A stretch of DNA of 64,000 nucleotides, taken from an uncultured Pelagibacteraceae bacterium (GTDB taxonomy: Bacteria > Pseudomonadota > Alphaproteobacteria > Pelagibacterales > Pelagibacteraceae). Position 1 is the stretch's first letter. Each line of letters opens with the position of its first letter. The notes under the pieces were generated by a model. The model was not told the DNA's origin, did not search any database, and saw only the letters and a list, made by a program, of their open reading frames with translations. The stretch lies in NCBI GenBank assembly GCA_902575835.1, contig CACGSX010000001.1:82065-146064 (forward strand), given 5' to 3'. Positions 1 to 64,000 of the stretch are shown one piece after another. Made by a program: the position numbers and the translations under genes.

Positions 1-1110
1 AACCCAACTTTCTTTAAATTTTTGTTCATATGTAGATAAATTTAAATTTTTTGTAAGATGCTCATAAATAGTTTCAGCAGCGATCATTCCACTCTTCATT
101 GCAGTATGAGACCCTTTTATTTTAGGCATATTTAATGTTCCTGCATCACATCCAATTAACAAAGCACCTGGCATAAACATCTGAGGTAAACTCTGTATAC
201 CTCCCTCAATTAAAGCTCTAGCACCGTAAGAAATTCTTTTACCACCTTCAATTACTTTTTTTATATCTGGGTGAGTTTTAAATCTTTGGAATTCATCGAA
301 AGGTGAGAGATGAGGGTTTTGGTAATCTAATCCAATTACATAACCAAGAAAAATTTGTTTATTTTCTGCATGATACATAAAACTTCCACCATAAGTATTA
401 TTGTCTAAAGGCCATCCAGCGGTATGCATTACTAAACCTTCTGTATGATTTTTTTCATCTATCTCCCAAATTTCTTTAAAACCAATTCCATATTGTTGAG
501 GATTTTTGCCTTTGTCTAATTCAAACTTCTTTATTAATTCTTTTCCTAAGTGACCTCTACATCCTTCTGCGAATACTGTAACTTTCGCATGCAATTCCAT
601 TCCAGGCTCATAAGTATCTTTTTTATTTCCCTCTTTATCGATACCCATATCTTGAGTAGCAATACCTTTAACTGATCCATCGTCATTATATAAAACTTCA
701 CTTGCTGGAAATCCTGGGAATATTTCAACTCCTAATCCCTCAGCTTGCTCTGCTAACCATCTACAAAGATTTGCAAGACTTATAATATAATTGTTATGAT
801 TTTGTTGAACCTTAGGAAGTAACCAAGTTGGCCAACTTAATGATTTTTGTTTTCCTAAAAATAAAAATTTTTCTTTTGTAACTTTTGTTTTAATTGGAGC
901 ATTTAATTCTTTCCAATTAGGTATCAATTCATCTAAAGCACGTGTTTCAAACACGTTCCCTGACAAAATATGAGCACCTATCTCAGATGCTTTTTCTAAA
1001 AGGCAGACATTAATATCTGGATTTAACTGCTTTAATTTAATTGCAGTTGAAAGTCCTGATGGTCCGCCACCTACGATGACAACATCGTATTCCATCACTT
1101 CTCTGGACAT
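1..1110 (-). CDS. Electron transfer flavoprotein-ubiquinone oxidoreductase, C-terminus truncated by window edge
   Basis: Minus-strand translation from ATG at 1110 reads MSREVMEYDVVIVGGGPSGLSTAIKLKQLNPDINVCLLEKASEIGAHILSGNVFETRALDELIPNW..., typical ETF-QO; open to window start (absent from ORF track because no stop); next to etfAB. Confidence 0.92.
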   Translation of the reverse strand, partial: MSREVMEYDVVIVGGGPSGLSTAIKLKQLNPDINVCLLEKASEIGAHILSGNVFETRALDELIPNWKELNAPIKTKVTKEKFLFLGKQKSLSWPTWLLPKVQQNHNNYIISLANLCRWLAEQAEGLGVEIFPGFPASEVLYNDDGSVKGIATQDMGIDKEGNKKDTYEPGMELHAKVTVFAEGCRGHLGKELIKKFELDKGKNPQQYGIGFKEIWEIDEKNHTEGLVMHTAGWPLDNNTYGGSFMYHAENKQIFLGYVIGLDYQNPHLSPFDEFQRFKTHPDIKKVIEGGKRISYGARALIEGGIQSLPQMFMPGALLIGCDAGTLNMPKIKGSHTAMKSGMIAAETIYEHLTKNLNLSTYEQKFKESWV

Positions 1111-1134
1111 AATGATAATTTCTTACAGTATTTG

Positions 1135-2088
1135 CTATTTTTGTATAGTGTTTAATTTGTTCAATTCAGACAAAAACTGAGGAAGCGCCTCAAAAAGATC
1201 TGCTTCTAATCCGTAATCTGCGACACTAAAAATTGGAGCTTCACCGTCTTTATTTATAGCTACAATAACTTTACTTTCTTTCATTCCCGCTAAGTGCTGT
1301 ATCGCACCTGAAATTCCAACTGCAATATATAAATCTGGAACCACAACTTTACCCGTTTGCCCTACTTGATGATCGTTAGTAATATAACCAGCATCAACTG
1401 CTGCTCTAGATGCTCCAATTGCTGCATTTAGTTTATCCGCAATATCACTTATTAATTTAAAATTTTCTCCATTTTGCATTCCTCTTCCACCAGAAATAAC
1501 TATTCTAGCTGTACCAAGTTCTGGTCTGTCTGACTTGACCTCCTCTTTCTTTAAAAATTTGGTAGATGAACTAGCTTCTGCTGGATCAGATTTTGTAATT
1601 TCAGCAGATCCACCACTCTTATCAGCAGGGTCAAATGATGTTGGTCTTATAGTAACACATTTTTTCTTGTCATTACTTTTAACCGTAGCAAAAGCATTTC
1701 CTGCATAAATTGGTCTTAAAAAAGTATCCTCAGAAATAACTTTAATTATATCGCTCACTTGCGAAGTATCTAGTAATGCTGCAATTCTTGGCATTAAATT
1801 TTTACCAAATGTATTTGCTGAGCTTACAATATGGGAATAATTTTCTGCATGCTTAATTATTGCTGATGTATAATTTTCAGCAATGTAGTTTTCATAAATC
1901 TCATTATTAATATGAATAACTTTTTTTACATTTGGAACTTCGGATAAAGATTTTGCAACATCGTCAGCTTGATGACCTAAAACCAAAACATGAAGATCTT
2001 CGTTTATTTGAGAAGCTGCAGTTATAGCATTATAAGTAAATGGTCTTACCTCTTTATTATTATGTTCTGCAATTAATAATACTGACAT
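1135..2088 (-). CDS. etfA: Electron transfer flavoprotein alpha subunit
   Basis: C-terminal FAD domain motif [37 protein letters not shown]...[29 protein letters not shown]. Confidence 0.96.
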
Positions 2089-2838
2089 TTAAATTACCTT
2101 AGCCTCATTTTTTAATTTTTGCACCAATTCTTCAACACTAGCGACTTTTATTCCAGCTTTTCTTTTTGGTGGCTCTTCAACTTTAATTTGTTCGATTCTA
2201 GGAATAATATCAACTCCTAAATCTGAAGCATTTATCTGTTCTATTGGTTTTTTCTTAGCTTTCATAATATTTGGAAGTGAAGCATATCTTGGTTCATTTA
2301 ATCTTAAATCACATGTAACAATTGCTGGAACATTGACTTCGATAGTTTCCAAACCTTCGTCAATTTCACGTGTTACCTCTAATGCATTATCCTTTACTTC
2401 GATTTTAGATGCAAAAGTTGCTTGTGGCCAATTTAGTAAAGCTGCAAGCATCTGGCCAGTTTGATTGCAGTCATCATCAATCGCTTGTTTTCCCATAAAT
2501 ACTAAATCAGGATTTTCTTTTTCTACAATTTTTTTTAAAATTTTTGAAACTGCCAATGGTTCAATCACATTATCAACTTTGACATGTATTCCCCTATCCG
2601 CTCCAACAGCTAATGCTTTTCTAACAGTTTCTTGTGCTTTCTCTTCACCGATTGTAATTGCAACTATTTCTTTAGCTTTGCCAGCTTCTTTAATTTTTAC
2701 TGCTTCTTCTATCGCATTATCATCAGGTGGATTTGTTGACATTTTAACGTTATCAGTAACAACACCTGAGCCATCTTCTTTAACTCGTATTTGAACGTTG
2801 TAATCAATAACTCTTTTAACTGCGACTAGTATTTTCAT
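2089..2838 (-). CDS. etfB: Electron transfer flavoprotein beta subunit
   Basis: [19 protein letters not shown]... [27 protein letters not shown]-beta signature; immediately adjacent to etfA. Confidence 0.96.
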
Positions 2839-5270
2839 TAAGCTCTTAATAAATTGTTTTCCGGATCGTAAGGACTTTCATCTAAAATTGTTGCATCATA
2901 TTTTTCACCTAATATTTCAATTTTAAGTTTTTGTCCAACATTTGCTAATTCTGGTTTAACCATTCCTAATGCTAAAGATTTTCCAATTCTAAAACCAAAA
3001 TCTCCACCTGTTGCTCTTCCTATTACACTTCCATTTTCATAAATTGGGTTGTTACCCAAAACATCTGCATCTTTTGGATTGTGAACCTCCAAGGTAACAA
3101 GTTTGTTATCAAAACCTTTTTCTCTCCATTTATTCAATGCTTCAAGTCCAATAAAACTTCCTTTATTAGGGTGTATAAATCTATTAAGACCGCTTTCATA
3201 AGGTGAGTATTCTATTGATAGCTCTGTTCCAACCAATTTATATGATTTTTCTACTCTCAAACTATTCATTGCTCTAATACCATATGGCTTTAGCCCAAGA
3301 TCTTGCCCTGCTTCCATAAGTTTATCAAAAATGTGATTTTGATATTCAATTGGGTGATGGAGTTCCCATCCTAATTCACCAACAAAATTAACTCTCATCG
3401 CATTAACCGGTGCGTATCCTACATCAACCATTTTTGCACTTAACCATTTAAAGTTTTCATTTGAAAAATCATCTTTTGAAACTCTTTGCATTAACTCTCT
3501 TGCTTTTGGACCTGAAACAACCAAAACCCCATTACTATTAGTTAAATTTTCAAACTGCACCGAGCCATCTGAAGGCATCCATTTTAAAATCCAGTCATGA
3601 TCTAATCTTTGGAAGGCACCTGCTGATACTAGATAAAAGCTATCATGTGACTCTCTCATAATAGTAAATTCAGAATGAACTCCACCTTTAGTATTTAAAG
3701 CGTGACATAAATTAATTCTTCCAACTTTTTTTGGTAATTTGTTTGCAACTAAATTATCTAAAAATTCCTCCGCACCAGGTCCTTTAATTCTACATTTTGC
3801 AAATGCAGTCATATCTAGAAGACCAACATTTTCTTTTACATTTTTGCATTCTTTTTCCATTGCATTGAACCATTTAGATCTTCTAAATGACCAGTCATCT
3901 TTTTGCTCCATTCCATCAGTTGCAAAAAAATTAGGTCTTTCCCATCCAAATTTTTGACCAAAGACTGCTCCTAAATTTTTCATTCTGTCATAACATGGTG
4001 CAGTTCTTAATGGTCTTGCCGCTGGCCTTTCTTCATCAGGAAAGTGAGTTATGAAAACGTGACTGTAGGCTTCTTCATTTTTAGCTTTTAAATATTGTTT
4101 TGAACAATAATCTCCATACCTTCTTGGTTCAACACCAAGCATATCAATTGTGGGTTCACCATCTACGATCCATTCAGCAAGTTGCCATCCTGCTCCACCT
4201 GCTGCAGTAATACCAAAACTATGACCTTCGTTTATCCAAAAATTTTTTAATCCCCAAGCTGGACCAACAATTGGGTTGCCATCTGGAGTATAACAAATTG
4301 CGCCATTATAAACTTTCTTTACACCCACTTCTCCAAAAGCAGGAACTCTATGTATTGCACCTTCAATATGAGGCGCTAATCTATCTAAATCTTCCTGAAA
4401 TAATTCATATTCAGAATCTTTTGAAGGTCCATCTACATAACAAGCTGGTGCTCCATCTTCATATGGTCCTAAAATTAATCCACCTGCTTCTTCTCTCATG
4501 TACCATCTGCTATCACTATCCCTTAAAACTCCCATCTCTGGTAGTCCATCTTTTTTTCTTTTTTGAATTTCTGGATGAGGTTCTGTAACAATGTATTGAT
4601 GTTCTACTGGAATTACTGGAATATCTAAACCAACCATCTTTCCAGTTTGTCTTGCAAAATTTCCTGAACAAGAAATAATATGTTCACACTCTATAGATCC
4701 TTTATCTGTTTCAACAACCCAACCATCTTTGGTTTGTTTCATTCCAACAACATTTGTATTTCTATAAATTTCTGCTCCTCTATTTCTTGCACCTGTAGCA
4801 AGAGCTTGTGTTAAATCAGCTGGTTGGATATATCCATCTTCGGGGTGTTGTATTGCACCAACTAAATCTGATGTATTACATAATGGCCAGATTTCCTTAA
4901 CTTGATCTGGAGTTAAAAATTTTACATCAACACCAATTGTTTGAGCAACCCCAGCGTATTGAAAGTATTCATCCATTCTATCTTTAGTGCTTGCTAATCT
5001 AATATTAGATACAACGCTGAAACCTACATTCTTGCCTGTCTCTTCTTCTAAAGTTTTATACAAATTGACAGCATACTTATGAAGTTGTCCCACAGAATAA
5101 CTCATATTAAATAGTGGTAATAAGCCAGCTGCATGCCAAGTTGAGCCAGAAGTTAGTTCTTTTCTTTCAATTAAAACAACATCTGACCAACCTTTTTTTG
5201 CTAAGTGATAGAGTGCACTAACTCCCACTACTCCACCACCAACTACAACAACTTTTGCTTTGGATTTCAT
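2838..5270 (-). CDS. Dimethylglycine/sarcosine dehydrogenase-like FAD oxidoreductase with C-terminal GcvT/aminomethyltransferase domain
   Basis: N-terminal [40 protein letters not shown] (covalent-FAD DMGDH/SARDH type), C-terminal GCV_T folds; 810 aa; adjacent to etfBA/ETF-QO. Confidence 0.88.
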
Positions 5271-5316
5271 TATCAGATTCCTACTAAATTTTAATTACTA
5301 ACGAAACAAAATTCTA

Positions 5317-5520
5317 TTATTCATCATCTGCGTCACGCCAGCCCATTCTGAACATTAAATAAGCGGCAACTATAACGGAAATTGTACCTACTACCATGCC
5401 AATATTAATCCCAACTTCACTTCCCCAAAAATACCATCCAAGTTGAGTGGATGAAATTGTTGGAAAGCATAATATAAACATTAGAATTGCGTACCTAATA
5501 TACATTGGAGGCTTTTTCAT
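5317..5520 (-). CDS. Small membrane protein, unknown function
   Basis: Start reassigned to MKKPPMYIRYAILMFILCF...; two hydrophobic segments; TAATG overlap with upstream gene stop. Confidence 0.6.
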   Translation of the reverse strand: MKKPPMYIRYAILMFILCFPTISSTQLGWYFWGSEVGINIGMVVGTISVIVAAYLMFRMGWRDADDE

Positions 5521-5981
5521 TATATTGATGATCCCATTGGTATTGGTTGTGAAACTGCTGTTGTTAGCCAGCAATCTAAAAGATTGCCTTCTTTATTATT
5601 CTTTTCAACTTTCCATTTAAATTTAAAATATTGTTTGTCCTTATCCAAGACAACAACTTCATAAGTTGCCATTGTGCTTGATTTGTAAATTTCAGTTACT
5701 GTATTTTCCTTGTGATCAATCAGCATCGAGTATGAAGCCCCTTTTAACATTCTTTTAAATCTATCTAATGGACCTGTCATCCTTTGATTATTTGGATGTG
5801 CAAATTCCCATGTTTGCTCAATTCCTCTATCTTTATATGGACTGTCATTTTTCATTAACGCATTTAATTGAATCACAACTACTTGTTTCGGATCTATATT
5901 CACACTTGGTTTTAAAATATCAGCAAATGAAGAATTAAAATAAAAAAATATAATTAAAATAAATAAAATTTTGGATTTCAT
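5520..5981 (-). CDS. Secreted/periplasmic DUF4864-like protein
   Basis: Signal peptide MKSKILFILIIFFYFNSSFA; QLNALMKNDSPYKDRGIEQTWEFAHPNNQRMTGPLDRF pattern. Confidence 0.6.
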   Translation of the reverse strand: MKSKILFILIIFFYFNSSFADILKPSVNIDPKQVVVIQLNALMKNDSPYKDRGIEQTWEFAHPNNQRMTGPLDRFKRMLKGASYSMLIDHKENTVTEIYKSSTMATYEVVVLDKDKQYFKFKWKVEKNNKEGNLLDCWLTTAVSQPIPMGSSI

Positions 5982-6047
5982 ATTTTAAATTTATCTTAAA
6001 TTTAAAATGAAATAAAAGGTCTTAATATCACACTTAATAATTTGATA

Positions 6048-6473
6048 TTATATAGTTTTAAATAATCTATCGTATTCATTTTTAATACATTTATTAGAAA
6101 TATAATAAATTTTATTTTGAGAGACTAATTTTGCAGCATTTTCGTTGTGAATTCCTAATTGCAACCATAATACATTTGCACCAATTTCTATTGTTTGTTT
6201 TGCTATTTCCTCAGCCTCTTCACTGGGTCTAAAAACATTAACAATTCCTACATGATCATTTATATCAGTTAGCTTTTTATAAACTGGCTCACCATGTATT
6301 ATTTTATTATCTGTCACTGGATTAACGGGAAAAACTTTGTAACCTGTGTTTCTTAAATATTTCATTATTATATTGGAAGTTTTTTTTGAGTCTGGGCTTG
6401 CTCCAACAATGGCTATTGTCCTATAACTTAAATAAAGTTCTTTTATCTTTTCATCTACGAGTGTTGTATCCAT
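6048..6473 (-). CDS. CoA-binding domain protein (YccU-like)
   Basis: TIAIVGASPDSKKTSNIIMKYLRNTGYKVFPVNP...VYKKLTDIND..VDIVNVFR-type pattern. Confidence 0.85.
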   Translation of the reverse strand: MDTTLVDEKIKELYLSYRTIAIVGASPDSKKTSNIIMKYLRNTGYKVFPVNPVTDNKIIHGEPVYKKLTDINDHVGIVNVFRPSEEAEEIAKQTIEIGANVLWLQLGIHNENAAKLVSQNKIYYISNKCIKNEYDRLFKTI

Positions 6474-6481
6474 AATTTAAT

Positions 6482-6931
6482 TTAAATTTTTAGATCTAGT
6501 CGCGGTTTCCAAAATGGTCTGAAGAGTTCAATTTTTGGACATCTATTCATAACTACTTTTAAACCTGCATCTTCAGCAATTTTTGCTGCATCATGATTAA
6601 TTACACCGATTTGTCCCCATAATACTTTTGCTCCAATTGATATTGCCTCTTCAGCAATTCCATAAAGATCCTCAGATTTTCTAAATACTTCAACCATATC
6701 AACAGGTCTATCGATAGCTGATAAATTTGGATAAACTTTTAAATTTCTAATTTCCTTTATGCCTGGTTTAGGATTTACAGGTATCATATCATAGCCAGTT
6801 TCGTGCAAAACTCTTAATACACCATAGCTAAATTTGGTTTTGTCTGGGCTAGCACCAACCATAGCAATTGTCTTAACTGAACTTAAAATATCTTTTAAAT
6901 ATTCAGCACTATAAGGTTCATTGTGGTTCAT
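6482..6931 (-). CDS. CoA-binding domain protein (YccU-like), tandem paralogue
   Basis: TIAMVGASPDKTKFSYGVLRVLHETGYDMIPVNPKP...VDMVEVFRKSED; start reassigned to MNHNEPYS. Confidence 0.85.
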   Translation of the reverse strand: MNHNEPYSAEYLKDILSSVKTIAMVGASPDKTKFSYGVLRVLHETGYDMIPVNPKPGIKEIRNLKVYPNLSAIDRPVDMVEVFRKSEDLYGIAEEAISIGAKVLWGQIGVINHDAAKIAEDAGLKVVMNRCPKIELFRPFWKPRLDLKI

Positions 6932-6932
6932 T

Positions 6933-7298
6933 TTATTTTTTTTCTTCCTTTTTACTTGCAATATCTGCTTTTAATTCGTGTGGCTCTAAAGGATCAAGGA
7001 AAGGATTGCGATATAATTTATCATGACTTTCAACTCCTATCTCAATTGTGCAATCTGTTTTTGCTTTAGCAACACATAAAATAATATATCCATCATTTAT
7101 TTGTCTATTATTTAGAGCAACTTGAGAACGCTGATCCACTTCTCCATTAATTAGTTTAGCTGCACATGTTATACATCCTCCATACTGACATCCGTAAGGA
7201 AGATCGACACCTTGATCTCTTAATTCATTTAATAAAGGTTTTTTTCCACTAACTTCAAATGCACTGTTATTTCTGTTTGAGATTGTAATCTTTGTCAT
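6933..7298 (-). CDS. Plant-type 2Fe-2S ferredoxin
   Basis: CQYGGCITC ... C spacing (Cx4Cx2C...C); start MTKITISNRN overlaps upstream stop by ATGA. Confidence 0.88.
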   Translation of the reverse strand: MTKITISNRNNSAFEVSGKKPLLNELRDQGVDLPYGCQYGGCITCAAKLINGEVDQRSQVALNNRQINDGYIILCVAKAKTDCTIEIGVESHDKLYRNPFLDPLEPHELKADIASKKEEKK

Positions 7299-8647
7299 AG
7301 CCAGATGTCGCTTGTGCAATCTCCACCTGGATATCTACTTTCATGGCACCTACTAGGTCCATTTGGCTCTTTACCAAAATCAACAATAAAATCTTTATTA
7401 ATTTTCATCCCACCATTTTCAACATCACAGTCAATCATAATCATAGCTCCACCCTGTTTTCTTATTTCAGGATAAAATTGATTATCCCAAGTAGAAAATA
7501 ATGATGTTGTTACATACATCCTTTTACCATCTAAAGATAATTGATACATCTGAGGTCCACCAGCAATTTTAACACCATTTACTTCTGGAGCCTTTCCTAG
7601 TAATCCACCCATCCAAACCTGACCAGTTAATTTTGGTTTGTGTGGATCTGAAATATCATATTGCCTCATATCACCATGAAGCCAGTTATTTATATAGAGA
7701 TACTTATCATCCATTGAAACTAATATCGCTGACATAACTCCAGGTACAGGTATTGGCCAATCAGGATGTGGTTCATTTTCAACATCAATTATTTTTTTCC
7801 ATTCCCATTTTCCCTCTTTTGATTTCCAAAAATGAATTACATTTGCACTTAATGCTGCACCACAAAATCCATGACTACTATCAGGATTATGCATAAATTT
7901 TACTTCTAATGGTATTAAACCATCTTCACCTAAATACATTGTTTGAACTGGTTCTTTTTTTTTAAAATCCCAAACATGAAGTCGTCTACCATATTTTAGA
8001 TGACCAACTTCCTCTAAATCAAATCCAGGCATGAATGTATTAGGAGCAGCCCATTCAGAACTAACCATCACATTATGTCTTGGCTGGTACCAGAAGTCAT
8101 AACTAAAAGGTATGTCCCCCATTGAATTTTCCCATCTACCCACAATTTCAAAATCTTTATTTAAATGTAAATATCCTCCTGGAGCTTCTCCTCGAGCATC
8201 TCCAAGAAAAGAAATGATAATTTCAGAACCTAAGCAATGAACTGTATGTGGTCCAGATAAATTAGTTTTTTTCTTTATTTCAGATCCATCTACTACTTTA
8301 TGTATTTTTGGAGCTCTAGGATCAGATGCAGTATCAACAACATAAATATTATTGGATCTAACACCTGGAACTAATAAATATTTTCTGCTCATATTTGAGT
8401 CACCGTGGCAAGAAGAACATGCATTCCATCCCATGTGATGCAGTTCATCACCAATACCTGGCATTTCAAGTCTATGAATTACTTTAGAATATGTGGGGCT
8501 TTGAGGATCAACATCGACTGTTGCTAAATAGTCTGGTTTTTGTATTCCCGTCCCTGTGTAAATAGCTATTGTGTATAAAAGCTTTTCTTTTGGTGCTTTT
8601 ATTGCTTCTGCAGGACTAGCATATCCAGGACCACAACATCCATCCAT
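7295..8647 (-). CDS. SELENBP1-type selenium-binding protein / methanethiol oxidase homologue
   Basis: MDGCCGPGYASPAEAIKAP..., DYLATVDVDPQSPTYSKVIHRLEMPGIGDELHHMGWNACSSC closely matching SELENBP1/MTO family motifs; 450 aa. Confidence 0.9.
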   Translation of the reverse strand: MDGCCGPGYASPAEAIKAPKEKLLYTIAIYTGTGIQKPDYLATVDVDPQSPTYSKVIHRLEMPGIGDELHHMGWNACSSCHGDSNMSRKYLLVPGVRSNNIYVVDTASDPRAPKIHKVVDGSEIKKKTNLSGPHTVHCLGSEIIISFLGDARGEAPGGYLHLNKDFEIVGRWENSMGDIPFSYDFWYQPRHNVMVSSEWAAPNTFMPGFDLEEVGHLKYGRRLHVWDFKKKEPVQTMYLGEDGLIPLEVKFMHNPDSSHGFCGAALSANVIHFWKSKEGKWEWKKIIDVENEPHPDWPIPVPGVMSAILVSMDDKYLYINNWLHGDMRQYDISDPHKPKLTGQVWMGGLLGKAPEVNGVKIAGGPQMYQLSLDGKRMYVTTSLFSTWDNQFYPEIRKQGGAMIMIDCDVENGGMKINKDFIVDFGKEPNGPSRCHESRYPGGDCTSDIWL

Positions 8648-8707
8648 GATTGATTTTCTCCTTTAATTACAACTTAATCTTTTTTTTGAGTGACTTCAAC
8701 TTAATGG

Positions 8708-9481
8708 TTATTTGTTTTTCCAACTTGGATTTCTTTTTTCGATAAATGCACTTATACCCTCTTTGGCATCATAAGATGACATATTAAGTGTCATCATCTT
8801 ACTTGTATAATCGTAAGCTTTACCTAATGGCATTTCTAATTGTTTATAAAAACCTTTTTTTCCTATTTTGATGGTTAAATTTGATTTTGAAGATATTTTT
8901 TTTGCAATATCTAAAACTTTTTTATTCAAATTTTTTGGGCTGTAATGATCATTTATCAAACCTATTTCCTTTGCATATTTTGCACTAATTGGGTCTCCAG
9001 TTAGGAGCATTTCCATCATTCTTTTTCTACTAATTTTTCGACTGACGGCTACCATTGGTGTACTACAAAATAATCCAATTTTTACTCCAGGTGTAGCAAA
9101 TGTTGCTGAGTTTGTACTATATGCAAGATCACAACTGGCTGCTAATTGACATCCAGCTGCGTAAGCTGCTCCATGAACTTTAGCTATCACTGGTTTATTT
9201 CCTTCAACAATTTGCATCATAAGTTTTGAACAAAGCTTAAAAAGTTTTAGATGATTAGATCTATTTTTTATACCTCTTACCTCTTTTAAATTATGACCAG
9301 CACTAAATCCCTTTCCAGCTCCCTCTAAAATAATAACTCTAGTTTCTTTATCATTATCTAATTTTTTGAATGCTTTTAATAAAGACGAAAGAGTTTTGTA
9401 GGATAATGAATTATAAGTTTTTGGATCATTAATTAAAACTTTTTTAACCCCTGGTGATACTTTATTTATTTTTACAGTCAC
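8708..9481 (-). CDS. Enoyl-CoA hydratase/isomerase family protein
   Basis: EGAGKGFSAGHNLKE..., VHGAAYAAGCQLAASCDLAYST crotonase motifs. Confidence 0.9.
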   Translation of the reverse strand: MTVKINKVSPGVKKVLINDPKTYNSLSYKTLSSLLKAFKKLDNDKETRVIILEGAGKGFSAGHNLKEVRGIKNRSNHLKLFKLCSKLMMQIVEGNKPVIAKVHGAAYAAGCQLAASCDLAYSTNSATFATPGVKIGLFCSTPMVAVSRKISRKRMMEMLLTGDPISAKYAKEIGLINDHYSPKNLNKKVLDIAKKISSKSNLTIKIGKKGFYKQLEMPLGKAYDYTSKMMTLNMSSYDAKEGISAFIEKRNPSWKNK

Positions 9482-9856
9482 TTATTTTAATTTACCTTCT
9501 TCTCTCATCTTGGCTCTAATTTTAGTTGCTGAAATTTTTTGAATTTCTTCAGGCAAAACTATTTCTTCAATTTTATATCCAACACCTCTTCCATAACAAA
9601 TATTTGTAATATTGGGGACAAGCATAATTTTGAACCTGCCCTCAAACTCTGGATTAAGTTTTTCCTCAATATTTTTTTTGACAGTTTCAAAATCAAATGG
9701 GTTATCATCAACACCTTGTACATCTCTAATTTGAATACATACTTGTCCTGTTTTTTTTATAATTTCCTTAAATAGAGTATAGTGACCATCATGAAACGGT
9801 TGCCATCTTCCTAACATTTGGGCTGTTGGTTTTTTGTTATCCCATTGATACGTCAT
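9482..9856 (-). CDS. HxGH nucleotidyltransferase (cytidylyl/adenylyltransferase-like)
   Basis: GRWQPFHDGH and ISATKIR motifs; start reassigned to MTYQWDNKK, giving ATGA overlap with upstream kinase. Confidence 0.8.
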   Translation of the reverse strand: MTYQWDNKKPTAQMLGRWQPFHDGHYTLFKEIIKKTGQVCIQIRDVQGVDDNPFDFETVKKNIEEKLNPEFEGRFKIMLVPNITNICYGRGVGYKIEEIVLPEEIQKISATKIRAKMREEGKLK

Positions 9857-10263
9857 TTTTTTATCTCCTTTAAAATCTTTGGTGCCCAAGACTTAGCATC
9901 TTGTGTGGTAACATGAAAATTATATTTTTCTGGTTTAACAAACATTTTATTAGTGTCATCAAATCTACCTTCTTTTATTGTATCTACCCAAACTACATAA
10001 TCTGCAGTAAATAAACTTCTTGCTTTTGGAGTTGGGCAAATAAAATCCGCAATCACATAATTTCCTTCGTTTTTTAATTGTGATGCAAAGTCAGCCATTC
10101 TTTTTGCTTGTCTTGTTCTTCCCTCTTCTGAAAAATCCCAATCGTTTGCAGCTTTTCTTACTTCATCTGCATTTAATCTTTTTGCATTCAATAAAGGAGC
10201 AAGTTCATCAGCTAATGTAGTTTTTCCTGCGCCTGGAAGTCCCATGATTAATATAATTTTCAT
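9853..10263 (-). CDS. APS-kinase (CysC)-like P-loop kinase
   Basis: GLPGAGKTTLADELAPLLNAKRLNADEVRKAANDWDFSEEGRTRQAKRMADFA: P-loop plus CysC-like RxxQAxRM region; short (136 aa). Confidence 0.78.
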   Translation of the reverse strand: MKIILIMGLPGAGKTTLADELAPLLNAKRLNADEVRKAANDWDFSEEGRTRQAKRMADFASQLKNEGNYVIADFICPTPKARSLFTADYVVWVDTIKEGRFDDTNKMFVKPEKYNFHVTTQDAKSWAPKILKEIKK

Positions 10264-10278
10264 TTTTAGGTTTTAACT

Positions 10279-11454
10279 TTAAATTAAATTACCAGCAACC
10301 CACTTATGAAAATGATGTGTTGGATTGTCCATCTTTGGAGAAAAATTACCACCATTATAAGCTGGAGAGTTTCTACCTATTTGCATACTTTGAATTATAT
10401 CTACATCTTCTTTTTGAATATCTTCCCATTGTTTGTGATTTTTTTGTCTTAGGGATTTATATTTTGTTGAATTTGCTGCTTCATCTCCTACATAATAAAT
10501 TTCCATATGTTCTATTGTAAACTCATGATTGATTGGCTCTAACCAATAAGCATAATAATGATCTTTGTGAATTCCTAACATTACATTTGGGAATAGCGCT
10601 ACATACTCAGCTATATTTTCCATATCTTTAGGCCAATTAGGAAAGCATGGAAACTTTTCATTTCCTTCAAACCTTGGATTATAAACCACTGTTCCTTGTC
10701 CGGCGAAACGATTTGGAAGACCTTGAATATGATAGTGATCTTCTAACTTTGAATAAGAATTTAATCCTGGATGAACCCAAGGCAAATGATAGCTTTCACA
10801 ATAATTTTCAATTGCAAATTTCCAATTACATTTTGCATCTAATTTAAAATAACCATAGTCGTTTGCATGATAAATTAAATCTCTATCTTTCAATGGCCAA
10901 AATTTTTCCCATCTTTCACTTAAAGGACTAATGTAATCCTCAAATGAAATTTCATTGTTGTTAATATTAATCATAATTAGATCTAACCAAATATATGATC
11001 TTATCTCTTTTAAATTACTTTTTGATTTATCAAATTCAGGTGTTTGATGAATATTCATGCCTCCTATATGAGGTGTAGCAACTAATTTACCTTCTAAATC
11101 ATAAGACCACGAATGATATGAGCATCTCATAACATTCCTAATTTTGCCAGCCTGTTTGACTAATTTTACTCCTCTATGACTACAAATATTATGGAAAACT
11201 TTAATTTCTTTATTCTTTGTTCTAACAATAAGTAAGGGTATTCCAAGTAAATCAATTGGTTTCACATCACCTTCATCTGGAATTGAACTTCCAACTCCAA
11301 TTACGATCCACTTATCTTCAAATAATTTTTTTCTTTCAATTAAAGTATATTCTTTACTGATGTAACATTCATTTGGTAAACCATGAGCTTCACTAATTGG
11401 TTTAGATACAATATCTAACTTTTGTTTATCTATAATATTGTAAATTTCTGACAT
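10279..11454 (-). CDS. Rieske 2Fe-2S aromatic-ring-hydroxylating-type oxygenase alpha subunit (betaine/choline monooxygenase-like)
   Basis: Rieske CSHRG...CSYHSWSYDLEG, mononuclear Fe motif NWKFAIENYCESYHLPWVH. Confidence 0.88.
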   Translation of the reverse strand: MSEIYNIIDKQKLDIVSKPISEAHGLPNECYISKEYTLIERKKLFEDKWIVIGVGSSIPDEGDVKPIDLLGIPLLIVRTKNKEIKVFHNICSHRGVKLVKQAGKIRNVMRCSYHSWSYDLEGKLVATPHIGGMNIHQTPEFDKSKSNLKEIRSYIWLDLIMININNNEISFEDYISPLSERWEKFWPLKDRDLIYHANDYGYFKLDAKCNWKFAIENYCESYHLPWVHPGLNSYSKLEDHYHIQGLPNRFAGQGTVVYNPRFEGNEKFPCFPNWPKDMENIAEYVALFPNVMLGIHKDHYYAYWLEPINHEFTIEHMEIYYVGDEAANSTKYKSLRQKNHKQWEDIQKEDVDIIQSMQIGRNSPAYNGGNFSPKMDNPTHHFHKWVAGNLI

Positions 11455-11457
11455 GGT

Positions 11458-12087
11458 TTATTTTATCACTTGATATAACCCTAACCAAGCATTTACGTCT
11501 TTGCTCGCAATGTAATCTGATTTAAAAAATTTTATTTCTTTCCATTTATTTTGCTCTTTAAGTTGTTCAATTTTTTTATCAAAACCATATTCTTCATGTA
11601 TTCCCTCATTAATAGTAAAACATATAAATCCATCATTCTTTGTAATCCTGATAAATTCCTCTAAAGCTGGTGGCTTTACATGTCCAAAAGTAAATGTACC
11701 AACACACATAACAGAGTCATATTCGTTGTCTTTTTTATTAATGGGTTTATTCAAGTCTATTTGTTCAAGCTCTTCATAAAGGTCATTTGGTACTAATTCT
11801 AATAACTTTTTTGAAAGATCTGCCCCATGAAAATTTTTAAAACCATATTTTTTTAATTCGACACCCACCAATCCAGTTCCACAACCAGCATCATAAATTT
11901 TTGCATCTTTGTTTTTTTGGAATTCTGAGAATACTTTTGTAGTTTCTTTTGGTCCTGTGTAATTCCAATCGACCATATCCTTGTCATATTTATTACCATC
12001 ACCCCACTCATCGTAATATTTCATTACTTGATCGGTGTCTTTTAACTTATAAATGGGAATTTTGTTACCTACGTCTTTTTGCGCCAT
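11458..12087 (-). CDS. Class I SAM-dependent methyltransferase (METTL27/WBSCR27-like)
   Basis: IYDAGCGTGLVGVELKKYGFKNFHGADLSKKLLE SAM-binding motif. Confidence 0.85.
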   Translation of the reverse strand: MAQKDVGNKIPIYKLKDTDQVMKYYDEWGDGNKYDKDMVDWNYTGPKETTKVFSEFQKNKDAKIYDAGCGTGLVGVELKKYGFKNFHGADLSKKLLELVPNDLYEELEQIDLNKPINKKDNEYDSVMCVGTFTFGHVKPPALEEFIRITKNDGFICFTINEGIHEEYGFDKKIEQLKEQNKWKEIKFFKSDYIASKDVNAWLGLYQVIK

Positions 12088-12095
12088 GATAAAAC

Positions 12096-13058
12096 TTACT
12101 TCACTTTTAATAAAAAAACTCCAAAATAATTTTTTTTATCTGCAAAATATTTTAAGACTTTAAAGCCTGATTTATTAACTAATTTAATAAAGTTATTTTT
12201 TGAATATTTATGAGAATTTTCAGTATGGATGCTTTCACCTTTAGTAAATTTAATATTCTTTCTATTAATTTTTAACATGAAATTTTTCTTTGAAATAAGA
12301 TGCATTTCAACTCTGTTTTTTTTTAAATTATAGAATGCTTTATGATCAAAATTTTTAGTTTGAAAATTTGAATTACAAATTTTGTTTACTACATTTAATA
12401 TATTTTTATTAAATTTTGCTGTAACTCCCAATTTATCATTGTAAGCATTTTCAAGAGTTTTCTTATTTTTGATCAAATCAACCCCAATTACTAAATAAGA
12501 ATTTTTGCCTATGATTTTTGAAAAATTTTTTAATATTTTTTTTGCATTTTTGGGTAAATAATTTCCTATGGTAGATCCTGGAAAAAAACTGACTATTTTT
12601 TTTTTATTTTTTAAAATTTTATTTAATCTATTGGTCTGACTAAAGTCAGCACGTATTGCTGTTACTTTTAAATCTGAGAATTTTTTTGCAATTATTGATG
12701 CATTTTCAAACAAATATTCCTTACTAATATCTATAGGAATATATTCTTTGGGTTTGCTTAATGATTTTATAAATTTGTTGATTTTTTTATTTGAGCCACT
12801 TCCGAATTCTACAATTGTTGAATGAATTGGTAATTTCTTTCTTATCTCTTTTTGTAAGTTACCAAGTATTTCTAACTCTTTATTTGTTGGGTAATATTCT
12901 TTGAGGTTTGTAATTTTATTAAATAACTTTGAACCTTTTTCATCATAAAAATATTTAGGTAATAAATATTTTTGTTTTTTATTTAATAATCCTTGTAAGA
13001 TTAATTTTTTATCGTCTTGAATTTGATTGTTTATGTTTATTAATTTTAAATTAGTCAC
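12096..13058 (-). CDS. egtD: L-histidine N-alpha-methyltransferase, ergothioneine biosynthesis
   Basis: LLPKYFYDEKGSKLFNKITNLKEYYPTNKELEIL, EFGSGSNKKI, YIPIDISKEYL, FFPGSTIGNY motifs; one-base overlap with egtB. Confidence 0.9.
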   Translation of the reverse strand: MTNLKLININNQIQDDKKLILQGLLNKKQKYLLPKYFYDEKGSKLFNKITNLKEYYPTNKELEILGNLQKEIRKKLPIHSTIVEFGSGSNKKINKFIKSLSKPKEYIPIDISKEYLFENASIIAKKFSDLKVTAIRADFSQTNRLNKILKNKKKIVSFFPGSTIGNYLPKNAKKILKNFSKIIGKNSYLVIGVDLIKNKKTLENAYNDKLGVTAKFNKNILNVVNKICNSNFQTKNFDHKAFYNLKKNRVEMHLISKKNFMLKINRKNIKFTKGESIHTENSHKYSKNNFIKLVNKSGFKVLKYFADKKNYFGVFLLKVK

Positions 13059-14275
13059 TAGATGTCATCAGCTAGTCTGACACCACAAAACTGCCAAGTA
13101 TCGCTTGGGTAAAAGAAATTTCTATAAGATGCTCTGATATGATTAATAGATGTAGAATGTGAGCCGCCCTTCAAGACAAACTGATTGCACATAAACTTAT
13201 TATTATATTCTCCTAGATTTCCTTCATATGGTTTATATTTTTTATAAGGCGTGTAATTACTGCTTGTCCATGCCCATAAATTTCCATAAACATCGTCTGC
13301 TTTTTCTTCAACTTCATGAAAAATTTTATTTTCTAAAAAATTACCTTTTTTCTCAGATTGTTTTAAAAAATATTCTAGTTCAAATTCAGTTGGTAATCTT
13401 TTGTTTTTGTATCTTGCAAAAGCATCCGCTTCATAGAAACTTATATGAGAAACTGGTTTTTCATTATCAATTTTTTTTACACCATTTAATGTAAAATAAT
13501 TATTATTATCTATCCAATAAATTGGTCTTTCTAATTTATTATTATTTACAAAATCCCATCCATCAGATAACCAATACTCATGGTTTTTATATCCGCCATC
13601 ATCAATGAATTCTTTCCATTCTCCATTAGTAATAAATGAATATATTTTAAAAGGATCTAATTGTATTTCTGATACTGGTAATTCGTTATCGTAACAAAAA
13701 ATATCCTCATTGTTTCCATATTTAAATTTTTTACTAGTTTCTAATTTCAATTCATTTTCTTCTTTAGCAGTTGGTTTATCATTGTTAGAATTATAAGTCG
13801 GCATCAATGGATTGTTGAAAAAAATATTTTTAATATCCATTAACATTAATTCTTGATGCTGTTGTTCGTGATTTGAACCTAGTTCAACTAAAAATGATGT
13901 TCTATTATTTTTTGTCCTTTTTAAAAAATCAATAATATTTTCAGTTACATAATGTCTGTATTTTACAACATCTTTTAAGATGGGTCTATTTAGTGAACCT
14001 CTCTTATTTCGAGGATTGTACTCACCTACAGAATTGTAATAAGAATTAAATATGTAATTATAATCCTTGTTAAATGGTTTGTAACTTTCATCCAATTCTG
14101 ACAATATGAATTTTTCGAAGAACCATGTGGTGTGACCAAGATGCCACTTAAGAGGACTAACATTTTTGCTGGGCTGTATGACCATATCCTCAGCCTCTAA
14201 GTTCTCACATAGAGATAGAGTTTGTTGTCTTGTTTTGGAGAATAATTCTGTAATTTGAGATAATTTATTTTCCAT
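13058..14275 (-). CDS. egtB: Ergothioneine biosynthesis sulfoxide synthase-like protein (DinB + FGE-sulfatase domains)
   Basis: PLKWHLGHTTWFFEKFIL, NHEQQHQELMLMDIKN (iron-binding HxxxH), C-terminal FGE fold ..GGSHSTSINHIRASYRNFFYPSDTWQFCGVRLADD. Confidence 0.9.
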   Translation of the reverse strand: MENKLSQITELFSKTRQQTLSLCENLEAEDMVIQPSKNVSPLKWHLGHTTWFFEKFILSELDESYKPFNKDYNYIFNSYYNSVGEYNPRNKRGSLNRPILKDVVKYRHYVTENIIDFLKRTKNNRTSFLVELGSNHEQQHQELMLMDIKNIFFNNPLMPTYNSNNDKPTAKEENELKLETSKKFKYGNNEDIFCYDNELPVSEIQLDPFKIYSFITNGEWKEFIDDGGYKNHEYWLSDGWDFVNNNKLERPIYWIDNNNYFTLNGVKKIDNEKPVSHISFYEADAFARYKNKRLPTEFELEYFLKQSEKKGNFLENKIFHEVEEKADDVYGNLWAWTSSNYTPYKKYKPYEGNLGEYNNKFMCNQFVLKGGSHSTSINHIRASYRNFFYPSDTWQFCGVRLADDI

Positions 14276-14379
14276 GACTAAATTTAATTAAATTTTCAGA
14301 TCATGACAATGGGTTACAATGTGTTCATCTGTTTAATATTTTTATAGACACGGAATATAAAATAATTAAGAATTTACTT

Positions 14380-15108
14380 ATGAATTTTTCTTTAGAAATA
14401 GGTCCTAAAACTGATTTAAGCACGTTGCCAAAGGTAAAAGATGTTTATGTTACAATGCTACCTGGGGGTGATTATAAAGAGACAGCTCAACAGTCTGGAG
14501 AGTTAGTTAAAGAGGGATTTAATCCAGTTCCTCACTTCCCTGCAAGGTCAATAAATGATGAAAATCAGCTGAAAGATTATGTTTCTAGATGTAAAGATTT
14601 GGGTGTTAAGCAGGTCTTGGTGATAGGTGGAAGTCGTGACCCGATCGGAAAATTTGATAGCTCATATCAAATGCTAGAGACAGGGTTTTTTGATGGTATT
14701 AAGATTGGAATTGCTGGACATCCCGAGGGGAGTCCTGATATATCCGACTCTGATTTAGAAAAAGCTATGATAGATAAAAAGCCTTATGCTGATTATATAG
14801 TTACACAATGGCTAATGGATACTCAGCCTATTATAGATTTTATCTCAAAACAAACAATACCAGTTCATGTTGGAATAACTGGGCCAATGAAAATATCTAG
14901 CTTAATTAAATTTGCTAATATTGTAGGGGCAAAAAATTCCATTAACTTTCTTAAATCTAATTTTAGTAAGGCGTTAGATTTATTGAAACCTAAAGACCCT
15001 AATGATTTAATTGGGAAAGTTAAATCACATACTGATTATTTCCACATTTATACATTCGGCGGCTTGAAGGAAACTAACAAGTGGTTGAAGGAGAATAACT
15101 ATGTCTAA
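14380..15108 (+). CDS. Short methylenetetrahydrofolate reductase-like protein
   Basis: MetF-like TIM barrel: LSLEIGP/VYVTMLPGGDYKET, VPHFPARS, VLVIGGSRDP, IGIAGHPEGSPD, IVTQWLMD...; 242 aa. Confidence 0.82.
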   Translation: MNFSLEIGPKTDLSTLPKVKDVYVTMLPGGDYKETAQQSGELVKEGFNPVPHFPARSINDENQLKDYVSRCKDLGVKQVLVIGGSRDPIGKFDSSYQMLETGFFDGIKIGIAGHPEGSPDISDSDLEKAMIDKKPYADYIVTQWLMDTQPIIDFISKQTIPVHVGITGPMKISSLIKFANIVGAKNSINFLKSNFSKALDLLKPKDPNDLIGKVKSHTDYFHIYTFGGLKETNKWLKENNYV

Positions 15109-16456
15109 TGAATTTGACTATAGTAAACTAAGACATACAACATCAGTAGATCAGTCTGATAGAAAAGTACCATACAATTTAAGACAAAGCGGACCTACTA
15201 AAGTTGAAATGCTAATATCAACAAGAGTAAGGAAGTCTCCATACTGGCATTTATCAATGAAAGCAGGATGTTGGAGAGCAACTGTATATAACAGAATTTA
15301 TCATCCAAGAGGTTATGTTAAACCTGAAGATGGTGGTGCAATGGTGGAATACGAAGCAATTAAAAACCATGTAACAATGTGGAATGTTGCAGTTGAAAGA
15401 CAAATACAAGTTAAAGGACCAGATGCAGAAAAATTTGTTGATTATGTAATTACAAGAGATGCTACAAAAATTTCTCCAATGAGAGGAAGATATGTAATTT
15501 TGTGTAATGCATATGGAGGAGTATTAAATGATCCTATTCTTTTAAGAATATCTAAAGATGAATTTTGGTTTAGTTTATCAGATAGTGATATTGGATTATA
15601 TTTGCAAGGAGTAAATGCAGATGAAAGGTTTAATGTTCAAATTAATGAAATAGATGCTTGTCCTGTACAAATTCAAGGTCCTAAAGCAAAAGCTTTAATG
15701 AAAGATCTTTGTGGAAGTGAAGTTGACATAGACAACATGCCTTTTTATGGATTGGCGTCTGCAAAAGTTGGTGGAAGAAGTTGTATTATTTCTCAAACAG
15801 GTTTTTCAGGCGAGTCTGGATTTGAAATATATTTAAGAGAAGCAACTTTATATGCCGAAGATATGTGGAATGCTGTTCTTGAAGCAGGTAAAAAACATAA
15901 CTTAATGGTGATTGCTCCTGCACACCATAGAAGAATTCAGGCTGGAATTCTTTCATGGGGACAAGATATGGATCATGAGCATAATCCTTTTCAATGTAAT
16001 CTTGGATATCAAGTTTCTTTATCTGGAAAAGGTGAATGGAATAAAAAAGGTGATTATGTTGGTAAAAAAGCCCTCGAGAAAATGAAAGCTGATTTAAAAG
16101 CAGGTCATAAACCTTACAAGCTTCAATTAGTTGGACTTGAATTAGGTGGAAAACCTATTGAAGAATACGCTCCAGATTTTTGGTTAATTTCAGAAAATGG
16201 CAGTGAGCCTGTAGGATTTGTAACTTCTCCTTGGTATCACCCAGAAAAAGGGAAAAATATTGCTATGGGATATGTACCTTTTGATGGCACGCTGAATGCA
16301 AATGGTTTTCCAAGAGGTAAAGTTGGATCGAAATTTAAAGTCCACCTACCAGAAAAATATTCTGATAAACCTGGGGAACCAGTTGATGCAGTTGTAGTTG
16401 ATATTCCATTTACAGAATCTTACAACGCAAATACAAGAGAAGTAGTCAGCAAGTGA
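15101..16456 (+). CDS. DmdA/GcvT-family THF-dependent demethylase, substrate unknown
   Basis: 451 aa; VERQIQVKGPDAEKFVDYVITRDATKISPMRGRYVILCNAYGGVLNDPILLRISKDEFWFSLSDSD resembles DmdA; 8-nt overlap with upstream MTHFR. Confidence 0.82.
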   Translation: MSNEFDYSKLRHTTSVDQSDRKVPYNLRQSGPTKVEMLISTRVRKSPYWHLSMKAGCWRATVYNRIYHPRGYVKPEDGGAMVEYEAIKNHVTMWNVAVERQIQVKGPDAEKFVDYVITRDATKISPMRGRYVILCNAYGGVLNDPILLRISKDEFWFSLSDSDIGLYLQGVNADERFNVQINEIDACPVQIQGPKAKALMKDLCGSEVDIDNMPFYGLASAKVGGRSCIISQTGFSGESGFEIYLREATLYAEDMWNAVLEAGKKHNLMVIAPAHHRRIQAGILSWGQDMDHEHNPFQCNLGYQVSLSGKGEWNKKGDYVGKKALEKMKADLKAGHKPYKLQLVGLELGGKPIEEYAPDFWLISENGSEPVGFVTSPWYHPEKGKNIAMGYVPFDGTLNANGFPRGKVGSKFKVHLPEKYSDKPGEPVDAVVVDIPFTESYNANTREVVSK

Positions 16457-16469
16457 TAAAAATTTTTTT

Positions 16470-16492
16470 AGGGGGAATTTAATTCCCCCTAA
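16470..16492. terminator. Inverted repeat/hairpin after the DmdA-like gene
   Basis: gggggaatttaattccccc perfect dyad flanked by ttta/taaa; no clear downstream T-tract on + strand. Confidence 0.45.
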
Positions 16493-16494
16493 AT

Positions 16495-16602
16495 ATGACG
16501 AAAACCTTTTTCATAGTTGTTTGCATTATAATCGCTATTGCTCTAATAATATTCCCATTAATCGTTTCATATAAGGCGCAAAAAAAAAATAAAGATAATT
16601 AA
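16495..16602 (+). CDS. 35-aa single-pass membrane microprotein candidate
   Basis: MTKTFFIVVCIIIAIALIIFPLIVSYKAQKKNKDN*, stop overlaps next start as TAATG. Confidence 0.55.
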   Translation: MTKTFFIVVCIIIAIALIIFPLIVSYKAQKKNKDN

Positions 16603-17147
16603 TGTTTGCTCAGTTTTTAGAAATTGTTTTTAAATCGTTAAAGCTTGATAAAACTCTTTATAGAACTCCAAGATATTATGGAGAAGCTGGAATTTATTTT
16701 GCAATTCTTATCATGATTTTAGATGGGGTTGCTGGTGCTATCGCAGCGAACACAATTGTTAAAACGTCTGTTGGTATATCTGGTTTAACAGCATTATTAA
16801 CTTGGCTGGTGTGGGCAATTTTTATATTTGTAATTGGAGTTAAAATTTTTCCTGATAAAGATAGAAAAATTCCATTTAAAAGAGTTCTTATAGCTGTTGG
16901 GTACGCACACGCTCCAGGACTGATAAGATTTTTTGCTGTCACACCAGAGCTAGTGCTTTTAATTATTTTTCTTACTCAATTTTGGATATTTGCTTCATTG
17001 ATCATTGCAACAAGACATATTTTAAATTTAAAATCAAATTTAAAGGCTTTTGGCATTGTATTTTTATCTTTTCTAATAATCTCTTTCTTAACAATTTCAT
17101 TTGTAATGACAAAAATTAATTCATTACCTATTAGTACAAATATTTAA
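16602..17147 (+). CDS. Yip1-family-like multi-pass membrane protein
   Basis: Five-ish hydrophobic segments; KRVLIAVGYAHAPGLIRFFAV Yip1-like motif. Confidence 0.65.
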   Translation: MFAQFLEIVFKSLKLDKTLYRTPRYYGEAGIYFAILIMILDGVAGAIAANTIVKTSVGISGLTALLTWLVWAIFIFVIGVKIFPDKDRKIPFKRVLIAVGYAHAPGLIRFFAVTPELVLLIIFLTQFWIFASLIIATRHILNLKSNLKAFGIVFLSFLIISFLTISFVMTKINSLPISTNI

Positions 17148-17311
17148 AGTGGAAATAAAGTTTTTGATGTTCTGCAGGAGTTACAAAGTTTATATCCAGT
17201 GAGTATTAAATTTTGAGTTACTGTCTCATCTTCTTTTTTACATTCATCACAAATATCATTTAATTCATTATTATCTGATTTGCCTGATTTATATTCAAAG
17301 TTATCAGTCAT
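17144..17311 (-). CDS. 55-aa zinc-ribbon-like small protein
   Basis: MTDNFEYKSGKSDNNELNDICDECKKEDETVTQNLILTGYKLCNSCRTSKTLFPL*: CxxC...CxxC; overlaps next gene start by 8 nt; below ORF-track length cutoff. Confidence 0.6.
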   Translation of the reverse strand: MTDNFEYKSGKSDNNELNDICDECKKEDETVTQNLILTGYKLCNSCRTSKTLFPL

Positions 17312-17912
17312 TATCTGTTAATCCTGCTCCTGCGGTTTTTTGCTTTAACTCATCTGTTTCTTCCACAAATGTTTTTTCAGATAATTTTGTTAATTCTTTC
17401 CAATCTTCTTCAGAAAAATTATTCTTATTTTCTAAAAATTGAATTTTGATTACATCAGCTTTTTCTACAACCTCACTACTTAAGTAATTTGAATAAATTG
17501 ATTGATTAAAATTTAATAAAAATTCTTTTTGATCTATCTTTAAAAAAATTCTCTTTCCTGTTATTTCCGAAGATCTGCTGACAAACGGCAAAAATATCAA
17601 TGGGTAAGCCATTTTTTCAATTTCTATATCATTTAGTTCTTGGATAGAGATCGATTGATCAAAAAAACTTAATCCAAGTTTAATCGGACAGTAAAAGTTT
17701 TGAGGTCTGTTGCTTTTGTTAAAAGATTGGCAATTTTCAAACTTCTCATTATTAAAAATCTTAAAATATTGGTTTATGTTTTTTATTCCTGGTAAACCAA
17801 ATAACTCGAGTTGTTTAATGTTCTTTCCTATTTCTTCTGCAACTCCCCAGGAGAAACCTTTAGCTTTTGTTGAACGTTTAACAATCGTGTCAATTTCACT
17901 ATAACTTCTCAT
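17304..17912 (-). CDS. DUF3726-like protein of unknown function
   Basis: EIDTIVKRSTKAKGFSWGVAEEIGKNIKQLELFGLPGI pattern; 202 aa. Confidence 0.6.
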   Translation of the reverse strand: MRSYSEIDTIVKRSTKAKGFSWGVAEEIGKNIKQLELFGLPGIKNINQYFKIFNNEKFENCQSFNKSNRPQNFYCPIKLGLSFFDQSISIQELNDIEIEKMAYPLIFLPFVSRSSEITGKRIFLKIDQKEFLLNFNQSIYSNYLSSEVVEKADVIKIQFLENKNNFSEEDWKELTKLSEKTFVEETDELKQKTAGAGLTDND

Positions 17913-17920
17913 TAATTACT

Positions 17921-19573
17921 TTAATTATACATCCAATATGGATTAAATGAATTAAGTTCATCTGGTAATGGAGCTCCTTGAAACATACAAATCCTTAACC
18001 ATTTGTCAGATCTTGGATCAAACTTTACTGCCCCAAAAAAAGATAATTTAAGTCTTAACATATCTATAGGAACTAATTTTGAGCCGATAGTGTTATCTTG
18101 AATTTCAGAATATGGATATTTCTCTGTTATAAACACTCTTCTTACAATATGTCTTAAATCATTGTTCTGTACTAAAAATTTACCAATCTTTAAGCTGTTT
18201 TTTAAATTAAAAATAGTTTCATAAAGTTTTTTTATATCTCTAGCAATAGCCGTAGGCTGCTCGAGTTCTGAACCAATATCTTCAAACCGATTTCCAATCC
18301 TAGGTTCTTCTTTATTTTTTGATATGAACCAAAATTTTTTATTATTTTCATTTTTTGAAAAATCAATTTTTAAAATATCTGAATAATTTTTCTCAATTAT
18401 TTCTCTTAGGTCATTTATAGTTCTGTCTACAGGTATATTAAAACTACTATCCTCGTCTGAACTCATTTGAGAAATTAAAGGATCAGTTATTTCATTATAT
18501 GGCTCCATCATTATAGAAACTAAATACTCAATTCCTTCTTCAGATAAATTTTCCTCTGCCCAGTTATATAATTTATCAAATATATAAAAATTTGATTTAT
18601 CAATATTATCTTTCAAATAATTAATTAAATTTTGTAAATCATTAATTAAATTGTTTATTTTTTTCGTTTGGTATTCGCTATCAGTATTCCATGAAGTTAC
18701 ATTTTTTAAAGATTTTGTTAAACAATTGTAAAAAATTTTAAACTCTTCTTCTGATACTTTTTCTATTTCTCTTATTTTTTTTAAAGCTGTCTCTTTAGCT
18801 AGAATCCAATTATTTAATAACGAAGGGTGGTTAACAATAAATGGTGCCATTCCTAATCCAGTTGAATTTCCAATTCCTAAATTTCTGCAAATATCCAAGT
18901 CTAATTCTACAGCATCTTTAGGATTTTTATGTTTTGCTATATGATTGACTTGATCGAAAGTGAATTGTCTTACAAGGTAAACTAACATCATTTCCAATCT
19001 AAAAGGACCATTTATTTCATCTCTATTTTTAATTCTAAACCTGTCTGCTAATCCAAATTTTCCTGAACCGTATACTGCAGTTGTTCTGTACAAATATCCA
19101 ACTTTTGAAAGCTCATTAGTATTGGGCTGGATACCTTTTGATAAACACTCAACCACATAATTAAATGCTCTAACTGACCTATTTGCTCTTGAGAGAGTTA
19201 GTTCTTTATAAGAAAGTCTTCCTACTTCTTGTTTAGGAACATTTTGTGAAAGTCTATCAATATCAATTTTTGAAGGAATGCCATCATACAAAGCAAATGC
19301 AGCATCCCATTTAGTTGCTATTACTCTATCAGATCTTTCATCATCTTTAAGCTTATTGGCAAAACAAACTAGAGAATATGTTTTTTTATCTTTTGAAAAT
19401 GAATAAATAGCGACTCCATATCCCCTATCATTCATGTCAAACAAATCTCTGTTATATTTCCAATCTTTGAACTCATTTAAAAATGATCTTAGAAAAGATA
19501 ATTTAGATTGATGAAACGATCCAAGCCTGGAAAGTTTCATTACAATTTTAGGATCTCTTAATGGAACTTGCAT
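17921..19573 (-). CDS. 550-aa conserved-looking hypothetical protein
   Basis: Long uninterrupted ORF abutting dipeptidase; no family recognised. Confidence 0.75.
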   Translation of the reverse strand: MQVPLRDPKIVMKLSRLGSFHQSKLSFLRSFLNEFKDWKYNRDLFDMNDRGYGVAIYSFSKDKKTYSLVCFANKLKDDERSDRVIATKWDAAFALYDGIPSKIDIDRLSQNVPKQEVGRLSYKELTLSRANRSVRAFNYVVECLSKGIQPNTNELSKVGYLYRTTAVYGSGKFGLADRFRIKNRDEINGPFRLEMMLVYLVRQFTFDQVNHIAKHKNPKDAVELDLDICRNLGIGNSTGLGMAPFIVNHPSLLNNWILAKETALKKIREIEKVSEEEFKIFYNCLTKSLKNVTSWNTDSEYQTKKINNLINDLQNLINYLKDNIDKSNFYIFDKLYNWAEENLSEEGIEYLVSIMMEPYNEITDPLISQMSSDEDSSFNIPVDRTINDLREIIEKNYSDILKIDFSKNENNKKFWFISKNKEEPRIGNRFEDIGSELEQPTAIARDIKKLYETIFNLKNSLKIGKFLVQNNDLRHIVRRVFITEKYPYSEIQDNTIGSKLVPIDMLRLKLSFFGAVKFDPRSDKWLRICMFQGAPLPDELNSFNPYWMYN

Positions 19574-20541
19574 TAATTAATTCCTTTATAAAAATTAAAC
19601 CAGTTATTGCCAAGTATCTTATTTATCTCTTCTTCGTGAAAACCTTTATTTTTTAATTCTGTATTTACATTATTAAATCCTCTTGCATCCAAAAACCAAT
19701 CCGGTTGTTTTGGAAAACCAGGTTTATCTTTACTGCCTTCACCAAAATTTTTTGATTTTGACCATGTTCCATTTCTCATCCACTCAACTACAGTGTCTGG
19801 TTGGTTCAAACATAAGTCTGATCCTATACCAACATTATTAATACCCATAATTTCAACTGTTCTTGCAACCATTTCACAAAAACTTTCTATTTTACAATTC
19901 GTTCCATCTTTTAAATGATGAGCATACAATGATAACCCTAACATTCCACCACTATCGGATAAAACTTTTAATAATTCTGTAGATTTGTTTCTTTTCGCTT
20001 CAAACCAAAAAGTTGGATTTGCATGAGTAATTGCAATAGGTTTTTGACTAATTTCAATTGCATCAAGTGTACTTTTCTCTGCTGAATGAGACATGTCAAC
20101 AACGATACCTACTCTATTCATTTCTTTAATAGCCTCTTTTCCAAAATTAGTAACTCCGCTATCATTTTTTTCATAACATCCAGTGGCTAATAATGATTGG
20201 TTGTTATAAGTTAATTGCATAAATCGACAACCTTGTGAGTGTACTTTTTCTATAAGACCTATGTCGTCTTCAATTGGAGAGCAATTTTGAAATCCAAAAA
20301 AAATTGCAGTTTTGTTTTCTTCTTTTGCCTTTGTAATATCGTTGTAGTTATTTCCTAGAAATATAAGATCTTTATTTTCTTCGAAATGTTTATTCCACTC
20401 TTGTATTCTTTGTTGTAATTCATCATAGTCTTCATGATAAACTAACGTTACGTGAACTGCATTTAATCCAGCTTTATTATTTATTTCAAAGATTTCTCTA
20501 GACCATTTACAATATTGAAGATTATCAATTCGATAATTCAT
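19573..20541 (-). CDS. Membrane dipeptidase (peptidase M19/renal dipeptidase) family
   Basis: HSQGCRFMQLTYNNQSLLATGCYEKNDSGVTNFGKEAIKEMNRVGIVVDMSHSAEKSTLDAI...ITHANP; GIGSDL. Confidence 0.9.
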   Translation of the reverse strand: MNYRIDNLQYCKWSREIFEINNKAGLNAVHVTLVYHEDYDELQQRIQEWNKHFEENKDLIFLGNNYNDITKAKEENKTAIFFGFQNCSPIEDDIGLIEKVHSQGCRFMQLTYNNQSLLATGCYEKNDSGVTNFGKEAIKEMNRVGIVVDMSHSAEKSTLDAIEISQKPIAITHANPTFWFEAKRNKSTELLKVLSDSGGMLGLSLYAHHLKDGTNCKIESFCEMVARTVEIMGINNVGIGSDLCLNQPDTVVEWMRNGTWSKSKNFGEGSKDKPGFPKQPDWFLDARGFNNVNTELKNKGFHEEEINKILGNNWFNFYKGIN

Positions 20542-20645
20542 ATTTAATATACACTATTATTATTATTGTGATTGTCACTAACTTAAACTGTCATTAGCTA
20601 AAAATTGCAATTTAAAGGAAATATCTGTAAATTGATGTTAGTTTC

Positions 20646-21140
20646 ATGATATACAAAAAAAAATCACATAAAGTATCAATTGTAATGGGTAGTCATTCTG
20701 ATTACAAAACAATGAAGAATTGTGAAAAAGTTCTTAAAATTTTAAAAGTTAATTATGAGACAAATATCGTCTCTGCGCACAGGACGCCTGATAGACTTTA
20801 CACCTATGCAAAGAAAGCAGAAAATAATAATATTTCTATTATTATTGCTGGAGCTGGAGGATCAGCGCATTTACCTGGTATGATTGCTGCTATAACTAGA
20901 ATTCCAGTCATAGGTGTTCCCATTGAAAGTAAAAAGTTAAAAGGTTTAGATAGCCTTTTATCAATTGCTCAAATGCCAAAAGGAATTCCTGTTGGCACAG
21001 TTGCTATTGGAGAAGATGGTGCAATCAATGCTGGTTTATATGCTGCTTCAATTATAGCTACGTATGATAACAATGTAAAAAAAACACTTTTAAATTGGCG
21101 AAAAAAACAAACATCAAAAGTAAAAAAAAAACCAAAGTAA
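20646..21140 (+). CDS. purE: 5-(carboxyamino)imidazole ribonucleotide mutase
   Basis: VMGSHSDYKTM, VSAHRTPDR, AGAGGSAHLPGMIAA, QMPKGIPVGTVAIG. Confidence 0.96.
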   Translation: MIYKKKSHKVSIVMGSHSDYKTMKNCEKVLKILKVNYETNIVSAHRTPDRLYTYAKKAENNNISIIIAGAGGSAHLPGMIAAITRIPVIGVPIESKKLKGLDSLLSIAQMPKGIPVGTVAIGEDGAINAGLYAASIIATYDNNVKKTLLNWRKKQTSKVKKKPK

Positions 21141-21143
21141 TTA

Positions 21144-22187
21144 ATGTCTAAACCTGATCTTGGAATAATAGGTGGAGGACAATTAGGAAGTCTATTAGCA
21201 TCTGCAGCGAAAAAACTTAATATTAAAACGGTTATTTTATCAGATGATAAAGATGCACCCGCAATCAATTTTGCAGATGAATTTATTTATGGAGATTACC
21301 AAGACATAAATATTATCAATAGCTTTTTAGAAAAAGTTGATCTTGTTACTTATGAGTTTGAAAATATACCATATGATATATTGAAAAGAATTAATGAAAC
21401 CAAATCTGTATTACCAAGCCCCGAAATAAATAAATTAATTCAAAATAGAATGACTGAAAAAGAGTTTTTGAATAAAAACAATATAACTACAACACAGTTT
21501 GTAAGTATTAACGATTTAGATGATATAAAAATAAACGATAGATTAATACCTGGTTTATTGAAAACTTGTACACTTGGTTATGATGGAAAGGGCCAATATA
21601 AAATAAATAATGTAAATGATTTAAATGAAGATTTTGATTTTTCAAAAGGCTACATCTTAGAAAAGATAGTAAATTTAAAAAAAGAAATTTCAGTTGTGGT
21701 TACAAGATTTGGTCACCAAAAATATGAAATTTATGATCCAATTGAAAATTATCATGAAGACCAGATTTTAAAACACTCCAAAATTCCTGCTGATATAAGT
21801 GATGAAATTAAAAATAAAGCATTGGACTGGGCAAAAAAAGTAGCTGAAGAGCTTGATTATATTGGTACTATGTGCGTTGAATTCTTTATAGATAAAAATA
21901 ATAATTTATATGCTAATGAAGTTGCGCCAAGAGTGCATAATTCTGGACACCTAACTATAAATTCACACAACATTAGCCAATTTGAAAATCATATAAGAGC
22001 TGTATGTGGACTTGAAAAATTAGAAACAAAAAAAATTTATAATGCAAAAATGCTTAATTTGATTGGTGAGGATATATTAGAATATAAAAATAAAAAATTT
22101 AAAGAAAATGAATTTTTTTATGATTATTTAAAAAAAGAAGTTAAAGCTAAAAGAAAAATGGGACATTTAACAACTATAGAAAAATAG
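21144..22187 (+). CDS. purK: 5-(carboxyamino)imidazole ribonucleotide synthase
   Basis: LGIIGGGQLGSLLASAAKKL, ATP-grasp LGYDGKGQY, EVAPRVHNSGHLTI. Confidence 0.96.
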   Translation: MSKPDLGIIGGGQLGSLLASAAKKLNIKTVILSDDKDAPAINFADEFIYGDYQDINIINSFLEKVDLVTYEFENIPYDILKRINETKSVLPSPEINKLIQNRMTEKEFLNKNNITTTQFVSINDLDDIKINDRLIPGLLKTCTLGYDGKGQYKINNVNDLNEDFDFSKGYILEKIVNLKKEISVVVTRFGHQKYEIYDPIENYHEDQILKHSKIPADISDEIKNKALDWAKKVAEELDYIGTMCVEFFIDKNNNLYANEVAPRVHNSGHLTINSHNISQFENHIRAVCGLEKLETKKIYNAKMLNLIGEDILEYKNKKFKENEFFYDYLKKEVKAKRKMGHLTTIEK

Positions 22188-22189
22188 TT

Positions 22190-22813
22190 TTAAGATATAG
22201 TTTGTATCAAAGAAATATTATTGTTTGTAGGTTTATTAACTTCCTTTGAAACTTCATGAAAGTTTAATTTTGTTTTTTTACACTCTTTAAGAAAACTCGA
22301 TCCTGTTAATTCAAGATTTAAATATCTATTAACATCATTTTCATTAATTATAACAGGTTGTCTATGATGTATTTCTTTAATATTTTCATCTGCGTCCTCG
22401 GTTATTAAACAAAATTGATCATTGTCATAAATAGCCGCTAAATACATAAGCTTTTTATCCTCTCTTAAAAAATAATAAGGTGTTTTATTTTCTTTTTCTC
22501 TTTTCCACTCATAAAAACCATCTGCTACAGCTACACATCTATGTAGTCGAATTAATTTTTTGAAAGAAACTTTTTCATCTATAGTTTCTAGTCTTGCATT
22601 TATTAAAGGTTTAAAATCTTTTTGCTTAGCCCAGCTAGGTACTACTCCCCACTTTAAATTTTCTAGAGTATTTCCATTATTATATTTTTTAATTACAGGT
22701 AATTTTTGAAATGGATGTGCATTATAATTTTCAGTATCTTCAACTTGTATAGCTGACTTAACAAGTTTTTTTGTTTTTGTAACAGGGCTAGTTATTACGT
22801 ATCTTCCACACAT
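22190..22813 (-). CDS. SRAP-domain (YedK/HMCES) abasic-site crosslinking protein
   Basis: Starts MCGRYV (catalytic Cys2); NARLETI, ADGFYEWKRE, HHRQPVI. Confidence 0.93.
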   Translation of the reverse strand: MCGRYVITSPVTKTKKLVKSAIQVEDTENYNAHPFQKLPVIKKYNNGNTLENLKWGVVPSWAKQKDFKPLINARLETIDEKVSFKKLIRLHRCVAVADGFYEWKREKENKTPYYFLREDKKLMYLAAIYDNDQFCLITEDADENIKEIHHRQPVIINENDVNRYLNLELTGSSFLKECKKTKLNFHEVSKEVNKPTNNNISLIQTIS

Positions 22814-22849
22814 ATTTAATTTTCTTGGTTTAATCTAAATTTAGATTAT

Positions 22850-23320
22850 ATGTTTTTCAAAACTATGAAATCAATAGAAAATAATTTTGATGATCTGCAG
22901 GTAAATGAGTTGCTAACTAAGCATTTTATTGAATTGAGATCAGTTTCTCCTGAGGGGAGTTCTCATGTATTAGATATTCCTGGATTAAAGGATCCAAGTA
23001 TAAAATTCTGGAGTTTATGGGAAAATAATGAACTAATTGGTTGTGGAGCTTTAAAATTATTTGATGAAACGCATGGAGAATTTAAATCTATAAGAGTTTC
23101 AGATAAATTTAGAAATAAAAAATATGGTGGAAAAATAATTTCACATCTTATTGAAAAATCTAAACAAATAGGAATTACTAAACTAAGTGTCGAAACTGGT
23201 GCAGGTGATTTTTTTGCACCCGCTAGAAAACTTTTTAAAAGTTTTGGTTTTAAAGAGTGTGGGCCTTTTGCGCACTATAAAGATGATCCTAATTCATGCT
23301 ATTATTCAGTAGATATTTGA
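22850..23320 (+). CDS. GNAT-family N-acetyltransferase
   Basis: GELIGCGALKL...EFKSIRVSDKFRNKKYGGKIISHLIEKSKQIG; FGFKECGPFAHYKDDPNS. Confidence 0.85.
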   Translation: MFFKTMKSIENNFDDLQVNELLTKHFIELRSVSPEGSSHVLDIPGLKDPSIKFWSLWENNELIGCGALKLFDETHGEFKSIRVSDKFRNKKYGGKIISHLIEKSKQIGITKLSVETGAGDFFAPARKLFKSFGFKECGPFAHYKDDPNSCYYSVDI

Positions 23321-23330
23321 GGAGTTTAGT

Positions 23331-23771
23331 TTGGAAACTGATAAATCGAGACCATTTGTATTATATGTTGCCGAAATCATTTATCAAAAGATATATGAAA
23401 TCAAAATTAAGAACCCTAATTTAACTAATATTCAAGCTTTTGAAATATTTATTGCATCAGATGATTATAATGAAATTAGTTCAGGAAATTTTCATGATAA
23501 ATGGTTTAAAGAACTTGAGAGCAATGACTACGTAGATAAATCTACAAAAAAAAAGATTAATCAAGAAACTATAAGACTTTTACAAATACAAAAAGATACT
23601 ATGATTAAACAATTAATGAAAATCCCAAAATTATATTATGCAAAAAGTCACTTTCCTTTGGAATTATCTCAAAGAGCATTTGATCATTTGTGGAGAGTTT
23701 GTGAAAGTTATGAACTTTGGTGTAAAGAAACTAAACAAAATGGATTAATATTATTAAATTTAACAGAATAA
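23331..23771 (+). CDS. Hypothetical protein (TTG start proposed)
   Basis: ORF 146 aa between two co-oriented genes, short spacers. Confidence 0.55.
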   Translation: METDKSRPFVLYVAEIIYQKIYEIKIKNPNLTNIQAFEIFIASDDYNEISSGNFHDKWFKELESNDYVDKSTKKKINQETIRLLQIQKDTMIKQLMKIPKLYYAKSHFPLELSQRAFDHLWRVCESYELWCKETKQNGLILLNLTE

Positions 23772-23774
23772 TTT

Positions 23775-25391
23775 ATGAGTAATAAAATTTTGAGATTTAT
23801 AGATAGTACTTTAATAGATTTAGGAAGACAGTTTAAGTGGACCTATCTACCACCATTGATGATTTATCTTGCTGCTGGTATTTCAGGACTAACAGGTATT
23901 GTTGGAACTTTTTTTGTTAAAGACTATCTAAACTTATCTGCTGCTTTTCTTGCTGGACTGGGTTTTTGGGCTGGAATTCCATGGGCATTGAAGATGCCTT
24001 TAGGTCATCTTGTTGATCTAATCTGGAATAAAAAAAATTACATGGTTTTTGTTGGAGCATCCTTAATCTCATTAAGTTTAATTATAATGTACGGTTTAAT
24101 AATTCATACTGAGTGGATGTCATCAATTCTTTCAGTAGAAACATGGTTTGTGATCAGTGTTTTACTTGCTCCGATTGGTTATGTTGTTCAAGATGTTGTG
24201 GCTGATGCTATGACTGTAGAGGCTGTTCCTTTAGTTGATGACAGTGGAAATAAATTTTCAAGAGATGAAATCAAGCTTATGCATACAACAATGCAAACTC
24301 TTGGAAGGTTTGCAATAATTGGTGGAACTGTTTTAGTTGCTTTAGTTAACGTTATCCTCTTTAAAGGAGTAGACGATCTTGAACAAGCAGATAAGATAAG
24401 TTTATACGGTTCAATCTATATATATGCTTTAATTATACCAATTGTATCCGTTCTTGGAATATTTCTCGCTTCATATTTAAAAAATCAAAAGAAAAGAAAA
24501 CTTATTGAACAAGGTCTTGAGGGTGATCAAGATTATGCTCCTTCAGAAAAAACTGAAGTAAACTGGTGGATATTAGGTGGAAGTTTAGTTTTTGTTATTT
24601 TCACTTTAGGTATTGGATCATTCAAAGTGCCATTTGCTCAAGAAATTGTTTTTGTAGGTTCAATGGCAATTATTCTATTTTTAATGAATAAATTAGTTAA
24701 AGAACTTCCTCAGGATTTAAGACTTACTGTTGTAGGGACAGCAATAATAATTTTTATTTTTAGAGCAATGCCAGGACCTGGTCCGGGTTTATCTTGGTTT
24801 GAAATTGATGTACTTGAATTCAATGAACAATTTTTTTCTGTATTATCTCTTATAGCCTCTGTTTTAACGCTTGTTGGTATTATTTTATTAAGACCGTTTA
24901 TGGCAAACAACTCTATAGCTAGAATAATAGTAATTTTATCTGTTGCAGGCGCAATTTTATTTTTACCAAGTGTTGGTATGTATTACGGATTTCACAATTG
25001 GACATCATCAATTACTAATGGAGTTGTTGATGCCAAGTTTATTGCAATATTAAATACTGCACTTGAGTCACCTTTGGGACAAGTCTCAATGATACCTTTG
25101 CTCGCGTGGATTGCTAAAAATGCTCCGTCGCACTTAAAAGCAACTTTCTTTGCAGTATTCGCATCTTTTACAAATCTTGCTTTATCAGCAAGTGCTTTAG
25201 GAACTAAATATTTAAATGAAATTTATGTTATTACTAGAGAGGTAAAGGATAAGGTAACAAACGCTATTCTTACCACTGCCGATTATTCAGATCTAGGTAT
25301 TTTGTTGATAACAGTAACACTAATAACTTTAATAATTCCAATTGTGTTTGTGGTTATTATTCAAAAAACTAAATTTAAAACTTCAGAATAA
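23775..25391 (+). CDS. Multi-pass MFS/BT1 (folate-biopterin transporter)-like protein
   Basis: ~12 hydrophobic segments; WTYLPPLMIYLAAGISGLTGIVGTFFVKDYLNLSAAFLAGLGFWAGIPWALKMPLGHLVD, GYVVQDVVADAMTVEAVP. Confidence 0.65.
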   Translation: MSNKILRFIDSTLIDLGRQFKWTYLPPLMIYLAAGISGLTGIVGTFFVKDYLNLSAAFLAGLGFWAGIPWALKMPLGHLVDLIWNKKNYMVFVGASLISLSLIIMYGLIIHTEWMSSILSVETWFVISVLLAPIGYVVQDVVADAMTVEAVPLVDDSGNKFSRDEIKLMHTTMQTLGRFAIIGGTVLVALVNVILFKGVDDLEQADKISLYGSIYIYALIIPIVSVLGIFLASYLKNQKKRKLIEQGLEGDQDYAPSEKTEVNWWILGGSLVFVIFTLGIGSFKVPFAQEIVFVGSMAIILFLMNKLVKELPQDLRLTVVGTAIIIFIFRAMPGPGPGLSWFEIDVLEFNEQFFSVLSLIASVLTLVGIILLRPFMANNSIARIIVILSVAGAILFLPSVGMYYGFHNWTSSITNGVVDAKFIAILNTALESPLGQVSMIPLLAWIAKNAPSHLKATFFAVFASFTNLALSASALGTKYLNEIYVITREVKDKVTNAILTTADYSDLGILLITVTLITLIIPIVFVVIIQKTKFKTSE

Positions 25392-25394
25392 TTT

Positions 25395-25973
25395 TTATTC
25401 AGCTTTATAGCCAAATTCTAAACAAGCATCAGTTATTGAATGATAAAGAGATTCACCAAAACTTCTTAAAGCGAATATTCTTACTTTTCTTGGATTTGAA
25501 CTAATAAAATCAATAGTTATTGTAATTGCATGAAAAGCAGAATTAGAACATTTCCCTTCATCAAGGCCATCTAAATTTAATGGACAACCTTTTTTCAATA
25601 CTTCATCTACCAAAGAACCTTCTAATTCAAGTATTGTTCTTGAATGAGACAGATCAGTTAATGCAAAATCATCATGACTTAGGTTTTCTAGAATAGATTT
25701 TTCTATTTCTTTATTCTTTGAAACAACTAACCAATTATCAGGTCCCATCCATAAAATTCTTGTATTAGGATTTGAAGATACCAAAAGAGTCTGGGGTAAA
25801 TTTAAATTATCTATTTTTATTTTATCAATACTAATTGAAGATTTTTTATATTTAACAATCTGATAAATCAAAATATCTTTGATTTCTCTAATATTTATTA
25901 GCTCATCTTTTCTATCGTGATTGCCAAACAATCCATGTTTATGAATATTTTCTAGTGCAGAAACATTTTTCAT
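25395..25973 (-). CDS. Sarcosine oxidase gamma subunit / N-methylglutamate dehydrogenase subunit D-like
   Basis: LWMGPDNWLVVS, ALTDLSHSRTILELEGSLVDEVLKKGCPLNLD; downstream of soxA. Confidence 0.85.
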   Translation of the reverse strand: MKNVSALENIHKHGLFGNHDRKDELINIREIKDILIYQIVKYKKSSISIDKIKIDNLNLPQTLLVSSNPNTRILWMGPDNWLVVSKNKEIEKSILENLSHDDFALTDLSHSRTILELEGSLVDEVLKKGCPLNLDGLDEGKCSNSAFHAITITIDFISSNPRKVRIFALRSFGESLYHSITDACLEFGYKAE

Positions 25974-28966
25974 GATCTAACTCTTTTTCCTTCAGGATCA
26001 ACATAATGAGAAGAAATAACCTCTACTTCAATTGATTTATTTTTTAATGGTGATACCGCAAAAAACTTTTTACCTATCATATTTTTTCCATCTTTCATAA
26101 TTGCTAGCGAAAATGGATTATTATTTTCTACACTCCAACAAGAAGAAGAAACATGGCCAAGTTTAGGGTTTGGTAATTTTGCATTCTGATCTTGGACGAT
26201 ATGAGATCCTTCAGGAATACTAGACTTTCTATCAATTGGAATAAGTCCAACAATTTTTTGTCTGCTCTCAACATTAAATGCTTCTCTTCCTAAAGAATTT
26301 TTGCCAATAAAATCTTTTTTCTTTGAAACTAATCCATTTAATGAAACATCTGATGGGATTGTTCGGCCATCTAATTCTGGTCCTGCAACGTGTCCCATTT
26401 CAATTCTTAATGTTGATAAAGCTTCAGTTCCATAAGGCTGATTTCCAAATTCTTTTCCTAATTCCATCATTTTCTCCCACATGAACATGCCATGATCTGA
26501 TTTGACATTAATCTCATATGCAAGCTCACCAGAAAATGAAATTCTAAAAATTCTTGATGGAACACCAAAAAAGTCTGCTTCTTTATAGCCCATAAAAGGC
26601 AATGCATCATTTGAAACATCTAAGTCTGGATATAATTTTGATAACATGTCTCTAGATTTGGGTCCTGCAATTGCAGCCCCTGCCCATTGCTCAGTTGTAG
26701 AGACAACATTTACATTTAATTCTGGCCAAACAATTTGAAGATAATATTCTAGGTGAGACAAAACATTTGCAGCTTGTGCAGTTGTTGTTGTCATATGATA
26801 ATGATTTTCTGAAATTCTTGTTGTTGTTCCATCGTCCATGACAATTCCATCTTCTCTAAGCATTAATCCATATCTTGCTTTTCCAATAGGTAATTTCATC
26901 CAAGCATTTGTATAAACTCTGTTTAAAAATTCTGCTGCGTCTGGACCTTTAATATCAATTTTTCCTAATGTTGTTACATCGCATATACCAACATTCTCTC
27001 TAACATTTTTTGCCTCTCTCTTTGAAGCTTCAAATAAAGTTTCATTTCCTTGTTTATAATATCGGGGTCTTTTCCAAGCACCTGCATCAACGAAAACAGC
27101 ATTATTTTTCTCATGCCATTCATGCATTGGAGTTTTTCTAGTCGGCATATATTCCATACCTACTTCACGACCTACTATTGTCCCGATTGTAATTGGTGTG
27201 AAAGGTGGTCTAAATGTTGTGTGTCCTACTTCAGGAACTATTTTATTTTCTATATTAGATACCAACTGAAGACCATTTAAATTACTTGTTCGTCCTTGAT
27301 CTGTTGCCATTCCAAGAGTTGTATATCTTTTGACATGCTCTATTGACCTATAACCTTCCCTTAGTGCAATTTCTATATCAGAAACAGATACATCATTTTG
27401 AAAATCAACAAATCTTTTTGGATTTTCATTTTTAGGTAATGGCATACACCAAAATTTATCATGAGCACCATATTTTTTTTCATTTACATTTGGAATTGCA
27501 ATTTCTGTTTTAGTATCTGTAATTTTAGCAGAAAGATTTGAACCATTTTCAAAACCATTTTTTAAACTTTCTTCTAAAGTAAAAGATCCATTTGCTGCAC
27601 CGACTGATGTCTCGTGTTGTTTTTTCTTATTTGGAATAAATGCATCAATTTTTTCTTCATATTTAAGTTTATTTCCTGATTGTGATGCTAAATGTACAGA
27701 TGGTGTCCAAAATCCAGACACGCAAATGCAATCACAATCTACAGTTTCTATTTTCTCAAAAGAATTTTTATCTTTATTCAGTTTGCCAATTTTTGCAGAT
27801 TTAACTTTTTTGTATCCATTAGCAACAATGACACCGTGAGAAAATCTTATGTCAATTCCCTTTGATTTAGCTTCATCGATTAATTCTGATGAATGTTCTT
27901 CTCTTGTATCTAATATAATTGGTTCAACATTATTTTTTTTGAACTCTAAAGCTGTTTCATATGCACTATCGTTATTTGTAAATATTAAAGGTTTTTTTCC
28001 TACTAAAACTCCGTAGACTTTCATATATTCTTTTGCAGCTGCTGATAAAAAAATTCCCGGAGTATCATTGTTTCCAAATACAATTGGTCTTTCAATTGAA
28101 CCAGTTGATAAAATCGTTTCTTTGGCTCTAATATACCAAAGTCTTTGTCTTGGAGTGAATTTTGATTTTTTCTCTAAATGATCACTAACTCTCTCAAACA
28201 TAACCAGCATATTATGATCATAGTAACCAAAAACTTGAGATCTATTTTTTACAGTTACATTAGGCATAGATTTTAATTCACTAATTATTTTTTCTGCCCA
28301 ATCTTTTCCTGATAAATTATCGATGCTTACATCGTCCGTTAAAAGTGTTCCTCCAAATCGTGGTTTGTCCTCAGCTAAAATTACTTTTGCTCCATTTTTT
28401 GCAGCAGCATAAGCGCTTGCTAATCCAGATGGCCCAGATCCAGTAACTAACAAATCACAATACTCAAATTTATGTTCGTATCTTTCTTTATCTTTTTCTA
28501 TTGAAGCAACCCCTAAACCTGCAGCTTTTCTTATGAAAGGTTCGTAAATTTTATACCAGAAACTTTTAGGCCACATAAATGTTTTGTAATAAAACCCAGC
28601 AGGGAAAAACATTTTTAAAAAATTATTAATTGCACCAATATCAAAATTAACTGATGGCCAACAATTCTGGCTAGTAGCTGATAAACCTTCAACGAGTTCC
28701 ATTTCTGTTGCATTAACATTGGGCTCTGAATGACCATTGAATTCTACCTGTAGTTTTGCATTTGGCTCCTCTACTCCTGCACCAAAAAAACCTCTCGGTC
28801 TATGATATTTAAAACTTCTACCGACTAAGTGTATTCCATTTGCTATTAAAGCAGATGCAATTGTATCACCTTCATATCCAAATAATTTTTTACCATTAAA
28901 AATAAAAGATATTTTTTTATTTCGATTAATCAATCCCTCTTTATTTAATCTAAATGGTTGGCTCAT
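25970..28966 (-). CDS. Sarcosine oxidase alpha subunit / N-methylglutamate dehydrogenase subunit C-like
   Basis: 998 aa; FxGYEGDTIASALIANGIHLVGRSFKYHRPRG, GSGPSGLASAYAAAKNGAKVILAED, C-terminal GcvT. Confidence 0.93.
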   Translation of the reverse strand: MSQPFRLNKEGLINRNKKISFIFNGKKLFGYEGDTIASALIANGIHLVGRSFKYHRPRGFFGAGVEEPNAKLQVEFNGHSEPNVNATEMELVEGLSATSQNCWPSVNFDIGAINNFLKMFFPAGFYYKTFMWPKSFWYKIYEPFIRKAAGLGVASIEKDKERYEHKFEYCDLLVTGSGPSGLASAYAAAKNGAKVILAEDKPRFGGTLLTDDVSIDNLSGKDWAEKIISELKSMPNVTVKNRSQVFGYYDHNMLVMFERVSDHLEKKSKFTPRQRLWYIRAKETILSTGSIERPIVFGNNDTPGIFLSAAAKEYMKVYGVLVGKKPLIFTNNDSAYETALEFKKNNVEPIILDTREEHSSELIDEAKSKGIDIRFSHGVIVANGYKKVKSAKIGKLNKDKNSFEKIETVDCDCICVSGFWTPSVHLASQSGNKLKYEEKIDAFIPNKKKQHETSVGAANGSFTLEESLKNGFENGSNLSAKITDTKTEIAIPNVNEKKYGAHDKFWCMPLPKNENPKRFVDFQNDVSVSDIEIALREGYRSIEHVKRYTTLGMATDQGRTSNLNGLQLVSNIENKIVPEVGHTTFRPPFTPITIGTIVGREVGMEYMPTRKTPMHEWHEKNNAVFVDAGAWKRPRYYKQGNETLFEASKREAKNVRENVGICDVTTLGKIDIKGPDAAEFLNRVYTNAWMKLPIGKARYGLMLREDGIVMDDGTTTRISENHYHMTTTTAQAANVLSHLEYYLQIVWPELNVNVVSTTEQWAGAAIAGPKSRDMLSKLYPDLDVSNDALPFMGYKEADFFGVPSRIFRISFSGELAYEINVKSDHGMFMWEKMMELGKEFGNQPYGTEALSTLRIEMGHVAGPELDGRTIPSDVSLNGLVSKKKDFIGKNSLGREAFNVESRQKIVGLIPIDRKSSIPEGSHIVQDQNAKLPNPKLGHVSSSCWSVENNNPFSLAIMKDGKNMIGKKFFAVSPLKNKSIEVEVISSHYVDPEGKRVRS

Positions 28967-29232
28967 CTTATTTCTTCTGTGACTTTTGCTGTTTGGAAAA
29001 TTTCATGTGTAGCGGTGTCTCTTTGCACCTTAATCCATTGTCTACATCCAGCTATATGTTGCCATAACTCTATATGTTTCCCTCTTGGACTTTTTCTCAT
29101 ATAAACAAAATTATCCCAATCTTCACTTGATACTTCTTCATTTATATTAGGTCTTTTTACAGTTGCATCACCTCCATATGAAAATTCTTTTTGTGCTCTT
29201 AAACCGCAATAAGGACATTTGATGTATAACAT
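28963..29232 (-). CDS. Sarcosine oxidase delta subunit / MgdB-like
   Basis: CPYCGLRAQKEFSYGGDA...RKSPRGKHIELWQHIAGCRQWIKVQRDTATHEI. Confidence 0.92.
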   Translation of the reverse strand: MLYIKCPYCGLRAQKEFSYGGDATVKRPNINEEVSSEDWDNFVYMRKSPRGKHIELWQHIAGCRQWIKVQRDTATHEIFQTAKVTEEIR

Positions 29233-29235
29233 TTT

Positions 29236-30492
29236 TTAACCAATCCAGGTTTTAGTTCCTAAACCTTTTTCATCTAAAAGATGGCCTGTAGAAAATCTAT
29301 TTAATCTTAATTCTGAATTTAATTCATGAACTTGATCTTGTGCAATTGTATGAGCAAATGTCCAACCTGAGACAGGAGTTGATTTAAAACCTCCATAACA
29401 CCATCCGCAGTTTAAATATAAACCTTCAATATGAGTTTTATCAATTATTGGAGAACCATCCATAGACATATCCATGATCCCTCCCCACGTCCTTAACATT
29501 TTTAATCTACTTAAAAATGGAAACAAAGCTAAGCCGCCTGTCAATACATGTTGTATAGTCGGCAAGTTACCTCTTTGAGCATAACTATTATATCCATCAA
29601 GATCACCACCCATTACCATCTCACCTTTATCTGATTGACTTATATAAAAGTGGCCTGCACCAAAAGTTACCACTCCGTCTAACAACGGTTTTACAGGTTC
29701 TGAAACACAAGCTTGCAGTACATGAGTTTCTATTGGCAGTGTCATATTTAATTTTTCAGCTAATATATTTGTGCTACCTGCAACACATAATCCAACTTTT
29801 TTTGCTTTAATATCTCCTCTTGAAGTTCTAATTCCTTTTATCTTTCCATTAACAACATCAAAACCAGTGACCTCACAATGTTGTATTATATCTACTCCCA
29901 TATCATCTGCTTGACGTGCATAACCCCAAGCAACAGCGTCATGTCTTGCAGTACCAGCGCTTGATTGCATTAAGCCTCCAAAAATTGGGAAGCGTACTTC
30001 ATCACTAAAGTCAGCCATTGGAATTAATTTTTTAACTTCGTCTCTATCCAATAACTTTGCATCTATTCCATTTAATCTCATAGAGTTTCCTCTACGAGCA
30101 TATGCATTCATTTGAGCATCTGAGTGGGCTAAGTTTATTATTCCCCTTGGAGAAAACATCACATTAAAGTTCAGTTCTTGACTTAAGTTTCTCCATAAAT
30201 CCATTCCAAATTCATTAAATCTTGCATTAGCATCGTACATAAAATTTGATCTTATGATTGTTGTATTTCGACCAACATTTCCACCACCAATCCAGCCTTT
30301 CTCAATGATAGCTACATTTCTAATGTTATGTTCTTTTGCTAAATAATATGCAGTAGCAAGACCGTGTCCTCCACCTCCAATGATGACTACATCATATTCA
30401 CTTTTTGGAGTTGGATCTTTCCAAGCAACTTCCCAATTTTGGTGATTGGAGAAAGCGTTTTTGATTAGACTAAATACTGAATATTTATGCAT
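29236..30492 (-). CDS. Sarcosine oxidase beta subunit / MgdA-like
   Basis: DVVIIGGGGHGLATAYYLAKEHNIRNVAIIEKGWIGGGNVGRNTTIIRSNF...WCYGGFKSTPVSGW. Confidence 0.94.
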   Translation of the reverse strand: MHKYSVFSLIKNAFSNHQNWEVAWKDPTPKSEYDVVIIGGGGHGLATAYYLAKEHNIRNVAIIEKGWIGGGNVGRNTTIIRSNFMYDANARFNEFGMDLWRNLSQELNFNVMFSPRGIINLAHSDAQMNAYARRGNSMRLNGIDAKLLDRDEVKKLIPMADFSDEVRFPIFGGLMQSSAGTARHDAVAWGYARQADDMGVDIIQHCEVTGFDVVNGKIKGIRTSRGDIKAKKVGLCVAGSTNILAEKLNMTLPIETHVLQACVSEPVKPLLDGVVTFGAGHFYISQSDKGEMVMGGDLDGYNSYAQRGNLPTIQHVLTGGLALFPFLSRLKMLRTWGGIMDMSMDGSPIIDKTHIEGLYLNCGWCYGGFKSTPVSGWTFAHTIAQDQVHELNSELRLNRFSTGHLLDEKGLGTKTWIG

Positions 30493-30613
30493 CCGTAAGT
30501 TTTATAAAATTAAATATAAGTTTTTGCTAATTTTTTTTATATATATTTTTTAGATGTTTAAATACGTGACAAAAAAGGATAGTAATTCTGCTCATTAATA
30601 AGTAATTAGATTT

Positions 30614-32293
30614 ATGTCAAAATCAGATATCCAAATTGCACGAGAAGCAAAAATGAAACCCATTAACGAGATTTTGGGTAAAATTAATGTTCCAGACGAA
30701 CCAAGTGCTTTTAGCCCTATGGGACGTCATATTGCTAAAATAAATTTAGAATATTTAGATGGTTTAAAAGATAAACAAAATGGAAAATTAATTTTAGTTA
30801 CTGCTATTACACCAACTCCTGCTGGTGAGGGAAAAACGACTACGTCAGTTGGTTTAAATGATGGATTAAATAAAATTGGTAAAAATTCTATAGTTTGTTT
30901 ACGTGAACCTAGTTTAGGTCCTTCATTTGGAATGAAAGGCGGAGCAGCAGGTGGTGGATATGCTCAAGTTGTTCCAATGGAACAAATCAATTTACATTTC
31001 ACAGGAGACTTCCATGCAATTACATCTGCTCACAATTTATTGTCAGCGTTAATTGATAATCATATTTATTGGGGAAATAAATTAAACATAGATGTAAGAC
31101 GAGTAGTCTGGAGAAGAGTTATGGATATGAATGATAGATCTTTAAGATCTATCAATATTAATTTGGGTGGAGTTGCGAATGGTTTTCCAAGAGAAGATGG
31201 TTTTGATATTACAGTAGCATCTGAGATAATGGCTATCTTTTGTTTAGCAAATGATCTTGAAGATTTGGAAAAGAGAATCGGTAATATTACAGTTGCTTAT
31301 ACTAGAGATAGAAAGCCTATTTTTGCAAAAGATTTGAATGCTCACGGACCAATGACTGTTTTGTTAAAAGAAGCAATCAGGCCTAATGTAACTCAAACGT
31401 TAGAAAATAATCCAGCAATTATTCATGGTGGTCCTTTTGCAAATATTGCACACGGTTGTAACTCTGTAATAGCAACTAAAGCAGGTTTAAAACTAGCTGA
31501 TTATGTTGTAACTGAAGCTGGATTTGGAGCAGACCTAGGAGCAGAAAAATTTTTAGATATTAAATGTAGAAAATCAAATTTAAAACCTGAGTGTGTAGTT
31601 ATTGTTGCAACAATTAGAGCATTAAAAATGCACGGTGGTGTAGCTAAAGATGATTTAAAAAATGAAAATGTAGACGCGTTAAAAAAAGGTTTAGTAAATT
31701 TAGAAAGACACATTGAAAACGTAAAAAAATTTGGTTTACCGGTAGCGGTTGCTGTTAATCATTTTGTTGCTGATACTGATAATGAGGTAAAAGAGTTAAT
31801 AAATGCTTGTGATAATATGGGAGTTAAAGCTACTTTATGTACTCATTGGTCAAATGGTGGTGAAGGGACAAAAGAACTTGCAGCACATGTTGTAGATTTA
31901 ATTGATCAAAAACAAGCAAATTTTAAATTTTTATATGATGAAAAAACACCTTTGCTAAAGAAAGTTGAAACTGTTGCAAAAGAAATTTATCGAGCAAACG
32001 AAGTTGTTGCTGACAGTAAAATAAAAGATCAATTAAAATCTTTTGAAGAAGCGGGTTATGGAAATTTACCTATATGTGTAGCGAAAACACAGTATAGTTT
32101 TTCTACTGATCCAAACGCAAAAGGTGCTCCAACAGGCCATTCATTACCAATTAGAGAAGTAAGATTATCTTCAGGTGCAGAATTTATTGTTGTTATATGC
32201 GGAGCAATCATGACAATGCCAGGACTTCCTCGAGTTCCTGCAGCAGACTCTATTAAGCTTAATGAAAAAGGTGAAATAGAAGGCTTGTTCTAA
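30614..32293 (+). CDS. fhs: Formate--tetrahydrofolate ligase
   Basis: [61 protein letters not shown]. Confidence 0.97.
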
Positions 32294-33072
32294 TTTAAAA
32301 TATTTAACCAATTTTCTAATTCTCTCATCCTTGCATCTTTATTAGAAATTTTATTTTCATCTTCTATAATTTTTACATGAGTGTCTATTTCCATTTGGTC
32401 AATAAAGGCTTTTTTTTCTAACAGTCGATCTCTCCTAAAATGAATTAAGCTTATCATTTTGGCATAAGTTATCTCTGGATGATATTGAATTCCCCATACA
32501 TTGGTTTGACCAACGTTAAAATTTACACCCATGACTTTATTTATTGGGTTTGATGAAAGTAATGTAGAGCCCTCGGGTAATTTTACAACTTCATCAAAAT
32601 TAAAAGCTGGAGTATTAAATTTTTGATTTTTATTTTTATAAAGCGGATGTTTAAGTCCGTTTTCATTTATTTCTATATCATGAGCTATTCCCCTGTGAGC
32701 GCCATTAGGGCATTTCTTTACTTCACCACCAGCAACCGTTACAGCAACTTGCATTCCCCAACAAATCGCGAATATATTTTTTATATTCTTTTGACATTCC
32801 CTCATAAAATTTATTTGTCTTCTTATTTCTGGAGTATCATTGTAGATATTTAAACTACTACCACCCCATATCATTCCATTATATTTAGTTAAATCTTTGG
32901 CTACTTCGTTAATGTTTTCATCTGATGAAGGATTAACAACATCAATATCTAATTTATCTGTAAAATAACTAATACTGTCTTTTAAACTTTCAGTATGAGT
33001 TTTAATTCCACCATCAGTGAAGCTTTGATTTTCTTCTCTAAGATTGCCTTCAACTATAAGAATTCTTTTCAT
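32290..33072 (-). CDS. Class-I glutamine amidotransferase-like protein
   Basis: [16 protein letters not shown] nucleophile elbow; WGIQYHPE. Confidence 0.85.
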
Positions 33073-34229
33073 TAAAATAATTTACCTGAAATACTGTGTT
33101 CATAAAGTGCTTTCATGTCATCCTTACTCATTGTCCTTGGATTGGTAGAAGTTGATGGATCTTCTAATGCCATAACTGATAACTGATCTAAATTTATTTT
33201 ATTTACATCAACAATTTCTGATAATTTGTGTGGTATATTTAATTCTTTTCTTAGTTCTAATATCCAGTGTAAAAAACTATCAAAACTTTTATCCAGTTCG
33301 AGATAATCACATATAGAAATTATCCTTTTTTCAATCATTTCTTTGTTAAAAGTTAATACATAAGGCATAAAGATTGCATTTGATAAACCGTGGTGAACAT
33401 TAAATTGGGCATTAATAGGGTGGCTTAGAGAATGAATGGCTCCAAGCCCTTTTTGAAAAGCAGTAGAACCCATGCTAGCTGAAGCTAATAATTCTGCTCT
33501 AGCATTTAAATCTTTACCGTTCTTAACTGCTTTAATTAATGAGTTTTTAATTAATTTCATTCCCTCAATCGCAATTCCATCAGCCATTGGGTGGAATCCT
33601 GGTGCACAAAAAGCCTCTAAATTGTGTGCCAAAGCATCCATGCCTGTCGCTGCAGTCAATCTTGGAGAAAGATCTAAAGTTAAATTAGGATCTAAAATTA
33701 CAATTGAAGGTAAAAATTTCGGGTGGAAAATAATTTTTTTTATACCTGTTTGTTTATTGACTATAGCTGATGCTCTTCCAGTTTCTGATCCTGTCCCTGC
33801 TGTAGTGGGTACAGCAATGATAGGTGCAATGTTAGTTTCATCTGCTCTTTTCCAATAATCACCGATATCTTCAAAATCCCATATTGGTCTAGATTGTGCT
33901 GACATAAAAGCAATAGCTTTTCCTACATCAAGACCGCTGCCACCACCAAATGCAATAACTCCATCACAACTTAATTTCTTAAACTCACCGACCCCCTCTT
34001 CCACATTCTCTCCTACAGGATTACCTGAAAAATTTGAAAAAACTTGAAGATGATTATGGGTCTTTTTTAAATCATTAATTATATCTTGAACCATTTTTAA
34101 ATTAATTAAATCCTTATCTGTGACAAATAATGGTTTCTCAATTTTCAAATTTTTACAGGCTATGCTTAAATCTTGAATTCTATTCTCTCCAACCCAAATT
34201 GTAGTAGGATAATTCCAATTAGTTTTCAT
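33072..34229 (-). CDS. Iron-containing alcohol dehydrogenase
   Basis: VIAFGGGSGLDVGKAIAFM, VPTTAGTGSE, GLGAIHSLSHPINAQFNVHHGLSNAIFMPYV. Confidence 0.93.
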   Translation of the reverse strand: MKTNWNYPTTIWVGENRIQDLSIACKNLKIEKPLFVTDKDLINLKMVQDIINDLKKTHNHLQVFSNFSGNPVGENVEEGVGEFKKLSCDGVIAFGGGSGLDVGKAIAFMSAQSRPIWDFEDIGDYWKRADETNIAPIIAVPTTAGTGSETGRASAIVNKQTGIKKIIFHPKFLPSIVILDPNLTLDLSPRLTAATGMDALAHNLEAFCAPGFHPMADGIAIEGMKLIKNSLIKAVKNGKDLNARAELLASASMGSTAFQKGLGAIHSLSHPINAQFNVHHGLSNAIFMPYVLTFNKEMIEKRIISICDYLELDKSFDSFLHWILELRKELNIPHKLSEIVDVNKINLDQLSVMALEDPSTSTNPRTMSKDDMKALYEHSISGKLF

Positions 34230-34305
34230 ATTAAAATAATATTTAATTTTTCTATTTTTCTTAGTACAATATATTTATAATTTTAATTGTAGAGGAAAAA
34301 TTATC

Positions 34306-35640
34306 ATGACTAAAGTCGCTATTATCGGTGCTGGACCTTGTGGGTTATCAATACTCAGGGCTTTTGAACATGCCGAGAAAAAAGGAGACAAAATACCTGA
34401 AATAGTTTGCTTCGAAAAACAAAGTGATTGGGGAGGTCTTTGGAATTATAGCTGGAGAACAGGATCTGACCAATATGGAGATCCAGTTCATAATAGTATG
34501 TATAGATATCTTTGGTCAAACGGACCTAAAGAGTGTCTTGAATTTGCAGATTATTCTTTTGATGAACATTTTGGTAAGCCAATTCCATCTTTCCCACCTA
34601 GAGAAGTACTTTATGATTATATCACGAGTAGAGTAAGTAAAGGAAATTTAAGAAATAAAATTAAATTTAATACAAGAGTAGTTAATACAGTTTTTAAATC
34701 AGATAAATTTGAAGTTAGCTATCAAGATAAAGAAAATGATAAAATTTTAACTGATCATTTTGATTACGTTGTAGTGTCCACTGGTCATTTTTCAGTTCCT
34801 TTTATACCTGAATATAAAGGTATGAGTTCATTTCCTGGAAGAATAATGCACTCACATGATTTTAGAGATGCAGAAGAATTTAGAGGAAAAAATATTATAG
34901 TTTTAGGAAGCAGTTATTCCGCTGAGGATATTGCGCTTCAATGCAATAAATATGGAGCAAAAAGTGTAACAATTGGCTACAGGCATAATCCTATGGGTTT
35001 TAAATGGCCTGAAGGAATGAAGGAAGTATTCTATTTAGATAGATTAGAGGGAAAAAAAGCAATTTTTAAAGATGGCACCGAACAGGATGCAGATGTAATA
35101 ATACTATGTACTGGTTACCTACATCATTTTCCTTTCTTGGAAGAAAATTTAAAACTTAAAACAAGAAACAGACTTTATCCTCCAAAATTATACAAAGGTA
35201 TTGTTTGGCAAGATAATCACAAACTTTTATATCTAGGAATGCAAGATCAGTTTCACACATTTAATATGTTTGATTGCCAAGCTTGGTACGCAAGAGATGT
35301 TATAATGGGGAAAATAAATATGCCAAGTGGAGATGAAATCGAAAAAGATATAAACAAATGGGTTGCTTTAGAAGAAAAACTAGAAAATCCTGATCAGATG
35401 ATTGATTTTCAAACTGAATACACAAAAGAATTGCATGAGATGTCGGATTATCCAAAGATAGATTTTGAATTAATCAGAAAACATTTTAAAGAATGGGAGC
35501 ATCATAAGGTTGAAGATATATCAACTTACAGAAATAAATCTTTTTCATCTCCAGTTACAGGGTCAATAGCTCCTGTTCATCATACACCTTGGGCAAAAGC
35601 AATGGATGACTCATCTGAAACTTTCATGAATAATAAATGA
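34306..35640 (+). CDS. tmm: Trimethylamine monooxygenase (flavin-containing monooxygenase)
   Basis: IGAGPCGLSILRAF, VVVSTGHFSVPFIPEYKG (FMO motif), GSSYSAEDIALQ, length and sequence as Tmm; methylamine gene context. Confidence 0.85.
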   Translation: MTKVAIIGAGPCGLSILRAFEHAEKKGDKIPEIVCFEKQSDWGGLWNYSWRTGSDQYGDPVHNSMYRYLWSNGPKECLEFADYSFDEHFGKPIPSFPPREVLYDYITSRVSKGNLRNKIKFNTRVVNTVFKSDKFEVSYQDKENDKILTDHFDYVVVSTGHFSVPFIPEYKGMSSFPGRIMHSHDFRDAEEFRGKNIIVLGSSYSAEDIALQCNKYGAKSVTIGYRHNPMGFKWPEGMKEVFYLDRLEGKKAIFKDGTEQDADVIILCTGYLHHFPFLEENLKLKTRNRLYPPKLYKGIVWQDNHKLLYLGMQDQFHTFNMFDCQAWYARDVIMGKINMPSGDEIEKDINKWVALEEKLENPDQMIDFQTEYTKELHEMSDYPKIDFELIRKHFKEWEHHKVEDISTYRNKSFSSPVTGSIAPVHHTPWAKAMDDSSETFMNNK

Positions 35641-35648
35641 GATTAATT

Positions 35649-37379
35649 TTAATTAATACTCAACCAAAAAGTTTGAAAAGGATTGAAAACTAATTCTTTA
35701 TCAAACGTAATCTTTAATTTTTGACTTAATAAATTTTTTGATTTTAAGTATTTTGAGTCGATTTTTAAAACTTGAGTTTTTGATGTTAAATTTGTGATTG
35801 CTAGTATTTTTTGTGATTTGTCTAAACTTATTCTTTCAAGTGCATAGAATTTTGACCCAAAATTTAGATTCTTTCTTTGTGCATTTGGATGAAATGCTTT
35901 TTGCTTTCTCCTAATTTTTATTAAATTTGTCATTTCATTATAAAATACTGATTGTTTGGAATTATTTATTTTTAAATTTTTTATAAGTCTTTCATTGTTC
36001 CATTTATATCTATTTAAATCTCTTTTATTATCTGTAATTATAAATTTACTAATATCATTTGAAGTTCCAAAAAGAGAATTGAAATAAAAAGCAGGAACTC
36101 CTTCGAATGAAAGAATTATACTATGTGCAGCTAAATAACGTTCTAATGAATAATTTCCATTTTCATCAAAATCACTTGCTTTAAAAGTGTTAAATAAAGT
36201 AATGTTTGCTTCATACACTTGCTTTTTTGAGCCATTTATTTTTCTATATGAAAATTCACCTCCGTTTTTTTTTAGACGACTAAATAATTTATTTAAAGAT
36301 GATTTGGTTAATAATCCTTCAGCTGGTCTCATTCCGACTCCGTCATGAGAGGCTAAAAAATTTAGATAACTAGTTCCTTTTTTTAAACTTGGAAATTTTT
36401 TACTCCATTTAGTAAGTTCAGAGCCATTCTCAAATAGCAAACTTTTAATTATTAAAGGAGGTAGTGAAAAATTATAAATCCAATGTGCTTGATCATTTTT
36501 TCCAAAGTAACTAAGATTTTGTTTTTCAGGTAAATTGGTTTCAGTGATTAAAATTTTTTTTTGTTTTAGATTAGAACAAATTATTCTTAACAGTTTAATT
36601 ATTTTGTGTGTATTTGAATGATTAATACATTTTGTGCCACTTTCTTTCCACAAATATGCTATTGCATCTAATCTAAAAATATTTACTCCACGATTTATTA
36701 AAAAGAACATTATCTTAATAAATCTAATTAATACTTTTGGATTTTTGAAATTTAAATCTATTTGGTCAGGGCTAAAAGTTCTCCACAAATAAGTGGTCTT
36801 ATTGCGAATTTTTATTTTTTTTAATAATTTATGTTCACGTGGTCTCACAACGTTTTTAGAATTAAATTTTTTATCTATCGTTAAAAAATAATCATTGCCT
36901 GGTGACTTATTTAATAAAAAATTTTTAAACCAGATACCACGTGAAGAAGAATGATTTATTACGATATCTGCCATAATTGAATTATATTTTGACAAATCTT
37001 TAATATCTTGCCAGGTGCCTAATTTACTGTCTACTTCACAGTGATCTTTAACTGAGAAACCGCTGTCACTACTTGAGGGATAAAATGGTAAAAAATGAAT
37101 TGTATTAAAGTAATTTTTTAAAAATCTTTCATAAAAACTTTTAAAAATTTTAAGTTTTTTTTTATTTTTTCCAGCAGTAATGTTGTCTGCGTAAGTTATT
37201 AGAACTGATAACTTTTCGTCTATTATTAAATTTTTGGATAACTTTATTCGTCTATTAAAATCTTTTATTAAATTAGATATTTCAGATGAATAAAATTTTA
37301 AGTCATTTTTATCCTCATAATTTTTGTACAAATCATGAAAAATTTTATTTATTTTTGATATGTAGATAGATTGATCCAT
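35649..37379 (-). CDS. GH13_18-type sugar phosphorylase (sucrose/glucosylglycerate/glucosylglycerol phosphorylase-like)
   Basis: HFLPFYPSSSDSGFSVKDH, ADIVINHSS, FRLDAIAYLWKESGT, ITETNLPEKQNLSYFG, FLASHDGVGMRPAEG. Confidence 0.85.
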   Translation of the reverse strand: MDQSIYISKINKIFHDLYKNYEDKNDLKFYSSEISNLIKDFNRRIKLSKNLIIDEKLSVLITYADNITAGKNKKKLKIFKSFYERFLKNYFNTIHFLPFYPSSSDSGFSVKDHCEVDSKLGTWQDIKDLSKYNSIMADIVINHSSSRGIWFKNFLLNKSPGNDYFLTIDKKFNSKNVVRPREHKLLKKIKIRNKTTYLWRTFSPDQIDLNFKNPKVLIRFIKIMFFLINRGVNIFRLDAIAYLWKESGTKCINHSNTHKIIKLLRIICSNLKQKKILITETNLPEKQNLSYFGKNDQAHWIYNFSLPPLIIKSLLFENGSELTKWSKKFPSLKKGTSYLNFLASHDGVGMRPAEGLLTKSSLNKLFSRLKKNGGEFSYRKINGSKKQVYEANITLFNTFKASDFDENGNYSLERYLAAHSIILSFEGVPAFYFNSLFGTSNDISKFIITDNKRDLNRYKWNNERLIKNLKINNSKQSVFYNEMTNLIKIRRKQKAFHPNAQRKNLNFGSKFYALERISLDKSQKILAITNLTSKTQVLKIDSKYLKSKNLLSQKLKITFDKELVFNPFQTFWLSIN

Positions 37380-37467
37380 TAAATATTTATCAGAAATTAA
37401 TTATAGTAATCTTATATAATTTTTTAAAATCCATGAATTAAATTTTCTTTTTAAGTTCCATTTTTTA

Positions 37468-38661
37468 TTAACCTTTAACACTTCCTGCGGTAAGCCCACT
37501 TACTAAATATTTTTCAAAATAAACAAAAATTATTAAAATTGGCAAAGTTACTACTACAGACCCTGCCATCAAATATTGTCTAGGTGTTTCGGCCCCAACA
37601 TTGAGAAACTGAATAGCTCTTGATAATGTGAATGTATTTGGCCGATCTAAAAACATTAATGAAAATAAAAATTCATTCCAAGCTATCATAAATACATACA
37701 AAGCTACTGATGATATTGCAGGTAAACTAAGTGGGAGTATAATTTTAAAAATTATACCAAGCCAATTTTGACCATCTATTATCCCTGCTTCTTCTAATTC
37801 TTTTGGTATACTTTTAAAGTAACCTTGCAGCATATAAATTGCTACAGGTAAAGTCGTAGCTGTATAAACAATTAGCAAACCCTCAATAGAGTTTCTTAAA
37901 CCAAGCTGACTAAAAATTGTATATAAAGGTATCACCAAAACTATCGCTGGAAACAAATAGATTATTAATATGGATGTTGATAAAAAATTTTTTCCAAAGA
38001 AATTAAGTCTTGCAACCGCGTAGGCAGCTGGTATTGCAAAAATTAATGTTATAACTACAGTTCCTAAAGAGACAATTGTGCTAGTAAGCATATATCTTCC
38101 AAAATTATAATCTTTGAATACTACAAAATAAGACTTGAATAATTCTGGCAAACCTTGTGCGAAGTTAATACTAAAGTCTAATGGGTTTAATAATAATAAT
38201 GCTTGAGTTTTAAAGCTTGTAACTAACATCATGTAAAAAGGGAAAAGAATTACAAAAGAGAACAGTGTAATCCCAAACAGTGTTAAAAAATTAAAGAATA
38301 ATTTTTGAGACGAGTGATTTTTTGACAAAAAGTTTTTGTCGTAATTTTTAATAGTATTGAAGAAAAATAATGAAATTAAAAATATACCAAGACTGTACCA
38401 AAAAGGTAAATTTAATGAGATGAAATAATCGAAGATAGAAAATAAAAGTGCAAGTAAAATTAGTTTAATATTTAAATTAAGTTTTTTTCCAATTAAAAGG
38501 TTTATTACACAAAGAATTATTCCAAAAATAAATAATTTATTAAAATTAAAATTTATTAATTCAATTCCTTGTAGTGTAACTAAGATTTTCCAAATACAAA
38601 TTAATGAAAACAAAAATAATGATGAGATAAAGCAATAAGTTAATATATTTTTAATTTTCAT
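37468..38661 (-). CDS. Sugar ABC transporter permease (MalG/CUT1 type) with extended N-terminus
   Basis: EAGIIDGQNWLGIIFKIILPLSLPAIS EAA loop; extra hydrophobic N-terminal segments. Confidence 0.9.
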   Translation of the reverse strand: MKIKNILTYCFISSLFLFSLICIWKILVTLQGIELINFNFNKLFIFGIILCVINLLIGKKLNLNIKLILLALLFSIFDYFISLNLPFWYSLGIFLISLFFFNTIKNYDKNFLSKNHSSQKLFFNFLTLFGITLFSFVILFPFYMMLVTSFKTQALLLLNPLDFSINFAQGLPELFKSYFVVFKDYNFGRYMLTSTIVSLGTVVITLIFAIPAAYAVARLNFFGKNFLSTSILIIYLFPAIVLVIPLYTIFSQLGLRNSIEGLLIVYTATTLPVAIYMLQGYFKSIPKELEEAGIIDGQNWLGIIFKIILPLSLPAISSVALYVFMIAWNEFLFSLMFLDRPNTFTLSRAIQFLNVGAETPRQYLMAGSVVVTLPILIIFVYFEKYLVSGLTAGSVKG

Positions 38662-39910
38662 CCGCTCTTTTTCCTAAAAGTTTAAAATAGATAAACATAA
38701 AAATTAACAGAAAGACTACAATCACAATAGAAACTGCAGAGCCCATACCAATATCCCCGATTGAAAAACCTTGTTGATATACATTTATTGGCAATGTTCT
38801 TGTACCTGATGCTCCTCCAGTAAGTAAGAAGATGTCTTCAAATTTATTGAAATTCCAAATAAATCTAATCATAAATAAAATTGAAATCACTGCTAATATC
38901 TGGGGTAAAGTAATATTAAGAAATTTTTGTAAAGGATTTGCACCATCAACATCGGCTGCTTCATACAATTCTTTTGGAACCGCTTGAAGACGAGCAAGAA
39001 TAAATAAAAATGCTAGAGGAAAATATCTCCAAATTTCAAAAATAATTACAGTTGTTAATGCTAGCCTCAATTTAAAATCAAAACCAAGTATGTTTAAAGT
39101 TACATATTTTTGTCCTAGCAAATTTATTGGTCCATCAATAATTTGATAGTTAATTAATAAATTGTTCAAAGTTCCACTTGTTGGATCAAGTAAAAGTTCC
39201 CAGGTATAAGCAAGAGCAACAACTGGCGCAACATAAGGAAATAAAAGAACACTTCTCATAAATGTTCTTCCAAAAAATTTTTGATTTACCATTTGTGCAG
39301 CCAAAATTCCAAAAACTATTGCACCTATTGTTCCAAAAAAAGTGTAATAAAAAGTTGTTGATAATAGATCTATAAATGCTTTGTCTTTAATCACTTTTTT
39401 GAAATTATTTAAAGTAAATTCATAAGTTAATAATATATTTTGTGACTTACCTGATAGTTTAGGTTTATAAGATTTTATATCCTTCTTAGAAATTTCTTGA
39501 TTATTAGTATTTTGAAATACTATTTCTAAATTTTCTCGATATTTTTTTGGCCAATTACCTAACTCACACTTAAGTAAATTTGATTTAAATTGGCATTTAT
39601 TATCTAAATCTATTGGTTCGATATCATCTGGATATTTATCTTTAAATTTTACATTAGTAATTTCTTGTATAAGAGAACTATTTCTTAATTTATAAATTAT
39701 TTTTATTTGATTTGGATTATCTTTAATTGATTTTACTAATTTTTTTGCTCTTGGTTCTGGAATTCTTAAATCTTTAAGCTCTACATTTTTAAAACTGATC
39801 CAAATATTGGAAAATATTGGAAATAAAATTATAGAAAAAACTAAAAGAACCGATGGTAATATTAAAAGATAAGCTGTTCTTTTTTCAATTTTTGCAAGTT
39901 TTGTACTCAT
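38651..39910 (-). CDS. Sugar ABC transporter permease (MalF/CUT1 type)
   Basis: EAADVDGANPLQKFLNITLPQI EAA loop; large periplasmic insertion after TM1. Confidence 0.9.
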   Translation of the reverse strand: MSTKLAKIEKRTAYLLILPSVLLVFSIILFPIFSNIWISFKNVELKDLRIPEPRAKKLVKSIKDNPNQIKIIYKLRNSSLIQEITNVKFKDKYPDDIEPIDLDNKCQFKSNLLKCELGNWPKKYRENLEIVFQNTNNQEISKKDIKSYKPKLSGKSQNILLTYEFTLNNFKKVIKDKAFIDLLSTTFYYTFFGTIGAIVFGILAAQMVNQKFFGRTFMRSVLLFPYVAPVVALAYTWELLLDPTSGTLNNLLINYQIIDGPINLLGQKYVTLNILGFDFKLRLALTTVIIFEIWRYFPLAFLFILARLQAVPKELYEAADVDGANPLQKFLNITLPQILAVISILFMIRFIWNFNKFEDIFLLTGGASGTRTLPINVYQQGFSIGDIGMGSAVSIVIVVFLLIFMFIYFKLLGKRADEN

Positions 39911-39948
39911 AAAAAAAAGCGGATAATTAATATTACCCGCTTTTTTTA
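39911..39948 (-). terminator. Hairpin between substrate-binding protein and permease genes (attenuator/partial terminator)
   Basis: aaaaaaaagcgg ataattaatatta cccgcttttttt: A-tract/GC stem/T-tract dyad. Confidence 0.7.
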
Positions 39949-39961
39949 ATTATTTAAATTA

Positions 39962-41290
39962 CTAGAAACTAGCTAGTACAGTATTAATTTCATTTACTGC
40001 TTCATCTAGCGTCAATTGATCGTCTATGTATTGTCTAGTGATTCTATTTATAAATTTATTGTTAATGATCTTAGATGCTCTTGATAATTCACCTTCTTTA
40101 ACACCCCATCTATTAGCAGTGTCTAAACCAGCAACAATATTATTTATTACATCTGCTGAATATAGATCTGTTAAAGGAGCTTTTCTATCAACTCCAACAG
40201 GAAGTTTACTCCAAGCAGTTGTAAATGCATTTGGATCACTTGCATTACCTCTTCTTACAGGGAACTTACCTTCTGGCGCTATAGATAAAGTACTTGTGTA
40301 TCCTTCATCCATTGAATAAAGAATAAACTGTTTAGCTTCATCGGTATCTGCATCTGCAGTTACACCAAAGTATCTAACATCTGCCCAAGCTGCACCCTTT
40401 ACATTATTTGGTCCACTAAAATTAGTTATAAAACCAGTTTTAGATGCTAATTCTGGTGATGTAGGATCACTATTAATTGTTGGTGGAGCTGAGTCTCTTA
40501 AACCAGCTAATTCATCCATGATAAATGGTGACCATATTATCATTGGTGTTTTACCAGCAAAATAAAGTTCTCGTGATTGTTTCCAATAAAGTTCTCCTGG
40601 AGGGCTAGCCTTAGCTAATTTTTTATAAAACTGTAAAGAATTTTTTAAAGCTCTTCCTTGTTTTTTCGTTCCACCTTTTTTTACAATGTTTACCCCATTT
40701 GCTAGCAGAACATGTTCCAAAACCTGACTCATAAAGTTTTCATCAGTTTTAGTTGCTGCAACAAAACCGAACATATCGTTACTAGATAAAGCGTCTATTG
40801 CTTTCTCTATATTTGCATAAGTTGTTGGTGGTTCTAAACCAGCGGCTTTAAATAAATCTTTTCTGTAAACGACCATTTGCGTCCAGCCATCGACAGGAAC
40901 AGCAGCAATTTTGCCACCTTTTTTTGCCATCTTTAAAGCGCCTGGAGCAAAAGTATCTTTTCCAAGTGTTTTAATTATATCATTATTTGCGTCAACGTCT
41001 AAAATTCCAGCTTCAGCCCATGGCAATACATATTGCAATGTATGATAAATTACATCTGGAAGGTCACCAGCTGCCGCTGCTGCAGTAGCTCTTGTTCCTA
41101 AATCTTTTTCATCAATCGGAATAACTTCAACTCCAATTCCAGTTTTAGCTTCAAACGCTTTAGCCATCTCTTCTTGCTTAGCCATTCTTGCTGGTTGAGT
41201 TTCTGTAGTCCAGAATTTGATATCTGCAAATGCAATTGAATTAAAAACAAAAGCTATTGCAGAGATTGTTATTAATATATTTTTAAACAT
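39962..41290 (-). CDS. Extracellular sugar-binding protein (family 1)
   Basis: Signal peptide MFKNILITISAIAFVFNSIAFA; FWTTETQPARMAKQEEMAKAFEAKTGIGVEVIPIDEKDLGTR. Confidence 0.92.
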   Translation of the reverse strand: MFKNILITISAIAFVFNSIAFADIKFWTTETQPARMAKQEEMAKAFEAKTGIGVEVIPIDEKDLGTRATAAAAAGDLPDVIYHTLQYVLPWAEAGILDVDANNDIIKTLGKDTFAPGALKMAKKGGKIAAVPVDGWTQMVVYRKDLFKAAGLEPPTTYANIEKAIDALSSNDMFGFVAATKTDENFMSQVLEHVLLANGVNIVKKGGTKKQGRALKNSLQFYKKLAKASPPGELYWKQSRELYFAGKTPMIIWSPFIMDELAGLRDSAPPTINSDPTSPELASKTGFITNFSGPNNVKGAAWADVRYFGVTADADTDEAKQFILYSMDEGYTSTLSIAPEGKFPVRRGNASDPNAFTTAWSKLPVGVDRKAPLTDLYSADVINNIVAGLDTANRWGVKEGELSRASKIINNKFINRITRQYIDDQLTLDEAVNEINTVLASF

Positions 41291-41405
41291 ATATTCCCCT
41301 CTTGTTTCATGTTTCTTAAAGATATTAAAAATGTAAACTAAATGAAAGTTTAAATTTAAATGAAGAACCTTAGGTATTTAAAATAAAATACTACCTGAGA
41401 TTGAT

Positions 41406-42491
41406 TTACGAATTTTTAAAAGAAATACCTTTATTATCAAATAAATGACAACGAAATGGATCAAAACCTATTTTAACAGTATCTCCTACTTTAATATCTG
41501 TATCTCCATCTGTTTGTACAACAAGAGGATCTCCCTTTTTCTCTAAATATAAATAAGTTCCTGAACCTAATTTTTCTACAACAAAAACCTTGCTTTCCCA
41601 TAATGAGTCTGATTCTGCGTTTAATATTAAATGCTCTGGTCTTATTCCAATTTTTATACTGTCACCTTCCTGAATATTTTCGGAAATTTTTGGTACATTT
41701 AACTTTCCCGTCCCCATTACATCTACTTCAGAACTCTTTGAACTTTTGCTTAAAACTTTACTATCTATAAAATTCATTTTTGGAGATCCAATAAAACCGC
41801 CAACAAATAAATTGTCAGGGTTATTATATAAATTCATAGGTGATCCCTTTTGTGAAACTATACCTTGATCCAATACAACAATATCGTTAGCAAGTGTCAT
41901 AGCTTCAGTTTGATCATGGGTTACGTATATCATGGTTGCATTTAGTTGGTCGTGTAATTTTGCCAATTCTACTCGCATTTGTACTCTGAGAGCCGCATCT
42001 AAGTTAGATAATGGTTCATCAAATAAGAAAACTTTTGGTTTTCTTGTAATTGCCCTACCTATTGCCACCCTTTGACGTTGTCCGCCAGATAATTGTTTGG
42101 GTTTTCTCTCTAGATACTCTTCTATTTGTAAAATTTTAGCAGCCTCCATTACTCTTTGCTCTATTTCCTCTTTTGATTTTTTTTCAATTTTTAAACCAAA
42201 AGCCATATTATCAAATACTGTCATATGTGGGTAAAGGGCATAAGATTGAAATACCATTGCAATATTTCTTTCTTTAGGCGGTAGGTCATTAACAATTTTA
42301 TCGTCAATAGAAATTGTTCCAGAGTTTATTTCTTCTAGACCGGCAATCATCCTTAAAATTGTTGATTTACCACAACCACTTGGTCCTACCAGAACAGTAA
42401 AAGATTCACTTTTTATATCAAGCGAAACATCTTTGATAACATGTGTATTACCAAAAAATTTATTTACTTTGTTTATATTAATACTCGCCAT
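41406..42491 (-). CDS. Sugar ABC transporter ATPase (MalK/UgpC type)
   Basis: Walker A GPSGCGKST, LSGGQRQRVAIGRA, Walker B VFLFDEPLSNLD, C-terminal TOBE. Confidence 0.95.
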   Translation of the reverse strand: MASININKVNKFFGNTHVIKDVSLDIKSESFTVLVGPSGCGKSTILRMIAGLEEINSGTISIDDKIVNDLPPKERNIAMVFQSYALYPHMTVFDNMAFGLKIEKKSKEEIEQRVMEAAKILQIEEYLERKPKQLSGGQRQRVAIGRAITRKPKVFLFDEPLSNLDAALRVQMRVELAKLHDQLNATMIYVTHDQTEAMTLANDIVVLDQGIVSQKGSPMNLYNNPDNLFVGGFIGSPKMNFIDSKVLSKSSKSSEVDVMGTGKLNVPKISENIQEGDSIKIGIRPEHLILNAESDSLWESKVFVVEKLGSGTYLYLEKKGDPLVVQTDGDTDIKVGDTVKIGFDPFRCHLFDNKGISFKNS

Positions 42492-42493
42492 TT

Positions 42494-43453
42494 TTAATTT
42501 AAAACTAATTTTTTATTATTAATTATAGATTTAATTAATTTTGTCATCAAAGGTATTTTTTTTTGTTGAATTTTATTTAAAACAAAAGGAGCAATTTCTC
42601 TTGCAAGTTGCTCTCCCTCTACAGTTTCATTAGGCATAAATTTTCTTTTAGCATTTTTAAATGTATAACCTTGCCCTAAGTAACTCCCCATTTTACTATT
42701 TCTACCTCCAGCAGCACTAACATAAAGATCTCCAACTCCAGCCAATCCAAGAGCAGTTTCAATTTTTCCTTTAAAATATTTAGTAATGTATATCATCTCA
42801 TTTATAGATTTTTTAAATAAACTTGACGACATATTTAAACTATCACCAGCACCTATAATCATTGAATAAATATTTTTAATTGAGGAACAGATCTCAACTC
42901 CAATAACATCTTTCGAAGTTTCGGTTAAATAGTATTTTGTAGTTATCATATTGCAAATTTTTTTTGCAGTTTTGATATTTTTATTAGCAACAATTACACT
43001 TGTTTGTTTTTTATCTGAAAGTTCTTTTGCTAAGCAAGGGCCTTTTAGAACTGAAACATTTATATTTTTATTAGTTTTCTTTATATCCTCTGAGATAGTA
43101 AAAATTTGCTGTTTTTTTTTCTCATACTTCAAACCTTTAGTAAGAATAAGAATTGGACTTTTGATACTTGATTTTTTAAATTCTTCACTAATAAAATTTA
43201 TTCCCGATAAGCTTAACGCAACAACGACTAAATCATATTTATTCTTTAACAAATGAGTTGAATATTTTTTATATTTTAGTTTATTGGGCAAATTTATTTT
43301 CAAACTAGAATGATATTTCTTTTTTGAAGATAAATTTTCAATAAAAGTTTTATTATAAGGCTCTGTAATAGTTACCTCATTTTTATTATCTATGCATGGA
43401 AAAGTAAAAGCAGATCCCATTGCGCCACCGCCAATTATTAAAATTTTTTTCAT
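42494..43453 (-). CDS. NAD(P)-dependent glycerol-3-phosphate dehydrogenase-like (GpsA family)
   Basis: ILIIGGGAMGSAFTFPCIDN, LKGPCLAKELSDKKQTSVIVA, VEICSSIKNIYSMIIGAGDSL, GLAGVGDLYVSAAGGRNSKMG. Confidence 0.88.
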   Translation of the reverse strand: MKKILIIGGGAMGSAFTFPCIDNKNEVTITEPYNKTFIENLSSKKKYHSSLKINLPNKLKYKKYSTHLLKNKYDLVVVALSLSGINFISEEFKKSSIKSPILILTKGLKYEKKKQQIFTISEDIKKTNKNINVSVLKGPCLAKELSDKKQTSVIVANKNIKTAKKICNMITTKYYLTETSKDVIGVEICSSIKNIYSMIIGAGDSLNMSSSLFKKSINEMIYITKYFKGKIETALGLAGVGDLYVSAAGGRNSKMGSYLGQGYTFKNAKRKFMPNETVEGEQLAREIAPFVLNKIQQKKIPLMTKLIKSIINNKKLVLN

Positions 43454-43459
43454 TTGAGT

Positions 43460-45613
43460 TTAAGCAATTCCTAGATGTTTTTTTCTTTTTTCAACCCAAG
43501 TTCTTATCAAATTATCAAAGATTAAACCTATAAAAGCTACACAAATACCCAAAGTTAAACCAATACCAGCACCATTTTTATCTGATAAAGCTTTTAAAAT
43601 ATATTGTCCCAAATCTTCTGTGCCAATAAATGCCCCTATAATTACCATAAATAATGCAAACACTATTGTTTGATTTATACCAAGCATCATATGAGGGAAT
43701 GCTAAAGGAAATTCTATTTTTGTTAATCTTTGAAATTTATTTACACCTGACATTGTAGCTGCATCATGTAAACCGGCCGGAACACTTCTAAGGCCTTCAA
43801 TTGTGTATCTAGTTGCTGGTATGGTTGCATAAACAATTACTGCAATAAGAACAGAAGTGTCAGTTATACCAAAAAGCATCATCACAGGAATAAGATAAAC
43901 AAATGATGGGAATGTTTGGAAAATATCACAGACACCTAACATAAATTTTGCAGAATGTTTATTCTGAAAACACAATGTGCCAACTGTAAAACCAATAATA
44001 CAAGAAACTATTACCCCAAAAGTTGCCATGTAAGCTGTTACCAAAGCTCTATCCCACCAGGGACTTAAGGCTATGAATAATGTCAAACCACAAACTACTA
44101 ATGCAGATCTAATTCCACCAATTAAGTAGCCAGCACCAACTACTAAAACTAATGTGGCAACAGCTGGCATCCTTAAATACAAAGCCCTCATTGGTTGTAA
44201 AACTTCTTGAATTAACCAAGTGTTAAAAGCTTTTATATAAACAAAGAAGGTATCAAAAATCCAATCAACGCCTTTATTCCAAAAATCAGCAGTTGATATT
44301 CCTTTGTTGTGAGGCACTTCAAATAAATAATTGTAACCACCTTTAAAATAAACAGATCCAAAGTAAGCAAGTAAAATTCCAATTATGAATGTGACACTAA
44401 AAAATAATAAATTTTTATTTCTTTGAAAAAAATTTAAGTTGCCAAAATAATCAACTTGTTTGTTTGCCCACGCTAATGACATTTTATCTAATAAAATTGC
44501 AATTAAACTAATACAAAGACCTGCTTCTAACGCTAATCCGATATTAAGCTGATTTAGTGCTAACAATAAATTAAAACCTAGACCTTTCGCTCCAATGAAG
44601 GCTGAAATAACAGCCATAGAAAAGCACACCATGATAACCTGGTTTACGCCAATTAAAATATCTCGTCTGGCCGTTGGAATTAGCACTTTAGACATTAGTT
44701 GCCAATTATTACAACCACTCATTCTTCCAGCTTCAATCACTTCTGGAGGAATAGCTCTTAATCCTAATAAAGTAAGCAATATCATAGGTGGAACAGCAAC
44801 AACCATAGTTATAATTACTGCAGCATGGTCACCGACTCCAAAAAGAACAAGTGCAGGAACTAATACTGCATATTGTGGCATTGTTTGCATAACTAAAAGA
44901 ATTGGATATAAAGCTTTTTCTACACGTTTACTTTTATAAGCTGCAATACCTAAACTTAAACCAAATATAAAAGATAGAGGCGCAGCAACTAAAATAAAAG
45001 AGAGTGTTTGCATTGATGGTTTCCATTGTCCAAATATAGAAATGTAAACCATAGTTAGACCAGCAAATAAAGCAAGTCCAATGCCACTTAATTTATAAGC
45101 AAGTATTGCAAAACCAGCTGCAACTATAGTCCAAGGTAGACCCGGTAACTCCGCCCAAGGGTTCGCATCGATCCAGTCCCAACTTGTAAAGGCAACAATT
45201 GTTTCAAGTCCACCTAATAGAATTTCTCTAATTAATTCTATTAAAAAGGTCATAAAAGCCGTTAAATTTCTGCTAATTTGTAAAACTATTGGTCTAGTTT
45301 TAAACTCTTGAGTGTCCTCATTCCAAAACTCCATTGGCATCCACTCATTCATTAAGAAAAACAAAGAGTCATTTATCCATATTGGTAACCATCCAAGTAA
45401 TGGCGGAAGCCTCCAGAAAACATCAAAAGCATAATATCTTACTTCTTTACCTAAAAATATGTAACTACTTTGATTAGGGTCTTTGACGAATTCAGCTTGG
45501 CCTCTAATGAATTTATATGTTTCTGGAACATCAATAGCAAAACAAAGAGCAAAGAAAACAATTAATAGAAATAACCACTGAAATATTTTTGGATATTTTT
45601 TTAGAAATTTCAT
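43460..45613 (-). CDS. Duplicated-domain ProW-type quaternary amine/TMAO ABC permease (717 aa)
   Basis: Two EAA-type loops (EAGRMSGCNNWQLMSKVLIP and DAATMSGVNKFQRLTKIEFP) and two TM bundles; TMAO-locus context. Confidence 0.88.
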   Translation of the reverse strand: MKFLKKYPKIFQWLFLLIVFFALCFAIDVPETYKFIRGQAEFVKDPNQSSYIFLGKEVRYYAFDVFWRLPPLLGWLPIWINDSLFFLMNEWMPMEFWNEDTQEFKTRPIVLQISRNLTAFMTFLIELIREILLGGLETIVAFTSWDWIDANPWAELPGLPWTIVAAGFAILAYKLSGIGLALFAGLTMVYISIFGQWKPSMQTLSFILVAAPLSFIFGLSLGIAAYKSKRVEKALYPILLVMQTMPQYAVLVPALVLFGVGDHAAVIITMVVAVPPMILLTLLGLRAIPPEVIEAGRMSGCNNWQLMSKVLIPTARRDILIGVNQVIMVCFSMAVISAFIGAKGLGFNLLLALNQLNIGLALEAGLCISLIAILLDKMSLAWANKQVDYFGNLNFFQRNKNLLFFSVTFIIGILLAYFGSVYFKGGYNYLFEVPHNKGISTADFWNKGVDWIFDTFFVYIKAFNTWLIQEVLQPMRALYLRMPAVATLVLVVGAGYLIGGIRSALVVCGLTLFIALSPWWDRALVTAYMATFGVIVSCIIGFTVGTLCFQNKHSAKFMLGVCDIFQTFPSFVYLIPVMMLFGITDTSVLIAVIVYATIPATRYTIEGLRSVPAGLHDAATMSGVNKFQRLTKIEFPLAFPHMMLGINQTIVFALFMVIIGAFIGTEDLGQYILKALSDKNGAGIGLTLGICVAFIGLIFDNLIRTWVEKRKKHLGIA

Positions 45614-45616
45614 AAT

Positions 45617-46648
45617 TTATTTCCCATTCTTTCTTCCGCCAAAGACAGTATTTATTATTTTTGTCGGGTTAATTGACCCCACAGTTTTGTTATTTTCATC
45701 TATAACTGCTACAGATTTTTCTTGCGTTAATATTTTTTCAGCAACATTCTCTATAATTTCATTTTTTAAAACTTTAACATCTCCTAAATTATTAGATATA
45801 GATTTGTCCATTACATCTTTAATTAATAAAACTTTTTCTCTAGGAACTTCTTCTGTGAATTTTCTTACATATTCCGTAGCTGGGTTTAAAACTATATTTG
45901 CAGGTGTATCCAGTTGTTCAATTATTCCGTCTTTCATAATTGCAATTCGATCAGCAAGTTTTAATGCTTCATCAAAATCATGAGTAATAAACATAATTGT
46001 TTTTTGTAATTTTTCTTGAAGTCTTAAGAATTCATCTTGCATTTCTTTTCTAATTAAAGGGTCTAAAGCAGAAAAAGGTTCATCTAAAAACCATATATCA
46101 GGTTCAACTGCAAGAGATCTGGCAATTCCAACTCTCTGTTGTTGTCCGCCTGAAAGTTCTCTTGGAAAATAATTTTCTCTCCCATCAAGTCCAACTAATT
46201 TAACCATCTCCATTGCTTTATTAATGCTTTCCTCAGTTTTGATACCTTTGATTTGAAGAGGAAATGCTATATTTTCTACAACAGTTTTGTGTGGAAGAAG
46301 AGCAAAGCTTTGGAAAACCATCCCCATTTTATTTCTTCTAAGCTCTATTAATTCTTTATTATTTAAATTTAATAAATCTTGACCCTCAATGAAAATTTTT
46401 CCACCCGTTGCATCTGTTAATCTGGATATACACCTTAGTAAAGTTGACTTACCCGATCCAGATAAACCCATCACAACAAGCATTTCTCCTTTTTCTACCT
46501 CAAAGGAAGCGTTGTTAACACCAACTATACAACCATTTTCTTGAAATGTTTTAGCATCAACATTGCCATTCGAGTCTTGAAGCATTTTTTTAGCATTTTC
46601 ACCAAAAATTTTATAAACTCCATCGCACTTAATCACTGCTCTAGACAT
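45617..46648 (-). CDS. ProV-type quaternary amine/TMAO ABC ATPase
   Basis: GLSGSGKSTLLRCISRLTDATGG, LSGGQQQRVGIARSLAVEPDIWFLDEPFSALDPLIR; C-terminal CBS-like region. Confidence 0.93.
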   Translation of the reverse strand: MSRAVIKCDGVYKIFGENAKKMLQDSNGNVDAKTFQENGCIVGVNNASFEVEKGEMLVVMGLSGSGKSTLLRCISRLTDATGGKIFIEGQDLLNLNNKELIELRRNKMGMVFQSFALLPHKTVVENIAFPLQIKGIKTEESINKAMEMVKLVGLDGRENYFPRELSGGQQQRVGIARSLAVEPDIWFLDEPFSALDPLIRKEMQDEFLRLQEKLQKTIMFITHDFDEALKLADRIAIMKDGIIEQLDTPANIVLNPATEYVRKFTEEVPREKVLLIKDVMDKSISNNLGDVKVLKNEIIENVAEKILTQEKSVAVIDENNKTVGSINPTKIINTVFGGRKNGK

Positions 46649-46712
46649 AATTATTAAGAAGGTATACGAAAATTAATTAAATTAAAATCAATATAATTGA
46701 TGCTATTTTTCA

Positions 46713-47264
46713 TCAGAAATTTTTAATAAAATAAACCCTTGTATCTATTCCAGTGCTTAAAAAACTTAATGCTTCACCGCTTATTGTAATTGTTTCATCC
46801 ACTCCTACGTTATTTCCACTAACAGTAAAACCTGCATAACATTTTTTTTTTTCAGCATCCCATTTTACATATGTATCATCAATCTTGTTTCCATTAATTG
46901 TGTAAAGCTCATGAGCTCTAAAATTGAGAAAATTAGCACCCATTATAGCTCTTTGAGGAATAAGTTTTGTAGCATTACATACACCTTCATAAAGTTCATC
47001 AGATAATTTGTAATGCTCAGTACCATCAAAAGTGACCAGTATACCTGATGGGAGTTTTGAAATTAATGCGCTTAGCTTTCTTTCGTTCGCAATTCTTTCT
47101 TCTTCTAATTTCATTTTCCTGACTAATTCATCTCCCTCTCCAAATATTTTATTTAAAATTGCAAAAGATAAAATGATAACTAATGTTAAAAATATAAGTC
47201 CAATAAATTGTTTTGCTGTTTCTGGTAGTTTTTTAATTGTTTTAATTGAATTATCCCTAGACAT
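46713..47264 (-). CDS. Single-pass membrane protein, unknown function
   Basis: TM segment FIGLIFLTLVIILSFAIL; 183 aa; one-base overlap with MORN gene. Confidence 0.65.
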   Translation of the reverse strand: MSRDNSIKTIKKLPETAKQFIGLIFLTLVIILSFAILNKIFGEGDELVRKMKLEEERIANERKLSALISKLPSGILVTFDGTEHYKLSDELYEGVCNATKLIPQRAIMGANFLNFRAHELYTINGNKIDDTYVKWDAEKKKCYAGFTVSGNNVGVDETITISGEALSFLSTGIDTRVYFIKNF

Positions 47265-47641
47265 TAATCTTGTAATTTACCATTTTGCCAAATTCCTTTT
47301 TTTTGCTCTCCATTTGCCCAAGTAAATGTTCCTTCGCCATTCATAAATCCATTTAACCACTCACCCTCATATGTAGAGCCATCCGGAAAAGTTAAAGTTC
47401 CCATTCCACTCCAAACGCTGTTTTTAAATTCACCTTTATATATATATCCATTAGGCCATGTTTCTACACCTTGGCCATTTTTTTTTGTATCAACCCATTC
47501 ACCTTCATAAGTTGTTTTATCTGTATAAACCCATTTGCCATAACCATTTTCGCAATTACCTTCTTTGCATCCTGTGCTTCTTGCGTTTGCATTTGTAATT
47601 AAAAATAAACTAAAAAATATTAAAACAAGGTATTTTATCAT
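47264..47641 (-). CDS. MORN-repeat secreted/periplasmic protein
   Basis: Repeats TYEGEWVDTKKNGQGVETWPNGYIYKGEFKNSVWSGMGTLTFPDGSTYEGEWLNGFMNGEGTFTW; signal peptide. Confidence 0.88.
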   Translation of the reverse strand: MIKYLVLIFFSLFLITNANARSTGCKEGNCENGYGKWVYTDKTTYEGEWVDTKKNGQGVETWPNGYIYKGEFKNSVWSGMGTLTFPDGSTYEGEWLNGFMNGEGTFTWANGEQKKGIWQNGKLQD

Positions 47642-47666
47642 TAATGTATTCTACACAATTTCTTTT

Positions 47667-47700
47667 AAAAAAAAATCCCCCCCAACAGAGTTGGGGGAGA
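47667..47700 (-). terminator. Rho-independent terminator downstream of the binding-protein gene
   Basis: Minus strand TCTCCCCCAACTCTGTTGGGGGGGATTTTTTTTT: strong stem plus T-tract. Confidence 0.9.
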
Positions 47701-47726
47701 TTTATATAAGTTGTTAATTATTAGCC

Positions 47727-48680
47727 TTAATGATCGTGTGTAAATTCTTCCCACACTTTTTTGTTATCGGCTAACCATTTTTTAGCTGCATCCTCATGAG
47801 TCATTTTATCAACGTCAACCAATGCCGCCATTGCACCAATTTGACTTGTAGAAAATGAAAGTTTTTTGAATACCTTAGCAGCTTTTGGATGGGTTTTTGG
47901 AAAATCCTCGTGAACTGCTTTTTTCAAATAACCATCTGGAGAACCACATTTTCCATCACCGCCATCAGCTGGTCTACAGCCTGCTGTGTATGGAGGAAAA
48001 TCGATAAATGTAAAACCTGCACCATCAGTAAAATTTGGTGTCCAGTTGAAAATTATAGTTCCTCTTCCTTCTTTTTCAGCAGCTGCTAACTCTGCCCAAA
48101 GTGCATCTGCACCTCCTGCAAATTTAACCCACCATAAATCACCTAAGCCAAGAGCATCAATCCTTTGAGGGATTAAGTCACCATGCCAAGTCTGTGGACC
48201 TTCCAACATTCTTCCTTTTCCATCTGGAGAGTCAGGTGTTGTAAAGTTTTTTGCACAGTCTGGATTTTTTAAAGCTGTCCAATCTGGTAGACCAGGGCAT
48301 AGACCTTTTTCAACAACCCAGTTTGGGTATCCCATATCCTCAAGTGTTCTTGCTTCATGATCACCCCAGTCTAACAAACCACCTTTGTCTAAAGCTGTTG
48401 TAAATGACTTACCGAAAGCAGACTCCCACACTTCATGAGATAAAGTCACGTCACCTATTCTTATAGACTCGTAAACTGCTTGTGAATCAGCATTTACATA
48501 TTTAACATTATTACCCATACTTTCAAAAATCCCACCAATAACATAAGCCATAACAATTTGGCTTGACCAGTTGTGAGTTGGGATTACTATAGGTTTTTTA
48601 CTATCTGCTGCGTTTGAAATTCCTGCAAAACTTACTAATGAAATTACTATAGCTGATAGTAATGATAGTATTTTCTTCAT
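47727..48680 (-). CDS. tmoX: ProX/OpuAC-type binding protein, probably TMAO-binding (TmoX-like)
   Basis: Signal peptide MKKILSLLSAIVISLVSFAGISNA; THNWSSQIVMAYVIGGIFESMGNNVKYVNADSQAVYESIRIGDV; divergent from tdm. Confidence 0.75.
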   Translation of the reverse strand: MKKILSLLSAIVISLVSFAGISNAADSKKPIVIPTHNWSSQIVMAYVIGGIFESMGNNVKYVNADSQAVYESIRIGDVTLSHEVWESAFGKSFTTALDKGGLLDWGDHEARTLEDMGYPNWVVEKGLCPGLPDWTALKNPDCAKNFTTPDSPDGKGRMLEGPQTWHGDLIPQRIDALGLGDLWWVKFAGGADALWAELAAAEKEGRGTIIFNWTPNFTDGAGFTFIDFPPYTAGCRPADGGDGKCGSPDGYLKKAVHEDFPKTHPKAAKVFKKLSFSTSQIGAMAALVDVDKMTHEDAAKKWLADNKKVWEEFTHDH

Positions 48681-48820
48681 TTATTTCTCCTCTCTTAATA
48701 TATTAAGTTTTTAATTATCCTTAAAATTAATAGAACAGTCAACAAAAGTTGATACTAAAATTTATATATACAATTAATCAGTACTGATTTATTCTTAAAA
48801 CTAATTATCACTAATTTAAA

Positions 48821-51160
48821 ATGTTGGAAGAGAATTTAAGAATAAATGAACCTGGTTTAAATGTTTTGCCACCTGGAGTTGAAAGATATGTAATTAATGG
48901 TGGTGGACTTACAGGAGTTCAGATTTTTCCAGATGATGAAATTGAAATTATTAATAATGAAGGAAATCAAATTTGCGAAATAGTTGTTTTTAATTCTGAT
49001 GGAAATTCAGATCCATCGATTTTAAATTTAAAATCTTCTAAATCAGAAAATGATATAATCAAAATTTTAAATAGAAAAGAAGAAAGTTCAAAAATTGCAT
49101 TGCGTCAATTAGAAAAAAGAAATCTTAAAATTGCAAAGTCTAAATCTTCAATCCTTTTTGATAAAGAAACTCCACCAGGAGAAAAAATTAAAATTAGTTC
49201 AAAAGATAAATGTTATTGTATTTTTTCTGCCCCTGGGAATGATATGTTGGTTCATGAACAAAATCCTCCTACAGAATTAACTTTATTTATTAAAAGAAAT
49301 AATATTGTTGACTATAAAGAACATAGAATAATTCCAGATCCAATTTTTGATCCTCTAGATGAAAAAAATATTGCAAAACAATCTGCGATTTCTTTTGAAG
49401 TTAAAGAAGGAGATTATATTCAAATAATTTGTCCAACTGGTAGACAATGTTCAGATTTTGTTGCTTTTGATACAGCTAAATTGGGTAAAGGTATTGAGAA
49501 AGGTTTAGATTGGCAAACAACTAGGACCTTTATGGGAAATACATTTCCAGGACCAGGATTGTATTCAAAATTTTATGATACAGACCATGAACCTTTGGTA
49601 GAAGTAATAAGAGATACTGTTGGTAGACATGATACTTTTAATCTTGCTTGTACATCGAAGTATTACGAAGATGCTGGTTATTTTGGACATCCAAATTGCT
49701 CAGATAACTTAAGTGGTGCTATGGAAAATTTTGGGGTTAATAGACAAAAAGGATGGCACGCTATAAATTTATTTTTTAATACTTCAGCAGGAGGTTTAAA
49801 TACTGTACTTTCTGATGAGTCGTTTGCTAGACCTGGAGATTATGTAATATTAAGAGCTTTAAAAGATTTAACCTGCGGAACATCAGCCTGTCCAAGTGAT
49901 ATAGATCCATGTAATTCATGGAACCCTACAGATATTTTTGTTAGAACTTACGAAAAAAAAAGAGAATTTACAAAATCTTTTGCATTTAGAATGAAACCAG
50001 ACTCAGAATTAAAACTAACAAAAAATACAGGATTTCATGAAAGAACTTCTAAGTTAACAAGAAACTTTGTTGATGCTAGAGGATATTGGCTACCCAATGA
50101 TTACACTAAACACGGAGTAATAAATGAATATACAGCGTGTAGAGAAAAAGCAGTTTTAATTGATTTATCTTCTTTAAGAAAATTTGAAATATTAGGTCCA
50201 GATGCAGAAGAATTAATGGACTATACTTTAACTAGAAATGTTAAAAAATTGTCAGTTGGACAAATTGTTTATTCTTCGATGTGTTATGAAAATGGTTCTA
50301 TGTTTGATGATGGAACATTGTTAAAAATGAGTGACCATGGATTTAGATGGGTATGTGGTGATGAATACGCAGGTGAATGGTTAAAAGAACAAGCAAAGAA
50401 GAAAAAGTTTAATGTTTTAGTTAAAAACTCTACTGATCAAATAAATAATATTTCTCTACAAGGACCAAACAGCAGAAAAATTTTAGAAAAGTTTATTTTT
50501 ACTCCACCAACACAACCTTCTATTTCAGAATTACAATGGTTTAGGTTTACAATCTGTAGAGTAAGAGAACTTAGTGGAATTCCATTAATGGTTTCTAGAA
50601 CTGGATACACAGGCGAGTTAGGATATGAAATATGGTGTCACCCTTCAGATGCACCAGCGGTTTGGGATGTGCTCATGGAAGCTGGCAAAGATGAAGGATT
50701 AATACCTGCTGGTTTTGGAGCATTAGATTTATTGAGAATTGAAGCTGGTCTAATATTGTTTGGTAATGAATTTGACGGCCAAGTTGACCCTTTTGAAGCT
50801 GGTGTTGGATTTACGGTTCCTTTAAAAACAAAAACAGCAGATTTCATTGGTAAAGAAGCATTAATAAAGAGAAAAGAAAATCCGCAAAAGAAATTAGTTG
50901 GATTAGAACTTGTAGGCAAAGAAAAAGCTAATCACGGTGATTGCGTTCACATTGGAAGATCCCAAGTTGGCGTAGTTACAAGCGGATGTTTGTCTCCTAC
51001 TTTGAATAAAAATATTGCATTGTGTAGAATTGATGTGGGTCATTCAGAAATAGGTATGAACGTTGAAGTCGGTAAAATTGATGGACATCAAAAAAGAATA
51101 CCTGCTAAAATTGTTGGTTTCCCGCATTACGATCCTCAAAAAACACGTGTAAAATCTTAA
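48821..51160 (+). CDS. tdm: Trimethylamine N-oxide demethylase-like (DUF1989 + GcvT fusion)
   Basis: DUF1989 motifs GRQCSDFVAFD, NTSAGGLN, RPGDYVILRALKDLTCGTSACPSDIDPCNSWNPTDIFVR, followed by GcvT/aminomethyltransferase domain; 779 aa; domain order as Tdm. Confidence 0.87.
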   Translation: MLEENLRINEPGLNVLPPGVERYVINGGGLTGVQIFPDDEIEIINNEGNQICEIVVFNSDGNSDPSILNLKSSKSENDIIKILNRKEESSKIALRQLEKRNLKIAKSKSSILFDKETPPGEKIKISSKDKCYCIFSAPGNDMLVHEQNPPTELTLFIKRNNIVDYKEHRIIPDPIFDPLDEKNIAKQSAISFEVKEGDYIQIICPTGRQCSDFVAFDTAKLGKGIEKGLDWQTTRTFMGNTFPGPGLYSKFYDTDHEPLVEVIRDTVGRHDTFNLACTSKYYEDAGYFGHPNCSDNLSGAMENFGVNRQKGWHAINLFFNTSAGGLNTVLSDESFARPGDYVILRALKDLTCGTSACPSDIDPCNSWNPTDIFVRTYEKKREFTKSFAFRMKPDSELKLTKNTGFHERTSKLTRNFVDARGYWLPNDYTKHGVINEYTACREKAVLIDLSSLRKFEILGPDAEELMDYTLTRNVKKLSVGQIVYSSMCYENGSMFDDGTLLKMSDHGFRWVCGDEYAGEWLKEQAKKKKFNVLVKNSTDQINNISLQGPNSRKILEKFIFTPPTQPSISELQWFRFTICRVRELSGIPLMVSRTGYTGELGYEIWCHPSDAPAVWDVLMEAGKDEGLIPAGFGALDLLRIEAGLILFGNEFDGQVDPFEAGVGFTVPLKTKTADFIGKEALIKRKENPQKKLVGLELVGKEKANHGDCVHIGRSQVGVVTSGCLSPTLNKNIALCRIDVGHSEIGMNVEVGKIDGHQKRIPAKIVGFPHYDPQKTRVKS

Positions 51161-51510
51161 TGTCAAAATCATCAAAGGATTTACTGGAATTTTGGGAAGA
51201 TCAAATGAAACTGTCCCATACATCCAGTAATTACTTTTTCAGAAAGTCTCCTTCACATTATCACATGATGTTGATTGTGATGAATTCCTATAAATTAAAT
51301 GAAAACCTATCTGTCGAAGAACTTAAGACTAGACTTTTCAAAACCTCTAGACCCAAATCTGCACTCATGATCAAAGAAGCTTGTGATAAAGAATTTTTTT
51401 ACCTCGAGAAAACCGGAAATGACCATAGAAAAAAGTACGTTTTACCCACACAGAATTTTGTTAATGAATTTAACGAATATTTGAAAACTCTCAAAAATTT
51501 GAGTTTTTAA
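51160..51510 (+). CDS. Small winged-helix (MarR-like) candidate regulator
   Basis: 116 aa; SVEELKTRLFKTSRPKSALMIKEACDKEFFYLEKTGNDHRKKYVLPT resembles recognition helix + wing; TAATG overlap with tdm stop. Confidence 0.55.
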   Translation: MSKSSKDLLEFWEDQMKLSHTSSNYFFRKSPSHYHMMLIVMNSYKLNENLSVEELKTRLFKTSRPKSALMIKEACDKEFFYLEKTGNDHRKKYVLPTQNFVNEFNEYLKTLKNLSF

Positions 51511-51599
51511 TTAAAAATCTAATAAATATTTAGAATTTATATAAATTATATATAAAAATTATTATATTCTTTCCTTTGCTAAAAAATTAAAGTTGATCC

Positions 51600-52928
51600 A
51601 TGTCGTTACCGACAAAAGCAAAAGTTGTAATAATTGGTGGAGGAATTCACGGGTTAAGTACTGCTTGGAAACTTTCCGAAAAATATAAAAATCCAAACGA
51701 TGTAGTTGTCCTAGAAAAAAAAGACACTGCTGCAGGTGCAAGTGGAATTGCATGTGGAGTTGTTAGAAATAATTATTTTCAACCAGCAATGAGAGAATTA
51801 ATGGCTCATTCAGTTAGTGTTTGGGAAAGTGATCCAGAGGCATTTAAATATAATGCTGTTGGCTATATGCAAATTTCTCCAGAAGTAATGCATAAAGATG
51901 TTGCAAGTATTTATGAACAACAAAAAGCTATTGGATATCAGTCAGAATTTATAGAAGGTGAAAAAGATTGCATGAAATATATGCAAGGAATTTTTAGTGA
52001 TTGGCAAGCAAAAGGTATTACATCAGTCTTGCATGAAAAAAAAGGTGGATATGCATTTAATAAGGACTCAATTAAAGCACTAGAGAAAAAAGCAAATTCA
52101 AACGGTGTAAACGTTCATAAAGGAGTAAAGGTTACAGGTTTTAAAAGAGGGAGCAACAGCAATGCAATTACTGGCGTGGTTACAGATAAAGGTACAATTG
52201 ATTGTGATCAGGTAGTTATTGGAGCAGGACCATGGGTAAGAGATTTTTGGAATATGTTGGAGTTACCAAAAACTACTAACATAAAAGATGCTAAAAATGG
52301 AAAAATGCATGAAGTTGAAATGTGGAAGTACTGGTTTTTACAAGAAGGTGTATTGGGTGTAGATGCAGATTATTTAAAAACTAATGAAGGTAAACCGCCT
52401 CCAGTAATTCATGTTGATACAGATGCACCACTTTATTCTGACAAAGATGGTAAAATAATTACAGAAGACTTATGGGGTATATATTATAAACCTGATATTG
52501 AAGGATTGGGAGTTCAAGGTGGAACATCACCTTACATTGTTCAAAAACATTTTGATGAAGTTAATGTTGACCCATATGGAATTGACTCTCCTGAATATCA
52601 AACTACTGATAAATTTTCTGATATGTGGACTTCAGCACTTGCACATATTCAGAAACGTTTTGTTGGTAAATCTCATTTGTATAGAAAGGGACCATCAGGA
52701 GGATTGGGTTGTTTAACTCCAGATTCATTCCCGATATTCGATAGATTTTTTGAAAATGTTTACATGATTGCAGATGCAAATCATGGTTATAAAATGATAG
52801 GTGTTGGGCACCTTGTTGCACAAGAAATTTTAGGTCAAGAAAGTGAATTACTAAAACCGTTCAGGTTCGATAGATATGAAAAAGGAAAACTTCATCCGAC
52901 ATCGAACAGTCCGTTTCCTTGGAGTTAA
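51600..52928 (+). CDS. FAD-dependent oxidoreductase, sarcosine oxidase beta/DAO family
   Basis: KVVIIGGGIHGLSTAWKLSEKYKNPNDVVVLEKKDTAAGASGIACGVVRNNYFQPAMREL. Confidence 0.9.
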   Translation: MSLPTKAKVVIIGGGIHGLSTAWKLSEKYKNPNDVVVLEKKDTAAGASGIACGVVRNNYFQPAMRELMAHSVSVWESDPEAFKYNAVGYMQISPEVMHKDVASIYEQQKAIGYQSEFIEGEKDCMKYMQGIFSDWQAKGITSVLHEKKGGYAFNKDSIKALEKKANSNGVNVHKGVKVTGFKRGSNSNAITGVVTDKGTIDCDQVVIGAGPWVRDFWNMLELPKTTNIKDAKNGKMHEVEMWKYWFLQEGVLGVDADYLKTNEGKPPPVIHVDTDAPLYSDKDGKIITEDLWGIYYKPDIEGLGVQGGTSPYIVQKHFDEVNVDPYGIDSPEYQTTDKFSDMWTSALAHIQKRFVGKSHLYRKGPSGGLGCLTPDSFPIFDRFFENVYMIADANHGYKMIGVGHLVAQEILGQESELLKPFRFDRYEKGKLHPTSNSPFPWS

Positions 52929-52995
52929 TTTATCTAAGTAGACAAACGTTTTTTTTTCAGTTACCTTTTTGATCTGAAAATTCAAAGGGGGAAGA

Positions 52996-54465
52996 ATGAC
53001 GGATCTTGAAAAACACATAAACCAACCAGGTAGAGCTAAACTCGTCAAAAAGGTTAGAGAAAAAATAAACGAATTAGGAATTACTTATATCTATTATCAA
53101 TTTATTTCAGTAACTGGAAGAGTTGTTGGAAAAGGAATACCAGCAGACCACTGGGAAAGAACTGCAGAAAAAGGTTTTCAATTAGTTTATGGAGCAACAG
53201 CAAATTTATTTTTAGATCGTCATAATAATTATATTGGATATGGTCCAGAAGCTATGGAATTGGTAGGAATACCTGATCCAGAAACTTTTGTTCAATTGCC
53301 TTGGGATAAGAGAGTTGGAAGAGTTTTTGTTACTTGTTTTAGAAATAGAGAAGAAAGAAAAAATCCAGGTGGTCATTTAACAAGTGACTGCAGAGGTAAT
53401 CTTAGAATTTTCATGAATGAGTTCAAAAAGAAACATGGATTAGAATTAAGAGTTGGAACAGAGCCTGAAATGATGTGGTTAACAAAAAATCCTGACGGAA
53501 CTCCAACTGGACAAGGTTTCTCAAAACCTTTCTGTTATCATATTGATCAATTTGAATCATTAAGACCTGTGTTTATGAAGGTTATTGAATACGCAAAAGC
53601 GATGGGTCTTGATATGATCCAAGGTGACCATGAAGATGCTCCTGGTCAATTAGAGCTTAACTGGACATTTGATAATGTTTTAAGAAATGCTGATAGATTA
53701 TCTACGTATAGACAAATTTGTGCTCAAGTAGCAAGAGAACATAATCTTATAGCTTGCTTTATGACTAAACCATTTATGGGAGTTTCAGCAAGTGGATGTC
53801 ACACCAACATGTCTTTGTGGAAAGGTGGAAAAGTATCAGTAAACAAATTGGGTAACAAAAAACTTCCAGGAGTAGAAGAAGTCTTTAGCTATGTATCCGG
53901 TGGAACTAATACTTTCATGCCAGATACTAAGGATATGCAATTGCCTGGAAAGATTGGATTACAATCAATTGCAGGGATAATGAAACACTTACCAGCTTTA
54001 ACAGCAATTGGTTCTTCGACAGTGAACTCATATAGAAGATTATGGGATCAAGGTTTTTGGGCACCAGTATATGCTGACTGGGGTTATCAAAATAGAACAT
54101 GTGGTCTAAGAGTATCCGCTCCAGGTAGATTTGAGTACAGATCAGTTGACTCTATGCATAATCCATATTTATTAGGTGCAGCATTACTTAAAGCTTGTGA
54201 TGAAGGAATATCTAAAAAAATGAAACCAGCCAAACCTGAGTCTAGAAATATATATGAAGCTCAAAAAGCTGGTAAAGATGTTAAAAAACTTCCACTAAGT
54301 TTAGGTGAAGCTTTAGATAGATTGGCGGAAGATGAGGTAATAAAATCATCAATGCCAGATGAAATGTATAAAGTATTTAATTGGTACAAACGAGATGAGT
54401 GGGAAAAATTCTTGGGTGCAACAACACAATGGGATCTTGATACTTATCTGGATTGTTTACCATAA
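52996..54465 (+). CDS. Glutamine-synthetase-superfamily ligase (glutamine synthetase / gamma-glutamylmethylamide synthetase-like)
   Basis: GDHEDAPGQLELNW, KPFMGVSASGCHTNMSLW, NSYRRL, GRFEYRSVDSMHNPYLLGAALL; upstream of mgsABC. Confidence 0.85.
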   Translation: MTDLEKHINQPGRAKLVKKVREKINELGITYIYYQFISVTGRVVGKGIPADHWERTAEKGFQLVYGATANLFLDRHNNYIGYGPEAMELVGIPDPETFVQLPWDKRVGRVFVTCFRNREERKNPGGHLTSDCRGNLRIFMNEFKKKHGLELRVGTEPEMMWLTKNPDGTPTGQGFSKPFCYHIDQFESLRPVFMKVIEYAKAMGLDMIQGDHEDAPGQLELNWTFDNVLRNADRLSTYRQICAQVAREHNLIACFMTKPFMGVSASGCHTNMSLWKGGKVSVNKLGNKKLPGVEEVFSYVSGGTNTFMPDTKDMQLPGKIGLQSIAGIMKHLPALTAIGSSTVNSYRRLWDQGFWAPVYADWGYQNRTCGLRVSAPGRFEYRSVDSMHNPYLLGAALLKACDEGISKKMKPAKPESRNIYEAQKAGKDVKKLPLSLGEALDRLAEDEVIKSSMPDEMYKVFNWYKRDEWEKFLGATTQWDLDTYLDCLP

Positions 54466-54482
54466 TTTAATAAGGAAATTAT

Positions 54483-55424
54483 ATGTGCGGGATTGCAGGA
54501 TTAATTCATAGAGGAAATACTTCAAACGTTGGTTTTGAACTTCAAGGTATGCTTCAAGCATTAAAGCATAGAGGAGAAGATTCAACTGGATACGCTCTAT
54601 ACGGAAAAACTGACGGTCAAAATTTCATCATGCGATTTAAGGTTGGTGAAAATGTTGCAGAGGGAAGTTCTTCAGTAAAAGAAGATGTATCAGTTTATGA
54701 CGAAAGAAAAAAAATTGTTGATTCTTATCTTTCTGAGCTAGGCGCTAAAGTAATAAAAGAAGATAGAATTCTTCCTTATTCATTACGATATGAAATTCAG
54801 TATGACAAAGATTTAATGGAATTTTCTCAAAAAATAGAAAGTGTTGTAGGTGTAGAAATATTATCTATGGGAAAATCTCTAGAAGTAATTAAAGATCTAG
54901 GAAACGCTGAAGTTGTTTGTAACAGATATAATTTAGATAAAGTTGTCGGGACACATGCAATTGGTCATGCTAGGATGGCAACAGAGTCGGGAGTGGATAT
55001 TAAATCTGCTCACCCATTTTGGGGTTATCCTTTTAGCGATGTGTCAGTCGTTCATAATGGACAATTAACAAACTATTGGAACAATAGAAGAGTATTAGAA
55101 AACAAGGGCATGAGATTTATGTCAGAATGTGACTCTGAATTAATCGCTGTATATCTTGCAGAAAAAATGAGAAATGGAGCTACATTAGAAGAGGGAATGA
55201 AAGAGTCTCTCGTCGGTTTAGATGGGGTATTTACTTATTTTGTTGCTACAAAAGATAGCTTAGGAATGGCAAAAGATACAATGGCTGCAAAACCACTAGT
55301 ATTGTATGAGTCAGATGATTTAGTTGCAATGGGGTCAGAGGAAATTGCAATAAGATCAATATTACCACAAGAAATCGAAACTTATGATCCTTTTGATGGA
55401 GAAGTTAAAGTATGGCAAATTTAA
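54483..55424 (+). CDS. mgsA: N-methylglutamate synthase subunit A / GlxB-like class-II glutamine amidotransferase
   Basis: MCGIAGLIHRG (Cys2), LKHRGEDSTGYALYG, GHARMATES; operon with GXGXG and FMN synthase subunits. Confidence 0.85.
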   Translation: MCGIAGLIHRGNTSNVGFELQGMLQALKHRGEDSTGYALYGKTDGQNFIMRFKVGENVAEGSSSVKEDVSVYDERKKIVDSYLSELGAKVIKEDRILPYSLRYEIQYDKDLMEFSQKIESVVGVEILSMGKSLEVIKDLGNAEVVCNRYNLDKVVGTHAIGHARMATESGVDIKSAHPFWGYPFSDVSVVHNGQLTNYWNNRRVLENKGMRFMSECDSELIAVYLAEKMRNGATLEEGMKESLVGLDGVFTYFVATKDSLGMAKDTMAAKPLVLYESDDLVAMGSEEIAIRSILPQEIETYDPFDGEVKVWQI

Positions 55425-56266
55425 AAACATCAGAAAAAAAAAGTAAAGCTCAATCAATGGGACTTCATACAGAAGTCTTAACTGGAAAAACACAACAAAA
55501 ATTTTTTAATCCAGATGAGGCAGAGAATTTTTATTACTTTGGGACATATGATGTAGATTTTAATAAAAGAACTGAGATTGACGTTAAGAACATGGATTGT
55601 CGTGAAGCAAATAAAAAAATTGATGAATTAATGAAAGATGGATACGGAACTATTGTAATAAAGAACCCACAGGGAAAACATAGCTTGGGAGTTGGAATTC
55701 TCAATAAATTAAATTTAATATTTGAAGGTAGTTTGGGTTACTTTGGGTGTGGATCAATGGATGGTCCTATTGTTAGAATTAATGGAAGAGTGGGATGGTC
55801 ATGTGCAGAAAATATGATGGCGGGAAAAGTAGTAATTGAAAAAAATGCAGGGTCTTGTTTTGGTGCGGCAATTAGAGGTGGAGATCTGATATGCAAAGGA
55901 AGCGTAGGTGCTAGAACAGGAATTGATCAAAAAGGTGGGACAATAATTATTGGCGGAGATGCTGGTGCTTTTACAGGTTTTATGATGCAGAGAGGGCGAA
56001 TTATTATTCTTGGAGATGTTGGAATAAATTTAGGAGATTCTATGTATGATGGGACAATTTTTGTAGGTGGAAAAATTGGATCATTTGGTAGTGATGCTGT
56101 CGAAGCTGAATTAACTGATTCAGATCAAGATTGGCTTAAAAGAAAATTAAAGGTTGCGGAGATCGGAGAAAACTTCGATGTTTCTAAGATGACCAAAGTT
56201 GTAGCAGGAAAAAAACTTTGGAATTACGATGCTCTTGAACCTACAGAGAAAAAAGGAGCAATTTAA
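55412..56266 (+). CDS. mgsB: N-methylglutamate synthase subunit B / GlxC-like GXGXG protein
   Basis: GSLGYFGCGSMDGPIVRINGRVGWSCAENMMAGKVVIEKNAGSCFGAAIRGGDLICKGSVGARTGIDQKGGTIIIGGDAG repeated GXGXG. Confidence 0.86.
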   Translation: MANLKTSEKKSKAQSMGLHTEVLTGKTQQKFFNPDEAENFYYFGTYDVDFNKRTEIDVKNMDCREANKKIDELMKDGYGTIVIKNPQGKHSLGVGILNKLNLIFEGSLGYFGCGSMDGPIVRINGRVGWSCAENMMAGKVVIEKNAGSCFGAAIRGGDLICKGSVGARTGIDQKGGTIIIGGDAGAFTGFMMQRGRIIILGDVGINLGDSMYDGTIFVGGKIGSFGSDAVEAELTDSDQDWLKRKLKVAEIGENFDVSKMTKVVAGKKLWNYDALEPTEKKGAI

Positions 56267-57658
56267 ATGGCAAAGAAAAAAAACGGTAACGGAAAGTCAA
56301 ACGGTCATTCTAATGGTAATGGAATAGCTTCAAGAAACAAAAGTTTGTTGGGACACAACGCTATTTTTACCCCAGAAGTTATGGACGACATTCATATCAA
56401 AGCCGAATTAGGAAGATACAGAATGAGAGGAATGGCTTTGATGAAAAAGATACCTACTTTTGATGATCTAGTTTTCTTGCCAGGTACATTAACAAGATTT
56501 GTTATTGAAGGTTACAGAGAAAAATGTGAGACCAAAACTATTATTGGTCCAAGATGTGAAAATCCAATTGAACTTGATATTCCAGTTTACATTACGGGAA
56601 TGAGTTTTGGAGCTTTATCTTATGAAGCAAAGACTGCATTAGCTAGAGGTGCTACAATGGCTGGTAGCGCAACATGTTCTGGTGAAGGTGGAATGATACC
56701 AGATGAGAGAAGATATTCAGAAAAATGGTTTTATCAGTGCATACAATCAAGATACGGTTTTAACCCACACCATGCACAATTAGCTGATGGAATTGAGGTA
56801 TTTATTGGACAAGGACAAAAAGTTGGAATGGGTGGTCATTTGATGGGTCAAAAAGTTACTGACCAAGTTGCAGAAATGAGATCGCTACCTGCAGGTATTG
56901 ATCAAAGATCTCCAGCAAGACATCCTGATTGGCTGGGTCCAGATGATTTAGCTTTAAAAGTTCAAGAGCTTAGAGAATTAACAAAAAATAAAGTGCCAAT
57001 TCAATTAAAACTTGGAGCAGCTAAAGTGTATGATGATGTAAGGATGGCAGCGAAATGTGATCCAGATTCAATTTATCTTGATGGAATGGAGGGTTCAACA
57101 GGTGCTGGGCCACACATTGCAGCTGCAAACACAGGTATCCCAGGAATTGCTGGAATTAGAGAAGCAAGAAGAGCTTTGGATGATGTAGGTAAAACTGGAA
57201 AAGTAACTTTAATTTATGCCGGTGGTGTTAGAGATGGAGCAGATATGGCTAAAGCTTTAGCACTTGGTGCAGACGCAATTGCAATCGGAACAGGCGCAAT
57301 GGTGGCTTTAAATTGCAATAAGGAAATACCAGAATCTAACTTTGAAAAAGAAATGGGTGTTCCCGCAGGTCATTGCTACCACTGTCACACGGGTAGATGT
57401 CCGGTAGGAGTTGCTACTCAAGATCCTAAATTAAGGAAAAGATTAAATCCTGATGATGCAGCATTAAGAGTGTATAATTACTTGCATGCGATGACATTGG
57501 AGGCTCAATTGTTGGCTAGAGCATGTGGAAAAACAAATATTCACTCACTAGAACCAGAAGATATGGCTGCATTAACAATGGAGGCTTCTGCTTTAGCTAA
57601 AGTGCCTCTTGCAGGAACAAATCATACAGTAGGAGTTAAAGATTTCCATAAAATCTAA
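56267..57658 (+). CDS. mgsC: N-methylglutamate synthase subunit C / GlxD-like FMN glutamate synthase
   Basis: ITGMSFGALSYEAKTALARGA, GEGGMIPDER, GQGQKVGMGGHLMGQKV, GHCYHCHTGRCPVGVATQDP. Confidence 0.9.
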   Translation: MAKKKNGNGKSNGHSNGNGIASRNKSLLGHNAIFTPEVMDDIHIKAELGRYRMRGMALMKKIPTFDDLVFLPGTLTRFVIEGYREKCETKTIIGPRCENPIELDIPVYITGMSFGALSYEAKTALARGATMAGSATCSGEGGMIPDERRYSEKWFYQCIQSRYGFNPHHAQLADGIEVFIGQGQKVGMGGHLMGQKVTDQVAEMRSLPAGIDQRSPARHPDWLGPDDLALKVQELRELTKNKVPIQLKLGAAKVYDDVRMAAKCDPDSIYLDGMEGSTGAGPHIAAANTGIPGIAGIREARRALDDVGKTGKVTLIYAGGVRDGADMAKALALGADAIAIGTGAMVALNCNKEIPESNFEKEMGVPAGHCYHCHTGRCPVGVATQDPKLRKRLNPDDAALRVYNYLHAMTLEAQLLARACGKTNIHSLEPEDMAALTMEASALAKVPLAGTNHTVGVKDFHKI

Positions 57659-57666
57659 TAGCAAAT

Positions 57667-58077
57667 ATGCCAAAGAAAAAACGTAAGAAAAAAGTCAAAT
57701 CAAAAGAGATCAAAGGTCAATTAGGTAAGAAAAAAGAGACTGCTAGAGAAAAAATGATTGGCCAAACAATTGGCTATCGATATGACGTTAATCTTTTGCC
57801 TGACTATAGTCGACTCACTCCATTTTTAAAAAAATATATAGAAGCTATGGGTTGGGATGATCTTAATTGGTTAGAAGATGTTCATATGGGATATGAAGAA
57901 AATAGACCTGCTGTATTCGATAGAAATGCTAACGGTTGGGTAACGATACCAAGTAAAATAAAATTACCTAATAATCAGCAGGATAGAGATATGATAGCTA
58001 GAGAATTATTGGTAAAGTTTCAAATGTCCCCGAATCATCCTCTGGTTGACCTTAAAAAAGCATATTTAAAATTCTAA
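57667..58077 (+). CDS. Lysine-rich N-terminus hypothetical protein in the mgs operon
   Basis: 136 aa ORF 8 nt after mgsC, same strand; no family recognised. Confidence 0.65.
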   Translation: MPKKKRKKKVKSKEIKGQLGKKKETAREKMIGQTIGYRYDVNLLPDYSRLTPFLKKYIEAMGWDDLNWLEDVHMGYEENRPAVFDRNANGWVTIPSKIKLPNNQQDRDMIARELLVKFQMSPNHPLVDLKKAYLKF

Positions 58078-58193
58078 TTTCAATTTCAAGTTGATAAAAT
58101 AATTATTAACTTCTACTTTTTATAAATAAAATAAAATTGTCACCGTAAAAAAAATTTCATAGAGTCTGTTAACTATTAATAGGAGAGAGAAAT

Positions 58194-59594
58194 ATGACTG
58201 ATCAATTAGGTGCTCTCACAACCTTATTTACAGAATTTTACTATTGGGTAACTGTGGTTCTTATGTTTTTGATCCACGTGGGTTTCTGTATGTATGAAGT
58301 TGGGGCATCTCGTTACAAACATCACCAACACACTCTTATGAAAAATACAATGCTGATACCACTGGTAACGGTCACATGGTTTTTCTTTGGTTGGTGGATA
58401 TACTGGGCATTTCCAACAGGACCCGGATTAGCTCCCTCGATTATGACCGAAAGTACTGGTCTAGTTCTTGGAGGTGGATTTGGTGGAAATGATCTTGCTA
58501 ATCCTACAAATGCATTGATGGCCGTAAATCTTAATGATCATATAATGGGTGTCTTCTGGGCAGCCTTTTTATTATTTTCATGGACTGCAGCTTCAATTGT
58601 ATCTGGAGCGGTTATTGAAAGGATAACTACTTTTGCATTTGGAATACTTGCAATTGCAATTGGATCTGTTTTCTGGACAATAGATGCTTCATGGGGATGG
58701 CATTTTGATGGATGGATGTTAAAAATATTAGGATATCACGATGCTTATGCTTCCGGAGTAATTCACGCAATTGCCGGAGGTTTTGCCTTAGGTGTTCTAA
58801 TTGTTTTAGGACCAAGAATTGGAAAATTTTCATCTAGCGGAGAACCAAGAAACATTGGACCAAGAAATCCTTGGTTAGTGACTGTTGGATTATTCTTAAT
58901 CTATACAGGTTTTTGGGGCTTTTACGCTGCATGTAATGTTCCGATTTATGATCTTGGACCTGAATATGGTATGGAAGGTGTAACTTTCTTTACTGCAACG
59001 AACATCTACCTAACTCCCACCACACTTAGTGGAATAACGATGAACTTTTTAATGTCGTTATCTGGAGGGTTGTTAGCAGGGTATGTGGTCTCGAAGGGAG
59101 ATCCTTTCTGGACTTATTCATCAGGACTTGCGGGAATAATATGTGCATCTGCAGGTAATGATTTATATCATCCAATACAATCAATGATAATCGGTATGAT
59201 CGGAGTAGTTATAGCTTACAAAATGCATTACTGGGTCGAGAAAAAATATAAAATCGACGATGCAGTTGGAGCAGTAGCTGTTCATGGTTATGCTGGATTT
59301 GTTGGTCTTGTAATATGTGGTTTCGTTTTAAATGGTTATCCTTCATCTGGATACAGTGTTGGAGCAATGTGGGACGGAACTAATTATGCAGCAATTAATC
59401 CACTAGGAATGTTTATCGGAGCAATAATAATGTTTTTTGTTTTAGGTACGCTTCCTGGATATATAATTGCAAAAGTTCTTCACGGAATGGGTAAATTAAG
59501 AATACCAAGAGAAGTAGAACTTGCAGGACTTGACTATACAATTATGGAAGAGGCTAAAGAAGACGAAAAAGCTGTAGTCTCGGCCAGTAGATAA
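58194..59594 (+). CDS. amt: Ammonium/methylammonium transporter (Amt)
   Basis: 11-TM protein; LNDHIMGVFWAAFLLFSWTAASIVSGAVIERIT, SWGWHFDGWM, GVIHAIAGGFALGVL, AVHGYAGFVGLV. Confidence 0.93.
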   Translation: MTDQLGALTTLFTEFYYWVTVVLMFLIHVGFCMYEVGASRYKHHQHTLMKNTMLIPLVTVTWFFFGWWIYWAFPTGPGLAPSIMTESTGLVLGGGFGGNDLANPTNALMAVNLNDHIMGVFWAAFLLFSWTAASIVSGAVIERITTFAFGILAIAIGSVFWTIDASWGWHFDGWMLKILGYHDAYASGVIHAIAGGFALGVLIVLGPRIGKFSSSGEPRNIGPRNPWLVTVGLFLIYTGFWGFYAACNVPIYDLGPEYGMEGVTFFTATNIYLTPTTLSGITMNFLMSLSGGLLAGYVVSKGDPFWTYSSGLAGIICASAGNDLYHPIQSMIIGMIGVVIAYKMHYWVEKKYKIDDAVGAVAVHGYAGFVGLVICGFVLNGYPSSGYSVGAMWDGTNYAAINPLGMFIGAIIMFFVLGTLPGYIIAKVLHGMGKLRIPREVELAGLDYTIMEEAKEDEKAVVSASR

Positions 59595-59607
59595 AGGAGG
59601 TATGTAA

Positions 59608-59829
59608 ATGGCAACAGTATCAAATTGGATAGATCATTTAAGTGCCTCTGAGGTACAAGGATCTGTCTATCCAGGTGTTGGTTCGGAAGGAGTGCTAGTT
59701 ATAATAGCAATTCTTATTTGGGTTGGCTGGCATGTTATTTCATCTAAACAAGAAGATGGTAAAATGAATGCAATTGTCAGAAAAAAACCAAGTGCTAACG
59801 ACTGGAAAAGCAATATAACAGACGGTTAA
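59608..59829 (+). CDS. 73-aa single-pass membrane protein downstream of amt
   Basis: Good SD (aaaggaggtatgtaa) before ATG; TM segment GVLVIIAILIWVGWHVI. Confidence 0.7.
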   Translation: MATVSNWIDHLSASEVQGSVYPGVGSEGVLVIIAILIWVGWHVISSKQEDGKMNAIVRKKPSANDWKSNITDG

Positions 59830-59835
59830 AACTTT

Positions 59836-59873
59836 TAAGAGGGCGCATGAAATACTGTGCCCTCTTTTTTTTT
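59836..59873 (+). terminator. Rho-independent terminator ending the mgs/amt unit
   Basis: aagagggcgca tgaaatac tgtgccctctt ttttttt: strong stem plus T-tract. Confidence 0.9.
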
Positions 59874-59874
59874 A

Positions 59875-60039
59875 ATGCAAAATTCTGAAGAAAATAATCA
59901 AAATGAAAATAAAACTCCTAGCAAAATGGCACGTCTTGCATGGCCAAAAGCAAAGTATGGAGTAATTATAGCGATATTAATTATTATCGGTGTAAATTTA
60001 ATTTATTACAAAGATTTCTTTTTATCATTTTTTAAATAA
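59875..60039 (+). CDS. 54-aa single-pass membrane protein
   Basis: Start reassigned from 59857 to MQNSEENNQ (track start lies inside the terminator); TM segment YGVIIAILIIIGVNLIYY. Confidence 0.55.
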   Translation: MQNSEENNQNENKTPSKMARLAWPKAKYGVIIAILIIIGVNLIYYKDFFLSFFK

Positions 60040-60056
60040 TTGTGTTACGTTATTAG

Positions 60057-61382
60057 ATGGCTAAAAATTTATTTAAAATTTCAAAACAAAAAAAAATTAA
60101 ATATTTTTTGATAAGTTTTGTAGATTTATTTGGTGTCTTAAGATCAAAATTGGTTCCTGCTCATGCAATAAAAGATATGCAAGTAAATGGTGCTGGATTT
60201 GCTGGATTTGCAGCCTGGCTAGATATGACACCAGCTGATTCTGATATGTTTGCAATACCTGATCCTGACAGTTTAATTCAACTACCATGGAATAAAGAAG
60301 TTGGTTGGTTGGCTTCAGATTTATGGATGAATGGTAAACCAGTCGATGCTTCACCAAGGGTGATGTTAAAAAAACAAATAAAAAAATTATCTGCATTGGG
60401 ATATAGCATGAAGTCAGGTGTGGAGTGTGAGTATTTTTTGATTTCTCCTGATGGGAACGCAATTGCAGATAACAGAGATACTCAATCTAAACCTTGTTAT
60501 GACCAGTCTTCATTAATGAGAAGATATGAGCTTATAAAAGAAATATGTGATTGTATGATTGAAATGGGATGGGGTCCTTATCAAAATGACCACGAAGATG
60601 CTAACGGGCAATTTGAAATGAATTGGGATTATTCAGATTGTCTAAAAACTGCTGATAGACATACTTTTTTTAAATTTATGGTTAAAGCTATTGCAGAAAA
60701 GCATGATTTGAGAGCAACATTTATGCCAAAACCTTTTGAAAATTTAACTGGTAATGGATGTCATGCACATATTTCTTTATGGAAAGGAAAGAAAAATATC
60801 TTTCTTGATAAACATGATAAGCTTGGGCTAAGCAAGACAGCTTATAACTTTTTAGGAGGCATCATGAAACATGCTTCATCCTTATCTACTTTTTTTAATC
60901 CAACAATAAATAGTTACAGACGAATAAATGCTGCACCAACAAAATCAGGTGCCACATGGTCTCCAAGCAGTATATCATATACAGGAAATAACCGTACACA
61001 TATGATAAGGGTTCCTGATCCGGGAAGATTTGAATTAAGACTTATGGATGGATCCGCAAATCCTTATTTACTTCAAGCTAGTGTAATAGCTGCAGGAATA
61101 GAGGGATTGAGTAAAAGAATTAATCCTGGCAAACCTCTTTTTTGTAATATGTATGAGGATTATAAAAAATATCCAAACCTTTCTAAATTACCAAATGAAC
61201 TAAAAGATTCTCTTGATAAAATTGAAAATAATAAAGAAATGAATAAAGCATTTGGAAAAGAAGTAATTAAAAGTTATGTCAAGTTAAGGACTTCGGAATT
61301 AAAAGATTTTAATGATAACGAAAAATTTGATAAGTCCAAACCAATTACAAAATGGGAAAGACAGAATACTCTAGACTGTTAA
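60057..61382 (+). CDS. gmaS: Type III glutamine synthetase-like / candidate gamma-glutamylmethylamide synthetase
   Basis: KYFLISFVDLFGVLRSKLVPAHAIKDMQVNGAGFAGFAAWLDMTPADSDMFAIPDP, QNDHEDANGQFEMNW, FMPKPFENLTGNGCHAHISLWKG match GlnT/GMAS branch; which of the two GS paralogues is GMAS is unresolved. Confidence 0.6.
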   Translation: MAKNLFKISKQKKIKYFLISFVDLFGVLRSKLVPAHAIKDMQVNGAGFAGFAAWLDMTPADSDMFAIPDPDSLIQLPWNKEVGWLASDLWMNGKPVDASPRVMLKKQIKKLSALGYSMKSGVECEYFLISPDGNAIADNRDTQSKPCYDQSSLMRRYELIKEICDCMIEMGWGPYQNDHEDANGQFEMNWDYSDCLKTADRHTFFKFMVKAIAEKHDLRATFMPKPFENLTGNGCHAHISLWKGKKNIFLDKHDKLGLSKTAYNFLGGIMKHASSLSTFFNPTINSYRRINAAPTKSGATWSPSSISYTGNNRTHMIRVPDPGRFELRLMDGSANPYLLQASVIAAGIEGLSKRINPGKPLFCNMYEDYKKYPNLSKLPNELKDSLDKIENNKEMNKAFGKEVIKSYVKLRTSELKDFNDNEKFDKSKPITKWERQNTLDC

Positions 61383-61383
61383 A

Positions 61384-62517
61384 GTGAAAAGCTTTGATAG
61401 TTATAGAAAATGGAAATATACAAAATTTTTATCGAATAAAAATTATAGTTTTAATCGAAATTATATTTTAAATATTATTTCGTCAAAAATAATCACTGAT
61501 GCTTTTAATTCTATATCTAAGTGGAAATACTATAAAAAAACACCATTATTAAAATTAGAGAAACTAAACAAAAATTTAAAACTTAATAATATTTTTTACA
61601 AAGATGAGTCGAAAAGATTTCATTTAAAATCATTTAAAGCTTTAGGTGGTGCATATGCCGTAGAAAAAATATCTAAAAAGAAAAAAAATATAATAATATC
61701 ATCTGCAACAGCTGGAAATCATGGTAGATCAGTTGCTTGGGGTGCTCAAAGATTGGGTTTACAATGTAAAATTTTTGTTAGTCAATATGTAAGTGAAGAG
61801 AGAGTAAAAGAAATTGAAAAATTTGGAGCCGATGTAATTCGAGTAAAAGGTAATTACGAAAATTCATTAAACGAGTGTAAAAAATTATCAAAAAAGAATA
61901 ATTGGAATATTGTTCAGGATGTATCTACGAAGAATTATAGTTATGTTCCTTTGTTAACTATGGCTGGTTATTCAATTATGATTAAAGAAATTTCAAAACA
62001 AACTACGCATTATATTACGCATATATTCCTTCAAGCTGGCGTTGGTGGCATGGCAGCAGGTGTAGTTGCAGGAGTTGCAAAATATTTCAAGAGAGTTCCT
62101 AAAATAATAATAGTTGAACCAGATGGAGCTGATTGTGTACTTCAAAGCATAAAAAGCAAAAGTTTAAAAAAAATTAAAATAAAAAAAGAAAGTATAATGG
62201 GTGGTATGTCATGCAATGAAATGTCTCTCATTCCTTGGCATGTATTAAAAAAGGCTAGTGATTGTTGTGTCACTGTAAATGACTCAAAAGTTCCTAAAAC
62301 TGTTGCAATGCTTAAAGACAAGAAACTCAGTAAAAGATCAATAATAGGTGGTGAATGTGCTACACCAGGAATTATCAGTCTTATTAGTCTCTGTAATAAT
62401 CCTAAAACAAAGAAATTAATAAATCTTAACGAAAAATCTAATGTTTTAGTTATTGGATGCGAAGGTAATGCAGATGTAAAACTTTACAAACAATTGCTAT
62501 CTAAAGGCAGAAAGTAA
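61384..62517 (+). CDS. PLP-dependent diaminopropionate ammonia-lyase-like protein (GTG start)
   Basis: YKDESKRFHLKSFKALGGAYAVEK, SSATAGNHGRSVAWGAQRLGLQCKIFV, GCEGNADVKLYKQLL; fold-type II. Confidence 0.82.
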   Translation: MKSFDSYRKWKYTKFLSNKNYSFNRNYILNIISSKIITDAFNSISKWKYYKKTPLLKLEKLNKNLKLNNIFYKDESKRFHLKSFKALGGAYAVEKISKKKKNIIISSATAGNHGRSVAWGAQRLGLQCKIFVSQYVSEERVKEIEKFGADVIRVKGNYENSLNECKKLSKKNNWNIVQDVSTKNYSYVPLLTMAGYSIMIKEISKQTTHYITHIFLQAGVGGMAAGVVAGVAKYFKRVPKIIIVEPDGADCVLQSIKSKSLKKIKIKKESIMGGMSCNEMSLIPWHVLKKASDCCVTVNDSKVPKTVAMLKDKKLSKRSIIGGECATPGIISLISLCNNPKTKKLINLNEKSNVLVIGCEGNADVKLYKQLLSKGRK

Positions 62518-62522
62518 ATTAT

Positions 62523-63941
62523 ATGTCAAAAAAAGCTGTTGTTTGGATAAGAGACGATTTTAGAATAAAAAATAATTCTGCGTTATCTTATGCAACAAAT
62601 AATTACGATACTGTCACGGCATTGTATATTTATAACAAGAAAAATTTTGATGATGTTAGAGAAGCACAAAAATGGTGGATAAGTAAATCATTAATAAATT
62701 TTAAAGATGAATTAATTAAATATAATATTGAATTAGAGTTAGTATTTTCTGATGAGATAACTTTTTTTAGTAAAATCAAAGACAAACATAAAATTTCTAT
62801 TTTTTGGAATAAAATATATGAGCCATCTCAATTAAAGTTAGATGATGAGATCATTAAAATTTTTGAAAAAAACAAAATACTCTCAAAATGCTTTAAAGGA
62901 AATGTTCTTAATGAATATAAAAATGTTACAAAAGATGATGGAAGCCCTTATAAAGTTTATAGTCCATTTTGGAGAGTTGGAGAACAAATTTACTTAGATA
63001 GTATCCCAAGCAAATCATTAAACGTAAAAAGAGCTAAGAGCAAAATAAAATTATTCAAAAATAGTAATGTTCCAGATCAAATTTTACCAAAGAAAAATTG
63101 GTATAAAAAATTTGAAAAATATTGGTATCCATCTGAAAAACAATCTGAAAAATTTTTAAATGAGTTTGTTGAAAATAGAATGTTGAAATATGGAGTTGAT
63201 AGAGATTATCCAGCTATAAATGGTTCGTCAAAACTTTCGCCATTCATTAGAAACGGACAAATACACGTAAGTAATATTTGGGACAAATGTTATAAATATA
63301 AATCAAAAAATATTAGTGTTAAAAAGTATCTAAATGAATTAGGCTGGAGAGAATTTTCACATAGTTTAATTAATTATTTCCCTGAAATGCTAAAAGGTAA
63401 TTTAAGAAAAGAATTTGACAAATTTCCATGGGATAAAAATGCAAAAAATTTGAAAGCTTGGAAAAATGGTATGACTGGATACCCAATTGTTGATGCTGGG
63501 ATGAGACAACTTTATGAAACAGGTTGGATGCATAATAGAATTAGAATGGTAGTTGGTTCTTTTCTTGTAAAACATTTAAGAATTAATTGGAAAGAGGGTG
63601 AAAAACATTTTAGAAATTGTTTGTTAGATTTTAACGAAGCAAACAATGTTGCACAATGGCAATGGGTTGCTGGCTGTGGTGCAGATGCAGCCCCTTATTT
63701 TAGAATTTTTAATCCTATATTGCAGGGTGAAAAATTTGATAAACAAGGTCTGTATGTAAAAAAATGGGTACCTGAATTAGAGAGAGTTCCAAATAAATTT
63801 ATTCATAAACCATGGGAAATGGAAACTAAATATCAAGAAGCTATAAAAACTAAAATTGGTTCTGATTACCCTTCCCCAATAGTCGTGCATGAAGAAGCTA
63901 GAAACGCAGCTCTAAAAGCATTTCAAACATTAAAAAATTAA
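62523..63941 (+). CDS. phrB: Deoxyribodipyrimidine photo-lyase (class I CPD photolyase)
   Basis: VVWIRDDFRIKNNSAL, GYPIVDAGMRQLYETGWMHNRIRMVVGSFLVKHL, NNVAQWQWVAGCGADAAPYFRIFNP. Confidence 0.95.
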   Translation: MSKKAVVWIRDDFRIKNNSALSYATNNYDTVTALYIYNKKNFDDVREAQKWWISKSLINFKDELIKYNIELELVFSDEITFFSKIKDKHKISIFWNKIYEPSQLKLDDEIIKIFEKNKILSKCFKGNVLNEYKNVTKDDGSPYKVYSPFWRVGEQIYLDSIPSKSLNVKRAKSKIKLFKNSNVPDQILPKKNWYKKFEKYWYPSEKQSEKFLNEFVENRMLKYGVDRDYPAINGSSKLSPFIRNGQIHVSNIWDKCYKYKSKNISVKKYLNELGWREFSHSLINYFPEMLKGNLRKEFDKFPWDKNAKNLKAWKNGMTGYPIVDAGMRQLYETGWMHNRIRMVVGSFLVKHLRINWKEGEKHFRNCLLDFNEANNVAQWQWVAGCGADAAPYFRIFNPILQGEKFDKQGLYVKKWVPELERVPNKFIHKPWEMETKYQEAIKTKIGSDYPSPIVVHEEARNAALKAFQTLKN

Positions 63942-64000
63942 TTAATCTCCAATAAAATGATGAATAATAAGCCTTTTCGTAGAAGCTAACCTATGTTCAA
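63942..64000 (-). CDS. C-terminal end of an unidentified minus-strand gene, truncated by window
   Basis: Reading ...EHRLASTKRLIIHHFIGD* open to window end; too short to identify. Confidence 0.3.
   Translation of the reverse strand, partial: EHRLASTKRLIIHHFIGD

Follow-up and report, generated by a model that had tools for sequence, protein, structure and literature searches.

A DmdA-related GcvT-family protein paired with a short MTHFR in SAR11 bacteria is a candidate THF-dependent glycine betaine demethylase

Introduction

Which methylated compound supplies the DmdA-like demethylase that SAR11 bacteria encode beside a short MTHFR? Few marine nitrogen osmolytes are as abundant as glycine betaine, and SAR11 bacteria are among its main consumers. 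In HTCC1062, Sun et al. noted a pair of this kind in 2011, SAR11_1264-1265; they regarded SAR11_1265 as an aminomethyltransferase whose function was not known, and their guess was that it performs a second DMSP demethylation (PMC3160333). By matching description (metF beside a DmdA-related aminomethyltransferase conserved in SAR11), the pair analyzed here would be orthologous to it. A 2025 study in PNAS, which makes no mention of GcvT or DmdA, proposes that betaine demethylation in SAR11 proceeds only through Bhmt and that of many other marine bacteria via cobalamin-dependent MtgBCD (PMC12478193). A full-text search limited to open-access literature turned up no description of a glycine betaine demethylase that depends on THF. 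Here, we propose that the larger protein of the pair is probably such an enzyme, a substrate assignment that comes from genomic context and co-occurrence.

A conserved gene pair

The pair lies in the window, by which we mean the whole 64,000-nucleotide stretch of DNA analyzed, part of a 1.15-Mb genome bin that is 82% complete. We read this bin as SAR11 because it encodes a DmdA close to the Pelagibacter enzyme and has relatives with the same small-genome profile. On the forward strand, an MTHFR-like gene (14380..15108; 242 aa; Pfam PF02219), proposed to convert 5-CH3-THF to 5,10-CH2-THF, overlaps by 8 nt (15101..15108) a DmdA-like demethylase gene (15101..16456; 451 aa; GCV_T/GCV_T_C), proposed to encode a glycine betaine:THF methyltransferase. 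These open reading frames match exactly those given in a preliminary description of the locus. The overlap is kept in same-genus relatives and likely reflects translational coupling. Against Pfam, the 451-aa protein scores 141 bits for GCV_T and 29 bits for GCV_T_C; the MTHFR match of its partner is weak, at 24.9 bits, and lies over the cut-off of 24.

The two genes are side by side in 30 of the 30 SAR11-order loci checked, which come from two families, and because of this adjacency, the pairing is not due to chance. Both proteins are 80 to 100% identical among same-genus SAR11 loci. In the other SAR11-order family, identity is 84 to 88% for the demethylase, an unusually high conservation between families, whereas it is ~54% for the MTHFR. 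The 451-aa protein is longer than DmdA (369 aa), as had been pointed out previously, and the extra length is mostly a conserved N-terminal stretch of ~40 aa (TSVDQSDRKVP-NLRQSGPT...) and a C-terminal tail. An apparent fusion protein in two other loci (L072 and L074) was rejected as a long open frame running through GC-rich upstream DNA. No Rfam match indicated a riboswitch upstream of the pair in the window.

Relationship of the demethylase to DmdA, LigM, and GcvT

Family membership was called with curated NCBI models and their cut-offs, with DmdA represented by the equivalog NF009133 (410 bits). The 451-aa protein scores 237.1 bits against this model, below the cut-off, while two other proteins of the same genome, used as positive controls, reach 572.2 and 530.2 bits; a separate bona fide DmdA, closely matching the Pelagibacter enzyme, is encoded in this genome. 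The protein also falls below the cut-offs for GcvT (NF001567, 159 bits against 300; TIGR00528, 139 bits against 235.85), LigM (NF047885, 35.4 bits against 580), and DesA (NF047633, 42.1 bits against 800). In a maximum-likelihood tree, it forms one clade with its orthologs (100/100 support) within a wider DmdA-like group, in which the DmdA of the genome clusters with other paralogs and outside which LigM is placed.

The folate-site residues D144, Y131, E242, and Y244 (DmdA D108, Y95, E204, and Y206) are invariant in 26 family members. A Trp residue tied to the DMSP specificity of DmdA, numbered W171 in a published alignment (PMC7487153) and equated here with protein W197 by its equal spacing to the neighboring Glu and Tyr, is F235 in the window protein and Phe in 25 of the 26 members. 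Similarly, Thr18 of DmdA corresponds to Trp49, with Trp in 22 of the 26. DmdA is the best PDB sequence match, and an AlphaFold2 model of moderate confidence (mean pLDDT 75) has DmdA (3tfh) as its top fold match, followed by T-proteins and DMGDH. With both Pfam domains, the folate-site Asp/Tyr/Glu, and a GcvT fold, the protein belongs to the GcvT superfamily; despite its relatedness to DmdA, it is, as judged from models, tree, and residues, not DmdA.

The preliminary description had read the locus as encoding an MTHFR and, coupled to it, a THF-dependent demethylase related to DmdA, reasoning that a protein inside the DmdA clade with conserved DMSP-binding residues would simply be a DMSP demethylase. 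The comparisons with DmdA, LigM, and GcvT bear this reading out, as evidenced by a clade of its own and by Phe in place of the DMSP-linked Trp.

The genome bin holds 11 proteins with GcvT domains, which for 1.15 Mb is an unusual commitment to THF-linked C1 chemistry, and a GcvT candidate of 368 aa lies elsewhere in the genome. A 387-aa paralog (L176:193-1356; own genome C1, ~171592-172755) scores 530 bits on the DmdA model yet carries Tyr in place of the DMSP-linked Trp; among SAR11 proteins, this model may assign DmdA too readily. Approximately 4 kb from this paralog lies a long-branching GcvT-family protein of 407 aa (L177:461-1684; own genome C1, ~166460-167683).

The MTHFR partner

The nearest solved relative of the 242-aa protein is S6MTHFR (7xg9), matched at E=3e-32 by the window protein alone and at E=9e-78 by a profile of 15 pair-associated MTHFRs, for which every other match is 5e-17 or weaker. 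Glu6 is invariant among the demethylase-associated MTHFRs. The protein is nearer to S6MTHFR than to canonical MetF and was assigned to that subtype; it is also the single PF02219 match in the genome bin. S6MTHFR is reported to oxidize LigM-produced CH3-THF in Sphingobium (PMC12585457), and by analogy, the 242-aa MTHFR would run in the oxidative direction. SAR11 bacteria are reported to lack MetE, MetH, and Mtg (PMC12478193), and because of this, CH3-THF would have little use in them other than oxidation.

Other genes of the window

On the reverse strand, a family scan identified a DMGDH/SarDH-type oxidoreductase with FAD and GcvT domains (2838..5270; 810 aa), proposed to catalyze a downstream step, and, adjoining it, electron-transfer flavoprotein-type alpha and beta subunits (1135..2838). 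The same strand carries soxB and soxA of the heterotetrameric sarcosine oxidase type (25970..30492), both over cut-off (TIGR01372, 1309.6 bits; TIGR01373, 667 bits), for whose predicted complex a later demethylation and N-methylglutamate dehydrogenase are candidate roles. Orthologs of the FAD oxidoreductase lie near the demethylase in three loci of related genomes (L041, L068, and L084), in one of them (L068) ~0.7 kb downstream; in the window, the closest betaine-type gene is ~9 kb from the pair. A clean human-type BHMT was sought in the 82% complete bin, and none of its three PF02574 proteins passes the BHMT model.

As the preliminary description noted, the pair diverges from ergothioneine-type genes, which encode EgtD-like (Methyltransf_33) and EgtB-like (DinB plus FGE) proteins. 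Its suggestion that hercynine or an ergothioneine-derived compound might be the substrate did not hold up. Apart from the window itself, just four relatives, all near-identical, have egtB beside the pair; different genes occupy its position in other SAR11 loci, and more distant carriers have no ergothioneine genes there. Because the adjacency is confined to near-identical relatives, we regard it as incidental and reject the link.

A 391-aa Rieske oxygenase (10279-11454, reverse strand) is distantly GbcA-like (118 bits against a cut-off of 670), and its ortholog is the immediate divergent neighbor of the pair in ten other loci (L017-L019, L021, L023, L026, L039, L040, L086, and L087). Since it flanks the pair in many other SAR11 loci, a functional link between the oxygenase and the metF-demethylase pair is possible. 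The window further contains Tdm (trimethylamine N-oxide demethylase; 48821-51160, forward strand; 1106 bits against a curated cut-off of 1100) together with genes for an OpuAC-type binding protein and a betaine-type ABC transporter (43460-48680). A selenium-binding protein/methanethiol oxidase-like gene (7295-8647, reverse strand; 164 bits against the MtoX cut-off of 650) adjoins an enoyl-CoA hydratase gene.

Carriers and their gene neighborhoods

Orthologs with approximately 50 to 88% identity to the window demethylase occur across SAR11, HIMB59-like clades, other bacteria, and haloarchaea. A scan of named genomes identified them in Rhodospira, HIMB59-like single cells, Marinobacter, Halomonas, Onishia, Arthrobacter, Brevibacterium, and Nocardioides and in bins of Gemmatimonadetes, Acidobacteria, and Nitrospinae. 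Orthologs with 51 to 59% identity are carried on plasmids of Haloarcula, Haladaptatus, Salinigranum, and Halomicrococcus. One 4-kb IMG/VR contig (L196) holds a partial ortholog (86% identical) at its edge; phage carriage was not accepted on this single viral-collection contig, which is probably host DNA and possibly a phage-carried copy.

Independent neighborhoods converge on glycine betaine breakdown. HIMB59-like loci contain soxB-soxD-soxA-soxG, an FAD-GcvT enzyme, metF, and the demethylase in a single run. In Marinobacter loci, the demethylase is accompanied by metF and fhs as well as by an FAD-GcvT enzyme and the betaine regulator GbdR; the GbdR match exceeds the curated cut-off (480 bits) in all four Marinobacter loci tested and is weaker, at 327 to 391 bits, in seven other loci. 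On the haloarchaeal plasmids, the demethylase is accompanied by MTHFR, folD, fhs, folP/pabAB, a threonine/serine deaminase, a BCCT transporter, and ~850-aa FAD oxidoreductases grouping with enzymes of the DMGDH/SarDH type. Over 84 loci, the neighbors include DMGDH/SoxA-type genes in 64, MTHFR in 47 (within 9 kb), fhs in 22, and GbdR-like genes in 18, and when loci are collapsed at 85% identity into 28 groups, the counts are 20, 17, 8, and 5, respectively; 11 of the 84 lack any expected neighbor. Neither choline- or carnitine-specific genes nor aromatic-degradation genes were seen to recur near the demethylase in the loci examined. Four of the haloarchaeal plasmids (L168-L171) carry a block in which folate synthesis genes stand beside those for C1 oxidation and for betaine-type catabolism, which looks like a transferable betaine-catabolism island.

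Co-occurrence with other betaine enzymes

Among 385 alphaproteobacterial genomes sampled, 19, from 13 families, carry the demethylase. PF16350, the central domain of DMGDH/SarDH, is present in all 19 carriers, compared with 120 of the 366 noncarriers (p=2e-9), and the two SAR11-family genomes in the sample that lack the demethylase (G158 and G435) lack PF16350 as well. When the comparison is confined to PF16350-positive genomes, an MtgB-type (PF06253) or GbcA-type demethylase is found in 2/19 carriers versus 85/120 noncarriers (p=7e-7). This exclusion is also seen after collapsing to taxonomic families (2/13 versus 41/56; p=2e-4) and when one genome is drawn per family (median p 5e-4). In two families (f30 and f66), sister genomes swap the two types: the carrier has none of the known demethylases, and one is present in its relative that lacks the gene.

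The exclusion signal is mostly MtgB; for GbcA alone, it is not significant in the 385-genome sample (p=0.31). None of 17 named carriers has an MtgB-type protein, while true GbcA accompanies the demethylase in three Halomonas-type genomes and one Marinobacter genome, and some actinobacterial carriers have GbcA-like proteins below the cut-off. One carrier (G361) has MtgB-type, GbcA-like, and BHMT proteins. In Halomonas, the exclusion breaks down, and overall, it is incomplete.

Proposed function and alternatives

We propose that the 451-aa protein would transfer a methyl group from glycine betaine to THF, yielding dimethylglycine and 5-CH3-THF. Such a direct transfer would be redox neutral, as is the DMSP reaction of DmdA, and independent of both B12 and O2. 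The co-translated MTHFR would oxidize 5-CH3-THF to 5,10-CH2-THF, whose carbon would then pass via FolD, Fhs, and formate dehydrogenase to formate and CO2. Dimethylglycine would be converted to sarcosine and then glycine by DMGDH/SarDH-type flavoenzymes or SoxBDAG. The N-methyl osmolyte substrate of the preliminary description thus stands in general terms, and what it called an unidentified compound can be narrowed, from context, to glycine betaine as a specific candidate. Several points count against the proposal: methyl transfer to the N5 of THF is chemically harder from a quaternary amine than from a sulfonium, the pair is distant from betaine genes in the window, some carriers also have GbcA, and some loci are bare of expected neighbors.

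Given that the substrate is set by context rather than sequence and that the characterized relative DmdA uses DMSP, the enzyme might instead act on a different methylated onium compound (choline, carnitine, a betaine of the proline or pyridinium type, or a sulfonium analog, dimethylsulfonioacetate for example), whose products the betaine neighbors would process. In SAR11, the gene and DMGDH do not share an operon, and a second glycine betaine demethylase would be redundant in carriers of GbcA. We consider this unlikely, since the neighbors that recur in unrelated phyla are GbdR, DMGDH/SarDH, and Sox, with nothing specific to choline or carnitine seen to recur, and since the enzymes with which the demethylase shows mutual exclusion act on glycine betaine. 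A later step, in which C1 units of dimethylglycine or sarcosine pass to THF, would suit the DMGDH/SarDH genes of all alphaproteobacterial carriers sampled, but it is quite improbable: these flavoenzymes already have a GcvT domain of their own to handle THF, a tertiary amine donates its methyl group poorly unless it is oxidized, and the exclusion pattern concerns first-step enzymes.

Readings taken from better-known relatives fare no better. The published suggestion that SAR11_1265 converts methylmercaptopropionate to mercaptopropionate drew on DmdA similarity, metF adjacency, and similar abundance (PMC3160333). It has little probability in view of the betaine genes that neighbor orthologs in haloarchaea, Actinobacteria, and Marinobacter and of the Phe that nearly all members have at the DMSP-linked position (PMC7487153); moreover, as a thioether, methylmercaptopropionate should be a poor donor for redox-neutral methyl transfer. 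A DmdA variant acting on DMSP would accord with the best sequence and fold matches, yet the subthreshold DmdA score beside two far higher ones from the same genome, the separate clade, and the Trp-to-Phe replacement make it very improbable. LigM/DesA-type O-demethylation of methoxy-aromatics shares the layout of metF with a GcvT-family gene, and S6MTHFR, the closest solved relative of the MTHFR, is coupled to LigM; this identity was rejected on model scores and the position of LigM in the tree, and with no aromatic-degradation genes seen recurring nearby, its probability is close to negligible.

Relation to known systems

The glycine betaine demethylase proposed here would share with DmdA (Pelagibacter 3tfh-3tfj) the GcvT fold, the THF acceptor, the folate-site Asp/Tyr/Glu, an ERQ motif, and an expected redox-neutral transfer; it differs in its length and conserved N-terminal extension, in Phe for Trp197 and Trp49 for Thr18, in its separate clade, and in a betaine rather than DMSP context. 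Its arrangement resembles LigM with S6MTHFR of Sphingobium lignivorans SYK-6, where a GcvT-family demethylase is served by an MTHFR of the same subtype that is reported to oxidize CH3-THF. However, the demethylases are unrelated at the subfamily level, the substrate of LigM is aromatic, and the MTHFR here is ~45 aa shorter. With cobalamin-dependent MtgBCD, it would have in common the net reaction, methyl to THF, and the downstream steps; unlike it, MtgBCD needs a corrinoid protein, its MTTB component (PF06253) is not of the GcvT family, and the two are largely mutually exclusive in Alphaproteobacteria. Its product, dimethylglycine, would be the same as that of GbcAB, which is likewise associated with GbdR but is an unrelated, O2-dependent Rieske enzyme that releases formaldehyde.

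BHMT, including SAR11 BhmT, also removes the first methyl of glycine betaine but has homocysteine as its acceptor. HTCC1062 oxidizes glycine betaine methyls (PMC3160333), and its BhmT, which SAM riboswitches repress, is induced when sulfur is limiting (PMC5069961). This regulation fits methionine supply better than catabolism. Because BhmT, so repressed and induced, also consumes one homocysteine per turnover, we infer that it is unlikely to be the sole catabolic enzyme in SAR11.

Significance

What would be new is a substrate class within the known GcvT superfamily. The broadest form of the proposal is that a direct glycine betaine:THF methyltransferase constitutes an unrecognized DmdA-like GcvT class, provides a B12- and O2-free route in SAR11, several phyla, and haloarchaea, and outweighs BhmT in SAR11 betaine catabolism; we regard its chances as evenly balanced. 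If it is true, betaine would have a further route beyond BhmT and MtgBCD that needs neither B12 nor oxygen, and the burning of betaine methyls by SAR11 would be explained without a drain on homocysteine. It would also provide a marker gene for metagenomes, and many "aminomethyltransferase" annotations in halophiles and haloarchaea would denote a betaine catabolic enzyme. For SAR11 itself, the core gene SAR11_1265, noted in 2011, would gain a function.
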